A DNA stretch of 64,000 nt from Phoenix dactylifera (taxonomy: Eukaryota > Streptophyta > Magnoliopsida > Arecales > Arecaceae): positions 4,095,154-4,159,153 of the forward strand of contig NC_052407.1 in the NCBI RefSeq assembly GCF_009389715.1, read 5' to 3'. Under the pieces are notes generated by a model. It was not told where the DNA came from. It saw nothing but the letters and a program-made list of their open reading frames with translations, and did not search any database. The translations under genes and the position numbers were made by a program. Of the stretch, positions 1 to 64,000 are shown in pieces (positions within the stretch are counted from its first letter, which is position 1; each line of letters begins with the position of its first letter).

Positions 1-1630
1 GCACTTGGTTTCGAGAACTGAAAGGGGCAATCCACGCACTCATTTGTGGCATATAAAGTTAACGGATGGAAATGTTAGAGGAATGAGAAAGCGAGGATTT
101 TTTTTTTTTTTTTATTAAGGTTGAACAGTTTGATTTGGGCCTTGTGCTTGATGAGATAGCTAAGGAACGATCAATAGAAGAGGTTCTGCCTGATATTGAT
201 AGCAGAAGAGATTGCAGCGAGACAAAAAGCTACTTGGATGTTGGATGATGAAATTATCTTTTTTTTTTTCCCTCATTGTTGGTGGAAAATATGCATTATA
301 CCGATGTAGAACTAATTTCTTGGAAGACTTTTGGGGCTGTTAGCGGGAAACAAGAATTTCAGGGGATCTGAGAAAGAGTCGCATTTAAGAGATATGATGT
401 AGAGTTTATTGACTTAAGAGTCACTTTGAGGAGAATAACGATGAGATTTTTTTTGGGATGGAGGGAGTCGAGAACCCTACAAGCCTAGACCTGATTGCTT
501 CTTGATGATGTTTGATAGTTTGAGCATTCCATCAGAAATTATAAATGATATTTGATTTTTTTTCTTTTTCTTTCTTTTTTGTTTACAAGATCAATGCAAT
601 TCTTTTACCTTGGTACTGTCTTGAAAACAAGAAGGGCCAAAGAATTTTACTGTTAATAGGCCTGTTATCCTTTTGGAGGATGTATATGAATTATTGTGTT
701 GTACAACTGCCCTTCACTTAGGGGAGTTCACAAAACATGTACCATACCATCACCCTACCTTGTCAGATGAGTATTGATTTCTTTGTTATGGCAATCTACA
801 AAATGGAAAGAAGAAAAAATAGGAGGGGGGAAATTTTCCAATGGGGATGTCTGGATGTCGACTTTGCTAATTGGATGTCTTTGCTACAAAGTGGAAAGAA
901 GAAAACCTACGAGTGTGGAAGCCTTCGCTTTTAGGATTTCTTTAACTGGATTCTCCTTAACCCCCCAATTATCTCTTATGATCTATGGTGGACTTGAAGT
1001 CAACTTTGCTAACAAATCCCTCGTCTCCTTCAACATCTTTTGGCTGGAACCCTCTTTCCATATATTGTTGGACTTCTAGGTGGACTAGGTGATCTCTTTC
1101 TTTCTCTTCTATTAACCTTGTAGCTCTCCCTTCGGTTAATCACTTATCTATAAGGTGCCTGTTCTCGAAAAGCATTTGGTCTGCTATCAAACTACAATTG
1201 AATTTGAATGGCCGGCCGACAAATTTCCATGATTTATGGACAAAGTGGAAAGCCAAGAACAAAAAATTGGTGAGGAGAAGTGCAAGGGATCAGCTTCTTG
1301 CAACATTTTGCTGGGAGTTTTGGAAACAATGAAATGAGAGAATTTTTCTCAGAAGGAATCGATCCATTTACTTCATCCTTCAGAAGGCACTACATGCTTT
1401 TCATAGTTGGGAGTGCATATGCTCAGTGAAAACAGAGGAGAATCACCGGCAACTGTGGAGGAATCTTGCTTCTCTATCATGAGCTTTGTATCTCTTGCTT
1501 CTTTCTTTCCTCTTACCCTTATACATTCTTTTGCACCTCTTCCCATGTGTAAATTTACCTCTTCTTAATAATATAATATGGGGGGAAGCTTCTTGCTTCT
1601 TCCATTTGCACTCAACAAAAAAAAAAAAGA
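1..1630 (+). mobile_element. Degenerate LINE (L1-type) remnant, 3' end with poly(A)
   Basis: Broken plus-strand translation around 620-735 resembles the reverse-transcriptase stretch GPKNFTVNRPVILLEDVY, comparable to the plant LINE block GAKxxxDFRPISLxxxxYK. Around 1230-1480 it reads as the LINE C-terminal zf-RVT tail (WEFWKQ, stop, NERIFLRRNRS). An A-rich tail at 1615-1630 marks the 3' end. Frames are heavily interrupted and the RT core between these blocks is missing, so this is an old non-functional copy whose 5' part lies left of the window. Two ORFs near 737-1079 are fragments without their own function. Confidence 0.6.
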
Positions 1631-3430
1631 AACATGCTTAAAACTCAAGATATATAATAGATCAAGTATTTTCCATAAGAAAGATGAACAAGCCATAAGA
1701 CGTAGCACGTATCTATCAATGGGGAAGGAGATTTCAGTCACATGACATACATGTCAATGAGGAAGAGTGCCTTTGTGAGATAGCATAACAAGTATGAAAA
1801 TGGCTAGATAAGATGTGACTGAGGAGCTAAAAGTGCAAAAGATAACTTGAGCTTAAGGCATGAAATTCACATATTGTTCTTGTATGAGCCGTTGACAAAG
1901 TGGTCATGCCTTGCAGTATTATGCTAAAACTTGGCATGCACCTGTGCAGAATATGTACTACGCTGTAGACAAATTTACAAATATGAATGCTGACACACAT
2001 ACACTCACAGAGAAAGAAAGACAGAGAGCAGTCCTTTTTCCTTTCCTAGTCAAGGCTGTACTTGAACTTTTCATGGTAATTAGTTGACATGTTTTCATAA
2101 TTTTACGTATTCTATTTTGATTTTGAAAAATATTTTTCTATATTCAATTCAACCTTAAATGTTTCCTGACCTAATGCCCTTCTCTTTTGAAAACTTGCAA
2201 TACAAGCCAATTGCTTACTATTCCTTGTAGGTTTTACAGTATCGCTGATCACTCTCTTCTTGCAGTAGCTTCAGCTTACGAGCGATGAATGATACTCAGG
2301 TTGTCAGCTACAAGGGATTTTTGACATGTTGAGCATGAAACTTGTATCAAATTTCATGAGGGTTAAGAGTAGGAAATAGTATATATTAGCATATGTATCT
2401 TGCATCTGTGCCTCTATGGGAATCATATCTCTAACGTCGTAGATTCCCTCTATTGACCCTTTAGGATCGCAACCTTAAAGAGGGTTATGTTAACTGTTTC
2501 CTTGAAGTCATAGAATGACAGCTACTCCATTGTTTCGAAGTCATTTTTTCGAGGGTTATGTTACGTATACTGGCTTTTAGGTTGTTTTACAAGTCCATCC
2601 TGAAGTAAACTTGTGAGACAGCTACTCCCTTGTGCTTCTTTTGTGCCTGTTCAAATCTCAAGGCTCCATGCAAATGTGCCTTTGAAACACAATCAATAGG
2701 ATTAAGCCTTTTTCCTGGCCAATAACTAACATCTTGATGTTTCATTTTCTTTTAGGTTTCACATGTCTGATTCTTGATTGAACTTTTAATGTTTTTCCTT
2801 AACTATAGCTTGTAACAAATTTTCTAAAAAAATCAGAGTCCAGTTGCTCAGGGTATAATCATACGCATAACTAAGAAGCTTAAAATATTTATTTAGTGCT
2901 GACTTAGGACATCGAAAAAACATACAAAGCAACTATTAATGGCTGAATTGGCAAAGAAACCTTCTACTTTACTCATTTGTGTCAGGATATTTATTTCTTA
3001 ATTGCCTATATATGATGATTCTTGTATTTCATTATTTCTTGCTTTTACCTGAATCTCTTGAAAGTGTTTGCATGAAATGTTAAAGAGTTATGAAATTTTT
3101 TTAGGACCTCTTGCAGAGTTTGAGGGTTGTCTAAATGATTTTAGTCATGATCAAATTTATGTTGGCATGTAGCATTAATCATGGATTATTTACTTCCATT
3201 AAATCACCACAGAATTCATGAGTTCTATTTGTTCAATGTTTCATTCTTATTCACATTGACGTCATAATTCAGTTTATTAAAAGAGCATGGACTTTCCTTA
3301 TCTTGAGAGAGATGAGGAAACTTGGATTTTGAAAGTAAAAAGAAAATCCTGTCATCTTGCTGTTCTTAAGAATGAGAATTTGCTTTGCTTTATGATTACT
3401 TGGCAAGTGCTGATTATGTTTTATATGCAG
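1631..3430. other. Intergenic or intronic DNA upstream of an orphan terminal exon
   Basis: No long ORF or RNA gene is seen. A short stretch at 2266-2299 is flanked by a plausible acceptor (CTTGCAG) and donor (CAG/GTTGTC) and stays open in the phase that would join to the terminal exon at 3431, so part of this interval may be introns of that gene. Confidence 0.4.
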
Positions 3431-3532
3431 CGTCAATATGTGGTTTATCCTCCTGAGGGTCCTCGGCCCCCATCACCAGAGGAACTACGAGAGATGGCAC
3501 GAGAGATGGCTCGCAAGAAGAACAATGATTAA
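3431..3532 (+). CDS. Terminal coding exon of an unidentified gene (33 aa C-terminus)
   Basis: A good plant acceptor (TTTTATATGCAG) precedes an open stretch beginning RQYVVYPPEGPRPPSPEE and ending in a charged helix-like tail, AREMARKKNND, then TAA. The proline-rich stretch followed by an R/K/E-rich amphipathic tail and the clean splice acceptor suggest a real terminal exon; upstream AT-rich sequence reads as intron. I do not recognise the family. Possible upstream exon: 2266-2299 (SFSLRAMNDTQ in phase 0). Other exons may lie left of the window or be hidden by small size. A retained pseudogene exon is the alternative. Confidence 0.45.
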   Translation, partial: RQYVVYPPEGPRPPSPEELREMAREMARKKNND

Positions 3533-5215
3533 ATGAGCTGTAGTTTAACCATGATGGTAGTGGTAAACTTACGCTATGCAGTTGAAACTTGTAGAGGTTT
3601 AATAGGTTACTCAAGTTTGATGAAGTTATGATGGGCCTTTGCCCTTGAAAAAATGAGGGTCATATACTCAATCTCTAGCTTTGAAGGTGAAACTTATCAG
3701 CGATGGAATTCCTAAAACATCTAGCATTTTCTTTGTTGAGTAGATTCCTATATGTATTATAAAAAACTGTGCAAAAGACTGCTGAAAATTTTCAAATAAA
3801 TAATCTTATGAATGGCAAGGGGGACTGTGTCTAAGTCATTGACACAGTTGGCTCGTGAATAATTTGGTTTGGTAAATCCAGAAAGAATGCAAAAACCTAA
3901 CCAAATTTGTCAGGGGAACTTGAACAATAATAATAAGTAAAAAATGTACAATATGCAATTTTATTAATATATGGTCACTAGAGAAACAAACATGGGAGAG
4001 GCAATAGTGACATAAACATTACTACAATAGAAACATAAGATAATGCTACTAATATGTAATTTAAGTTTCTTTCATAAATAAGTTGTGAACAATGTATGGA
4101 ATTGATGAAGTATTAGGATATTCAAGAATAATTTGTAGACTGCATTGTTTGAAACGGTTCAAATCAAGATTTGCCGTACTGATCGGTATCGTATCGAGTG
4201 TACCATACCGAATCAGTATGCAGTCTCGTACGTACGAATATTCGATACGTCTTGCTGTCTCGTACCGTACCGCCTACCGACACTATAATAAGATGGTATT
4301 GATACGGGATTCGGTACCAAGTGACGAATCTTGGTTCAAAGAATCATTCGACCAAAAAATTCGAAAGTAGTACATAAACTTTTTTAATACTTGAAGAGCA
4401 TATTGTGGCTGTTGTTATCTTCTCCAAGCTCACAACATTTATGACCCACCCAGCATATTGATCTAATTAGATCAGGTTTAAATTTACTAAATGGTTCTGG
4501 AAATTTGGCTAGTTGTTTACCTGGAATATGATTAAGTTGTTGAACTTGAATCAGATACAATGATGCTATATTACTTCTAAAATTTTCAGAACTGCACTCA
4601 GCATCACCAATTGCTAGATGCAAAGTTGCATACTGAGTTTGCAGATTACTTTTATTTGGCTTTCTGCTTTAATTCGAAAGAAGTGGAATGCTTGATAACT
4701 GACTTCTGTTTATCCTTCTCTTTCACTTGGATGGTCTGTTGAGATTTTTAATTCATTGGCTGATATTCATGAAAAGTAACCATACTTGACCATCAAAGGA
4801 ACAAAGTTGGTGCAGGGAATCATAGCTGTCTATTTTGGCAAGCTAATAAATCAGTTATGAGATCCTCTTAAGTGTGTCTTTGGAAACAAATCATTTAAGC
4901 ATTTAAAACACATCTGTTTCATAGAAACATGATAAAGCTCATGAAACATATTTCTTCTGGCAGTTGTGTTTATCAGCAAGCATAAATATGTTGTTCAGTT
5001 TCACAAATCCAGAGGTGGTTTGGCCATTCTATCATGCGAGATTAATTGAAAGAAACAACATTGTTGGTTTAAGTGCCACAGCTACAAATGAATAAAACCA
5101 CCCTGTTGCAGATGCCATATTAAACCTTGCATGTTGATTCAGTGTTGCACATTCTTATGCCAAATGCTGAAGACTTCTGATTTCATCTTAATGAACCAAT
5201 AGTTGAAACTTTGAA
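3533..5215. other. 3'UTR-like and intergenic sequence
   Basis: Follows the terminal exon; AT-rich, with no gene visible. It contains a MITE-like block at about 4148-4340 (separate entry). The remaining ORFs are short and have no recognisable protein features. Confidence 0.5.
4148..4340. mobile_element. MITE-like element rich in TACCG/CGGTA motifs
   Basis: The ends are imperfect inverted repeats: TTCAAATCAAGATTTGCC at the left, and the reverse complement of the right end reads TTTGAACCAAGATTCGTC. The interior is full of CGGTATCG, TACCGTACCG and GATACG words. Related blocks lie at about 10,700-10,915 and, split by an LTR element, at 17,820-17,890 plus 21,890-21,970. No coding capacity. Superfamily not determined because no clear target-site duplication was found. 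Confidence 0.45.
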
Positions 5216-7725
5216 TGTGAAGGCCCGGTTCAGATCTGATCCACTTGATCGGCCTGGCGCCTGTTCATGTCATGTGTGTGATAGAGTGTGGAAGACTCCT
5301 AGAGAGTCTTCTGCCTCCCCGACGACTCCGACTAAGAGTCGGAGACTGGGCCATTGGAGCCCTAAGTCTTCTCAGTATAAACACCTTTTCCCTCCTCAAC
5401 CCTTCACTGGCGGTCATTAGCTCTCCTTCTCTCTCTTTTCTCGCTTCAAAATCGTGGCATCCTATTACTGTTTTCGCAGGAAATTAAGGCCGACGATGAC
5501 GTCCGAGCTAAGGTAATGCTCCGACCCTCTTCCCCTTTCCTTGTTCTTCTTCCTATAACCCAAAATTATACCTGCCAGCCGCAAAATCAGTCGGAAATCG
5601 ACAAAATAAGGATCTCATATTTTGCCTCTTTTCCCTTTTTTTGGCCATGCCTATCGTCTGCGTTCATTGTTGAAGCCCTCGGCCGTTTTCTCATGATGGT
5701 TCGTGGTCAAAGCCAGGCCCCCAGCCATTGGCGAGTGGGCTAGAATCTGAGTACACTGAGATAGGAAATTATCTTTGTTCGGCCCTATTTTGGTTTGGTT
5801 TTGGTCGACTGACCGCCGCCACCGGCCACCCTCCATCCTGTGTCCACCGTCTGCTACCACCTCGTCGGACTACCATGGTCAATCACCAATCAAAGCCTTC
5901 TTCATCGTCTATTTTGCTAAAAAAGAAGAGGAAGGAAGGAAGGAAAAAAAGAAGAGGAGAGGAGGAGAGAGAGAGAGAGCCATTTCTCTCTTATTTCTCT
6001 CTTATTTTCTCTTTCTTCCTTCTCTTTTATTTCTCTATTTTTCTCTCTAAAAACCCATGGATCCATCAATCGAGTTCTATCTCCCTATCCTATGGACTCG
6101 AGTTGACTCCTACAAAGGGCCTTGATCTGCTCTGGTACTTGGGCAGCCTGCTAAATTGATCACCCCAGCCCTATTAAGTGCCTATGAAATCTAGTATTGA
6201 TGAACCCTATTAAATGGCCTTAGCCTTAATCTAGTTCGTGCCCCATGATTCATTAATTGAGTTGCTTAAACCTGACCTAACCTGGTCACCATCATTCGGC
6301 CAACCGTTTTCTTTGACTTATTATTTCAATATTTGTTAAAGTTATCGAAAAGGAATTAATCTTACTCTTAATATTTTTAAATAGGTTTAGCAAGTACACT
6401 TAGTGAAATTAGAAAGTCTAAGGTAGAGGAGATAAGTAACCCTAATACTCTTTATTAGTTCTAAATTTTTACTTATTTTTTAGTATTATGAAAATACGAA
6501 AATAGTATTAAATGTTTATAATATCATGTTTTAAGGATCGAGCATACGATATTATGAAACTCATAATATATTGCAAAATAATGATTTTATGATTATTTTA
6601 CTATTAAGCACTATTTATGGACTATGAACTTCATATATATAAATTTGTATTTTGTTATGAAAAGAATAATTTCCTGATTATTCTACTGTTAAAGATTTAA
6701 TTATGGACTACAAAACTCTTTATAGTCTTGTAGCGATTTCTTCATATATGATTTAAGGAAATATGATTTAAGGAAATATGATTTAAACAAATTTGTTTTA
6801 AGAAAGATATGATTATGGGCTCTCAGATAGCTATGTACAGCCCTTGCCAGTGAGTTATAGTAGCTTGGTATACGGTGCTTGCTAATGGGTTATAATAGTT
6901 TGGCATACAACTCTTGCCAGCGAGTAATAGTAGCTTGGCATACGGCCCTCGTCAATAGGTTATAATAACTTGGTATATGATCCTTGCCAGCGGGTATAGT
7001 AGCTTAGCATATGGCCCAACCAGTGGGTTACGGTAGTTGGCATGATATTGTTTACAACCCTATTATGGGTATTAGGTGACTTTAGCATTTAGTATGAGAG
7101 AATTATTATAAATTATGATATGGTGAAATGACAAATGATTTATGACTTTGTAAAATTAGCATGATTTATAATTTTGTTTATGCACTAGGACCATTTTTAT
7201 AGAATTTGCATAATTTATGCATATGAGCATGATTGATTTATGATTATACTGTTATTATGAAATATTCTTTTTTTTGCTAATGGTAATAATCTTCTCTAAA
7301 TGATTTATTGATGCATGCAAAAACTTTTACTTGATCTGGTAAAGTAGTGAAAGGTTTACTTACTAAGATATATCGCTCACAAATCTTTATTGTTATTTTT
7401 TTCTCTCCAGATGAATAGGGTCAATAGGAACGACGGATTGTCTAAGCTTGGAGTTCATGCTAGCAAACTTAACGATTTTGTAGAAGAATTTTAGTATTTT
7501 AAATTAACTATGAATTTGTAGTTAATAATTTTCTAAATATTGAGAATTATAGGTTTGGTATTTATTTTTGGATTTAGACGCTCTGAACCCGTATTGGTTG
7601 CAATTAATAGATAATAAAATTAGATTTTTATTTATTATATTTTGAGATGAATTTAGAAGTTAAATTAAATGTTTGGCTTTGTGTTATCATGGGTTATATT
7701 TATGTTCCGAATTTGGGGCCTAACA
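5216..7725 (+). mobile_element. Solo LTR (Gypsy-type family), 2.5 kb
   Basis: Starts TGTGAAGGCCCGG and ends GGGGCCTAACA, i.e. TG...CA. Flanks are TTGAA (5211-5215) and CTGAA (7726-7730), a 4-of-5 target-site match. The 6380-6620 and 7000-7720 parts are clearly related to both LTR pieces of the rearranged element at 17.9-21.9 kb, in the matching orientation. A TATA-like AGTATAAACACC near 5372 followed by a CT-rich leader suits an LTR promoter. There is no internal domain, so it looks like the product of LTR-LTR recombination. It ends only ~400 bp before chitinase gene A. Confidence 0.7.
6838..7045. repeat. Minisatellite, about five imperfect ~45-bp units
   Basis: Inside the solo LTR, the theme (cccttgccagcgagtaatag, then tagcttggcatacgg) recurs about five times with drift. 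A single remnant unit persists at about 21,165-21,190 in the related LTR fragment, so the array expanded, or contracted elsewhere, within this LTR family. Confidence 0.65.
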
Positions 7726-8128
7726 CTGAATGAGCCCAACCGTGGAATCTGAGTGGAGAAAGAAGCCAAACATAAAATCTACAAGCTGGCGAGACAACTT
7801 AATGTTCCATCCTCAGTGACATCTTCATCTTCACCCACAAACAGCCTAGTGCATAAGTTCGATCGCAGAAATTCTTTTAATGAGTTGAGGTCCAGCTGTG
7901 ATGGGGTCCTTGACTGAAAGTATTATAACTAATCGTTTCTTGGGGCTCAAAAGAATCTTTCTGGCCTATGTCCACATACTTGTGATTCTCACACACATCG
8001 AATTTGATGATGGTATGGCTCTTGTTTGGGAGATAGCTCCATGCCGGCCCATCAGGTGTCCAAATCTACCTCTCAATGCCTTAAAAAAGTTTTTGTAGGC
8101 ATGAGCACCCTTGATGCCTCATGCTCCA
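7726..8128. promoter_or_regulatory. Putative upstream region of chitinase gene A
   Basis: Only ~400 bp separate the solo LTR from the gene A start. Unlike genes B and C, no TATAAATA box lies ~64 bp before the ATG, and the sequence does not resemble the B and C promoters. The promoter of A is therefore diverged, displaced by the LTR insertion, or partly LTR-derived (inference). Confidence 0.3.
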
Positions 8129-9046
8129 ATGGCTCCCTGGAACAACCCCTCCTTTCTTTTCCTCCTCGCACTTCTCTCACTAATGTCTTCTGCATCACAA
8201 AGCTCCAGGCTCTTTAGAGAGTATATTGGAGCAGAGTCTAATTGTCTCAGCTTCCTGGATGTCCCCATACATCCAAGCGTCGATTTCCACTTCATTCTCT
8301 CCTTTGCAGTAGACTACACCACATCCAAGCACCCGACTCCCACCAATGGAGACTTCAACATCTTCTGGGACGATGACAACCTCACCCCCTCACACGTTAC
8401 CTCCATTAAGCAAAGCCACGGCAATGTGAAGGTTGCTTTTAGCCTCGGAGGCGATAGCTTAGGCCCTGGCTATGTATACTTCCATCCTTTCTCCATTGAT
8501 TCATGGGTTGCCAATGCCGTCACCTCGCTGTCAAGAATCATAAAACGATACAACTTGGATGGCATCGATATCGACTACGAGCACTTCATGGCCGACCCTG
8601 ATACCTTTGCTGAGTGCATCGGACGGCTGCTGACAACACTGAAGAACAACCGGGTGATATCGTTTGCATCGATAGCTCCTTTCGAGGATGATGAGGTGCA
8701 GCGGCATTATTTAGCTCTGTGGAGGAAGTATGGAAGTGTAATCGACTACGTCAACTTCCAGTTCTATGCATATGATGCGAGCACGACCGTGTCTCAGTTT
8801 CTTGGATACTTTGAGATGCAGAGGTCCAACTACAATGGAGGGAAGATATTGGTGAGTTGCACCACCGATAGGAGCAGCAGTGGAGGACTGTCGCCAGAAC
8901 ATGGGTTCTTCAATGCATCAAGAATGCTCAAGATGCAAGGAAAACTGGATGGTATCTTTATTTGGTCTGCAGATGACTCCAAGAGCAATGGTTTTCTCTA
9001 TGAGAAGCAATCACAGGATTTGCTGGCAAGTGATCGTTTGTATTAG
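8129..9046 (+). CDS. GH18 chitinase 2-like protein, gene A (tulip bulb chitinase type)
   Basis: Intronless, 305 aa from the ATG at 8129. An ATG five codons upstream (8114) also exists; 8129 was chosen because it gives exactly the length of genes B and C and begins the hydrophobic signal peptide ([20 protein letters not shown]). The mature part starts LFREYIGAE, as in tulip bulb chitinase-1-type proteins of glycoside hydrolase family 18. The catalytic motif DxxDxDxE is intact as DGIDIDYE within [13 protein letters not shown], with the last E the expected acid/base. Other family landmarks are [17 protein letters not shown] and [14 protein letters not shown] near the C-terminus. Predicted to be secreted or vacuolar and to cleave chitin or related N-acetylglucosamine polymers; chitin hydrolysis is inferred, since some GH18 members are storage or lectin-like. 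It is the divergent member of the array (e.g. [24 protein letters not shown]), so it probably split off first. Confidence 0.88.
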
Positions 9047-9345
9047 TTAGCTGCTAACTAAATTTTAGCCACTTACAGTGAATGGAAAACATTTTATTTA
9101 GTTTGTTTGTGGCCTGTGGGTTCATTTTTGGGGAAAAAAAGTATAAATGGAAGGGGAAATCCTGTCCCATATATTAGAACAAAGTATTACAGCATGAAGA
9201 GGAAAGATAAAGGAAAACAAATGATGCAGCAAACGGAGCTTGATGAGCTTTTCATTACATAATTGCTCCAATCTTTGCAAATAGTAAGTCTTGATTAGGA
9301 CCTTCTCTGAGGAGTTGCTTTTATGCAGAAATATTCCACTATTCC

Positions 9346-9395
9346 ATTTTTTTTTTTTTTTTGGTAAAACGGCGTTTCATATTGCTCTTAAATGA
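9346..9395 (-). mobile_element. Very short (50 bp) 5'-truncated LINE 3' end
   Basis: A poly(T) run followed by GGTAAAACGGCGTTTCATAT, close to the 3' end of the LINE at 40.8 kb (poly(T) then GGTGAAAACGACGATTCATAT). It is bracketed by the perfect 10-bp direct repeat CCACTATTCC (9336-9345 and 9396-9405), the hallmark of target-primed reverse transcription with extreme 5' truncation. Confidence 0.7.
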
Positions 9396-9449
9396 CCACT
9401 ATTCCTTTCTTTTCAAACAGACCAACTAAGAGGTAAAGCTAATTTATCC

Positions 9450-10110
9450 GAGACCTTTATTCTTAAACAGCTCTTGGTTCTTTTTATCTCCATTTGGTCC
9501 CCAATGAAAGAAGGGATGGGGGTTTTCTCTGAATTTAATTACATCTTTAATCCTTCTCCAGATTTCTTTAGCAGGTGGATAATGCAAGAGAAGGTGATTT
9601 CTTGATAGCTAACCACATGAATATCCTGATCTTTTCTGGTGTTGCAGCAGACCAAAGTGAACGAGAAATTGGAATCTTGACACTGTCACATTGAGGCATT
9701 GGAGGATTTAACAGTATATTTCCTGATCCTTTCCAGTGTTGAATCATTTCCTGGCCTTAACAAGTTCAATAAGATTATCATTTCGCTCCATTCATTCTGT
9801 TCATCCATAGATAATGGCCTCCTGATTGAAATCTGCGGATCATTGTTTCTTTTGCTCCAATTGTCACCAGTAGCCATATTATGTTTGGTAGCAAACAATG
9901 GAAACAATTTAATAAGAGGTTAAACTATCCAACAGCAATCTTTCCAAAGTCTCTTATCTTTTCCTTATCTCAAAATAAATGCCAGGCCACGCCAAAAAGG
10001 TTGTAAAACTCTGAATATATCTTTTCATAAATGAGAAAATGATCTAGGACTTCCTTCTGGTGCCAAAGTTGCCTCCTTCTGTACTATGTTTTATAAATAA
10101 TGTTTGCCAA
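9450..10110 (-). mobile_element. Old LINE remnant shared by the duplicated intergenic units
   Basis: Reverse translation shows plant LINE C-terminal patterns in broken frames: FPLFATKHNMATGDNWSK, ISIRRPLSMDEQNEWSEM, KYTVKSSNAS and EKIRIFMWLAIKK (zf-RVT region). The same sequence, with a ~125-bp internal deletion, follows gene B at 16,800-17,200. It therefore predates the tandem duplication, unlike the LINE at 11.3-14.05 kb. Confidence 0.6.
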
Positions 10111-10699
10111 AGAGATTGTGTTTTAGACTCTAACATACTCATATTCCAACATCAATTTAACTTCAATCTAAGATACAAATTTATCTGAAGTAAAACGAGC
10201 AGGAAGAATGCTATGTACATGGCCTGGAAAAGCTTTTTATTTTCAATGGCTTGGACCCATCTTAGCCAATAATGCTGCTGCTGTTGGACTTGGATTTCAC
10301 AAGCCTACAAGAAGGGAAACGTTTTATCTATCCATGAGGAGCCAAGGCTTTTAGTTAAGTTGTGTGATATTTCTAGAAGAATTGCCCGGGCCGAAAGTTT
10401 CCTTTGCTTGGCTGAGCCAAGAATGGGTCAAGGCTGACACCTGAAAAAGGCGCCGCAGCAAATGCGCGCGGAATTCCAAGCCTATCAATCAGCTAGTTAC
10501 AGTGAGATGAAGAATTGGAAGATGGCAGAAGTTTTAGACGGATGGAATGTCATGATAAAACGTGATGTCTGATGTGCTTATTTGAGAGCTACATTTGGAA
10601 TTGATTGGTTGACAACACTATAAATAGTCAACGAATCTCTTCCAAATTCTCGTTCATCCATGCCTTCAGCTTTTGAATGCAAACTTTATGAATGGAGTC

Positions 10700-10915
10700 A
10701 GCAAAGGGTGAAAACCGATCAAAAATCTGTATCGTATTCACCGGTACGTATCGATCATGTCGTAATATATTGGTATTGAACTGATATATGGTATGAAGGG
10801 AGTGCTGAATGTTGGTAGGCCGAATCAACCATATACCAAGCATACTGTATTAGGATGGTATCGGTACAGGATTCCTATCAAGATGGCAAATCTTGATTTA
10901 TATGCTTCGTGTAGC
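10700..10915. mobile_element. MITE-like element, second copy
   Basis: CGGTACG/TATCGG-rich interior with the right end GGCAAATCTTGATTTATA, the inverted form of the left end of the 4.15 kb copy. It sits in the duplicated intergenic unit; its counterpart in the next unit is split by the LTR element. Confidence 0.4.
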
Positions 10916-11293
10916 TCAACAAAAATAAAATAATTCACTATGTTTCTGATTTTTTTTTTATGTTTTTCTACTAGAAAATTATATCATGGGTATGGATGCT
11001 TAGACCTGTATAGACTCAAAAATTATGACCTCTCACAATCCCTCCAAATTCTCAAATACTCCTTATTTTATCTGTTTGAAGTGTAAAATTGGGCTAGGTA
11101 AATCTAGATCCTACATATACTTGACCTGATTTAGACTAAAACCATTCTTAAAATTGAGACCTAATATGAGTTTTAAACTAAGATGCAATCTATTTGGATT
11201 AGTATGAACCTGAAAACATCTTGACCGGATAGGACCAAAATGGTCTTGAGTAGACCAGCAAAAATTAATTAAAAAAAAACTAGATTCAACTTC

Positions 11294-14052
11294 ATTTTTT
11301 CGGTATACCGGCGCCTTACACAATATGCATATGAGTACATCCAACAAAGTCAGAAAAAAGAAGTTAGCAAAGAGAGTAAGGAACATCCACTTGATTCACC
11401 CAAAGAAATCCGCCAGAGTGATGTGTCACGAAGGAGGCCACCCAGTCAGCTGCACTATTCGTCTCCACATAAACATGGGTCACCCTAAAGGAGCCACAAC
11501 CCCCCATGATCCTCCAGATGTCGTGGAGCAGAAACTGCCGGTCTGTCGCAGTGTGTCGCCTCGGATCCACTCGATCATAATAGCCGAATGCCCTTCTAGG
11601 TGGATGCAATCTGCACCCAAAGTGTGTCTCATATAGGAGATGCCCTCCCACGCCGCTCTCAGCTCAACTCCGAGGACAGAGGTGCCATGGATCCGTCGTC
11701 CACCCGTCTTCACAAGTCTGGAGTGGCGGTCTCTAATAACAAAGCCCGCTCCCCCCACTCTCCTATCTCAGCAACACTGCCATCTAAATTTACATTCTGA
11801 AAGCTAGGGAGTGGGGGCTCCCAAGAAACAAAGACAAACTTGGTTGCTGACTCAGTTGAGTGTGAGATCCAGATGTCCCTAACCGTCTTAGAAAAATAGG
11901 ATGGTGCAGTACCAATGACCTTGGCCATGTGAAGCAGAGCTCTATCCGCCACAACCCTCGGATGGACCCATCTGTCCTTGAAAGTCTGGGAGTTTCTATC
12001 CAACCAAGTATGATAGGCCAGATAGGCACATCTGACCCCCCACTCCACCATGCCTGGCCTCCTCGAAGATGCCCTCAAACGAGCTAGAAAGTCCTCCATC
12101 GGGGACATGCATCGTCCGAAGCCAGGAGAGATCCCCGTGTATTGCCAGATCTGGGCCGATCGTGGACAGCACAAGAGGACGTGGCAGATGGATTCCTCCA
12201 CCTCCAGGCATGCCTTATAGGCTAGGAAGTCCCTCACCCTTTTGCTAGCTAGTACACTCCTGGTCAGCAGACACCCCCATGCTACCTTCCAAACGAACAT
12301 GGCAACCCGGGGGTGGATGTGCAGCCTTCAGATCCAGTCCCCTCGAGCTGCCGGGTCGGCGCCCTAGTCACCAGACCTCGGAGATCTCGAGAGCTAACCC
12401 TCGATTTTCCAGAGCTACTCCAGACCCTCCTGTCCGCTCTTTTCTCTATAGGGATCAGCATAGCCAATACTCTCTCAGCCAGATCCTCCCCAAAAGCACA
12501 CCGAGTGAAGCCCTCATCCCACCTCTACTCACTTGGAATAAAGAGATCACAAACTCTGCGCCCTGCCAGACACCCCAGATCAAGAAATGTGGGCCACCCA
12601 CTTAGCGGCATCGCAATCAGCCATCTATCCTCAAGGATATCAATCGCCTGCCCATCACCAACCTCCCACCTGATTGCATCAAGGATCGCAGGGCCTCGAG
12701 TACAGATCTCTCTCCAGATGAAGGAGCTATGACGTCCAATGCAGAAGAAGGATGCCCCGATCAGATCCTCATATTTGGCCCTCATCAAAGAACTTCATAA
12801 GTTGTCCGGCTTGAGAAGGAACCTAGCTACATATCTAGTAGCAAGAACCTCCTGCTGCTCTAACATGGAGTGAATCCCCAGGACACCACCACTAGTCAGC
12901 TAATAGATCACGTCCCAGGCTAGCAGATGGATACCTCTCTCTCCCACTTGACGGCTCCAGATGAAGTTCATGAACAGCCGCTCTATTGCCCTCAGCGGTG
13001 TAAGAGGCACAATGGTGTTAGAGAGTACATATATCAGGATCAAACTGAGGACTGACCGCACCAGGGTAACTCTGCCCATCATGGACAGAGAGCTCACCTG
13101 TCACCCCTCCATATTGTGCCTAATGCCCTTCTCCTAGGAGGCACACTCTCCTCTGCGTAGTCGCCGCCCAGTAACTGACACCCCAAGGTACACCAGGATG
13201 CCCTCCTTCTCCCCTACACCCAAGATCTCCAGGATGGAAGACTTCACCCTCGGCTTGATCTTCGGACTGAATTGAATGATTGATTTTGCCAAATTAACCT
13301 GCTACTTAGATGTCGCACAATACGCCACAAAAATCCTCTGGATCGTCAGTGTAGAGCGCCTCGTCGCACGGGCCAGCAGCATGCAATCATCGGCAAAGAG
13401 CATGTATGAAATTTGAGTCGCTCCTAGTGTTGGAAAATACACATCCATTGCCCGAGTCTCTGTGGCATGCCGGAGCGCTCTCGACAGTGCATCCACATAG
13501 ATAATGAACAGGAACGGCAAGAACGAGCACCCCTGTCTCAACCTCAACAAGGACTCAAAGTCGCACGTAGGGGAGCTATTCACCAGGATGGCGAAGGATG
13601 GAGATTGAATACAACCTAAGATCCATCTGATCCACACTGGGTGAAAACCGAAGGACTCTAAAGAGTAGACCACAAAGTTTCATCTCAACCTATCATATGT
13701 CATATCCAGCTTGACTCCCATTATACTCCTCGTCCTGGGGCCTGCTGGAGGTCGGCCATGAACTCGTGAGCAATTATCACGTTGTCAGATATGCAGTGCA
13801 CCCCAACAAACGCCTCCTACTCCGAGCTGATGATTCTGGGCAAGATACTCCTCAGTCTGTGAATTAGAATATTTCCAATGGCTTTATGCAAAGTATTGCA
13901 GAGACTAATTGGGCGAAAGTGGCCCGGCTCCGTAGGATCCTATCTCTTTGGGATCAACATGATGAACGTCTACTTCTAGTCCCGAGGCACCGTGGAAGTG
14001 GAGAATGTCTGTTGGGTGCGATCATACAAGCACTAATGCATCGGATCCCATC
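11294..14052 (-). mobile_element. 5'-truncated LINE with RT, zf-RVT and RNase H domains, decayed
   Basis: On the minus strand, from high to low coordinates: RT palm with the catalytic box YMLFADDCMLLA (about 13,670-13,300), a SLSMMGRVTLVRSVL segment (about 13,100-12,900), zf-RVT (WKVAWGCLLTRSVLASK, ICHVLLCCPRSAQIW; about 12,300-12,100) and RNase H (NVNLDGS, GGAGFVIRD, ELRAAWEGI, ETNSAADWVA; about 11,800-11,370). Frameshifts split it into several ORFs. It is flanked by a 12-bp imperfect target-site duplication, AGATTCAACTTC (11,282-11,293) and AGATCCAATTTC (14,053-14,064). The sister unit at about 22,605-22,625 has the uninterrupted site, proving insertion after the duplication. It lacks the endonuclease and early RT because of 5' truncation. 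Confidence 0.85.
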
Positions 14053-14064
14053 AGATCCAATTTC

Positions 14065-15495
14065 TTAAAGTTAGAAATTTGAATCCATCTAAATTTGGAC
14101 CTAACCCAACCAAGTCCATGAATTAGATCCTAGTTAAACTAGATGCAGACTAAACCTAACCCACATAGCCCTATTTTCTTCCCTTTATACCTAGAGGTAT
14201 CACCTCCGTATTACTAAAAATCATACAACAGTTCTTGGTCTTATTGTTGGTTGAACAAGTTTCAAATGATTCCCGGTAAATGACAACAAGGATGGTTCAA
14301 ATATTGTTCACGGATGTCATGATAAACTCGCAGGCTATTCATAATTAATTGAAAAAAATATTAAATTAATTCAGCATTTCTAAAAAATAAAAATTAGCAA
14401 TGTCGTATTCTCTTGCTAGTGGCCAAGGTTCTTTTCAAAAAAATAAAAGAAAAAAAAAGAAAAAAAAAAAACAATCTTATCTCTTTCATGCTTGTTCTCG
14501 CATGAACTAAGAATATACAGAGATTTAAACAATTTTACCTCTATAAGAATTATTGGTAAATGCCAAACGTATGACTACGAGATGACGTGGGTATGGATGC
14601 TAAGTGTATCCAGACAAACCTAAAAATTACAGGCTTTATTCCCGGTTGCCCAAGGCCGGTGGGACTCGAGATTGGCAAGCAACCCCATAAAACGCGTTGC
14701 CTGATTACATGCCCGCCATATAATAATCCAAAGATTAAGCGCATCTCCTCTTTGCAGTGGAAATATATGTGGAAATGATATCTTTTGGAGTTTATACTTG
14801 AAAGAACGTAACCAATACAATACTCACATTGCTACAATCCAAAATTTTCAGCAGTGCCGTCCAACTTCATTTGCCGCTGCTCCTCCTCCAAAGTTATCCT
14901 ACAGTTGCAGACCATTTGATAGCCAAAGAAACTATCCAAGCTAGTCACGCATCAGTTAACAGTTTTCTCTATCACAACTCAAAATATTATCTAGAAAAAC
15001 TAGCCAGAAGATATTATTTAGATTACTTAGCTCTATATAAATATCCAAGATCTACCTAGTGCATAGCTGATATGGGACTAAATATACATCTTTATGAATT
15101 ATTATATACTCCTTTAGTTTAGGCCGTGACATTCTTGCTAGGCTAGTAGATCAAATCCATTCAAAACTAATCACAAACACCATAATAAGCCTATGATTTT
15201 TTCTAATGGATCTGTACTATAATATCTCCTAGTCCATATAGGCTATGAGCCTAGTCTACTCCGATATCATTTGTCATAACTCAGGATGTTATCTAACAAG
15301 ACTGGGCAAAAGATATTATTTGAATTCATTGGTCCTATATAAATACCTAAGATCTACTCAGTACATAATCAATGTGAAAATAAATGCACTAGATCCTCAT
15401 ATTTTGCTTCTAGACATCCAACTTCTTAAGCCCCATGCTTGTCCGTTCCCTTATCCATATGTCTTGAGCTCTGACCACATACCTCCACTCAAGTC
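14065..15495. promoter_or_regulatory. Upstream region of chitinase gene B (duplicated unit)
   Basis: Collinear with 22,615-23,950 upstream of gene C, with small indels. No protein gene is seen; the short ORFs around 14,550-14,820 recur at 23,040-23,330 only because the DNA is duplicated. Two imperfect copies of a ~115-bp block (about 14,965-15,085 and 15,280-15,395), sharing AAGATATTATTT and CTATATAAATA words, lie within the last 600 bp before the gene. Confidence 0.55.
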
Positions 15496-15503
15496 TATAA
15501 ATA
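15496..15503 (+). promoter_or_regulatory. TATA box of chitinase gene B
   Basis: TATAAATA lies 64 bp before the gene B ATG. The same box at the same distance precedes gene C. Transcription should start near 15,525, giving a leader of about 30 nt. Confidence 0.75.
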
Positions 15504-15559
15504 GAACCATTCTGCAGTCCATTCCTCACCGGACAAAGGAGCACCATCACTTACTTCAA

Positions 15560-16477
15560 ATGGCTTCCTCAAACCTCCTCTCTTCTCTCCTCCTCCTCCT
15601 CCTCCTCCAAGTCCTCCTCACCCTTCTCGCACCAGCATCAGCTGCTGGCTCCAATCTCTTCAGAGAATACATCGGGGCCGAGTTCAAAGGCGTCCGGTTC
15701 TCCGATGTCCCCATCAACCCCGGTGTCGAATTCCACTTCATCCTCTCCTTCGCAATAGACTACACCACCGATTCCCCAGCTCCTACTAACGGGCGGTTCA
15801 ACATCTTCTGGGACACTGACAACCTCTCCCCCGCGCAGGTAGCTGCCATTAAGCAGAGCCATGGCACCGTTAAGGTTGCACTCAGCCTCGGCGGAGATAG
15901 CGTCGGCAGTGGCTCGGCATATTTCCAACCATCTTCCATAGATTCTTGGGTCAGCAATGCTGTCAGTTCGCTGACGGGAATCATCAGACAGTACAATTTG
16001 GATGGTATTGATATCGACTATGAGCACTTCCATGCCGATCCCGATACTTTCGCAGAGTGTATCGGGCAGTTATTGACGAGGCTAAAGAACAAGGGTGTCA
16101 TCTCATTTGCTTCCATAGCTCCTTTTGATGACGATGAAGTCCAGAGCCATTACTTGGCCTTGTGGAGGAAGTATGGGCATGTCATAGACTATGTCAACTT
16201 CCAATTCTATGCCTACGATGCAAGCACGACGGTATCTCAGTTTCTGAGCTACTTCGCAAAACAGAGCTCCAACTATAATGGAGGGAAAGTATTGGCAAGT
16301 TTTTCCACGGATGGAAGTGGAGGGTTATCGCCGGAAAACGGCTTCTTCCGTGCATGCAGCAGCCTCAGGACGCAGGGAAAGCTTCATGGCATCTTTATTT
16401 GGTCTGCGGATGACTCCAAGAGCAATGGTTTCCCCTACGAGAAGCAATCGCAAAACTTGTTGGCAAGCGCTCGTTAA
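15560..16477 (+). CDS. GH18 chitinase 2-like protein, gene B
   Basis: Intronless, 305 aa. The open frame extends upstream to 15,245, but the ATG at 15,560 is chosen because it follows the TATA box by 64 bp and starts a strong signal peptide ([20 protein letters not shown], then APASAAG as likely cleavage region). The mature protein starts near [14 protein letters not shown]. The GH18 catalytic motif is intact (DGIDIDYE), with SLGGDS before it and [11 protein letters not shown] and [13 protein letters not shown] after. It resembles tulip bulb chitinase-1-type enzymes; an endochitinase role in defence or storage tissue is inferred. It differs from gene C by only about seven residues (e.g. T/S in WDTDN, A/S in SPAQV, Q/E in IIRQYN, K/N in LKNKG, P/R in GFPYEK), so the B/C duplication or conversion is recent. 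Confidence 0.9.
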
Positions 16478-16800
16478 CCTCAATTGAAGTATTAAGTTTC
16501 AGCTATGGTACATGAAATGTCGTAGTTCGTGTTCTCGTAATAGAGTTGGCCTGCAAAATGGTAATTTATACGTGTTGTGAGTGAAGAAAACCTGTAATTT
16601 GTCTAGTAAAAGATGTTGACGTGAAAACTAATGGAATTAAATAAATTAGATATTTCCAATCTTAGCTCTTTGAGAAAGTATAAATTAGTATCGTGAAGAA
16701 AGAGCGCCTTTATTCGGGCTATGTAAATTAGTATTTTATATCCCCTTGCCCGCTATTGCAGAAACCACATCCAGAACTAATGTATCAACTCTAACCTGTT
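16478..16800. other. 3' flank of gene B
   Basis: Likely 3'UTR: AT-rich and closely matching the flank of gene C (24,934-25,160). No further gene. Confidence 0.5.
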
Positions 16801-17200
16801 CCTGATAGCTAACCACATGAATATCCTGATCTTGACACTGCCATCATTTCCTGGCCTTATCAAGTTCAATAAGATTATCATTTCGCTCCATTCATTCTGT
16901 ACATGTTCATCCATAGATAATGGCCCCCTGATTGAAATCTGCCGATCATTGTTTCTTTTGCTCCAATTGTCACCAGCAGCCATATTATGCTTGGCAGCAA
17001 ACAATTGAAACAATTTAAAAAGAGGTTAAACCATCCAACAGCAATCTTTCCAAAGTCTCTAATCTTTTCCTTATCTCAAAATAAATGCCAGACCACACCA
17101 AAAAGGTTGTAAAACTCTGAATATATCTTTTCATAAATGAGAAAATGATCTAGGACTTCCTTCTGGTGCCAAAGTTGCCTCCTTCTGTACTATGTTTTAT
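16801..17200 (-). mobile_element. LINE remnant, second duplicated copy
   Basis: Counterpart of 9,600-10,110 with a deletion between ATCCTGATCTT and the AAGATTATCATTTCGC block. It retains the reverse reading IRIFMWLAIRNRLELIH and ISIRGPLSMDEHVQNEWSEM in broken frames. Confidence 0.55.
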
Positions 17201-18599
17201 AAATAATGTTTGCCAAAGAGATTGTGTTTTAGACTCTAACATACTCATATTCCAATATCAAATTAACTTCAATCTAGGATATAAATTTATCTGAAGTAAA
17301 ACGAGCAGGAAGAATGCTATGTGCATGGCCTGGAAAAGTTTTTTACTTCCAATGGCTTGGACCCATCTTAGCCAATAATGCTGCTGCTGTTGGACTTGGA
17401 TTTCACAAGCCTACAAGAAGGGAAATGTTTTATCTATCCATGAGGAGCCAAGGCTTTTAGTTAAGGCGTGTGATATTTCCAGAAGAATTGCCAGGGCCGA
17501 AAGTTTCCTTTGTTTGGCTGAGCTAAGAATGGGTCAAGGCTGACCCCTGAAAAAGGTACCGCAGCAAATGCGGAATTCCAAGCCAATCAATCAGAGTTAC
17601 AGTGAGATGAAGAATTGGAAAAGGGCAGAAGTTTAGATAGATGGAAGATCACAATAAAACGTGATGCTGATGTGCTTATTTGAGAGCTAAATTTTGAATT
17701 GATTGGTTGAGGAGACTATAAATAGTAAACGAATCTCTTCGGAATTCTCGTTCGTCCATGCTTTCAGCTTTTGAATGCAAACTTTATGAATGGAGAAGCA
17801 AAGGGTGAAAACCGATCAAAAATTTGTATCGTATTATATTTGTACTTATCAACATCGGTACATACCGATCGTATCGTAATATACCGGTATTGTTACACTC
17901 TGGATCTGGAGCATGATTTGTCACAGCCCAGATCTACAACATGACACGGCCATGCTACCGAGGGGTACAACCCACGATAACATAAAGCTAACATTATATT
18001 TAACTTTCAGATCTATTTCAAAAATAATAAGATAAATAGGAATCTAATTTCATTATTCATTAAATAAAATCAATATTGATTCAGAGCTTCTAAATCGAAA
18101 CATAAATACCAAGCTTATAATCATGAAATTATTCTTTTCATATCAAAATTGCAATTTTATGAATATGGAGTTCATAGCTCGCAAATAGTGCTAATGGTAA
18201 ACAATCATAGATCAATTAATTCGCATTAAATCATGAGTTTCATAATATTGTATGCTTGAACCTTAATTTTAAAAAAACATGATATCATCAACATTTAATA
18301 CTATTTTTTATATTTTTACAATACTAGAAAAATAAATAAAATTTGGAAACTTGTAAGGAGTATAAGATTTACTTACCTCTATTCGCGAAAATATTTTTAG
18401 ATTCAGTTGGACAACTCCAATGCACCTATCAAAATCGGTTTAAAATAAATTACCTGCTATTCCTGATTTAAAATCTAATTAAAACCTCTAAGCAACCTGA
18501 AATGGACTTGAGCAGACTTCAGGTCCTGACTGGGTAAGTCGGGCCTCAATCTATAAATCCAGTAGCGAGAGAATGGTTGCACCAAGGGTGGGACCTCTC

Positions 18600-19065
18600 T
18601 CTCTTGATTTTTATTTTTGTATTTATTCATTTTTCTTGATTTTTTCTTTTCTTCTTCTTTTTTTTCTTCTTCTTCTTTTCTTTTTCTTCTTTTCTTCTCC
18701 TCTTTTCTTCATCACCCTTTTCTCTCTTTCTCCCCCTTTTCTAAACCCACCCACCGAGAAGCAGAGAAGGGGGAGGAAGGACCTCCGGCCCGGCGGCAGC
18801 TGCGGCTGTGGCCGGGAGCCGACGATGGCTATAGCCGAGGACTGCAATAGGGTGGAGCGACCACCAAAGGAAGGCCAGAGCATGCCGCACTAAGGAACAG
18901 GGGAGGGAAGAGACCTCCTTCTCGGCGGTGATGCGGTTGAGGGCCAACGGCGACTGTTGTCGAGGCCTATAGTGGATTGACCACAGTAAGTGGTCTTCTC
19001 TCTTTCTTCTTCTTCTTCTTCTTTTCCTCCTCCTCCTCCTCCTCCTCTTCTTCTTTTCTCTTATC
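18600..19065. repeat. Pyrimidine-rich (CTT/TCC)n tracts inside the LTR
   Basis: Low-complexity TTC/TCT-rich runs at about 18,625-18,735 and 19,000-19,060 flank a GC-rich core. ORFs here translate to poly-F/S or poly-K/R and are artefacts. Confidence 0.7.
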
Positions 19066-19949
19066 ACGGTTGCCCTTTGTCGGATTCCGGCCATTGCTGG
19101 TTGAACGGAAGGAGGGAGGGGCAGGGGATAAGATGGGAAGGAAATGGGAGACTTTACCTTGCTCCGGCAAGGCGTTGCGATCTTGATCCCTGGTGGCACA
19201 GGTGAGGGCACGATGAGCCCAAACAGATGAAGGACGAGAGAGGAGAAGGGTGGAAGATGGAGGAGGAAGGAGATGGGTGGAGGTGGAGTGGAATTATGGG
19301 TTTTTATAACCCCCATAGGGAGAACGGCTGCAACGGCCGGCCATTCGACAGTTACAACCATCTCTAACAGCCGGCTGTTTGATGGTTACAACCGTCTCTA
19401 ATGGCCATAATGGTCGGCCGTTCACCGTCTCTAACGGTCGCTGGTCATTGGTACCGGTCGCAGTGGCCGTTGGAGCTACTCGGAAAGGGGATCGCAATCC
19501 CCTATTCTGAAGGAGCAGGCCTATCGACTGGTCCAAGTCAGGCCCAGTTGGCCTGGTTCTTACATTCTTTCCTCCTTCAAAAAATATTCATCCTCAAAAT
19601 TTGACGGACCTTCATTCCTTAAGGATATTAAATCTTCTTCTATTGCTCCACCATGCATCTGCTACGAAACTCAGATCTAAACAAACTCTTTTGAGGTCCA
19701 ACTCTAGACTGGTTTGTATAAACCCTAACTTCCAAGTGATAAAATTCTTAACAAAACATCTATCAGATTAGGTTTCTAAAAAGAGATGGGAACACATAAT
19801 GGTTGATTCAATTCTTCTGATATGCATTCTAAAGAGATAGAAACTTAGAAGATACAAAGGGGTTAGAAGATTCACAATCAAATGCACATGACATTTATGT
19901 AGTTATCTAGAAAGATACTTGTCACTATTTGGTCGCTTGCACTGGCATC

Positions 19950-20910
19950 ATGCTAGGTTAAAGTGAATTTTGATTAGTAGGTTTGGCGGGCCTAGACTCA
20001 TTCTTTTTGTTAAGACAATTTCGTGCCAAATGTCCCTTCTTGCCGCACTCAAAACATACTCCAGTTTCTTGAAACAAGGCCTAGCATGATTTTTACCGCA
20101 ATATCCACAGGTCTTAGCTCCCTTCCTATTGTCAAAGTTGTTCTCTGAATTTTCTTGCTGGTCATTTTGAGTTCCTGCTCGTCTGGGCCTCTTCTTATTA
20201 CCCCTTTCCTTTTCTGATCTTTTCAATTCAGATTCGACCTTCAGAGCTCGTTCCAGCACATCTTTATAATTGTTGAAGATGTGAGACAACAAATGAGACC
20301 GGATCGGATATCTCAAACCCTATTCAAATCTATTGGTCTTGCTCCTCTCGGACTCCAAGAGTTGGGGACAAAATTGGTCTAACTCATTAAATCTGTTGGC
20401 ATACTCTAATACCATCATGTCATCCATCTACCTCAAAGACAAGAACTCGTTCTCTTTTGCTAATTTGACTGATTCGGAAAAATATTGATCATAGGATATT
20501 TTCTTGAACTCCTTGCATGTCAGCTGATCATTCTTATTCCCAGCTTTCATAGCCGTCCACCAAAAGTCAATGTTTCCTCTCAACATTGGTATAGCCATCC
20601 TGACCTTCACATTCATCATTTTCTCCATCTCCTGAATCTAGGTCTCTATGGCCAGAAGATCAGCTCCACCCTTAAGCATTGATGGGTTGAGCTTTCTAAA
20701 CCTCTCATAAGATGACTCCATAGGTGGTGCAGGTTAGAGAGCGGCCTACATTTGCTATTGCTGCTAAAGGAGCTAAGCCACCACCCGGTATACTCCAGCA
20801 ATGTCTGCTCGAGTGGCTGCTGCATTTGGAGTTTGCTCAATTGGCTGGTTGGTATCTTTTCTCATTGTCACTCTTGCTCCTCTCATCCTAGCAGCAAAAT
20901 TTATCAAGAC
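19950..20910 (-). pseudogene. Retrotransposon gag remnant
   Basis: Minus-strand pieces read MEKMMNVKVRMAIPMLRGN followed by DFWWTAMKAG, a typical retrotransposon gag core, then VLERALKVESELKR and a decayed zinc knuckle CGYCGKNHARPC (CX2CX3HX3C instead of CX2CX4HX4C). Stops and frameshifts separate the pieces. It sits between the primer-binding site and the polypurine tract of the element at 17.9-21.9 kb, with no pol after it. Confidence 0.65.
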
Positions 20911-21888
20911 TTCCTCCTCTCTGTTGCTTATTGTCACCTATTAAAATTCTAATATTAATCAATATTCATAGTTGAGCAATAGTAAAATTAAGAAAATCTA
21001 TCTTTCCTTATTCAACTATGCGAACCTAACTTAACGGGACCTAGCTACCCATTGCTATACTTTAAGTTTTACCCATGATCAAACCTATTGTTCTGATACC
21101 ATATTCGTCACGCTCTGAATCCAGGGCATGATTTGTCACGCCTCAGATCCACAGCATACGACCCTACCAATGGGTAATAGTAGTTGGTGTTTGTCGATTA
21201 CGGTCTTGTCACGAGTATAATAGTGATCTTAGTATTTAGTCTGAGAGAATGATAAATGATTTATGATTTTATTAACGCTATACATCAGGAGCCATGTTTA
21301 TGAAATATGAATAATTTATGCATACATGGTTGGCTTTATGATATGTTTTAATATATTGTATTATGAAATGCTTTATTTTGTAATATCTATTATTTTTTTA
21401 AAATAATGCATAGACATGAAAAAACTTATGCTTGATCCGGTAAGATAGTGAAGGTTTACTTACTGAGCCATGTCGCTCATATATCTCTGTTTTTATTTTT
21501 CTTTCCAGAAAAATAAGATCAGTAGGGACGAAGGTTGGTCCAGGCTTGAAGTTTGTGCTAGCAAACTTGATAATTTTATGAAAAAATTAGAATTTTAAAT
21601 TATATATTAATTTGTAGTTAATAATTTTTTTTTGAATATTAAGGATTATGGGCTTGGTATTTATATTTCGATTTAGAAAATCTGAACCAATATTGCTTTA
21701 TTTAATGAATAATGAAATTGGATTCCTATTTATCTTATTATTTTTTAGATGGATCTGAAAATTAAATGTAATGTTGGCTTCATATTATCGTAGGTTGTGC
21801 CCCTCGGTACCACAGCCATGTCATGCTGCTGATCTAGGGAGCGACAAATCATGCTCCGAAATTGGGGCATGCTGAATATTGGCATGTC

Positions 21889-23951
21889 GAATTAACCTTA
21901 CACCAAGCATACTATGTTAGGATGGTATCGATATAAGGTCCCTATCAAGATGGCAAACCTTGATTTATATGGATGGTGTTGCTCAACAAAAATAAAACAA
22001 ATCCCTATATTTCTGATTTTTTTATTTTTTTTGCTAGAAAATTATATCATGAGTATTTGATGTCTAGACCTGTACAAACTAAAAAATTAGGACTTCTCGC
22101 AGTCTCTCCAAAATCTCAAATACTCCTTACTTTATCTATTTGAAGTGTAAAATTGGGCTAGGTACATCTAGATCCTACGTATACTTAACCTGAATTAAAC
22201 TAAAACCATTCTTAAACTTTAGACCTAATATGAGTTCTAAACTAAGACGCAATCTATTTGGATTAGTATGAACCTGAAAACACACGGGTCCCCTCGTAAT
22301 TCTTAATGGCTTTGTGTCCTAGCAACCGTCCCTGGTTCATTAAGAACTGAGACTTTTGTGGATTCAGGGACAAGCCGCGCAACAGACGCCTAAGCACTCC
22401 TTAAGCTATTCTAAGTGCTCCGCCTCCTTTCTGAAGATGTTCTAATCATCCAAGTCAATCCTTATAAGGCCTTAGAGTAAGTCATCTTCTCAAAGATAAT
22501 GATTACTCAAAGGGTGCATTACACAATAAAAACATCATTCTGACCGGATAGGACCAAAATGGTTCTGAGTAGACCTAGCAAAAATTAATAAAAAAAATTT
22601 GGATCCAACTTCTTAAAGTTAGATATTTGAATCCATCTAAATTTGGACGTAACCCAACCAAGTCCATGAATTAGATCCTAGTCAAACTAGATCCAGACTT
22701 AACCTCACCCACATATCCCTATTTTCTTCCCTTTACACCTAGAGGTATCACCTCCATATTACTGAGAGTCATACAACTGTTCTTACTGTTCTTGGTCTTA
22801 TTGTTGGTTGAACAATTTTCAAATTATTCCCAGTAAATGACAACAAGGATAGTTCAAATATTGTTCACGGATGTTCTGATGAACTCGCAGGATATTCATA
22901 ATCAATTCAAGAAAACTTTAAACTAATTCAACATTTCTAAAACATAAAAATTAACAATGTCGTACGCTCTTGCTAGTGGCCAAGGTTCTTTTCAAAAAAA
23001 AAACAAGAAAAGAAAAAAAAAAACAATCTTATCTATTTCATGCTTGTTCTCGCATGAACGAATAATATACAGAGACTTCAATAATTTTATCTCTATAAGA
23101 ATTATTGGTAAATGCCAAACGTATGGCTACGAGAAGACGCGCCTTATTTCCGGATATGCAACGCTGCCCAAGGCCAGTGGGACTCGAGATAGGCAAGCAA
23201 CCCCATAAAACGCGTTGCCTGATTACATGCCTGCCATATAATAATCCAAAGATTAAGCACATCTCTTCTGCTGCAATTTCGAAATTGGAGTTCATACTTG
23301 AAAGAACGTAACCAATACAATACCCACATTGCTACAATCCAAAAGTTTCAGCAGTGCCGTCCAACTTCATTTGCCGCTGCTCCTCCTCCAAAGTTATCCT
23401 ACAGTTGCAGACCATTCAATGGCCGAAGAATGGCTGGTCATGAATCAGTCTAACAGCTTTCTCTATCACAGCCTAGAAAATCACTTAAAAAGACTAAACA
23501 AAAGATATTCTTTAGCCTTGTATAAGTATCCAAAATCTATCCGGTGCATAGCCGATTTGAGACTAAATATATGCTCATCTAGTTTAGGCCCTGATATGCT
23601 TGTCAGGCTAATAGTTCAGATCCATTCAAATCTAATCATAAACACCATGATAAGTCGTGATTGGTCCTAATAGATCTATGTTGTAGTATCTTCTAGTCCA
23701 TATAGGTCATGAGCAGGATCTGTCATAACCTAAGATGTCACCTAAAAAGACAAGTCAAAAAATATTATTTGAATTTTTTGGTTATGTATGAATACTCAAA
23801 ATCTACTCAGTGTATAATCGATGTGGTACTAAATACACATCTGTATAGATCTTCACATTCCTCTTCCAGACATCTAACTTGGCGTGCTCCATACTCATCC
23901 ATTCCCTAATCCAATTGTCTTAAGCTCTCACCACATACCTCCACTCAAGTC
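21889..23951. promoter_or_regulatory. Upstream region of chitinase gene C (duplicated unit)
   Basis: Matches 10,810-11,280 joined to 14,065-15,495 of the previous unit. It carries the empty LINE site near 22,605-22,625 and an extra ~250-bp block (about 22,283-22,535) absent from the first unit. The ~115-bp promoter block again occurs twice (about 23,465-23,580 and 23,720-23,845). Confidence 0.55.
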
Positions 23952-23959
23952 TATAAATA
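23952..23959 (+). promoter_or_regulatory. TATA box of chitinase gene C
   Basis: TATAAATA 64 bp before the gene C ATG, in a context identical to that of gene B. Confidence 0.75.
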
Positions 23960-24015
23960 GAACCATTCTGAAGTCCATTCCTCACCGGACAAAGGAGCAC
24001 CATCACTTACTTCAA

Positions 24016-24933
24016 ATGGCTTCCTCAAACCTCCTCTCTTCTCTCCTCCTCCTCCTCCTCCTCCAAGTCCTCCTCACCCTTCTCGCACCAGCATCAGCTG
24101 CTGGCTCCAATCTCTTCAGAGAATACATCGGGGCCGAGTTCAAAGGCGTCCGGTTCTCCGATGTCCCCATTAACCCCGGTGTTGAATTCCATTTCATCCT
24201 CTCCTTCGCAATAGACTACACCACCGATTCCCCAGCTCCTACTAACGGGCGGTTCAACATCTTCTGGGACTCGGACAACCTCTCCCCCTCGCAGGTAGCT
24301 GCCATTAAGCAGAGCCATGGCAACGTTAAGGTTGCACTCAGCCTCGGCGGAGATAGCGTCGGCGGTGGCTCGGCATATTTCCAACCATCTTCCATAGATT
24401 CTTGGGTCAGCAATGCTGTCAGTTCGCTGACGGGAATCATCAGAGAGTACAATTTGGATGGTATTGATATCGACTATGAGCACTTCCATGCCGATCCCGA
24501 TACTTTCGCAGAGTGTATCGGGCAGTTATTGACGAGGCTAAAGAACAACGGTGTCATCTCATTTGCTTCCATAGCTCCTTTTGATGACGATGAAGTCCAG
24601 AGCCATTACTTGGCCTTGTGGAGGAAGTATGGGCATGTCATAGACTATGTCAACTTCCAATTCTATGCCTACGATGCAAGCACGACGGTATCTCAGTTTC
24701 TGAGCTACTTCGCAAAACAGAGCTCCAACTATAATGGAGGGAAAGTATTGGCAAGTTTTTCCACGGATGGAAGTGGAGGGTTATCGCCGGAAAACGGGTT
24801 CTTCCGTGCATGCAGCAGCCTCAGGACGCAGGGAAAGCTTCATGGCATCTTTATTTGGTCTGCGGATGACTCCAAGAGCAACGGTTTCCGCTACGAGAAG
24901 CAATCGCAAAACTTGTTGGCAAGCGCTCGTTAA
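24016..24933 (+). CDS. GH18 chitinase 2-like protein, gene C
   Basis: Intronless, 305 aa, near-identical to gene B over both coding sequence and flanks. The same signal peptide is encoded in the same (CTC)n-like leucine tract. The catalytic motif DGIDIDYE is intact, and the [17 protein letters not shown] and IFIWSADDS blocks are present. The start follows from the TATA box 64 bp upstream and the signal peptide; the open frame upstream of 24,016 is leader. It differs from B at about seven positions, mostly surface-type residues. Predicted to be secreted and chitin-hydrolysing (inferred from family). It is the last member of the array; homology to the other units ends a few hundred bases downstream. 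Confidence 0.9.
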
Positions 24934-26550
24934 TCTCAGTTGAAGTATGAAGTTTCAGCTATCGTACATGAAGTGTTGTAGTTCGTGTTCTTGTAAAAGA
25001 TGTTGGCCTGGAAAATGGTAATTTATACGTGTTGTGAGTGAAGAAAACCTGTAATTTGTCTACTAAAAGATGTTGACGTGAAAACTAATAGAATTAAATA
25101 AATTAGATATTTCCAATCTTAGCTCTTTGAGAAAGTATAAATTAGTATTGTGAACAAGAGCGCTTTTTCGAATTCAAGATCTACCACAGATTTCTCCCTT
25201 GTTTTGAAGGTTACCTATAGGTCGGTGTTCATGTTTTCTGTAAGCCTTGTGATTAATTAAATCTTTTGAGAAGGGGCATCTTTGATAACAATCTGTAATT
25301 CCTTAGCACTCATTTATAAAATAGTAAATGAATATAAGAGCCCTTACGCATATGACTCGCTTGTTGCAACTAACCACAGAAACAAAAGTGGGGAATAGAA
25401 TTGAACAGCTTTTCTTCGCTATCCTTTTCAAATTTATCCAAGATCAAACATAATTATAATCTTTCTTTTTAGTGGACATGCAATAATAAGTTTTTCTCCC
25501 AAAGCAATAAGATTATACCAGGGATAGCCCTTCCCATATATTGATAACCATCCGAATCTCATCCTGGTGAAGATTTAATTTACAAGTCTTTGGTACAACC
25601 TTTTACCAACTTAGCAAGTTGGCACCTCCATGACCAGAACCTTATTATTCTTATTTTTATGGTGTAAGAAGCTTGGTTAGACAAGTGAAGGCTGCTTATC
25701 CTGAATTGGTGCAAGGAATGGTTCAAGTGGAAGTCCTTGGATAGTGATATGCTAGGCTTCAAACATTTACCTTGAAAGATTTTGATATTAAAACATGATA
25801 GAATCACGAGTGGTGTAGAGCACATAACCTTCACAAGAGAAAAGGTCGCTGATCAGCTGGTTGGCAATCATGATTAGCTTCAGCATCAATCTACCTAAAG
25901 GAACCGTAAGAGCTCGCTATAAAATTCTGATGGATAATTGTGCTAGGTTCTTCGACAGCATCGAGAGCATAGGCTGCATAACAAAATAAGCTATGATGGG
26001 TTTCAAACTCAGTAGAGCATCTCACACAGCTAGCACAAAGAGCAAGTATGAGAAGCCATAGCTAATAAATGTTTTTTGCCTTCTAAATCTTTTTAATACA
26101 TTTCCAGTTTGAGCCTCATATTTTGACAATCAGCTGTTGACTGGCTGCCAACCACCAACATCTATGGTTTTTGAGAGGGATAAACAAAAGGGTGCCCATC
26201 TAAGTTCCAAAGAACTTGCAGCAAATCTGAAAAACTGGATAGATAGATGGAGAACCTAAAAAACAACGTCCGCTATAATATTGATAAATATTGACAGTTC
26301 CAGGAAAATGAACTGCAACAAAGAATATGAAGCAACATGTCAGGAAAAAAAAAAAACAGAACAAATGCTTACAGCTATTTGTCCAATGCTTTGATAATTT
26401 CATCTCTCTAGATGAATGCCCAGAAAAAATCTGAACCCATCGGCAGGGCACCATAAAAAGAAGGCCCATCCAATGAGATGAATGACAGTCATATAGCAGA
26501 TCTCGTGGGCAAGGAAACTGAACGATGCAGACTTCCTTCAGACTTTGTCT
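24934..26550. other. Gene C 3' flank, spacer and 3' side of the GBP gene
   Basis: The first ~220 bp match the gene B flank. The rest is AT-rich with no recognisable gene. The part just below 26,551 is probably the 3'UTR of the minus-strand GBP gene. Confidence 0.45.
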
Positions 26551-29500
26551 TCAGTCCGATCTTGGGCGATCGGAGCCACCTTTATGAGGTTTATTATACA
26601 GCGGTAACAGGGAACGAGCACCATGTTTCCTCCTCTCGCAACACCGCCAGTATAGAAGCAGAATCATTAGCAAAACTCCAATAGGAATTGCCCATCTGTC
26701 CGAGTCAAAACCACACAAGAGAATGTTGACAAGTAAATGCAGTTAATTAACTCATATGAAGTTTATCTCAGTGAAAAAATAAGCATTACGATGCACATTC
26801 TGTGTAAAATAAATTAGGGGAAAAAAAGTTAAAGGGGAAGAATTCCTACCTATCTAGATCAAGAAAAGGGCTATAAACTATAGTTTCCCAAGTAGCAACA
26901 ATAAAATGCCAAGCAGGATTGTAGTACAGCGACTCTGCCGACCAGAACATTCTTGTATATGTCTCCAAGAAAATAAACATCATCCATGCACCAATCTCTA
27001 GCAAAATGAACTTGATGATGAACCGGCCCACTACAACCATAACAAGGGAGAAAGCCACTAACCAATTGAAAAGTCTGTTGTTGTAATCCTTGATAAAAAG
27101 AGAACGTGACTTCCCAAGCATCTGAAAGCATGCATAATTTCACAATTAGGTGTAACTCATGCAACGGATATTCAAAGACTCTCAAATCATCAAAGACATG
27201 CAGAAGCAGTTGGATGCAGCTCAGGCATGGATTACAGGAAACAACAATTTTGTCTCAAACATTCTCATCTTATCATTGAGATTGACATCTTAAAATTACA
27301 TCTCAACCCATTCTTATAAAAAATCATAAGCCAGAAGGCACGCACATGCACGCACACACACCTAAAAATGAATAAAAGACTCTTCTAATGTTTTTGAATA
27401 TCTCACATTCATGTAGTCTATGCAATATTTTAAGGCTAGGAAGACAAAACCAAATGAATTTTTTGTTTGAGGGGAAAAAGTGCAGGATATCTAGTTAACT
27501 TTACAAACTCTTATTATAGTTTAAATTTTCATTTTCCATCAAATATCTGACAGATAAGTTCTTCTACATGCTTCCCAAACCTAGAGAACAGGTTCCCTCT
27601 TTTTTTGATAGAAAGAACAGTTTCCAATTAGTTGTCTTACATCACCTCAATGTATACCCATTAGCACAACCCATCCTTTCGTTCTGCTTGTTTAATAGCT
27701 GTTTATAGTGAAAATGGCAAGATATCATGTGAATATAGGAACAGGGTAGAGGGAACTCTAACCTTCATCATTCTCTTCTCATAAGCTTCCTTTGAAGGCC
27801 CAACACAGTCTTCTTCAAAACTTTGATTGCAACGAAGAAAACCAGAATTAAATTTTGCCATAGAAGGAAGTCTCAAGACTTGAAGCTGATCCATTAGATC
27901 CTCGCACTTTGTGTACAAGGCCTCACACAATTTTGATGACTGATATTCATTTGCCAGAAGGATATTTCTATAAACCTGCATGTGAGAATACCAAGCACAA
28001 ACTTTACTGAATACAGTAACAAATATAAATAGATGCAAGCCTACAGTTCAAATAAAAGCAGAAATAAAAACGCTGATACCCAAAATCAGATGGTTCCATA
28101 CAAATTCACAAATTAGGATGCTTAGAAATTCAGAGTAATTTATAATTGCAAATTTTCAAATTCTAGACATGACAAGTTTTTCGGAAATTCAAGTATGAAG
28201 CTTCCCAAAGATGTAGAAGACAAGTGACTTTTATGTGCTCTTCTAGGCTTATACCAAAAATAAACTAGTGATCTGTTTCATATATAAATCTGCTAAACTA
28301 CACTATGCTTGACATAAAGCACCATGTGCACCTTCTCCATCTCTTCGTCAAGTTTTAGGACAGATTGTTCAGCATGATGATGACCAAAATGCTGTTCGTC
28401 AAAGAGTTTTCTTGCTTCCTTTTTTGATTCATCATGAGCCTGCTGTAATTTGTCCACTGGTACTGGGAGACCCAACCTGTCCATCCGTTGATGGTACAGC
28501 TTCAAGCAACGTTCAAGAATCGCCTTATTAAAAACCTCAACAAGAGAACCTGTTGATGGAATTTCTCCTTGGTTCAAGGCTTCAAGAATCTGAAACAACA
28601 ACATAAGCAATTATAGAATAGCATAGAAGACAATAAATAATTTTGAGCTATCGTGCTTTTAGTTAGAGCTTATAATTTGCTGATATCAAAGTTTGCTATG
28701 ATACATATTTAATCAGTTGTTGTATAAGCAGGAAATTTAGTAATAAGCACAAGTTTCAAGAAAAAACACCTGTTTTAGAAAGGATACGAACTCCTTCCCA
28801 TTCAGATGTTTACCCTGCACAATCTTTGGACGTGCAATGGACGCAACAAGTCGTTTCAACTGCTCCCTCTTCTTTACATACATTGGATCAAGTTCACTGT
28901 CCTTCAATTCACAAAGCTTCGTTCTTTGAAGATGAGGCTGCCACAAATTTCAAGCACTTAGTTACAAGAATATTGAGACATGACACTGGTGCCATGGAGT
29001 ATCAGGACAGAATATCAATTGATACCAACTTATGTAACAAACAGATGCATTTCCAGTTATACACTGACTTGCGACCATGTTTTAGGGGTTTGAATCCACA
29101 GCTTAGTTACCAGAGTTGACAAAGGGTTTTATCATTCATCTACTTGCTTTCTTTTTTTCTCTTTTATTATTTCTCTCCCTTTTTTTCTTGGTTTATTGGG
29201 TTGGGTAATTCTCCGATTAACAACATCCATGGTCAGAGTGAGCTTTTCTTTCAAATCCCTTTTTTAAATCTCTATTTAAAAATTTCTTAATCCCCCTCCT
29301 CTTTTTTGGATCTGACACAGACTTGAACTCCTCTCCTTATCCTAGGTGTCCGATACTTGTGCATGCCTGGAGTTTTGAGACATTGTAAGTCAGTCCTCTT
29401 ACATGTCCTAAGAATAGATAGCGCAATTACAATCTACATGCCAAGATAGTATCTAAAAAAGGAGAAAAGGCATGAAATCTGTTGTTCCATTTCAGATTAC

Positions 29501-32500
29501 TAGGTTTAGGCATGTCGCTTACAAACAAGAGCTCCCTGAGTTGGCCACCTCGAAGCCAGACTCCAGGAGTAAAGTATTGTTGGGCCCATCTATTCATCAA
29601 AAGTTGAATAGGGGTCCTAGAATCCTAGGTTTCTAAAGAAGGGTTTTGCTATGGTACTCTTTTATTATCTTCTAATATTTTGAAAAAACATATCTCAACC
29701 TTCAGTGGGTGAGGGGTAGGAAATCAATTGGCAACCGGTTGCCTTTCTAATTTATTTTTCTAAAAAAAGTGAATACCTGTACAGCAGAGTCTGCACGACT
29801 TAGCGTCTCTCTCCCTCTCCCTCTCAACTCTCCTCCACCTCATCAACCACCTCCCTCTTCTTTGATGGTGGCAACATTCTTCCAATGAAGTTCCTCAAAC
29901 CTTTCCCATCTCTCCATCACTCCCTCACTTCCCCACTACCTGGCCTGCCTTCACCCATTCCTCTACCTGATACAGCTTTTCCCTCCATCGGCAGCAATCC
30001 CCGCTCCACTGCCATCTTCCCCTCACCCTCCCACAACTTTGCCTGCTGTCCAAGGCCCTTATAAGCATGCAGACCACCTCCTGCACCAGCCACCACCAGC
30101 AAAGGCAATGTGGGGCAGGGAGAGGTGGTGAAGATTTGAGGGATGGTGCTGCAGAAACAGGACAAAGGAGCTGCAAGCCATGGCCACAAACTTAGAGGAC
30201 CACAGGATGGGGAAGGAGAGGAATTCGTCTCACCCTATTAACTCACACCGAGGCATGATTTCTCCGGTATATATAAGAGAAAGCATACCCTTTGACATGG
30301 TTCTTTTGGCAAGCCAAATGTTTTTCCCTCCAAATTCCAGAAATTTCTGTACTTGCCACTCCATGCTAACCATGAAATGGCTACCACCTGTCATTTTACA
30401 GACTATCTTGGCTGGTCATCTTGGAATGGATGGTTGAAAATATTATACAGATTTTTCTTGGATGCCATAGCAAAAGCCCCTCAAAAGTGTTAACAGCTCG
30501 TTTATACATTAAAATCAAGTAAGGCATATGCAAAAACCTTCGTTATATGTGGGGAATTTAGATACTAGAAATCATTCAAACAATGTGATATTGGTTGGAG
30601 GCTAATGTGGACTAAATGTAGCAACAATCTTATATTAGATTGAAAATTTGAAAAAGATTCTTATCACTGTGTTAGCATGACTCAACAATCAACATGCTAT
30701 GCACATCAAAAAAAGCAAGATATATCAGCATGCAAAATGTATAACAGTAACCAGAATATCAAAAGAAGCTGGTTATGACTTATGAGGGAAGTTCAAAAAG
30801 ATTCCCTCAAAAAGAACAAGGATTTACAGCAAAATAAAAAAAATTATGCATGTAATCTTTTAAGCATAGTATAAGGACAATGCTTATGAGATTTGAACCA
30901 TTTCAAACAATAAAGACCTGCATCATACTGGAAAACTAGGAAAAGGTTTTTCTGAAAACTTAGGAATCTTAAAATGCATAACTAGGGACATGGAAGAGCA
31001 TTAGAAAACCATTAAGAGAAATAAGATAAGCATACCTGTGGTAAGCTAAAGGCTGTACTATTATCACCCATAATTGCCAGGGACTCTCGAATTTGATTTA
31101 TCTAATTTAGCCAAAAAAAAAATAAGCGTTCTAAATATTGTTCAGTCAACAACATGACAGTTTGGGTAGTAGGATACCTGGTTGATGTTTTTGTCTCCTG
31201 AAATTGCAAATAAAATGTAAAATCAATAAGTAATATGACTTCATAATTTATCCATAAAAATAAAAGGACCATGAAGCAGGAGTTAGTTGGATCTAACCAT
31301 TATCATTAGGGACCCGCCGAAGAGCTTCATTCACCATTTCTTGAACCGACTTCCCTTCTGTATCATCAAAGACAATTTGCTGAGTTGCACAGATTTAGCA
31401 ATACAGGCTATCATGCCATTGCAATGAATTAAAATTAAGAAAAGTGATAGAGCAAGTAATGCAGTAAGAAACAGAGGGGTGTAAAAACATCTCAAAATTA
31501 AACCAGAAAGAAATCTAGTTAATAGGAGGCTTGATTCTCTGAAAATTACAGAGAGTAACCATACTTCAGTCGTGTACTTGCCGTTGGATGCGTTCAAAAT
31601 GATGTTTAAATGTCAAGCTTTCAGACATATTCAAACAAATGTAATGAGTGCAATAAGCTTTTGAAAGCACATCATCTTGCTCATCAGTAATTCTGAGAAA
31701 CAAGATAAATAGATTTTATCCACGGGTTGGTTAAGGTCATGGAGCTCGCTCACCATTATACAATATAATTATGTCCATGCTATACAGCTAGCATGGACAA
31801 CTATGCACTTACACTGACCACCACTAATGCAGAGTGATCGCTGTTTGGCCCACATTAGTTGTTTCTGTACCAAATAAAGGAGACCAGACAATGCATAGAA
31901 AGTTTATTTTGATTTTCTGCGCCAAATAAAGGAGACCGGACAATGCATGGACTGTTTATTTTGCGCGTCAGCCTAAAGTCCCCTCCTCACACTTCTCTGA
32001 CTCCTCTTCATTTCTTTCCTTTCGTTAGTCTATTATTCATCCTCCATCTCTATCTATATGGCTTTATTATCTTAATGCTTTTTTTCATCCCTTCTTTACA
32101 TTTCAAAGGTTTTTATCAAACTAGCAGTTCTTAAATTCAACATATTCTTGGTCCTTTAAAGGATCATATATCCAATATCTTTTTCTCATTTTGGAGATCT
32201 TTAATCTCTAAATTGCATGAAGCTGGTTCACTTCCTTTTGATCACATAAGTGGTGCCAATGATTTCATGAGTACATGGAGCAACATATATATGCTCGTTA
32301 AATCATGTGCTTCTACACCACTCATGAGCATTGATGCTAACCTTCTGTTGTTTTCATGATGGCATATTAACAAAGAATAAACCAGCCACTCTGTTTCCCA
32401 ATGTGAAGAGATGAGTATCGCGATCATTTTTTCCTCTGGCTCCTATAATCTCTCTGTTATATTTTTTAATGGGTAAAAATCATGGTAAGGCAATTGAAAT

Positions 32501-35500
32501 GTGTACAATGTCCTCTATTAAGAATGATTATTGGAATCAAGTTTTTCTTTTTGACAACTAATGAGACAAAAAAATATCTCAAGAAGGACCGGTGGAACTA
32601 TCTCTTTTGGGAGATTTATAAGTTTTTTTAAGATAAAAATAAAGAAAAATATCTACATCTTATGCTCTTGAAAAAAAAAATATATAGAATTTGACAAATG
32701 GTGTCATAAATAAGTTCCATGTTGTATCTATGAGAAGTTTGAAAGATACAAGGGATAGCATGCCCAAAAAGTGTTTTAACAATTCTTCAATATTTTATAC
32801 TGTTTAACATAAGTGACCAAGCACAACATTGATCATATAAGTTTGCAGATTATGCAAACTTCTACCTGTCAAATATAACACCTAGATGGCACACGAAATA
32901 GATATGCCTTTAAATTATTGTTTTTAATTTTTCCCACCATAGCAGATATTCTGAAGACCTAGCAAATGTTTAAGATTTTAATTGCTTTTGAGCTGAAACG
33001 AACAAATATAAGCTAAAAAAGAGATAGTTGCAGAGGTTATCTGCAGCAAGTTATGTGAGAAATGGATGGCTTAAAGGCACTCTAATAACACTAAAATTGT
33101 AACCAAGAGAAATTTATGTAGGTGGAAAGTGCCTTTTGAGTACTGTAATAGGGAAAAGTATGGAATAAGGGAGAAAAAGTCACCAACTCATAGAGTGTAA
33201 GTTGAATTTTACTAGAACTTGAATAATCAAAATTTTCTGATAATTTGTATCATATTAAGTTGCTTTCTTGCTTAGATTCATTTAGATAATAAAACCTCCA
33301 AGGATGATGCCAGAATTTGTTATGAATCACCAAATTCAAGTCAACATTTGATACAAGGATGGAAAAAATTCCTTCCCAATTCAGGACACTCAGAAAGCAA
33401 CTTCGAGAAAATGACATTTTTATCTTCTCTTTTTATTTCTTTTTTCTCTTCTTTTCTTTCTTTTTTCTTTAAGGTAGGGTATGACAGTTGGTGTAGGTTG
33501 CCCCAAGGTCTTTCATAAAAAGTATGGCAACTAACATCATATTGAAGCAAGAAGAGACGAACAAACAATGAAGATTGGCTATCTTACAACTAAGCATTAG
33601 CTACTGCCTACTAGTGAGTCCCGGGGAAAAAAAAAATCTTGAATCGATTTATCAATTACAATGTGCAATCCATCCCTCGTAGTGATCTAAATTAGATTAA
33701 ACTCTAAAAGTCATATAAGTCAATGACCATCTCAAAGAAATGCAACCCAAATTTAAACGAAGAAACTAAATAGAAAGAATCACTCCATAGAAAGGAAACC
33801 ATCATCTTACGCAGGAAATCTCGCTGGATAAGCCATAAGAGTTTAGCAGGCTCAAATGCAACATCCTGTCCCTATACAAACAACCAATTGTTTCAAATAT
33901 ATAACCATTCATACATAATATCTACTCAACGCACTATATGAGGTTGGTGGATTACCTTAACTCTATCACCATTGGAAGACAGAAAAAAGTCAGGAAACTT
34001 GTTAGAACAAAACAATGAAACAAAAACTTGCAACTAAAGTCTTCTGAAAAAGAACTCACAAACAGACCTTCCATAGAATTCTTCTGCAATTTCAACAGCA
34101 AATGACAGACGAGATATATCAGCCTCACGAATCTACAACATAAATCAACAAAAAGAGGAGCCTGAGAACTAAGTACAACTAACTTTCAACCTAACATTGA
34201 AATTCTGGAACTTGCACAATGCTAATAATCGGCCGATAAGATTTTGGCCAGATGGAGAACAAACCGTCTCAGGCAGGTTGTAGATAAGAACAGAACTCAT
34301 TACTGTTGCCAGAGCAAAGATCCTTCAATGAACAGAACACAAATTGGATTAACCGCATGCTCCTCAGAAAAATCACAAAACCAGTATCAATGAAGATTTC
34401 TAATATCAGAGTGTCACCTATCATCATATACATTTGATTTCCCAACACTTTCAAATCCTTCAGTATCAAGGTACAGCACTGACACCTTTGTTCCATCAAT
34501 AACTAATTCCACCGGGCTACCCCAAACCCATATTCCTGCATCACAAATATATTTGCTTACTGTAGAAAATAATTTAAGCATGTTACAGAACTACAAACAT
34601 CGGACAAATATAATGGTACAAGAAATAGCTTCAAATATGGCAAATAAAAATTATAAATATCAATTAACCTTTTGTCTTGGTATCACGCATATGTCCAACA
34701 CCAAAACCTGCATAATAATATTTATTAGCAGGCTAAGAGAAGAATGATTAAATATTCTTCCTAGTCCATTTTTATCTTAAATATCATAAAGCGAGAGCAC
34801 AAAAACAGCGATTGCACCTTCATCACATTGCAGCGAGAGAAGTTGATTGAGAAGAAAAGATTTTCCTGACCGATATGGACCAATAACCTGGGATGGCAAT
34901 TACAACAAGTGAATGTTAAAATATGTAATATAATATAAGCTACTGAAACGTTCATAAAGAAGCAAAAAAAAATAATACCAAATTTAAATGCAAAGATCAG
35001 TAACTCATCAAGACAGTGTTACAAAAGAACCAAAATTTCAACAGCAAATTTCATCTAATAGCTTTAGAGTAAAATCATTAATAATCCATGACAAAAAACT
35101 ACATCTGGTTAAAAACAGCAAATGGCTTCTGAAATTATGGCACATCCAGTAGTTGGAATTACCTGTTTTCCTGTAAGAAGAACTGCCAAACATAACAAGA
35201 GTATTAAAGGAAACAACTTGCTGAAACAAAGACTTCAAGGATAATTACTAAAGACTTGCCGCACCTTCTTAAGATGGATAACCCGACTGGTGACTATCTT
35301 GGTGACAAGGAATTGTAGGTGTTTACATCCAGAAACCGTAACAATTATGCTATATCAGTTCAGTTGGATCAGCCTCCCAAATCCATCTTCAAAAAATTGT
35401 TCATATAAAATGGTCATATCCTCTCGTAATGTTGGATGATGTGGTAAAAATGTCATATTTGCAAGAGAAGGTGTCATGGTAAAAGTTTCCTGAGCTCAAA

Positions 35501-38184
35501 GTCTATTGAGCCTCCCCACCCCAGTGATCCCCAAATTATTAGGACTTAAACAGGTTCAACTAGAACGTGGTTTGACTGGGTTATTTCTGAAACCTGGTTC
35601 ACTATTTTATGCTGGAAGAGAATATGCTATATAATTATTAGAGCAGATATTGGAGTATGGGCCTCGGTGCCTAAATGGAAAACATAAAAATTATCAAATT
35701 ACTCTAGCCCTTGTGACAGTCCTAACTGTGGCTGGGAATTAAGAAAGATATATTGGCTGTTTTTTAATTTACTTATCAAATTTCAAATCAACATACAGCA
35801 GCTGTTGCAACTTTCCTAAGCTTCCTTTAAAAACAAGATAAGTCATCATTAATAGGTAGAAGAATCCACATGCCCTACTCTCTAATACAATAATTTTTTA
35901 AAAGGCAGACTGTCTTTCGACATTGCGTTCTCGCTGGCCACTGAATAGAGTATCTCAGAAGCATATCAACTGATGTTGGCAATAGTCATGCATGCGGAAG
36001 CCAAAATGGTTAACAGGAAAACTCAAACTAGGTAAAAAGTAATCACTGGAATGTAGGGCAGTAGGGGACATGTTCAGTTGATACTCTGAGGAATCTAACC
36101 TCCCAATAAGAATGCATGAAAAGAGGAACCTGATGGCATGGATCACACTTAAGAGATGATTCAGAAAGAAAATTTTCCTTGCAAATTTATTGCTATCAAT
36201 TCAATAACCAATATGCAATCCCAAGCATGAAGAATTTTGGCTCTTGAACTTTTCTTTATTCTCTGATCAGCAGTGGAAAATATTGGAATAAGACCATAAA
36301 TGAAACCATTATTGTAATTTACAAGCCCTATAATTGGCTTTTACAATGTCAAGAAATCTGCCAAAAGTAATAAAGTTGCAATAAATATCATTTAGAATGG
36401 ATGATAGGTTTTCCCATCTTTAAAGGGGGAAAGGTTACAAGAAATGATAAACAGATGATGTCATCAGAAAAGTGCAATAAGTGTTTAGTCGTTTATTTAA
36501 AATTGTTCAAATGTTCTCATATGCTTAATTACTGTAAACGATGTGCTGTTAAAAACCAATGCCTAACAGCAAGCCTGTTCTAAGATAAAATTATAAGAGA
36601 TCTCCAGATAAAGTTACAACTTACAGCGACAGCTGCTATAGGGGTTGTAATTCTTTCAATTGCCTCCAAACCCTCTCTTGCAAGATTCAGTTTAGTATGA
36701 CCAGGATCTGGCTCCACAATTGGAAATCTATAAAAGCTCATAGTCAATACACATGGCCCACAAAAGTAGTTCTACTTCAGCATTTAACCAGAACAGTTAT
36801 TGACATCAAAGTTCAGCTGCAATAGTTATCAGCAATGTGGTAGCAAAATGTAATAACTTTGTTCTTTATAAATGAATTGACATAAGCTATGCTACAGAAA
36901 AAATCAATGATGTAGTTCAGCGATATGCAGGTCCATGCGCACAGAAGCACTGTGCAGGAGTGTTTTCGAAATATGCAAGTCACAAGAAGAGTGTCATATT
37001 CTCTTAAAAGCACAAGCATATCAAGAGAAGTGTCTTAGATATGCTAGGTATCAAAGAACTTGGTAAATCGATCCTAGGTTACTGATGGGCACAATTGTGC
37101 GAAAAGTTATACCATCTGAGCAATTAAACTCATCCGAAAAAGAATTGATCCATATTGAAGACTTAGTTGATGTGGGGAGTGTTGTTTGGCCAAGTGATGG
37201 TGGCTTGGTCTTTCAACATTGAAGGACAAATTGGTTGGTCCAATAGGTGATTCAACATTGATGGCACAATGGAAAATCATGGCAGGTCTCATTTGCAGAG
37301 ATAGCACCATGCATGGAAAGAAACAAACATTTGTCACCAAGTATATTTTTAGACGTGCAGTGCATATTACTTTCAATTAATTACAGCTTGTCTTGAGGAG
37401 GAAGATATATTCAAGTCACGTTTCACAGAGTGACAAATTTTAACATTGGATGGTTTTACATTCCTTTTGGACTTTATGAGTTTCAAAAGCGAAGTCAATA
37501 TGCAGCCCAGACATGCGACTACTTCCAAATTCTTATAAACTGCCAAGTAAGACCTTTCTAAGATCCATGGCTGCATAGTATCTTCATATAACAAATCACT
37601 CGAACCAATGCAACAAAAATCAAAAGCAAGTAACACTTCGCATTCAAAATGTTATGGACTTTACTTCTATAATCCTTCAAGTAATGAGTAAAATATTCTA
37701 CTTCCATCAAATTCAACAAAGCAGTGAATTCTCTAATTATTTTTCATTTTGACTAATTTCCTAATGAATAAAGAAACAAAAGGACAACACTTAAGAAAAG
37801 ACAAAATTCCAATTTTTTGGGCAAATATCAATTCACCATCAGACAGGACGAAGATAACAGATTAACCACTCCAGAATTTAGTTCAAAAAGACAGAAAAGA
37901 GGTTACAAGATTTTCTTTTTTTAAAAAAAAAATGAATTAAGCAAAGCAAATTCATTATCTGACAGAAAAAACCGATCTTTCCAGCCAAAGATATCGCAAG
38001 AAAAGCAAACCGTGACATCAAACGAGAAGAACTAATAAAATAATGAACTCCAATGCAAATTTCAAGAAAATTTTCAAGAAAATTCCGCTTACGCCCGTCG
38101 GAAATCCGCCGGTTCAGAAGATCCAGATGTCAAGAACGAACCAAAGCTCAACCAGATCGACAAAACCCAGATCGAGATTCGCAT
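26551..38184 (-). CDS. Guanylate-binding family protein with C-terminal membrane segments, 17 exons, 604 aa
   Basis: Exons (minus): 38184-38093, 36727-36625, 34887-34818, 34707-34669, 34535-34418, 34322-34265, 34132-34068, 33962-33956, 33871-33811, 31357-31298, 31197-31178, 31101-31036, 28937-28770, 28589-28332, 27975-27763, 27121-26850, 26695-26551. All joins use GT-AG and keep frame (1,815 nt). It matches the short plant GBP type of Arabidopsis At2g38840 (similar length, from memory). Landmarks: signal-like N-terminus MRISIWVLSIWLSFGSF; P-loop GPYRSGKS at 68-75; DTEG at 125-128; RD at 201-202 in LLWLIQRDF; a helical GBP C-domain at about 280-466; hydrophobic segments at about 486-525 and 558-575; then a basic tail. 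Expected to be a large dynamin-like GTPase at an endomembrane; plant function is poorly known. The start is the first ATG in frame with the signal-like sequence and fits a GC-rich leader upstream. Confidence 0.9.
29641..30480. mobile_element. Non-autonomous TIR element (840 bp) in GBP intron 12
   Basis: Left end GGGTTTTGCTATGGTACTC; the right end in reverse reads GGGGCTTTTGCTATGGCATC, an inverted repeat of about 16-20 bp. The GC-rich core (29,800-30,190) contrasts with the AT-rich intron; its ORFs (proline/glycine-rich) look non-genic. No transposase. TSD unclear, so the superfamily is left open (Mutator-like is possible). Confidence 0.5.
31870..31968. repeat. 52-bp tandem duplication in GBP intron 9
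   Basis: CCAAATAAAGGAGACC followed by GACAATGCAT and GTTTATTTTG occurs twice, offset by 52 bp, with few mismatches. Confidence 0.65.
33956..33962 (-). other. 7-nt microexon of the GBP gene
   Basis: Reads AGTTAAG on the minus strand between acceptor GGTGATAG and donor GTAATCC. It completes the codon split after exon 7 (AG+A, Arg) and adds Val-Lys, giving GRVKGQDVAFEP. Without it, exon 7 (ending in phase 2) cannot join exon 9 (starting in phase 0) in frame. Confidence 0.75.
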
Positions 38185-38560
38185 CTCCGCCCCTCCTCTC
38201 CCGATCTCAGAAGTGATGCAACAACGCCTCAATGCTCCGAGCTAAGGCGTGGTTAAACGGACTGCGGAGAGCCCAAGAAAGCGGCTTTCTTGGAGAGGCA
38301 TGGGCAAAGAGATCTCCTAGCGAAGAAATCGAACCGGAGAGCAAGCTACGAATCCACTAACCCTAGTTCTCGTGAGAGGGAGAAGGGATCTTTGGGTGGG
38401 GTTTCCTCGAAGAAGAGGTGAGGCGTGGACTGTCACCGCGCGCGCGAGAGAGAGGGGGGGTGAGTCGGGGAACCTGAGAGAATTAGAGAGAAGGGCTTCG
38501 GGATTTGAACGGTCCTGTATAACCAAAAGACTATTCCATGTTCCCGGCCCCAAAAAATAG
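38185..38560 (-). promoter_or_regulatory. 5' leader and core promoter of the GBP gene
   Basis: GC-rich relative to the surrounding DNA. It contains a CGCGCGCG/GA-rich run (38,435-38,460, plus strand) and a CT-rich leader on the minus strand leading to the ATG at 38,184. No TATA box was identified with confidence; this fits a broadly expressed TATA-less promoter (inference). Confidence 0.4.
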
Positions 38561-40829
38561 GACCTTACCGTGTTAGAAATTTGCAGCGTATTGGAGTTAA
38601 ACGCAGGGAAAGATTGGGGTGTTTAGGCCCCAAGATTCGGGAATTTTGTGATGAACGGTTTGAAAAGAAATCTGACTAAAGATTATCTACGTATGGCTCT
38701 ATGCCGATATGTGTACCAACGGGGAAAAAAGAAGGAAGGATACAGTTTTATCGTAGTTCTCAAATATCATAAGAATTAAAATTAATTTTTATTTTTGATA
38801 TTAATATTTAAAAATAATGACTATTTGAAGTATGACTGTGGTAACCGAGATGGTGCCCCGTTGACGAGCAATGGTGGAGGTCATGCTGCCGGTGACAGAT
38901 AATTGAAAAATGATAATAAGCCGTGGTGGAGATTAATATGGACGGTGATGGTGGAGATAGCAACATAGATGATGATGATAGTTATGAATTATTTTTAATT
39001 TTAGAAGCAAAAAAGTACAAGTTATTTATTAAAAAAATTATTTATAATAATAATAATAATAGTAATAACTATATTTTTCATTTTTAGTTGATGCATTTCT
39101 CTTGTTTTTCTTGGATAGAGAAAGATCTAAATCAAAATGATTGCATCTCAGAGAAATGCATATCAAAAAATAAAAATAAAAAATGAGGGATGTTTAGATA
39201 TCTAATTGGTTAGATATTCACTTTTGATATGAATGTTTCATATAAAATCATTGCTGCCTTTAGTTGGTGCTAACAAAAATTGTAGAACAAGTTAATCTTG
39301 TCACTCTGTTTGCTTCTTGGTGAGGAGTCCTGCATTCAAACACTTTCACTCACCTCAAAATTCTACTATTTCGAATGGTTGAAATATATTTTTAAAAGTT
39401 CAATTAAATTGCTGCAGTATAATTTACTTGCTAGAAGAGTTATATATGTGTTTTTATTTTTGTTTAAATATTTTTTAATAACCAACCAATTTGGAGAACT
39501 AGAATCAAAGGAGTCTAGTTCATGTTTGATGAGGACATGATTCAATTCCAAGTTATTGGTACCAATTCTTGATGACTTCACCTATTATGCTAGTTGACGC
39601 CTTCCATATATTTCATACTTTTATTTAGATAAATATATTAGGATGCTTTGTTGTTAGGGCAATCTCAATAAATTTCTTTTTCTTATCATTCACCATCGTC
39701 ATTACATCTTAGAGAAAAAGGGGAATAAGAGAAAAAGAGAAGGATATTTCACCTTTGACATATTATGAAGGAAGGTCAGCTGATGTACCTAACAGTAATT
39801 TTATTATTGTTTGAAATAAATGAGGTAATGTGCAACATTGTTGGGTCGGATCGAAAACTTTATACGCATACATACATACACACGCGCATATATATAAGGC
39901 TAATCCCTCCTCAACAGCAATATATAAGGCTATTTTTAAATATTTTGGAAACTAATTGAGCTAATAGAAAAAATATCATTGTTTTTATTTTATTTGATGA
40001 AAATTTTAATAGTGCTGAAATAGAATATAAGGGTGGCAGAAGAGATCAAAATCTCTAGTTGATTAAAAACTCATTTAATTGATAAGAAAATGAGGCATTT
40101 TGATATAGCTTAAGAAAGATTCGAAGGGGAAGAGGTTGGTGCCCAATTGCCCATCCTCGAACTCTTGCCAAGTTTTCAAGTGGAAAAACCCTGTGATGCA
40201 ATGAAAATACTTATTCATGTATAAAGAATAGCCGCAACGACCCACTTCATGTAGAAAAAATCTATAGCCCGCACCGCATGCATCAGCATAGCCGTGCATG
40301 CCACCAATCAATGAGGCGCATTCCTGTGGGCTAATCATCGAGATGAGCATACAATGAATGGAACCCACAATAATGCACCTTGGTGATTGGTGCCATACAT
40401 GGCCGTGTGATATGCACAATGTAAGAAATAATTTCTCCTCTATATAGGCTTTTGACTGAAGCATCATTAATCAGCATTATTTTTATGATGTAAATTGAGT
40501 CGAGCCTGCCCATGGCCTGGTTTTTGGTCAAGGTGGCATTGCCTAACTATAACAGGCAGGGAGGGAGAGAGAGAGGGGTGGGGAAGGGCAATGAAAGATT
40601 TAGCAATCAAACTGACCATGCTGAAGGCTTGAGTGTTTTGGGCTAAACTCAGGCCCTGCTGCCCAATCTTACTATTTGTATCAAGCCATGATCTACTTAT
40701 TATAACTTGCCCTCTCATAGCCTCGTCCCATGATGAACTGCTGTAGCTTCCTGGTTGCCATAATAACGCTGCAACTCTTCAAGGCAGAGCCTGACAACCC
40801 TGGTCCAGGCATAAATTTTCCTCAGACTA
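38561..40829. other. Intergenic region between the GBP gene and the LINE fragment
   Basis: AT-rich, with an (AAT)n-like run at about 39,046-39,068 and an ATAC/TATA-rich run near 39,866-39,898. A 130-codon minus-strand ORF at 40,075-40,467 has an ATG but no recognisable domain or splice context and was not called as a gene. Confidence 0.45.
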
Positions 40830-41416
40830 CCTTTCTGTTGTTTTTTGTTTGTTTTTTTTTTTTTTTTTTTTGGTGAAAACGACGATTCATATAGCTCTAA
40901 CGTGAGTACATCCTGCCAAGTCACAAGAAAATAAAAAGTACAGAGAGGACAGTAAATCTACTGTGGGCGTCCAAAGGATCTCTCCGGAGTGTCGCGCAAC
41001 AAAGAAGGCGATCCAGTCTGCTACCCGGTTCGTCTCTCGGAACACATGTGCTGCCTGTAAGTCATCCAACTCCATAGCCAGCCTACGAGTCTCACGAACA
41101 AGAGGATGACCATCTCCGTACCTGTCTGCACCCTGGATCCAATCGATCACCACCGATGAGTCCTCCTCAAGGTACACCCGCTCGGCACGAAAAGTCCGCC
41201 TCGCGCAGGATATGCCCTCCCAAACTGCACGCAGCTCTGCCCCAACTGCAGTAAGTCCTATCGTGCGGCGTCCTCCGGCTGCAACCAGCCTGCCAAAGTG
41301 GTTTCTGATCATAAATCTTACACCTCTGGATATTCCATCCATCAACATGCTACCGTCAAGATTTATCTTGAGATGGCCAAGGGATGGGGGCATCCTTTCT
41401 GTTTTTCCGGTAACAC
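40830..41416 (-). mobile_element. 5'-truncated LINE: RNase H domain and poly(A) tail
   Basis: On the minus strand it encodes the LINE RNase H end (LKINLDGSMLMDG, ELRAVWEGISCARRTF, RETNRVADWIAFFVARHSG), then a 3' region and an A-rich tail (poly(T) on plus, 40,830-40,871). It is bracketed by the perfect 10-bp repeat CCTCAGACTA (40,820-40,829 and 41,417-41,426). The frame from about 41,393 down to 40,890 is still open, so it is younger than the LINE at 11.3 kb, which belongs to a related family. Confidence 0.8.
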
Positions 41417-41538
41417 CCTCAGACTAGTGGCCTTTCAGTGCACAACCACAACAATAAGAAGAAAAAGAATCAATGACTGCCTTGGTTTCCTGTCTCTGGG
41501 CAACTCATAAGCAATTCAAGCTTTGTTCTTTCATCCCC

Positions 41539-43179
41539 CTATCCAATGCTTCCTAGTTCCAGAGCCAGCCCATTCAACACTCCATAGATTTCTTTGGCCT
41601 GAGGATGCAACACTCCACCAGCCACAAACTCATGCGCCGCACCCTCCACCTCAATCATACTACACCCTGGTTCCTTCCTCACCCACTTCTCCTTCATCCT
41701 CGTCCTTGTGCTCGCGGCATCACTGAATTCCCCGGCGCCTGCAAAGGTGTTCGACAGAAGCACATACCCGCCGCTGTCCCTAGGATCCAACTCCATGATC
41801 CGTGCCCCAGCCCGCCCGCCAATCTCGGCGTTCCCATGTATCCTGCAAGCTGAAAGCAGTGATCCCCATAAAAGAGAATCAGGTCTCATGGGCATTCTTT
41901 GAATCAACTCTTCGGCCTCTTCGAGAAGCCCCGCTCGGCCAAGCACATCAACCATGCAGCCATAATGCTCTATTTCTGGTTCAATGTTGTAAGCATCGGT
42001 CATTAGCGAAAAATAGTGCATTGCTTCATCCACCATGCCTGCATGGCTACAAGCCGTTAGAATGCCAACAAAGGTAACGTTATCCGGTCTTAAGCCGGAG
42101 CATTGAAGCCTCGAGAATACCTGAATTGCTTCTTGGAAGCGCCCATGAACTCCTAGGCCCAAAATCATAGAGTTCCATGATGATAACCCTTTGATCGAGG
42201 CATTCTCGAACACTTTGAGAGCCTTATCTATGCTACCACATTTGCAGTACATATCTATTATAGCTGTGATTACGATTGAATTAAGTTCGATATTGTGCTT
42301 TTCAATGCAAGCATGGATCCATTCCCCTTGCTCCAAAGCTCCCAAACCAGCACATGCACCTAACAAGCTCACCAGAGTATTGGCGTTGGGCTTCACTCCC
42401 TCCTTCTGCATCTGATGAAAGAGATCCAATGCGTCCTTATTCCTGCCATTTCTGACGTATCCGCTGATCATAGCACTCCAAGTCACCACACTTCTGAAAG
42501 ACATCTCATCAAACAAGTGTCTCGAGTCGTCGACGCGACTGTTCTTTGCTAGGCCCATGATCATGGAGTTCCAAGACGCTACGTCGTCGAAGCTCGAGCA
42601 CTCATTGAACAACCTTGAAGCTTCGGTTATATGGCCACAATTCGCGTACATGGAGAGCATCGAGTTGCGTATATAAGGATCGGATGCATGCCCGAGCTTT
42701 ACGACCATGCCATGGAGCTGAGCGCCATGATGGGCTAGGCCAAGGTGGGAGTAGGCGACAAAGAGGGAAGGATAAGTTGTCCTCTGAGGCTGTTCGGGTG
42801 AGTGCAGCATGTCGAAGAAGAGGGAGATGGCTAGGTGGGGAGTGGAGCTCCGGGAGAGGCCCCTGATGAGGGTGTTCCACATGAAGGCATTGGGTTGTGG
42901 GTGGTGGGAGAAGAGGAGCATGGCATAGTTGAGGTCACCATAGGGGGAGGTGGCACAGAAAGCTAGGACTCTGCTGATGGCTATTGTATCTTTGGCGAGG
43001 CCAGTTTTGATTATTTGTGAGTGGAGCTGGTGGAGGTCTCTCATGTTGGTGCATTTGGTCTCTAGCATGGAGAGAGGGGTGTGGTCAGTGATGAATTTGG
43101 AGATAGAGGCTGAGGAGGGTACTGCAAAGGCAGATGGATGCATCTCTCTCTTTGCTATTTGGTGGGTGGGTTGTGCCAT
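41539..43179 (-). CDS. PLS-class pentatricopeptide repeat protein, 546 aa (At2g42920-like)
   Basis: Intronless, starting at the ATG at 43,179 after an in-frame-clear leader. After a variable N-terminus come the N-terminal signature MRDLHQLHSQIIKTGL and tandem PLS repeats: NAFMWNTLIRGLSRSS, DVASWNSMIMGLAKNS, SVVTWSAMISGYVRNGRN, LSSWNSMILGLGVHGR, DNVTFVGILTACSHAGMV and others. It ends in an E-type domain (LLWGSLLSACRIHGN, GYVLLSN, PGCSMIEVEG, HEFVAGG). No DYW deaminase domain. Such proteins bind organellar RNA and act in RNA editing or processing, with a deaminase supplied in trans. Overall order resembles Arabidopsis At2g42920, annotated chloroplastic; transit to plastid or mitochondrion is inferred, and the N-terminus is not a clear transit peptide. 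The complete frame argues for a functional gene. Confidence 0.92.
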   Translation of the reverse strand: MAQPTHQIAKREMHPSAFAVPSSASISKFITDHTPLSMLETKCTNMRDLHQLHSQIIKTGLAKDTIAISRVLAFCATSPYGDLNYAMLLFSHHPQPNAFMWNTLIRGLSRSSTPHLAISLFFDMLHSPEQPQRTTYPSLFVAYSHLGLAHHGAQLHGMVVKLGHASDPYIRNSMLSMYANCGHITEASRLFNECSSFDDVASWNSMIMGLAKNSRVDDSRHLFDEMSFRSVVTWSAMISGYVRNGRNKDALDLFHQMQKEGVKPNANTLVSLLGACAGLGALEQGEWIHACIEKHNIELNSIVITAIIDMYCKCGSIDKALKVFENASIKGLSSWNSMILGLGVHGRFQEAIQVFSRLQCSGLRPDNVTFVGILTACSHAGMVDEAMHYFSLMTDAYNIEPEIEHYGCMVDVLGRAGLLEEAEELIQRMPMRPDSLLWGSLLSACRIHGNAEIGGRAGARIMELDPRDSGGYVLLSNTFAGAGEFSDAASTRTRMKEKWVRKEPGCSMIEVEGAAHEFVAGGVLHPQAKEIYGVLNGLALELGSIG

Positions 43180-43876
43180 GGTTTTGAGGTTACCAAGTGG
43201 ATAGGGAGAAGGTGTGATGTGAGGCTGCTATGAGTTCGAGTGTTCTGTGGTGAGCATTTCTGCTGTCTAGCTTTTGCATCATAAGATGTTATCATCATAT
43301 CTTCATTCAATTTTTTTCCCATAAAACAAAAAATAAATGGTGCATTGACTAAATCTGCCACTGTACACTGAAGGATTTAATAAAGACTCGCATAGAGGCA
43401 AGTCTGAAGACATGGATTGGGCATAGAAGGTGTTCAGGTAGGTCAATAATAAGATGTATGGCCATAGAAGACAGATGGTCTTCAGTGTAGCTCATGCAGA
43501 AATGGTGCATGTTTGGCTCAACGATCAGTGTCCCATTATAGATCAGCCTATATGGCTTTAACTGGCTGGAAAGGGAAGTGGCTAATCTCCAATTTATGTT
43601 AGCAATAGCAGAACTTCTGATGGAATGACAAGAGAGGATTCTAAGAGATTAGCAAGTAATCAAACATAAATTTCTTGGTAACAAATATATCTGGATCTCA
43701 AGATTGAGAAGTACAGGAATTTATTGACCAGTAGGTTAGCAGATGATGATTCAGAGAGGGCCATATATTTTGGGACTGTCAAGTATTGAAGGGGTGCAGT
43801 TGGAAGATTACAGAAAATGTACGTATCCTTGGAAGGGCCACATGAAGTTTCACGGCTGCACAAAATAAAAGCTATG
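43180..43876. other. PPR promoter side and spacer before the Copia LTR
   Basis: No gene visible. The part next to 43,180 should contain the PPR promoter and leader (minus strand); no TATA box was assigned. Confidence 0.4.
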
Positions 43877-44217
43877 TGATAGAATTTGAGAAGAAAGAAT
43901 AGAAACAGAAACTATATTCTGTTCTCAGGATATGTTGAAACAGAGTTGTATGTAATAGCATTTCATTGAAAATGTTTTACAAATAAGATCTGGAATGAAG
44001 CTACAGCAACAGAGAAAACAGAAAGAATGGAGTGAATACATTATAGTTCAGAATTACATTTATTTATATAGTAATGGAATGTATTCTGGATTGTTCTATG
44101 ATCCGGTTGATCCAGCTGGAGTTGATGTAGTCTGTCCAGCTGGGAATGAAGCTGAATCAGTTGATCCTCTAATTGATTCAGTTGAGTCAGTTTGCTTGAA
44201 GCTTCTAGAACTCAATA
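43877..44217 (-). repeat. Copia 3' LTR
   Basis: 341 bp; on plus it starts TGATAGAATTTGAG and ends AACTCAATA. Followed internally by the polypurine tract. Confidence 0.9.
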
Positions 44218-44219
44218 CC

Positions 44220-45302
44220 CCCCTGCAAGCTGATGGGTGTGGAAATACCCGAAGCTTGGATCTGATAAGATGATGACGAGCAGTAGGTAGCGACTTTGTA
44301 AATATATCTGCCGGTTGATCAATAGTGGAGATATGCCTTAGGCAAACTTTATGAGATTGAACTTTTTCCCACACAAAATGGTAATCTACCTCAATATGTT
44401 TTGTTCTGCCATGAAAAACAGGATTAGTGGCAAGAGCTAATGCAAATACATTATCACAGTAAAGTAGTGTAGGTGATGTCCTAGCAATAGAAAAATCATT
44501 AAGTAATCTGCGAAGCCATTTTATTTCTGAGGTAGTGACAGCTAGAGCCCGATATTATGCTTCAGTGGATGACTTCACAATAGGCTGCTTCTTTGCATGC
44601 CAGGAGATGAGATTGGACCCAAGATAGATGCAATACCCCGTGGTAGAACGTCTGTCATCTGTATCACCAGCCCAATCTGAGTCGCAGTAAGCTGGTAGAG
44701 CAAAGGAGCCTGAGGTGAAGAATAGACCATGATCAAGAGAGCCTTGAACATATCGAAGTATCTGTTTTAACATGATAAAATGATGTTGCAGCGGTTGATG
44801 CATATATTGACAGATGTAATTTACTGCAAAGGTGATATTCGGTCTAGTAATTGTAAGATACTGTAAAGATCCTGCCAGGCTATGGTAGAATTGTGGATCG
44901 GGATATGGATCTGTCATATTGCTAGGAGCTTTTGATTTGAATGATAATGGAGAGGAAAGAGGACGACAGTGCTCCATACCCGCTTTTTGTAGCAAAGAGA
45001 TGGCATATTTTTTCTGACTAAGATGTAAGCCGATTGCCGTAGAAGATACTTGAATTCCCAAAAAATAGGATAAAGATCCCAAGTCCTTCATTTTGAATCT
45101 TCCTTGAAGAGTGGAGATAAGGTTTGTGACAGATTGCAAGTTATTTCCGGTAATTAAAATGTCATCCACATACACTAGAAGATACGTCACTGTGTCATCC
45201 TGATTATGAATCAGTAGAGAGGAATCAGCACTGCTCGTGTGGAACCCCAATTTGAGAAGAAAATTTGTGAATGTCGCAAACCACTGTCTTGGAGCCTGTT
45301 TA
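44220..45302 (-). pseudogene. Copia C-terminal RT and RNase H
   Basis: QAPRQWFATFTNFLLKLGF, the catalytic YVDDI box (LLVYVDDILITGNN) and RNase H (PAYCDSDWAGDTDDRRSTTG, KQPIVKSSTEA). A TAA replaces the expected codon after STEA; the frame then continues with YRALAVTTSEIKWL and HISTIDQPADIFTKSLP to about 44,240. Confidence 0.88.
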
Positions 45303-45334
45303 CAGTACAATAAAATTAGAGAAAGCCGACCCAT

Positions 45335-45610
45335 TTTTGCCGACGCTAGGAGAAAGCGTCGGCAAAATTTTCTACCGGGTCAACTTTTGCCGACGCTTAT
45401 TAAGAGCGTCGGCAATTTAAAGGAATAGACGACGCTTAAAAGCGTCGGCACAGCCTTCTAGCGAAATCGTCGCTGGAAGGCGTGGGAACTGGACCTAGAA
45501 CGACGCTTTTAAGCGTCATTTTTGGCCCTTGGATAACACGACGCTTATAAGCGTCGAATATACCCGACGCGTAGAAGCGTCGATCCAGGACGACGCTTAT
45601 AAGCGTCGTC
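45335..45610. repeat. Left subterminal palindrome array of the CACTA element
   Basis: About seven inverted-repeat motifs based on CGACGCTTATAAGCGTCG, with central variants (TTTTAA, TTAAAA, GTAGAA, longer loops). Several are perfect self-complementary palindromes, e.g. near 45,592-45,609. Confidence 0.85.
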
Positions 45611-48037
45611 TAAGGGTAGAATCCCTCAAAACTCAGTGCCCGACCCCGATCGAACCCTCATTCTGCGCTGGCTACTTCCCCTATTTCTCCTCTCCGGCTT
45701 CCGTCTTCCTCCTCTCCGGCACTGCCCTAGTCAACCGTCTTCCTCCTCTCCGGTGCCGACCGTCGGATTCCAACCTCCTCTCCTCCTCCCTTCTCTCCGG
45801 CGCCGACCGACCAACCCCGATCTCTTCCACCTGAGGTATTTTTCTCCTCCTCCCTCTTCTCCCTCCTTCTCGCTTGTTCTCCTCCTTCTCCGCCTCTTCT
45901 TGTTCGTGTGTTCGTGGGTGTTTTTTTCTTTTTTTACATATTCTCTAGCTTTGCCTCCGCCCGAGGATCTCCTCCTCCTCCCTCCTCTCCGGCGCCGTCC
46001 GAGCAGCCCTCAAACCTCGATCGACTCGGCAACCCTGATAAGTATGATCGTTGAACAATTATTATTTTTTATTATTTTGTTGCTATTTGGCTAAGTTAAA
46101 AAATTGATTAATTCTACAATCTTTAGGAAGGGCTTGGGATTAATTTTCTAGGTCTGCAGATAAACCAGGCAGAGTCTAGGTCAATTTGGTCCCTTCATGC
46201 CAACTGAGAAAAAGCAGAAAATGCCCATATTGTTTAGGGAAGAAGGACTTATACTGTAGGATCCTGTGTATGAAGTCAAATTTATTGGACCTACAAATGC
46301 TGATTTGATAATTTTATTGGATCTGAAGATCAAGTGCCAGTCTATGTCATCTAATGCCAGCCAGTAACTTAGGTCGACAAACACCTATTTATTCTTTGTT
46401 ACTTTGTAATCAAAGAAGGTATCATTGTCTAGTATAGTATGGTATTATTGGTATTTTATCTTCTGTTTGGAACATTCAAAAGTATATCATAGTTTATCAG
46501 AGTTATAGTTTTCTGACCGGACTATCCAAACAAAAAGGCCTTCAATAGTGACCTAGAGGTAGGACTCATCTGCCACCTTATAATAAATTTTGGTAGATAA
46601 CAGTCAGGTAAATTCAAGTGCATGAATGAGGCATAAAGGTTTCTTTTGATGTTTATGATATCTAATTGTTGTTCATCTTGTCAAACTTCCATATCCTATG
46701 CATCAATGAACACATAAGCATATGGTGACTGACTGTGCTTTAAAGAATATCCTTTGTAGCTCATTAGCTAGTAAAAACTTTAAAATCATATGGGTGATAC
46801 TTGAGAATTTGCTTGCTTGAAAAATCATCAATTTCATGCAATTTCCTGATATCTTTTCGGATTGCCAGCTACTGCTGTTACCCTTTTCTGAATAAAAAGA
46901 CTGCTGTTAAATTAATAGTGCAGAGTCCATTTTGCAGCATAGATGAAAACTTGTCATTCTGTTCTGTTTAAGAGATTTCAGTGACTTGCACATCCTGGGA
47001 TAGTTACAAGCATTCAGCCAAGTCCTGGCGGTCACACCACACTTCTTCAGACCTAGGTACTTTACCTTGGAAGAGAGTACTTAACAGCAAGAAATTGACC
47101 TGCTTGTGAAATCAGGGATGTTAGAAAGCAAGGAATCAATCTACCATCGTACATACTACTGGAAAAAAACAAGCTTGGTTGGGTTGCCTTAAAACACAAG
47201 AAGGAAAAAAAAAAGATGCTTAAGATGTTATTTGCTATCTTTGCACTAACATAGTTATGGCTATTCTTTTACATCAGCAAAAGAAGATATACTTTTACTG
47301 CCGTAGAAAGTTGAAGTTATGATCATTGAAGTTATGACAAAGAGACTAGAAACATATATATTGCAAAAAAAAAAAAACCATCTAACCTCAAATGTCCCAT
47401 TAGGAGTTATATTGTACTGTTATAAAAAAAAAACTACGGTAGCCATCTTATAAAAATCTTACATCTTGTCTGATATATATCTTCTCATTGGCAGCAAACA
47501 ACTCGTGTAAAGGGCTCCAAGACTTTAATTTCAGCTTGTATGAGCTACTAGATAGTATTTCTTTCTATCCTGAACCAATTTATCTGCATATATTCCCAGC
47601 ATGTCTTAATATTAAGTGATTTACCCTATACTCATTTGCATATGGAACGTACCACATATAATTTCAACTGGTAACCTGCAAGGTAGTGACTGTACTCATA
47701 TCGAAAGGTTGTCGTTAGGCACCATCTGGTAACCTGCAAAAGCAGAATTTAACTAATTCCAGGAACTGAATTCTCAAGTATGTCTTTGCAGTGTTATTCC
47801 CTCACAAAAAAAATTTTTTTTGCACTGATATTTCATCAAGATGTCCAGTAGAAGTACTTTACTTAATTTAAGGAGTTTCATGTTTCAATGTCAATGACTG
47901 CATCAAAAAATCTGCGAAGGATGCGGAGAATATTCTAGTTAAAATAGTTGAGATTGGTTTAGGACAGGACTTGCCGGAAATGTCAAACCTGCTTGGATCC
48001 AAATATTGATTCTTTTTTGTGCATACCAGGTAACAAT
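45611..48037 (+). other. CACTA leader and non-coding left arm
   Basis: 45,640-46,040 is CT-rich and repeats TCTCCGG(C/T)(G/A)CCGACC-like words. A donor-like CCTGAG/GTATTT near 45,835 suggests a 5' untranslated exon for the TNPA-like gene. 46,100-47,990 is AT-rich with no recognisable ORF; a TNPD-like gene would be expected in an autonomous element and is absent. Confidence 0.45.
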
Positions 48038-49880
48038 ATGCTCCGAGGGAGACGATTTAGAGATGTGGAGTTCCAGCATTCTCAGGTGGGATCTACTTCT
48101 GATCAGTCCCTACAGTCCCAGCAGCCATGTGAGCATCAGCAGCACGAGTCAGGATCTCAACGCGAGCCTCCTGCTGATTGCCCGGAGGATGAGCTCCGGA
48201 TCCAGGGTAATTCGATTTAAAGTTCATATTTTATGTTCATATTTGTCTTCAACTTTTTAAGACATATTTTATTTAATTTTAATAGATGGACAAGGGACGG
48301 TGAGGACGAGACGGGGACCCACTCAAGCAAAGGATGTGTGGAAGCTTCCTCTGGGTGAGAAGATTATCATCCGATGCAACGAATTGGGGCAGCCCATCAA
48401 TAGAGCTGGAAGTCTACTATCAAGCTTTTTAGGATCGGTTGCACGCAAGGGTCAGCTGTGTCCGCTCAACTATACGAAGTGGAATGACATACTTCCTTCG
48501 TATAAGGTTGAGCTTCTTAAACTTATAGAGGTAATAAATTGAATTTATTCTTTTTAATTCGACACCTTCTGTATGTTAATTTGCTTTGTACCATAATTTT
48601 ATTTTAGAGGTTTAATATTATTATAACATTCTGTACCTTGTTGTAGGGTAAGTTTGTACTCCCTCCAGAGAGCCATGATTGGGTGCTAAAGTCCCTCAAC
48701 CGCAAATGGAAAGAATATAAAGCAAAATTGAAGACGGACTTCAAGCGCGAGGGTATGACAGAGGAGGAGGTTGCTCGTGTGACTCCTCCTGATGTATACC
48801 CTCAGCAGTGGAGGGAGCTTGTTCACTACTGGTTTTCTGAAAGAGGACAGGTCATGTATATTGTTTCAATATCTTCTATTATCTTTATTACTAATATAGA
48901 TTGCAAATATATACATTGAATCATATTATACTGTGTGCTTTTATTTTGGCAGACATATTCTAATATTGGTAGAGCTGCACGAGCATCTCAAGCAGTTCCT
49001 CATACTTCAGGCTCGAAGAGTTATGCGAGACGTAGAAATGAATTCGTAAGTTCTTTTGAAACTATTTGAAACTCTACTAACATATAGCACGTATCATGAT
49101 ATATAGTTTGCCCATATACTTTCCGTATGTGTAGATAGTAGAGCATGGAAGGGAGCCTGGTGAGGTAGAGTTTTATAAGATGACCCACACTCACCGAGAT
49201 GGCAGCTTTGTCCGGGACGAGTCGAGAGATATAGTTGTATGTATTCATTTTTTATTTGATCATAATTATTTTATTAATTTTACTTTCTTTAAATTATTAA
49301 TGTGACTGTTTATTTTTTTGAGAGAGATATAGGAAAGAGCTACAAATCTCATTTCAGAGCGCGTCGGGGAGTCATCATCATCCGACGCGGCCAGTCGCGT
49401 CGAGGCTCAGGTCTATGCAGAATTGATGGGCCCAGAACGTTATGGACGCGTGAGGGGTTATGGTATCGGAGTTACCCCCACTCAGCTGTCTGCAGTGAGC
49501 CGATATACCCAAGATGCCAGACAAGGTACTAGCACTGCAGAGGTTTGTAGTTTGAAGACAGAGATGGCACAGATAAAGCAGTCATATGAGACAAGGATAG
49601 AGGAGATGAGGCAGAGTCATATGACTGATATGGCGGAGTTGAAACAAAGCCAAGAGTTGAAGATACAATCTTTGCAGGACCAGCTTGACCATATTTCATC
49701 CTTTTTGCAGAGATTTGCTCCTCCGGTACATAACTAAATCTATTTGAATATTTTATGTAATTATAATGTATTCTTGTATGAGCGTGATGACTTTCGTATT
49801 TTTAGTTTCTAAAATATTTTTTTTTCTTGTAGGTTGATGATACTTCATCTACTCGTAGAGATGATGATGCCGACCCTTGA
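48038..49880 (+). CDS. TNPA-like CACTA protein (Ptta/En/Spm family), 417 aa, seven exons
   Basis: Exons: 48038-48206, 48286-48530, 48647-48850, 48953-49045, 49135-49236, 49333-49725, 49833-49880. All have GT-AG borders, keep frame and end at TGA. Start MLRGRRFRDVEFQHSQ; the ATG lies just after an acceptor, so an untranslated first exon is likely. Core: WKLPLGEKIIIRCNELGQPI, LNYTKWNDILPSYKVELLK, FVLPPESHDWVLKSLNRKWK, RELVHYWFSERGQ and VEHGREPGEVEFYKMTHTHR, the usual order in plant Ptta/En/Spm 'transposase_24' proteins. A Gly/Tyr-rich linker (YGRVRGYGIGVTPTQLSAV) precedes a coiled coil (about 340-400: KTEMAQIKQSYETRIEEMRQ and on), suggesting dimerisation. The maize relative TNPA binds subterminal motifs rather than cutting DNA; by analogy this protein may bind the element's palindromes (inference). 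It is intact in contrast to the wrecked Copia host. Confidence 0.85.
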
Positions 49881-50128
49881 TACATATTGTAGATTGTGTA
49901 CTTAGGAATTTGACTTATATGTTTTTAAAATTTTGGAGATTCCTTTGATTAATCTTGTATGATGATCATGAGATCTTTTTTGAGCAACATGATAAGTAGA
50001 ATCTATCAAAACCTATGTGCCTTCTTCCGCTTTCCTTCATTGTTAGAATGGAATGCAGCATCCATTCATTTGCTTTTCTAATTAATTGCTGTGAGTTCAT
50101 TTTGAATCAAATTTTATTCTATGAGCAG

Positions 50129-50211
50129 GTCACTTGACAGCTAGGAGTGATGTCTACAGCTTCGGGGTTGTCCTTCTTGAGCTCTTAACAGGACGCCGGT
50201 CTGTGGACAAG
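50129..50211 (+). pseudogene. Captured receptor-like kinase exon fragment
   Basis: After an acceptor (TATGAGCAG) the plus strand encodes [20 protein letters not shown] followed by RRSVDK, kinase subdomains IX-X as in plant receptor-like cytoplasmic kinases (PBL/RLCK-VII style). It breaks off after VDK into unrelated AT-rich sequence. The true intron-exon border argues for capture of genomic DNA rather than cDNA. Confidence 0.85.
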
Positions 50212-50465
50212 ATATTCTATATTTTCTGATTGTATCAATCTTTTTTCTGAATGGAACAGGCATGGAGGCAGGGCTTATGCTTTGTGATTGCCAGCTTGTC
50301 CCAGGATCACTACAGATTGGCATTTATGGACGACTTTGTAAGTACGGATCACTTGATACCATTTTCAAATTAGGAATTTGTTTGTCCTCTGTTATTTTTT
50401 TTAGAGTAAATTCTGAGCACTCATCTTTTTCATGTCTTCATTCTTTTTTATCTGGGGTGTTACAG

Positions 50466-51105
50466 GAACCTTCTAGTCATGTGGCTGATTCTACTAAATC
50501 TGACAATGACAATGATGAGGTTGCAGCCATGGCAAAGTCCTTAAAGGTGTGGTGCCTTTGTTCCTGGCAACCTTCATCTAGTAATTATATTAATGTTTGT
50601 GATATTACTCTGGCAGTAGTAAGCATTAGGATGTGCTCAATTTTATTTCCCAATCTTTGCTGGAAAGCCAGATTATAAGAAAGCATAACAAAAAAAGCAG
50701 TCCATTCAAACCAAGAGCATAGCATCAATTGTATTGCCTGATGTAGGCCCAGTAATTGTGCCACTATGGGATCGAATATTTGAATTATGACTAATCTTCA
50801 TTGAGATTTTTTAGGGGAAAAGACATCATTTTAAACATGTACCTTCATTACAGAAAAGGTTCTGGGTTTTTGACATTTTCATTTTTTGGATGTGCTGGGG
50901 CACATATTGTCATATATTTAAACAACAATGAGCTAAATTTTGGCATGCTTATCATATGATGTGTTTCACATACTTTCTATTGCAGAAGAAGGCAAAGGAG
51001 TTTAAGCAGCAGGAAGCCCATGAAAATGTCAATGCTGAGTCATATATTGTCAATGCAGAAAATGCGCGTTCTAAAAAGAAGCTGAAATCTTCCAAGTCTA
51101 ATTAA
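50466..51105 (+). pseudogene. Captured two-exon C-terminus of an unidentified host gene
   Basis: Exon 50466-50546 (acceptor GTGTTACAG, donor AAAG/GTGTGG) encodes EPSSHVADSTKSDNDNDEVA and on; exon 50986-51105 (acceptor CTATTGCAG) encodes KKAKEFKQQEAHENVNAESY and a lysine-rich tail ending SKSN, then TAA. The phases are compatible. The acidic stretch and basic C-terminus suggest a nuclear or nucleolar protein; the family was not recognised. Confidence 0.6.
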
Positions 51106-51805
51106 TCAAAGGCCAGTTTCAATCACATGGAGAGAGGGGACAGGATTGCTTTTTTCCTTTGATTTTCTTTATTGAAACAAAAGCACTGTAAGTCCTTTCC
51201 AGAATCTGGTAATACTGTCAAATGAGTGATGCTTTGCCCTCTTTCTGGAGCTTATATATGACATGGGGCTTTGTAGGTGTTTTTATCTTATAAACCGAAA
51301 GGAGTAGAAGTGAAAGCTCAATTTTCAGGTTGGCTGCTCTGCGACGCGATGATCCTAGTACTTTTGTTTTGAGCAACTGCTTCATACCGTCATGGTGTTA
51401 AGAACCAACCAACAATTATATGCTGTCTTGTAACACATCAGTTTTGAGGGTGTCAAAATCAGTTGAACAGGTCGACTGTTTTTAGCCTTTGTACATTGCA
51501 AAGACTGCAACGCTGATGAGGGTTATTAATAGGAACTGGCAATTGACAGGTTACTGGTTTGACCGGGGGAAAACACATGGTAGATTGTATACTTAGGAAT
51601 TTGACTTGTATGTTTTTAGAATATTTTTGAAGTACAATGTAATCAAATATGATAATATGAATGTAATCAAAATTCTTGTTTGTGACACATATTTTGTTAT
51701 ATATGTGATTCAGTGTATTTGTTTCTATTGTTTTGTAAGAATTTAATGTACACAGAGTATTTAAAAATTACTTTTACAAAAAAAAATTTTTTAAAAAAAT
51801 TTAAT

Positions 51806-52295
51806 GCCGACGCTTATAAGCGTCGGGAAAAGCAACAGGAACGTAAACCTAATAGCACGCCTTTAACGACGCTTTTAAGCGTCGGCCTAAACCCGTAGTA
51901 ACCAACCCTTCTCCCCGAGTCTGATAGAAGAAACGACGCTTAAAAGCGTCGGGAAAAGCAAGCCTTTAACGACGAGCGTCGGCCTAAACCCGTAGTAACC
52001 AACCCTTCTCCCCGGAGTCTGATAGAAGAAACGACGCTTAAAAGCGTCGGAAAAAGCAAGCCTTTAACGACGCTTTTAAGCGTCGGCCTAAAACTATAGC
52101 AACCAACCCTTCTCGCCGACGCTTATAAGCGTCGGAGTATGATAAAAGGAACGACGCTTAAAAGCGTCGTCATAGACCAACGACGCTTTTTTGACGCGTC
52201 GGGTTAAACCCGACCCACGCCCACCTGCCCGACGTCTGAGCCACGCTTTGCGAAGCGTGGGCTGGGAATTCGCCGACGCTTATAAGCGTCGGTAG
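51806..52295. repeat. Right subterminal palindrome array of the CACTA element
   Basis: About eleven motifs of the CGACGCTTATAAGCGTCG family, including CGACGCTTTTAAGCGTCGG and CGACGCTTAAAAGCGTCGG. Part is a tandem repeat of a ~100-bp unit (palindrome, CCTAAACCCGTAGTAACCAA, palindrome) from about 51,855 to 52,160, in about three copies. One motif has lost its centre (AACGACGAGCGTCGGC). Confidence 0.85.
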
Positions 52296-52340
52296 AGACA
52301 AAAAAAAGCGCCGAGAGTTATTCCTTCTTTTGTAGTGTTA

Positions 52341-53250
52341 AGCCCGTAAATGGCTTTCTTCAATAAACATACATGGTCAGGCTTCGATGTGTCAATGAAG
52401 CCTTTTGGTTGCTGCACGTAAACCTATTCATCAAGGGTGCCATGTAGAAAAGCATTACATACATCCAATTGACGTATAGGCCAATGACAAGATATAGCAA
52501 GACTTAGAAGAATCCTTATTGTAGGAAATTTTGCCACTGGACTGAACGTTTCCAGGTAGTCAAGACCATATTCTTGCTTATAACCCTGTGCAACTAGTCT
52601 TGCTTTGTAACGAGCTATAGATCCATCGGCATTTCTTTTTATTTTGTAGGTCTATTTGCAGCCCACGATATTTTGATTAGAGGACCGAGATACTAGTATC
52701 CAAGTCTGTTCATCCAGCAATGCATTGTACTCAGCTGACATGGCTGCTCTCCATCTCGAATCAGCAAATGCTTGAATAAATGTAGAGGGTTCAGTTGTAG
52801 CAGTGATCATATGATGTAGATCAAATATTTGAGCAGGTTTTAAAGAACCAGTCTTAGACCTTGTAACCATTGTGTGTTTGTTTGCAGAATTGTCTACCTG
52901 TACCGGTGTAGGAAGAGATGCTGAAGTTGGATGAGATGAAGGTGTAGGTGACTGAGATGAAGGTGCAGAAGGTATCTGTGACCGAGCCGTGGAAATGGGA
53001 CTGCCTGATGTGGACTGTAAGTCATAAGATGGTGGGACTAATAATGAAAACGACAATAATGGAGGTAGTGTTGATGTGGTGCTTTTAGCTTGGGCAAAAG
53101 GAAATGAAGACTCATCAAATGTAACGTGTCTGGATATAAACACCTTTCCTGTTTGAGGGTTGTAACATCTATAAGCCTTGTATTGAAGAGCATAGCCCAA
53201 GAATACACAGGGATATGATCTTGGAGATAGCTTCCCCAATCAGAGGGGTA
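52341..53250 (-). pseudogene. Copia linker and N-terminal RT part
   Basis: YPCVFLGYALQYKAYRCYNP linker, a Ser/Pro-rich spacer, then SRWRAAMSAEYNALLDEQTW and the start of RT, broken by a stop just after IVGCK. The block KPDHVCLLKKAIYGL reaches 52,341, where the CACTA target site begins; RT resumes at 45,302 with KQAPRQWFATF. Confidence 0.85.
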
Positions 53251-53258
53251 ATCTCATT

Positions 53259-53474
53259 TGAGACTGCCTCTCTTTCTTTTATAGTATGTTCGTATGTTTG
53301 GGCGACTGGACGCCGTGTGGTTAGCTGAACAATTGGAGTATCCTAGAGGGAGGCGAGGGGGAGATTCCCTACAGCGAGAGGGAGGCCTCGCGAGCCGGGC
53401 TTTGGAGATGAGGCCTTTTGGCGAAGCCAAGTCAACTTCGGCAGACCAACTCGAAGTGTCGAAAGCATCTATCA
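53259..53474. other. Foreign 216-bp block inside the Copia integrase-RT linker
   Basis: Between FGCQC (end of integrase) and GKLSPRSYPCVFLGY (linker) lies a GC-rich stretch not expected in Copia, bounded on plus by TGAGAC...CTATCA (TG...CA) and containing TATAAAAGAAAGAG on minus. It could be a small solo LTR or other insertion; no TSD was found. Confidence 0.4.
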
Positions 53475-54619
53475 GGTAGGGCCAACAATTCTGGGAAAAG
53501 CTTGTGACATTGACAACCAAACACTTTTAAAAAATGATAATCAGGCAGTCTCTGAAATAGTACTTCAAACGGTGATTTAGAGTTCAAACTCAAGATTGGT
53601 AACCTGTTTATCAGGTGTACAGCCGTTAACAAAGCTTCTACCCAGAAGTGTAGAGGGGCTAATGAGTGAATGAGAAGGCTCCTAACAGTTTCTAATAGGT
53701 GACGATGCTTCCTTTCAGCACTCCCGTTTTGTTCAGGTGTGTGGGGTGCAGATATTTGATGTTCAATTTCTGACAGGTGAAATAATTTTTGAAACTTGTC
53801 ATTGCAGAACTCCCCTCCTCCATCCGAGCGAAAAGACTTAATAGTGGTAGAGAACTGATTTTCAACTAAAGCTTTGAAATGTATAAAATGCTGATATACT
53901 TCAGATTTAGCAGTCATAGAGTATATCCAAGAGTATTTTGAGAAATCATCCAAAAACAGGACATAGAAACGATACCCACTGGTGGATGCCATGGAAGACG
54001 CCCCCCATACATCTGAATGTATCAGCTGGAGAGGTTTATTTGAGCGCTCCGTTGTTGATCCAAAAGGTAATTTGTGAGACTTTGCAAGGCTGCATGGCTG
54101 ACAGAATCCAGAGCCTTTAGTTGAGTGAGGAACTTTCAGTAGATGAAGTATTTGGGAAAGTGTTCTAGCCGCTGGATGCCCAAGGCGTTGATGCCGAATT
54201 GAAGAAGATGAACTGTCTGATAATAGTGCACACTGGTTATTGGAAATTGTAGCAGATTTTGGTGAAGCAAAGGAGAATGGAATGGTGTACAAGCCCTCAG
54301 TACAGCTCCCCTTGAATAGAATTTTGTTGGAATTCATGTCCTTGATTATGCAGCCGGTATCATCAAACATTATAGTGCAATTATTATCAGAGGCAAGCTT
54401 GTAAACAGATAATAAATTTCTGGAAATATGTGGCACATGTAATAATTTGGAGAGATGAAAAGAATAATTTGGTGTGTGTAAGGTACTGGTACCATGCTGA
54501 TTAATGGAAAGAGCATCCCCATTGCCAACTGTGACCTGTTCTTGTCCATGGTATTGAGTTGGCTTGTGAATAACGGAAGAATTGCTGGTGATATGGGATG
54601 TAGCGTCGCTGTCCATCAC
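53432..54619 (-). pseudogene. Copia protease-integrase segment
   Basis: Protease start MDSDATSHIT: the usual DSGA motif has Gly replaced by Asp. GAG-pre-integrase zinc finger HQRLGHPAARTLSQ...CQPCSLAKSH. Integrase core with D (HSDVWGA), D (RSDGGGEF) and E (PEQNGSAERKHRH) all present. The frame stays open until an unrelated GC-rich block near 53,480. Confidence 0.85.
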
Positions 54620-55732
54620 CTAGTCTTGAATACGAGATGGTCCAACAGATAAAAACGCTTGAGATTGATGTTGATTTGTTGCTAGACGATGAGGCTGATG
54701 CACATATTCTTGATTCAGACTATTGGTTTGTAATGAATTAACTCTCTTGTATCTGAAGTCAGTTTTGAACCAGCAATTGGCTGTTGTGTGTCCACGTTTA
54801 TAGCAGATTTGACATTCAGGTAGAGGTTGCAGATCTCTTGTTCTACTGGTTGATGACCCTGTAACAGGGAATTGAAAAAATCTGCCTCTACCTCAACTTC
54901 TATTGAAGAAAGTTCTGCCTCTGCCTCGGCCTCTTATAGCAGATAATGCATATGCTGGATCTGATGCAGCTGAGGGGTGATTTTTATTGTTTATGATAAG
55001 TTCTTTGCTACTGAGCAGAGCATAGAGCTCATCTAACGATATGTTAGATGCTCTAGTGCGAATGGCAGTGCTAAAGGAGTCATATGACTTAGGCAAACCA
55101 TTCAAGATGTGTAAGATCACATCCTCTGGATCTGGAACAGAACCGGCAGCTGAAAGGGCATCTACCTTGGATCTAATTGAATGGAGGTACTGATGCATTG
55201 GTAAATCATTTTTTCTGATGTTAGACAGCTCGTTCTTGAGCTGAATAATATGACTCCTAATAGAGGAGTTGAGCCTCCGATCTAATGTCGACCATATTTG
55301 GTGAGTATGTTCAAGATTAATGATGTAGGGGAGAATGGCAGATGATATCGTTGATGTCAATGCCGTGGCCAACAATTGATCAGTCAGTAAGCTATTTTGG
55401 TAATCAGATGCAGTAGGATCATCTGATGTGAGTCTTGAAAATGAGTTTTCATCCAGAAACTCAAGAAACCCACTGGCTCGAAATATTCGGACAATTTGTG
55501 AACGCCATATGAGGTAATTATCAGTAGACAGTTGAGAAGATACCAGAATGTGGATTTTTGATAAGACGAACTTGAGTTTTGGAGATAAGAGGCGATCATC
55601 ATCGCCTCTTGTGGTATCGTCTATTCCTTCGGTGCTTGCTTGCCTGATTTGGGTAGGAGGTCCTGAATTCATCTCTCGTTCTTCGTCTTCTTTAATATCA
55701 GGTAACGCTACCTCAAGATGGATTCGAGGCAT
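54620..55732 (-). pseudogene. Copia gag with zinc knuckle
   Basis: Starts at the ATG at 55,732 (MPRIHLEVALPDIKEDEE). Typical Copia gag (UBN2-like) features are LVSSQLSTDNYLIWRSQI, LENELSNI-like KNELSNIRKND and ILNGLPKSYDSFSTAIR, ending in RGRGRGR. An in-frame stop near 54,892 is followed in the same frame by a CX2CX4HX4C knuckle (CQICYKRGHTTANC). Another stop precedes the protease. Confidence 0.8.
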
Positions 55733-55896
55733 ATGATGATCATCTAACCAGTTTTACTGAAAGTGAAAACCGGTGTTACTGATTTTGCCAGATGAAGAAA
55801 AAAATATCAAGAAGACTCCAGAGAATCTCCATCTTCATTGCAAATCTTGGAAGCTGCGGTTTCATATCTATATGCAGGAACTTGGCTCTGATACCA

Positions 55897-56237
55897 TGAT
55901 AGAATTTGAGAAGAAAGAATAGAAACAGAAACTGTATTCTGTTCTCAGGATATGTTGAAACAGAGTTGTATGTAACAGCGTTTCATTGAAAACGTTTTAC
56001 AAATAAGATCTGGGATGAAGCTACAGCAACAGAGAAAACAGAAAGAATGGAGTGAATACACTATAGTTCAGAATTACATTCATTTATATAGTAATGGCAT
56101 GTATTCTGGATTGTTCTATGATCCGGTTGATCCAGCTGGAGTTGATATAGTCTGTCCAGCTGAGAATGAAGCTGAATCAGTTGATCCTCTAACCGATTCA
56201 GTTGAGTCAGTTTGCTTGAAACTTCTAGAACTCAATA
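55897..56237 (-). repeat. Copia 5' LTR
   Basis: 341 bp, same ends as the 3' LTR. The primer-binding site adjoins its internal edge, and TSD CTATG follows at 56,238. Confidence 0.9.
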
Positions 56238-56242
56238 CTATG

Positions 56243-59200
56243 ATCATACTCTCACCAGATTTTTTTTTTTTAATTTAAGTAGCACCTTTGAAGAAACAAG
56301 TATCCTTTGTGCTGTTTTGGTCAGTTATATTTCTTAACCATCCTGAAAAATTTGATGGCTCCATGCCTTAATTCTAGAACCTAATCCTTTCCGTCGATCC
56401 TCAAAAGCTTATGCAGAAATATCTCCACAAGCATGTGAACCTATAATTCTGTCATATCTTTAATGAAAAATATTCATATAATTTCTTTGATGTGAACTCC
56501 ATTATTGTGCCTCATTTTTTTGTTGAAAGAGCATGATTTATGTCCGAATTCATAAATATAGGGCTCCAGATCGGAATATTCAAATAAAGTCTAGCTTAGG
56601 ACATGAATGAAACCACCCTGCTTTTGAAGCAGCAGTGTTCTTCTATCTGCAACTATTTATGAATTGGGTAGTGACGCAGCAGCTATAAGATGCAGCCATG
56701 TTTGAAAATGCAACTAGAGTGCATATGGTAGAACTATTAATTAGACAGCTATAAGTTTATTTGGTTAAAGATCCAAAAAAAGATACTTAATCTAGATAAG
56801 TTTATTTCAGGTAGAAGCGCAATTTTTTATTTTAGTGTTTTTTTTATTTTATCTCACGAAACATGGAAGCACTATACAAGAACTCGTGCGGATATGTATT
56901 TAGTCTCATATCAATTATTCGTTGGGTAGATCTTGAATACTGATACCGAATCAAGAAATTCAAAAAAATATCTTTTGTCTAGCCATTTTGAATAAGATCT
57001 TAAATTGTTATACATGGTATTAGAATTTAAATGAGCAAGACTCATGAGGTTATGAATTGTTACACTACACAAACAACAAATAAAATTACTTGCCAATTAG
57101 TTGATTGCTGACAGAATACCAATAATTAAAACTATTTAATGGATGGTTAGCTATTTGATGTCCAAATACAGTGTTAATCCGAAAATTGATGATTGACTCA
57201 GCTAGAGGGAGGCAGGGCCAGATTGATATCATATTTTCAACGTGTACTGCAAAATCCTCACCGCAATATACGAACTAAGCGTTGAATGGCCCTACTCTTC
57301 CAAATTCTACGCCAATCACATGCTGCCCCGTCCAATAGTATTGTCCGGGCATAATCCAACGTTTCATTTAACTTGATATCCGCGTCGATCCTTGGATTCC
57401 CGCGATTTTAGCGGAATCCGGCCAGTCTGGTTCTCCGGATCCAACGCCATCCGCCCGTAAACCGCAGCTTCCTGACACTGCGCGCACCACGACACGTACG
57501 GCTCTGCTCCTTCTTCAGCCCGCTGTACGCCCATGACGTTCCCGACACCGTATCCAAGACAAGATCTCCCAATATCGAATGCCACCTTGTGTCGTCGCTC
57601 TACATGGCTAAGTATTGTATCTGATACATGACTTATCCGAACGGCAACAAGTGGTGGTTTTATGGCCCAGGATTTTCGTTAGGTACAGGTTCAATTTAAT
57701 GAAAAAACTTACTTTTTACTAACTTGGCACCTTGTCATTCAAACTAGAACGGAGAAATTTTTTTCTTACAACAGAATGGAAGTCAGGTATCCAATACTTT
57801 TTAGCTGGATAACTGATACAAGCGAAAGAAAATATTAATTGATGTAATACGTTAACAATTTTGATTTGATTGTTGAAGCTTTCTTGTTTCAGATTCGGAA
57901 CTTAATCAAGAGTAAATGATAAATAGGTTGATTCAATTGAAGTTTGTATTGGGACAGTGATGAGTACCATGCTTCACTTACGATGTCAAAGCGTTCATGC
58001 CAACCTTTTGTGGTCAGATACAGAAATTTTCATATTGTATATGATATGGTAAGAACAAGAAGTTGTTGTAAGCTTATATCATTTTAAAATTAATAATAAT
58101 AATTTTAGCTAAAGATCTCCTGTTACATTAGGTAGAAATATTTAGCCATTATTTAGAATTTTTATTAACCATGTCCACATAACAAAATGACCTAAGTTGT
58201 TATTTGGCATTTTATTTGATCACTCGATTAAATGTTCTTGAACTAAAATCTCCATGTCAATTAAACAAGCTGGATAAACAAGCACAACTGAATAATGTTG
58301 TAATTTTTTCATCATCATTCATTATTAAATTAATGGAACATTAGCTTCTATTTATGATGACTAATATCATATTTTAAAATAATTTAGTCAAAAAGCTTGA
58401 TGGCTTAGATGATGTTAATAGTTTTCCTCGGGATAATAAACAATGATTTTAGAGATGGCTAGTCATTAGAAGAAACTGATACCATGGAAATCTTATCCAC
58501 ACCATCCAATGAGCAAGTTGGCATAGATTATTTCACACATTTAATTCATCTAAACTATTAAATGGCTTCCTTAGCCACTTGAGAACTTGGTTACTTATTT
58601 TTAACGGTCTTCTCACAGCATTACACTATCTATAGGCTTCTTTGAAAATTTAGATGGAACGTTAACATATTATAATATTATTGATAGAAGAAATATATAT
58701 ATATATATATTTGACAAAAAGAAAGAAAGATCAAGAAAAAAAAGAGAGGCAAACACATGTTAGATTATCAATATCACTTATAGTTATGCTAAATCACCAA
58801 TAATATTACTGCTACAACAACCTATTGGTTTTTTATTTGGTAGCATCCACTATAAATATATTGAACTTGCTGATAAATGATACAAAGTTGGTCAAATGCA
58901 AATTATACCAATAATTTTTTTTTTTTACTAAGAGAGGAAAAAAGGAGAGCAAGACCGATCCATGCAATAGTTATCCAAGTTTAGATTTTTGAATATACCA
59001 TCCAATGATCGAATCCAAAACTCCTCTGCTAAACAAAGAGATGAAAGCATGAGGACAAGCTTCACACAACATGCATGCCCATCAAATTATATACAACATA
59101 TTTGGTTAAAATATCAATCATCGATATAACATCTAAAGTTACTCATTTAAAACCAAACACAAATAATATAGTAATTATTAAAGAGGAATATACCTAATAT

Positions 59201-59595
59201 GGTTTCAGTTGTTCACTGGGTCTGGTACATGGGACGCACCATGTCGCGCACTGAGCCCAAAGGAGCTGTGGATCGAAGTAGCAGGGAGACGCACCGTGTA
59301 CTAATGTCGGCAACCCGTTCACATGTAACATAACCAAGGAGAGAAAAAAATTAAAAAAGAACAAAATCTTTCCGGCCGCCATGCTCCCACGAGGGTCCCG
59401 GCGGATCCCGGCTCGATACGTGGTTCCAACTTCCCAGCGACAAGCGGTGCGTAAATCGATTAAATCTCCCAATCTCGACCGTCCGATCCTGGGGTCCACT
59501 GTGTCGCGGCCTCGCCTGATCCACAAGATTCGACAAAAAAAAGTGAGAAAAAGGACGTTTTTTTATTATATTTTTAATTTTTAATTTTCTTTCTT
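56243..59595. other. Intergenic region upstream of GDP-mannose 3,5-epimerase
   Basis: AT-rich, with a (TA)n run at about 58,692-58,712. A small GC-rich island at 57,360-57,610 and another at 59,205-59,560 stand out. The second probably belongs to the promoter of the downstream gene. No recognisable protein gene. Confidence 0.45.
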
Positions 59596-59596
59596 C

Positions 59597-59603
59597 TATA
59601 AAA
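59597..59603 (+). promoter_or_regulatory. TATA box of the GDP-mannose 3,5-epimerase gene
   Basis: TCTATAAAAGCAGGCGGC lies about 100 bp before the first donor site, so transcription should start near 59,630. Confidence 0.6.
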
Positions 59604-59629
59604 GCAGGCGGCGAGCGCCGGGGATTTCA

Positions 59630-60963
59630 GGAATCTCTTTAGGCTGTCTTCCTTGCTCTGCCCTTCGCGCTTCTCCTACTCTGTTAGAAATTTCCGAGGT
59701 AACATTTCATTGGATTATCGCGATATAGTTGTGATTTTAGCGGAATATTTGTTTTCGGGATAAGAGAGATCCGATTTGCTGGGATGTTTTTTTCCCGATT
59801 ACTCGTTTACTTTTAGAATTCCTTGGAGTTTTTTTTTTCATTGGTTATTTTTGGCGAATGTTTTGGTTTTCTGAGAAATTATTCGGTTTGTCACAAGTTT
59901 TACGGTGTTTTGATCTGATTTCTTCTTCGCTTTTTTTTTGTTCACGGGCGCTTCACCGGTGATCGGGGTTTTCGATTTCTGGACTTCGAAAAACATATTT
60001 GTTTCGTTTATGCCCCCAGGACGTAAAAAATGCTTCAATCAAGCTTGTATTGGATCACATGGAAAACAGCTAGCTTTTTGATGGTTGTTTCTCATAGGGC
60101 TTTTTCTTGTTCTTTTCCTTTGCTAGTTCTGTTGTGGAGTCTTTCACATTGTAGGAGATTCTATCTATATCGTGTAATCCTCTTTGTCAGCGTTATGGGT
60201 GATTGGAAGTTTAAGCACACACACTTGTTTTTGATATTCCTTTTTAGTATACAATATCTGAATATTAGAGAGCTTTTCTTTATGCAACAATGATGATTGA
60301 GGTTGTTAAAACTCTGATGTAATTGTTATGAGAACACAGTATACTTTATATTAGATTTGAACTTTTCTCAAGGTAAAGAATCTTGGTATGTTGAGGCTTC
60401 TCAAGGTAAAGAATCTTGGTATGTTGAGGCTTGTTGGTTTATGGTGGTCATTTTGTCCGATTCGAATCAAAGATTTGGGTGGGACTTGCAGGGAAGGTTG
60501 CCAATTGTTTGTATTTTCTGTTATCTGTCTATCAGCAGCTTGTGACTCATAGATTTTGAATTTTATGTCCCTAAATTTATTGGACTCCATTCTCTGTCTA
60601 AGGGTGTACTTGTCGTATCTGCCCATGCCTCATTATCTACTCCATTTATGCAGGATGTACGAGCAGCATGATTAATCTGTCATTTTCCAGTAGATTTCTG
60701 ATATAGTTTGTACCTTAGATTCTAGGTTTCGGTGTTGCTTGGTTGCACTTGTGTTGAACTTGTATTTGCTTTCTTGTTATTTTTGACTTAGTGATTTGTA
60801 GCATAGTAGCCTGCTTTTTTAGTCATATTTTTCACTAAAAGGTTTATTTTGGCCTTAAATGTTCTTTAGTTTCTTCTTATAATTCTGAGCACAGACTTTC
60901 TTTAACAAAAAAAATCTAAGCACAATCCTCTGAGAAAACTGCATGGGTTTACCTTTGTTGCAG
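59630..60963 (+). other. 5'UTR exon and 5'UTR intron of the GME gene
   Basis: A CT-rich leader ends at about 59,698 (CCGAG/GTAACA). The intron runs to the acceptor TTTGTTGCAG at 60,963, two bases before the ATG. The intron is T-rich and contains a 33-bp tandem duplication. Confidence 0.6.
60365..60430. repeat. 33-bp perfect tandem duplication
   Basis: TCTCAAGGTAAAGAATCTTG plus GTATGTTGAGGCT occurs twice in immediate succession in the GME 5'UTR intron. Confidence 0.85.
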
Positions 60964-60964
60964 A

Positions 60965-61380
60965 ATGGGCAGCACTGGGAATGAAGGAACCAATTATGGA
61001 GCATACACTTATGAAAATTTGGAGAGGGAGCCATACTGGCCTTCAGAGAAGCTCCGCATTTCCATCACTGGTGCTGGTGGCTTCATTGCCTCCCACATTG
61101 CGAGGCGTTTGAAAAGTGAGGGCCACTATATCATTGCCTCTGACTGGAAGAAGAATGAACATATGAGTGAGGATATGTTCTGCCATGAGTTCCACCTTGT
61201 TGACCTCAGGGTCATGGACAATTGCCTGAAGGTCACATGCGGTGTGGACCATGTGTTCAATCTTGCAGCTGATATGGGAGGGATGGGATTTATCCAGTCC
61301 AATCATTCTGTAATTATGTACAATAACACGATGATCAGTTTTAACATGCTTGAAGCTGCAAGGATTAATGGCGTCAAAAG
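60965..61380 (+). CDS. GME: GDP-mannose 3,5-epimerase, first coding exon (138 residues, partial)
   Basis: Starts MGSTGNEGTNYGAYTYENLE, characteristic of plant GME. It contains the NAD-binding Rossmann motif GAGGFIA (36-42), SDWKKNEHMSEDMFCHEFHL and FNLAADMGGMGFIQSNHS of the short-chain dehydrogenase/reductase fold. The exon ends in phase 2 after GVKR at donor AAAAG/GTTTGT. The enzyme converts GDP-D-mannose to GDP-L-galactose (and GDP-L-gulose) in the cytosol, feeding ascorbate synthesis and L-galactose-containing cell-wall polymers. The remaining ~240 residues, including the catalytic Tyr/Lys region, are not found before 64,000, so the next intron exceeds 2.6 kb. Confidence 0.95.
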
Positions 61381-64000
61381 GTTTGTGGAGTTCAATTCTG
61401 CTTTATTATCTTTGTAGTTCTAGGTTCAAGTATTGCTTGTTATCTTTTCTTGCTTGATTTAGGTCAAGTTTGCTAGATTTTTAGTTGATATTTTCCTCTC
61501 CCAGTGCCTCTTAGTTTGTTGTTATGTTGCCTATAATACTAGCAAGTCCATCAAATGATGACAAACTCCATTCTAGCTGGCATTCATAATCTAAAAAATT
61601 CATTGCAAGGCATCTAATGCTCAGGGCTGTCAAATGAACTGAGCAGCTCGAGCTAGCTTGAGCTTAGCTTGGGAAAAGCCCGAATCAAGCTCAGTTTGTA
61701 CCTATATAAATAAAGCTTGAACCAATAAAAATCAGGCTTGAAATTAATTTCAGCTGAACCAAAAATTGACCCAGCTTGATCATGTTCAACCTGGTAAGGC
61801 TTGAACATATTTCTATGGTATATAAAGATTCGCATACATTTATGTTGTACATAGTGGAGCATCAGATAAAGGCTTTTGTGATTTTTTCTATTCATTGAGT
61901 CAATTAAATGTTTAGTCAGGCTTGGTTCAGGTTTGAATTCAATATCAAACCAAGCTGAGATAAAACTTGAATCAAATTTTAATTCAGATTTACCCATGCC
62001 TGATTCAAGCTCAAATTGGTTTTTGCTTGATTTAGGGTCACCAGGATGATCTTTTAGGCTAGCGTTCGGCTCAGGTTGAACTTAAGCTTGGATTGATCCA
62101 AAATAGCAGTAAACAAATCAAGCTTGATTTCATATTTCAAGCATGAAATTAAAATGCGACCCAAGCCTGATCAAGCTGAGGTTGATTACATCCCTACTAA
62201 TGCTGCAAACTCTCTGCTCCCATATGCACATATGGACTAGTCCTCATGGTGCAAGACAAAATTATAAACAATAATAAGTTTGGAATGATTATTTGATGGT
62301 TGAGAAGCTTACAATTATAATAAGTATAAATTGTAAAGATATAATTTTACAAATATAGATTTAGAACTTATTCCTATCAAATAATTGGTGCATTTCTTTC
62401 TCTTACGTATTCTCAAATTTACTCTTCAAAAAATGTGTCTTCATGCAAAATAAAGAGTGTAACTATGCAAGGACTAGTAACTTAGCCCTTTCATCTCTTT
62501 TCCTTTTTCATCTTTATCGCGTTTAATTATTCAAGACGCATCATAGGCAAAATTGTTTCCATGTTAATCTATTACTTTAGCAAACTATGGAAAGGCTCCT
62601 TTTTCTATTTTTTCCTTCTTTTTTTGCCGTAGATTACTGTTTCAGGTTCTTATTTGGGTCAAGTATTGGGTGCTATCTTTTCTACTCTCTTTTCCTCTTT
62701 ATTTATGACATCTTATTTGGGTTTGATTTACATTTTCCAGATTGCAATAACCAAAATAGGAGACAAACCATAAAGTTCCCTGTTCAGAACAAGAAATGAG
62801 CATTGTGTTTATGTCTTTAAGCAATTGATGCTTATATTTAAGAACATAAACAAGAAATGTTTATGTCTTATATGAAATTAAGGGAGCAAAGTTAAGCTAT
62901 AAGATTTAAAAAAATTCATCTTATATGGCTTAAGATAGAATATATTTTATGATAGAGTTTCAAGATAGAAACTGTGTGCTCATTACCTTGATCAAGGTGT
63001 TCATAAGAAAGGTGTGGCAGTGGAATTGGGCTGAAAATGGGTTGGATATTATCTGACTCTATCCATTTCCTTATCTGGATCAGATTGCTTTTGAATAAAA
63101 ATCCTCATCCAATCAAATCCAGATAAATGCCTATGAATTTGATGGATATCAGATCCAGGTCTGGATATCTGGCATCTACAAACCACCTATATTTGGGGGA
63201 AAACCATTCAACACCACCTAAATAGCCACTATGACAAAATACAGTTTTGTTATATAATCATGGTTTATTATACTTATTCAAAAGTTTTCATGTTATAAAA
63301 TATAGTCGTTTCAAATATGTTGTGATATTCATATTTTTATAATTAATTCTTTTCATAAAAAGATCAATCCTTTTCCTCTGATAAAAAATGGAATATAAAT
63401 AACTTTATTCTATTCTCTATGATATTTTCAAAACCTTTCTATATAAAATATTTAAAAATATCAAAAACTTCTTAATGTTCCTATATTTGCATTTTTTTTT
63501 ACAAGCTATTTAAGAAATAGATAATTAATGTTTCTTTTTATTTACCCGGCAATTAAAGAGTGACAATATATTTAATATAGAAATTGTTTTAATAATTTTT
63601 ATATTCTATATTTTATTTAAATAATTGTTAATTTTTAAATATAATTTTAATACAAATCTGGTCGATCCAAACCCTTGGTCAAATCAGTCATCGTGCAAGT
63701 TCAATAACTACATCTTAGACAATTACTTGATTATTTTGCATCTCGTGCAATCTTGATAGTGGATTTCATTCTCATTCTTTGTGATTATGTCATTTATGTT
63801 AGTTTTTATTATTTAGTTCCACTCAAAATCTCATTTATAATTGCGTAATATCCAATTTAAACCTGTATTTAGTTGGAGAAAACGGATATAACTAATATCC
63901 GACTTGTATCTATAGCTATTTAAAACAAATACGGATATGTTTAATATTAGATTCATATCCATATCTGTTTTAATATTAATATGGATGCTTATTTTGGTTT
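61381..64000 (+). other. Long intron of the GME gene (continues beyond window)
   Basis: AT-rich, with no exon recognised. It contains a hAT-type MITE (61,622-62,196). The 63,010-64,000 part has repetitive GGATAT/ATCCAGAT-type wording and may be another repeat. Confidence 0.6.
61622..62196. mobile_element. hAT-type MITE (575 bp) in the GME intron
   Basis: Left end CAGGGCTGTCAAATGA; right end in reverse TAGGGATGTAATCAA. The perfect 8-bp TSD CTAATGCT (61,614-61,621 and 62,197-62,204) is the hAT signature. The interior is made of AGCTTGA/TCAAGCT-rich sequence with no coding capacity. Confidence 0.85.

Follow-up and report, generated by a model that had tools for sequence, protein, structure and literature searches.

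Background

In maize, the Spm element carries a large tnpD ORF within the intron-1 region of tnpA, its TNPA acts as suppressor and binds to the subterminal repeats, and its transposition requires both TNPA and TNPD, according to the available part of PMC2613891. The same part of that source describes the soybean CACTA element Tgmt*, the gene product of which has a transposase_24 (PF03004) domain besides tnp2. That CACTA elements capture gene fragments is well documented (PMC1947982, PMC8978399, PMC8195511, each as far as its available text goes), and soybean Tgm-Express1 and other Pack-CACTA elements carry unrelated host gene fragments with introns and splice sites, as given in the accessible portion of PMC1947982. 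In the Tpn1 family of Ipomoea nil the capture of host sequence is common and the tnp genes are present in few copies only; the available sections of the genome paper (PMC5105172) report no TnpA-only element, and such a layout would therefore be at least not common in Ipomoea nil.

The window analysed here is the whole stretch of DNA that was studied, 64,000 nt of Phoenix dactylifera contig NC_052407.1 (positions 4,095,154 to 4,159,153, forward strand), and its positions 45303-52337 are a non-autonomous plant CACTA (En/Spm-type) transposon. The date palm element shares the 3-bp duplication, subterminal repeats and a multi-exon tnpA with maize En/Spm and its defective dSpm/I forms, which are internal deletions, and its right end reads CACTA as theirs do, while it differs from them in having a Transposase_24 domain in its TNPA-like protein, 16-18 bp palindromes as repeats, a complete TNPA without TNPD, and host exons. 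It shares the PF03004 domain with Tgmt*, which in contrast is 20.5 kb long and has a tnp2 transposase, and the carriage of host fragments with Tgm-Express1, which is described in the available text as five host gene fragments, whereas the date palm element also keeps a complete TNPA-like gene. In comparison to Tpn1 it has the very TnpA-only layout for which that genome paper, in its available sections, gives no example.

The combination of a complete TNPA, no TNPD and host exons is uncommon and its capture junction is legible; the element is otherwise of a known kind. Within the part of the literature covered, no paper on elements with tnpA but without tnpD was met, which does not mean that they are unreported. 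The packFinder sorting of Pack-CACTA elements, in the available part of its description, requires that an element lack any transposase-protein match over 250 bp (PMC8903248). An annotated TNPA would probably be scored as one, and the strict Pack-CACTA label may therefore not apply here. The element matters as a natural one that could produce TNPA but no TNPD, whereby the binding, repression and anti-silencing by TNPA would be separable from transposition.

The explanation that we hold with good confidence is that this is a gene-fragment-carrying, non-autonomous CACTA derived from an autonomous one, which would have lost TNPD and gained host exons through break repair, and whose TNPA would still be open by recency.

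Ends and insertion site of the element

The element is flanked by two copies of TTA, at 45300-45302 and 52338-52340. Its left end reads CAGTACAATA and its right end, in reverse complement, CACTACAAAA, with 8 of the 10 first bases matching between them. The left terminal inverted repeat (45303-45319, plus strand) is CAGTACAATAAAATTAG, in which the third base is G, not C, and the right one (52320-52337, minus strand) is CACTACAAAAGAAGGAAT in the minus-strand reading, so that the left end is CAGTA and the right end CACTA. Given the CAGTA left end, the present mobility of the element seems doubtful.

The surrounding DNA is a Copia retrotransposon on the minus strand (43877-56237), with LTRs at 43877-44217 and 55897-56237 and with CTATG read as its target-site duplication; the CACTA element sits within its RT. 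To reconstruct the empty site, 200 nt of each flank were joined locally and one TTA was dropped. The joined flanks gave an uninterrupted minus-strand Copia RT frame over the junction (..AIYG/LKQAPRQWF..). The original prediction had taken the exact TTA duplication and the CACTA/CAGTA ends as the limits of the element and had placed it inside Copia RT; both TTA copies and both ends were located, and the local removal of the element restores the RT frame, which together give the 3-bp target-site duplication of the CACTA (En/Spm) superfamily and show an insertion into Copia RT. A single stop codon interrupts this RT frame upstream of the junction, and at least one disabling change is therefore present in the Copia itself.

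In addition, the ends are lined with subterminal repeat arrays of the kind that belongs to the CACTA (En/Spm) superfamily. The palindrome GACGCTTNNAAGCGTC occurs in 13 copies in the 64-kb window when up to 2 mismatches are allowed (12 of them exact), all within the element, in comparison to a mean of 0.06 and a maximum of 1 in dinucleotide shuffles. Five of the 13 copies, one with 1 mismatch, form the left array at 45431-45607, and the other eight form the right array at 51809-52290. Part of the right array is covered by a 98-bp tandem duplication of 2.4 copies at 51878-52118. A literature search by sequence did not find the palindrome in print.

The TNPA-like gene and the missing transposase

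The TNPA-like gene occupies 48038-49880 on the plus strand, with coding exons at 48038-48206, 48286-48530, 48647-48850, 48953-49045, 49135-49236, 49333-49725 and 49833-49880. Its six introns are all GT-AG and its 1254 coding nt give 417 aa with zero internal stops. The Pfam search found Transposase_24 (PF03004) over 131 residues, covering positions 2-137 of the 138 in the domain at an E value of 1.9e-33, which identifies the TNPA-like gene expected of the CACTA (En/Spm) superfamily and rules out a chance origin of the ORF; four further matches in the C-terminal part of the protein (0.017 to 0.11) were under their cut-offs. A PDB search with the protein gave no match up to E 1, and the viral contigs searched with it held no relative. 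In the genome-contig search with TNPA the pattern was matched by 29 stretches, of which 1, on a bacterial contig, was reported as a relative (query residues 321-378, 41%); we attribute this match to chance similarity in what is probably a coiled coil.

Ahead of the coding exons, composition, together with possible donor sites at 45836 and 46042, points to a CT-rich stretch at 45640-46041 (plus strand, start approximate) as a candidate untranslated exon 1, and 46042-48029 would be the candidate intron 1, with its acceptor at 48028-48029 just ahead of the TNPA start; both were predicted from consensus splice sites only. The TNPA transcript would accordingly have an untranslated exon (about 45.6-46.04 kb) that is joined over a first intron of 2 kb to the seven coding exons. 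A 38-nt CT-rich piece of the presumed 5' untranslated region, at 45780-45817, is repeated at 45972-46009 (89%).

If 46.04-48.03 kb is indeed intron 1 of TNPA, it is where TNPD would be expected. We scanned 45603-48040 and 49881-52300 in six frames with Pfam, with stops read as X and a threshold of E <= 1, and found no CACTA transposase domain in either. The matches obtained were DUF2947 (0.16), DUF4635 (0.12), USP32_N (0.03) and kinase (0.0043), all under the curated cut-offs, and 46042-48029 in particular had no Pfam match above cut-off. As a positive control, the unspliced 48032-49900 read likewise returned Transposase_24 in two of three frames (3.3e-12 and 1.7e-4). A PDB search with an open piece from 46-48 kb gave no match up to E 1. 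The scans thus turned up no TNPD/tnp2 transposase, which marks an autonomous CACTA, and the original prediction of a fully open seven-exon TNPA-like gene with no TNPD to be seen is supported in both respects, with a nearly complete PF03004 domain on the one side and no recognisable transposase domain in six frames outside TNPA on the other.

It could be argued that 46.0-48.0 kb still contains a degenerate TNPD whose divergence or short length puts it beyond the reach of Pfam, since the scans relied on Pfam domains rather than on direct comparison with a TNPD protein. We regard this as highly improbable in view of the six-frame scans up to E 1, which recovered no CACTA transposase domain by a method whose sensitivity was seen on the unspliced TNPA, and of the frames of 46.1-48.0 kb, which are full of stops. 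By analogy with maize Spm, the transposase ORF would have been lost from the intron-1 region with the TNPA transcript thereby spared; provided that 46.04-48.03 kb is intron 1, loss or replacement of TNPD there would leave the TNPA protein untouched. Movement of the element would then depend on a transposase from a relative, and its putative TNPA may be able to bind the palindromes of its own and of related elements.

Captured host exons and their junctions

Downstream of TNPA, the plus strand carries a kinase exon piece at 50129-50211, which by its PDB matches is of the RLCK-VII type. With 28 residues as the query, the PDB search at E <= 1 gave 404 distinct sequences; among the 60 of these 404 that were listed, the best were plant RIPK-type kinases (4e-9), followed by BIK1/PBL2 (5e-8). 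The 3' end of the exon is abruptly cut and is followed by an unrelated-looking intron and the last three exons of a second gene (50260-50337, 50466-50546 and 50986-51105, plus strand), which are in phase and end in a stop codon. Only its exon-intron structure makes this second gene host-like, and a PDB search with its 92-residue product gave no match up to E 10. The RLCK-VII exon is a host coding fragment between the ends, as is characteristic of Pack-CACTA and other gene-fragment-carrying CACTA elements. The pieces of host genes, estimated at ~1.2 kb in the original prediction, were thus confirmed and are now better defined, although their size was revised and the block is now about 1.6 kb.

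Two copies of the TNPA 3'UTR, at 49882-49971 and 51573-51660 on the plus strand, border this foreign block. The 53 nt directly 3' of the TNPA stop (49882-49934) are found a second time at 51573-51625, 47 of them identical and 6 different, and the gapped alignment of the two full copies scores 80, whereas 200 shuffles averaged 23 and did not exceed 41. The diverged duplication around the host block, which is newly noticed here and was absent from the earlier account, is likely a capture scar. The divergence of the copies (6/53) is greater than that of the Copia LTRs, which would fit a capture that predates the insertion or an origin of the two copies in two different relatives, a length of 53 nt being too short for a decision.

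A break in the TNPA 3'UTR was probably repaired, either by a template switch into host DNA with a later return to the element or by fusion with a neighbouring relative, and the entry of the host exons would in this way have left the 3'UTR duplicated on either side. Catoni et al. 2019 are said to have proposed a fusion model for Pack-CACTA. For other Pack-TYPE elements fusion is supported in the available parts of PMC8903248 (section 9) and PMC13317346. Applied here, two family members lying close to each other would have fused together with the host DNA that separated them, in place of the repair of a single break, and the element sequence on both sides of the block, with 3'UTR copies that differ at 6 of 53 sites as expected of two family members, speaks for such an event. 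We consider fusion a tenable though somewhat less probable course, as the element parts overlap by just about 53-90 nt, which would call for two independent deletions ending at nearly one point, and as a search at up to 3 mismatches met no relic of the palindrome from 45.62 to 51.80 kb. The limited overlap of the element parts appears to favour the single break. A readable junction of this kind, with host exons between duplicated element pieces, can help to tell break repair from fusion in the uptake of genes by CACTA elements.

Age of the insertion and maintenance of TNPA

The age of the surrounding Copia is an upper bound for the CACTA insertion. The two LTRs differ at 13 of 342 aligned sites, 12 of the differences being transitions, which gives a K2P distance of 0.039. 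With 1.3e-8 and 6.5e-9 substitutions per site and year, the divergence corresponds to about 1.5 and 3 million years, respectively. Since the element is nested in a Copia with this LTR divergence, its insertion is fairly young. We then used a simple neutral model, in which 4.5% of substitutions are disabling, splice sites are added and the indel rate is assumed to range from 0.15 down to 0 per substitution, for the chance that TNPA survives intact. Depending on the indel rate, neutral survival in the model was 0.27-0.67 for an insertion one quarter as old as the Copia, 0.07-0.46 at half the Copia age, and 0.005-0.21 at the full Copia age, where luck would be unlikely.

The original prediction offered two options for a TNPA kept without its transposase, namely selection on the accessory protein or recent loss of TNPD. 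The loss of TNPD fits better, given the position of tnpD in Spm, while selection does not follow from an open ORF; on the Copia LTR age and the neutral survival, we set selection aside as the default reading. A TNPA kept by selection would mean that TNPA-only elements are trans-acting regulators of their relatives, as repressors or anti-silencing factors, and the 417 open codons, the six intact GT-AG introns and the nearly complete domain agree with this, as do the suppressor function of maize TnpA and the activation of maize Spm by TnpA with demethylation (available parts of PMC2613891 and PMC10398659, respectively). We nevertheless judge it quite unlikely, for the case comes from a single copy and the fairly young insertion explains the open ORF without selection. 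That the element belongs to a multi-copy, TNPA-only CACTA lineage, in which TNPA is selected as a trans-acting regulator of the family and TNPD was cleanly lost from intron 1, is in our estimation very unlikely. In the explanation that we prefer, the open TNPA would be due to fairly recent insertion and needs no selection at this locus.

Other features of the window

Several other features were observed in the window. A long ORF of PPR repeats, which also has an E motif, lies next to the Copia at 41539-43227 (minus strand). Domain pieces of zf-RVT, RVT_1 and RVT_3 at 11710-13679 and 40887-41423, also on the minus strand, are probably relics of non-LTR elements. On the plus strand there are three related tandem ORFs of the GH18 (chitinase-like) type at 8105-9046, 15242-16477 and 23878-24933 (Pfam, 1.9e-13 to 2.6e-13 and 4.7e-13), and an ORF at 60920-61417 with an NAD-dependent epimerase domain (Pfam), which we presume may be an exon of a GDP-mannose epimerase.
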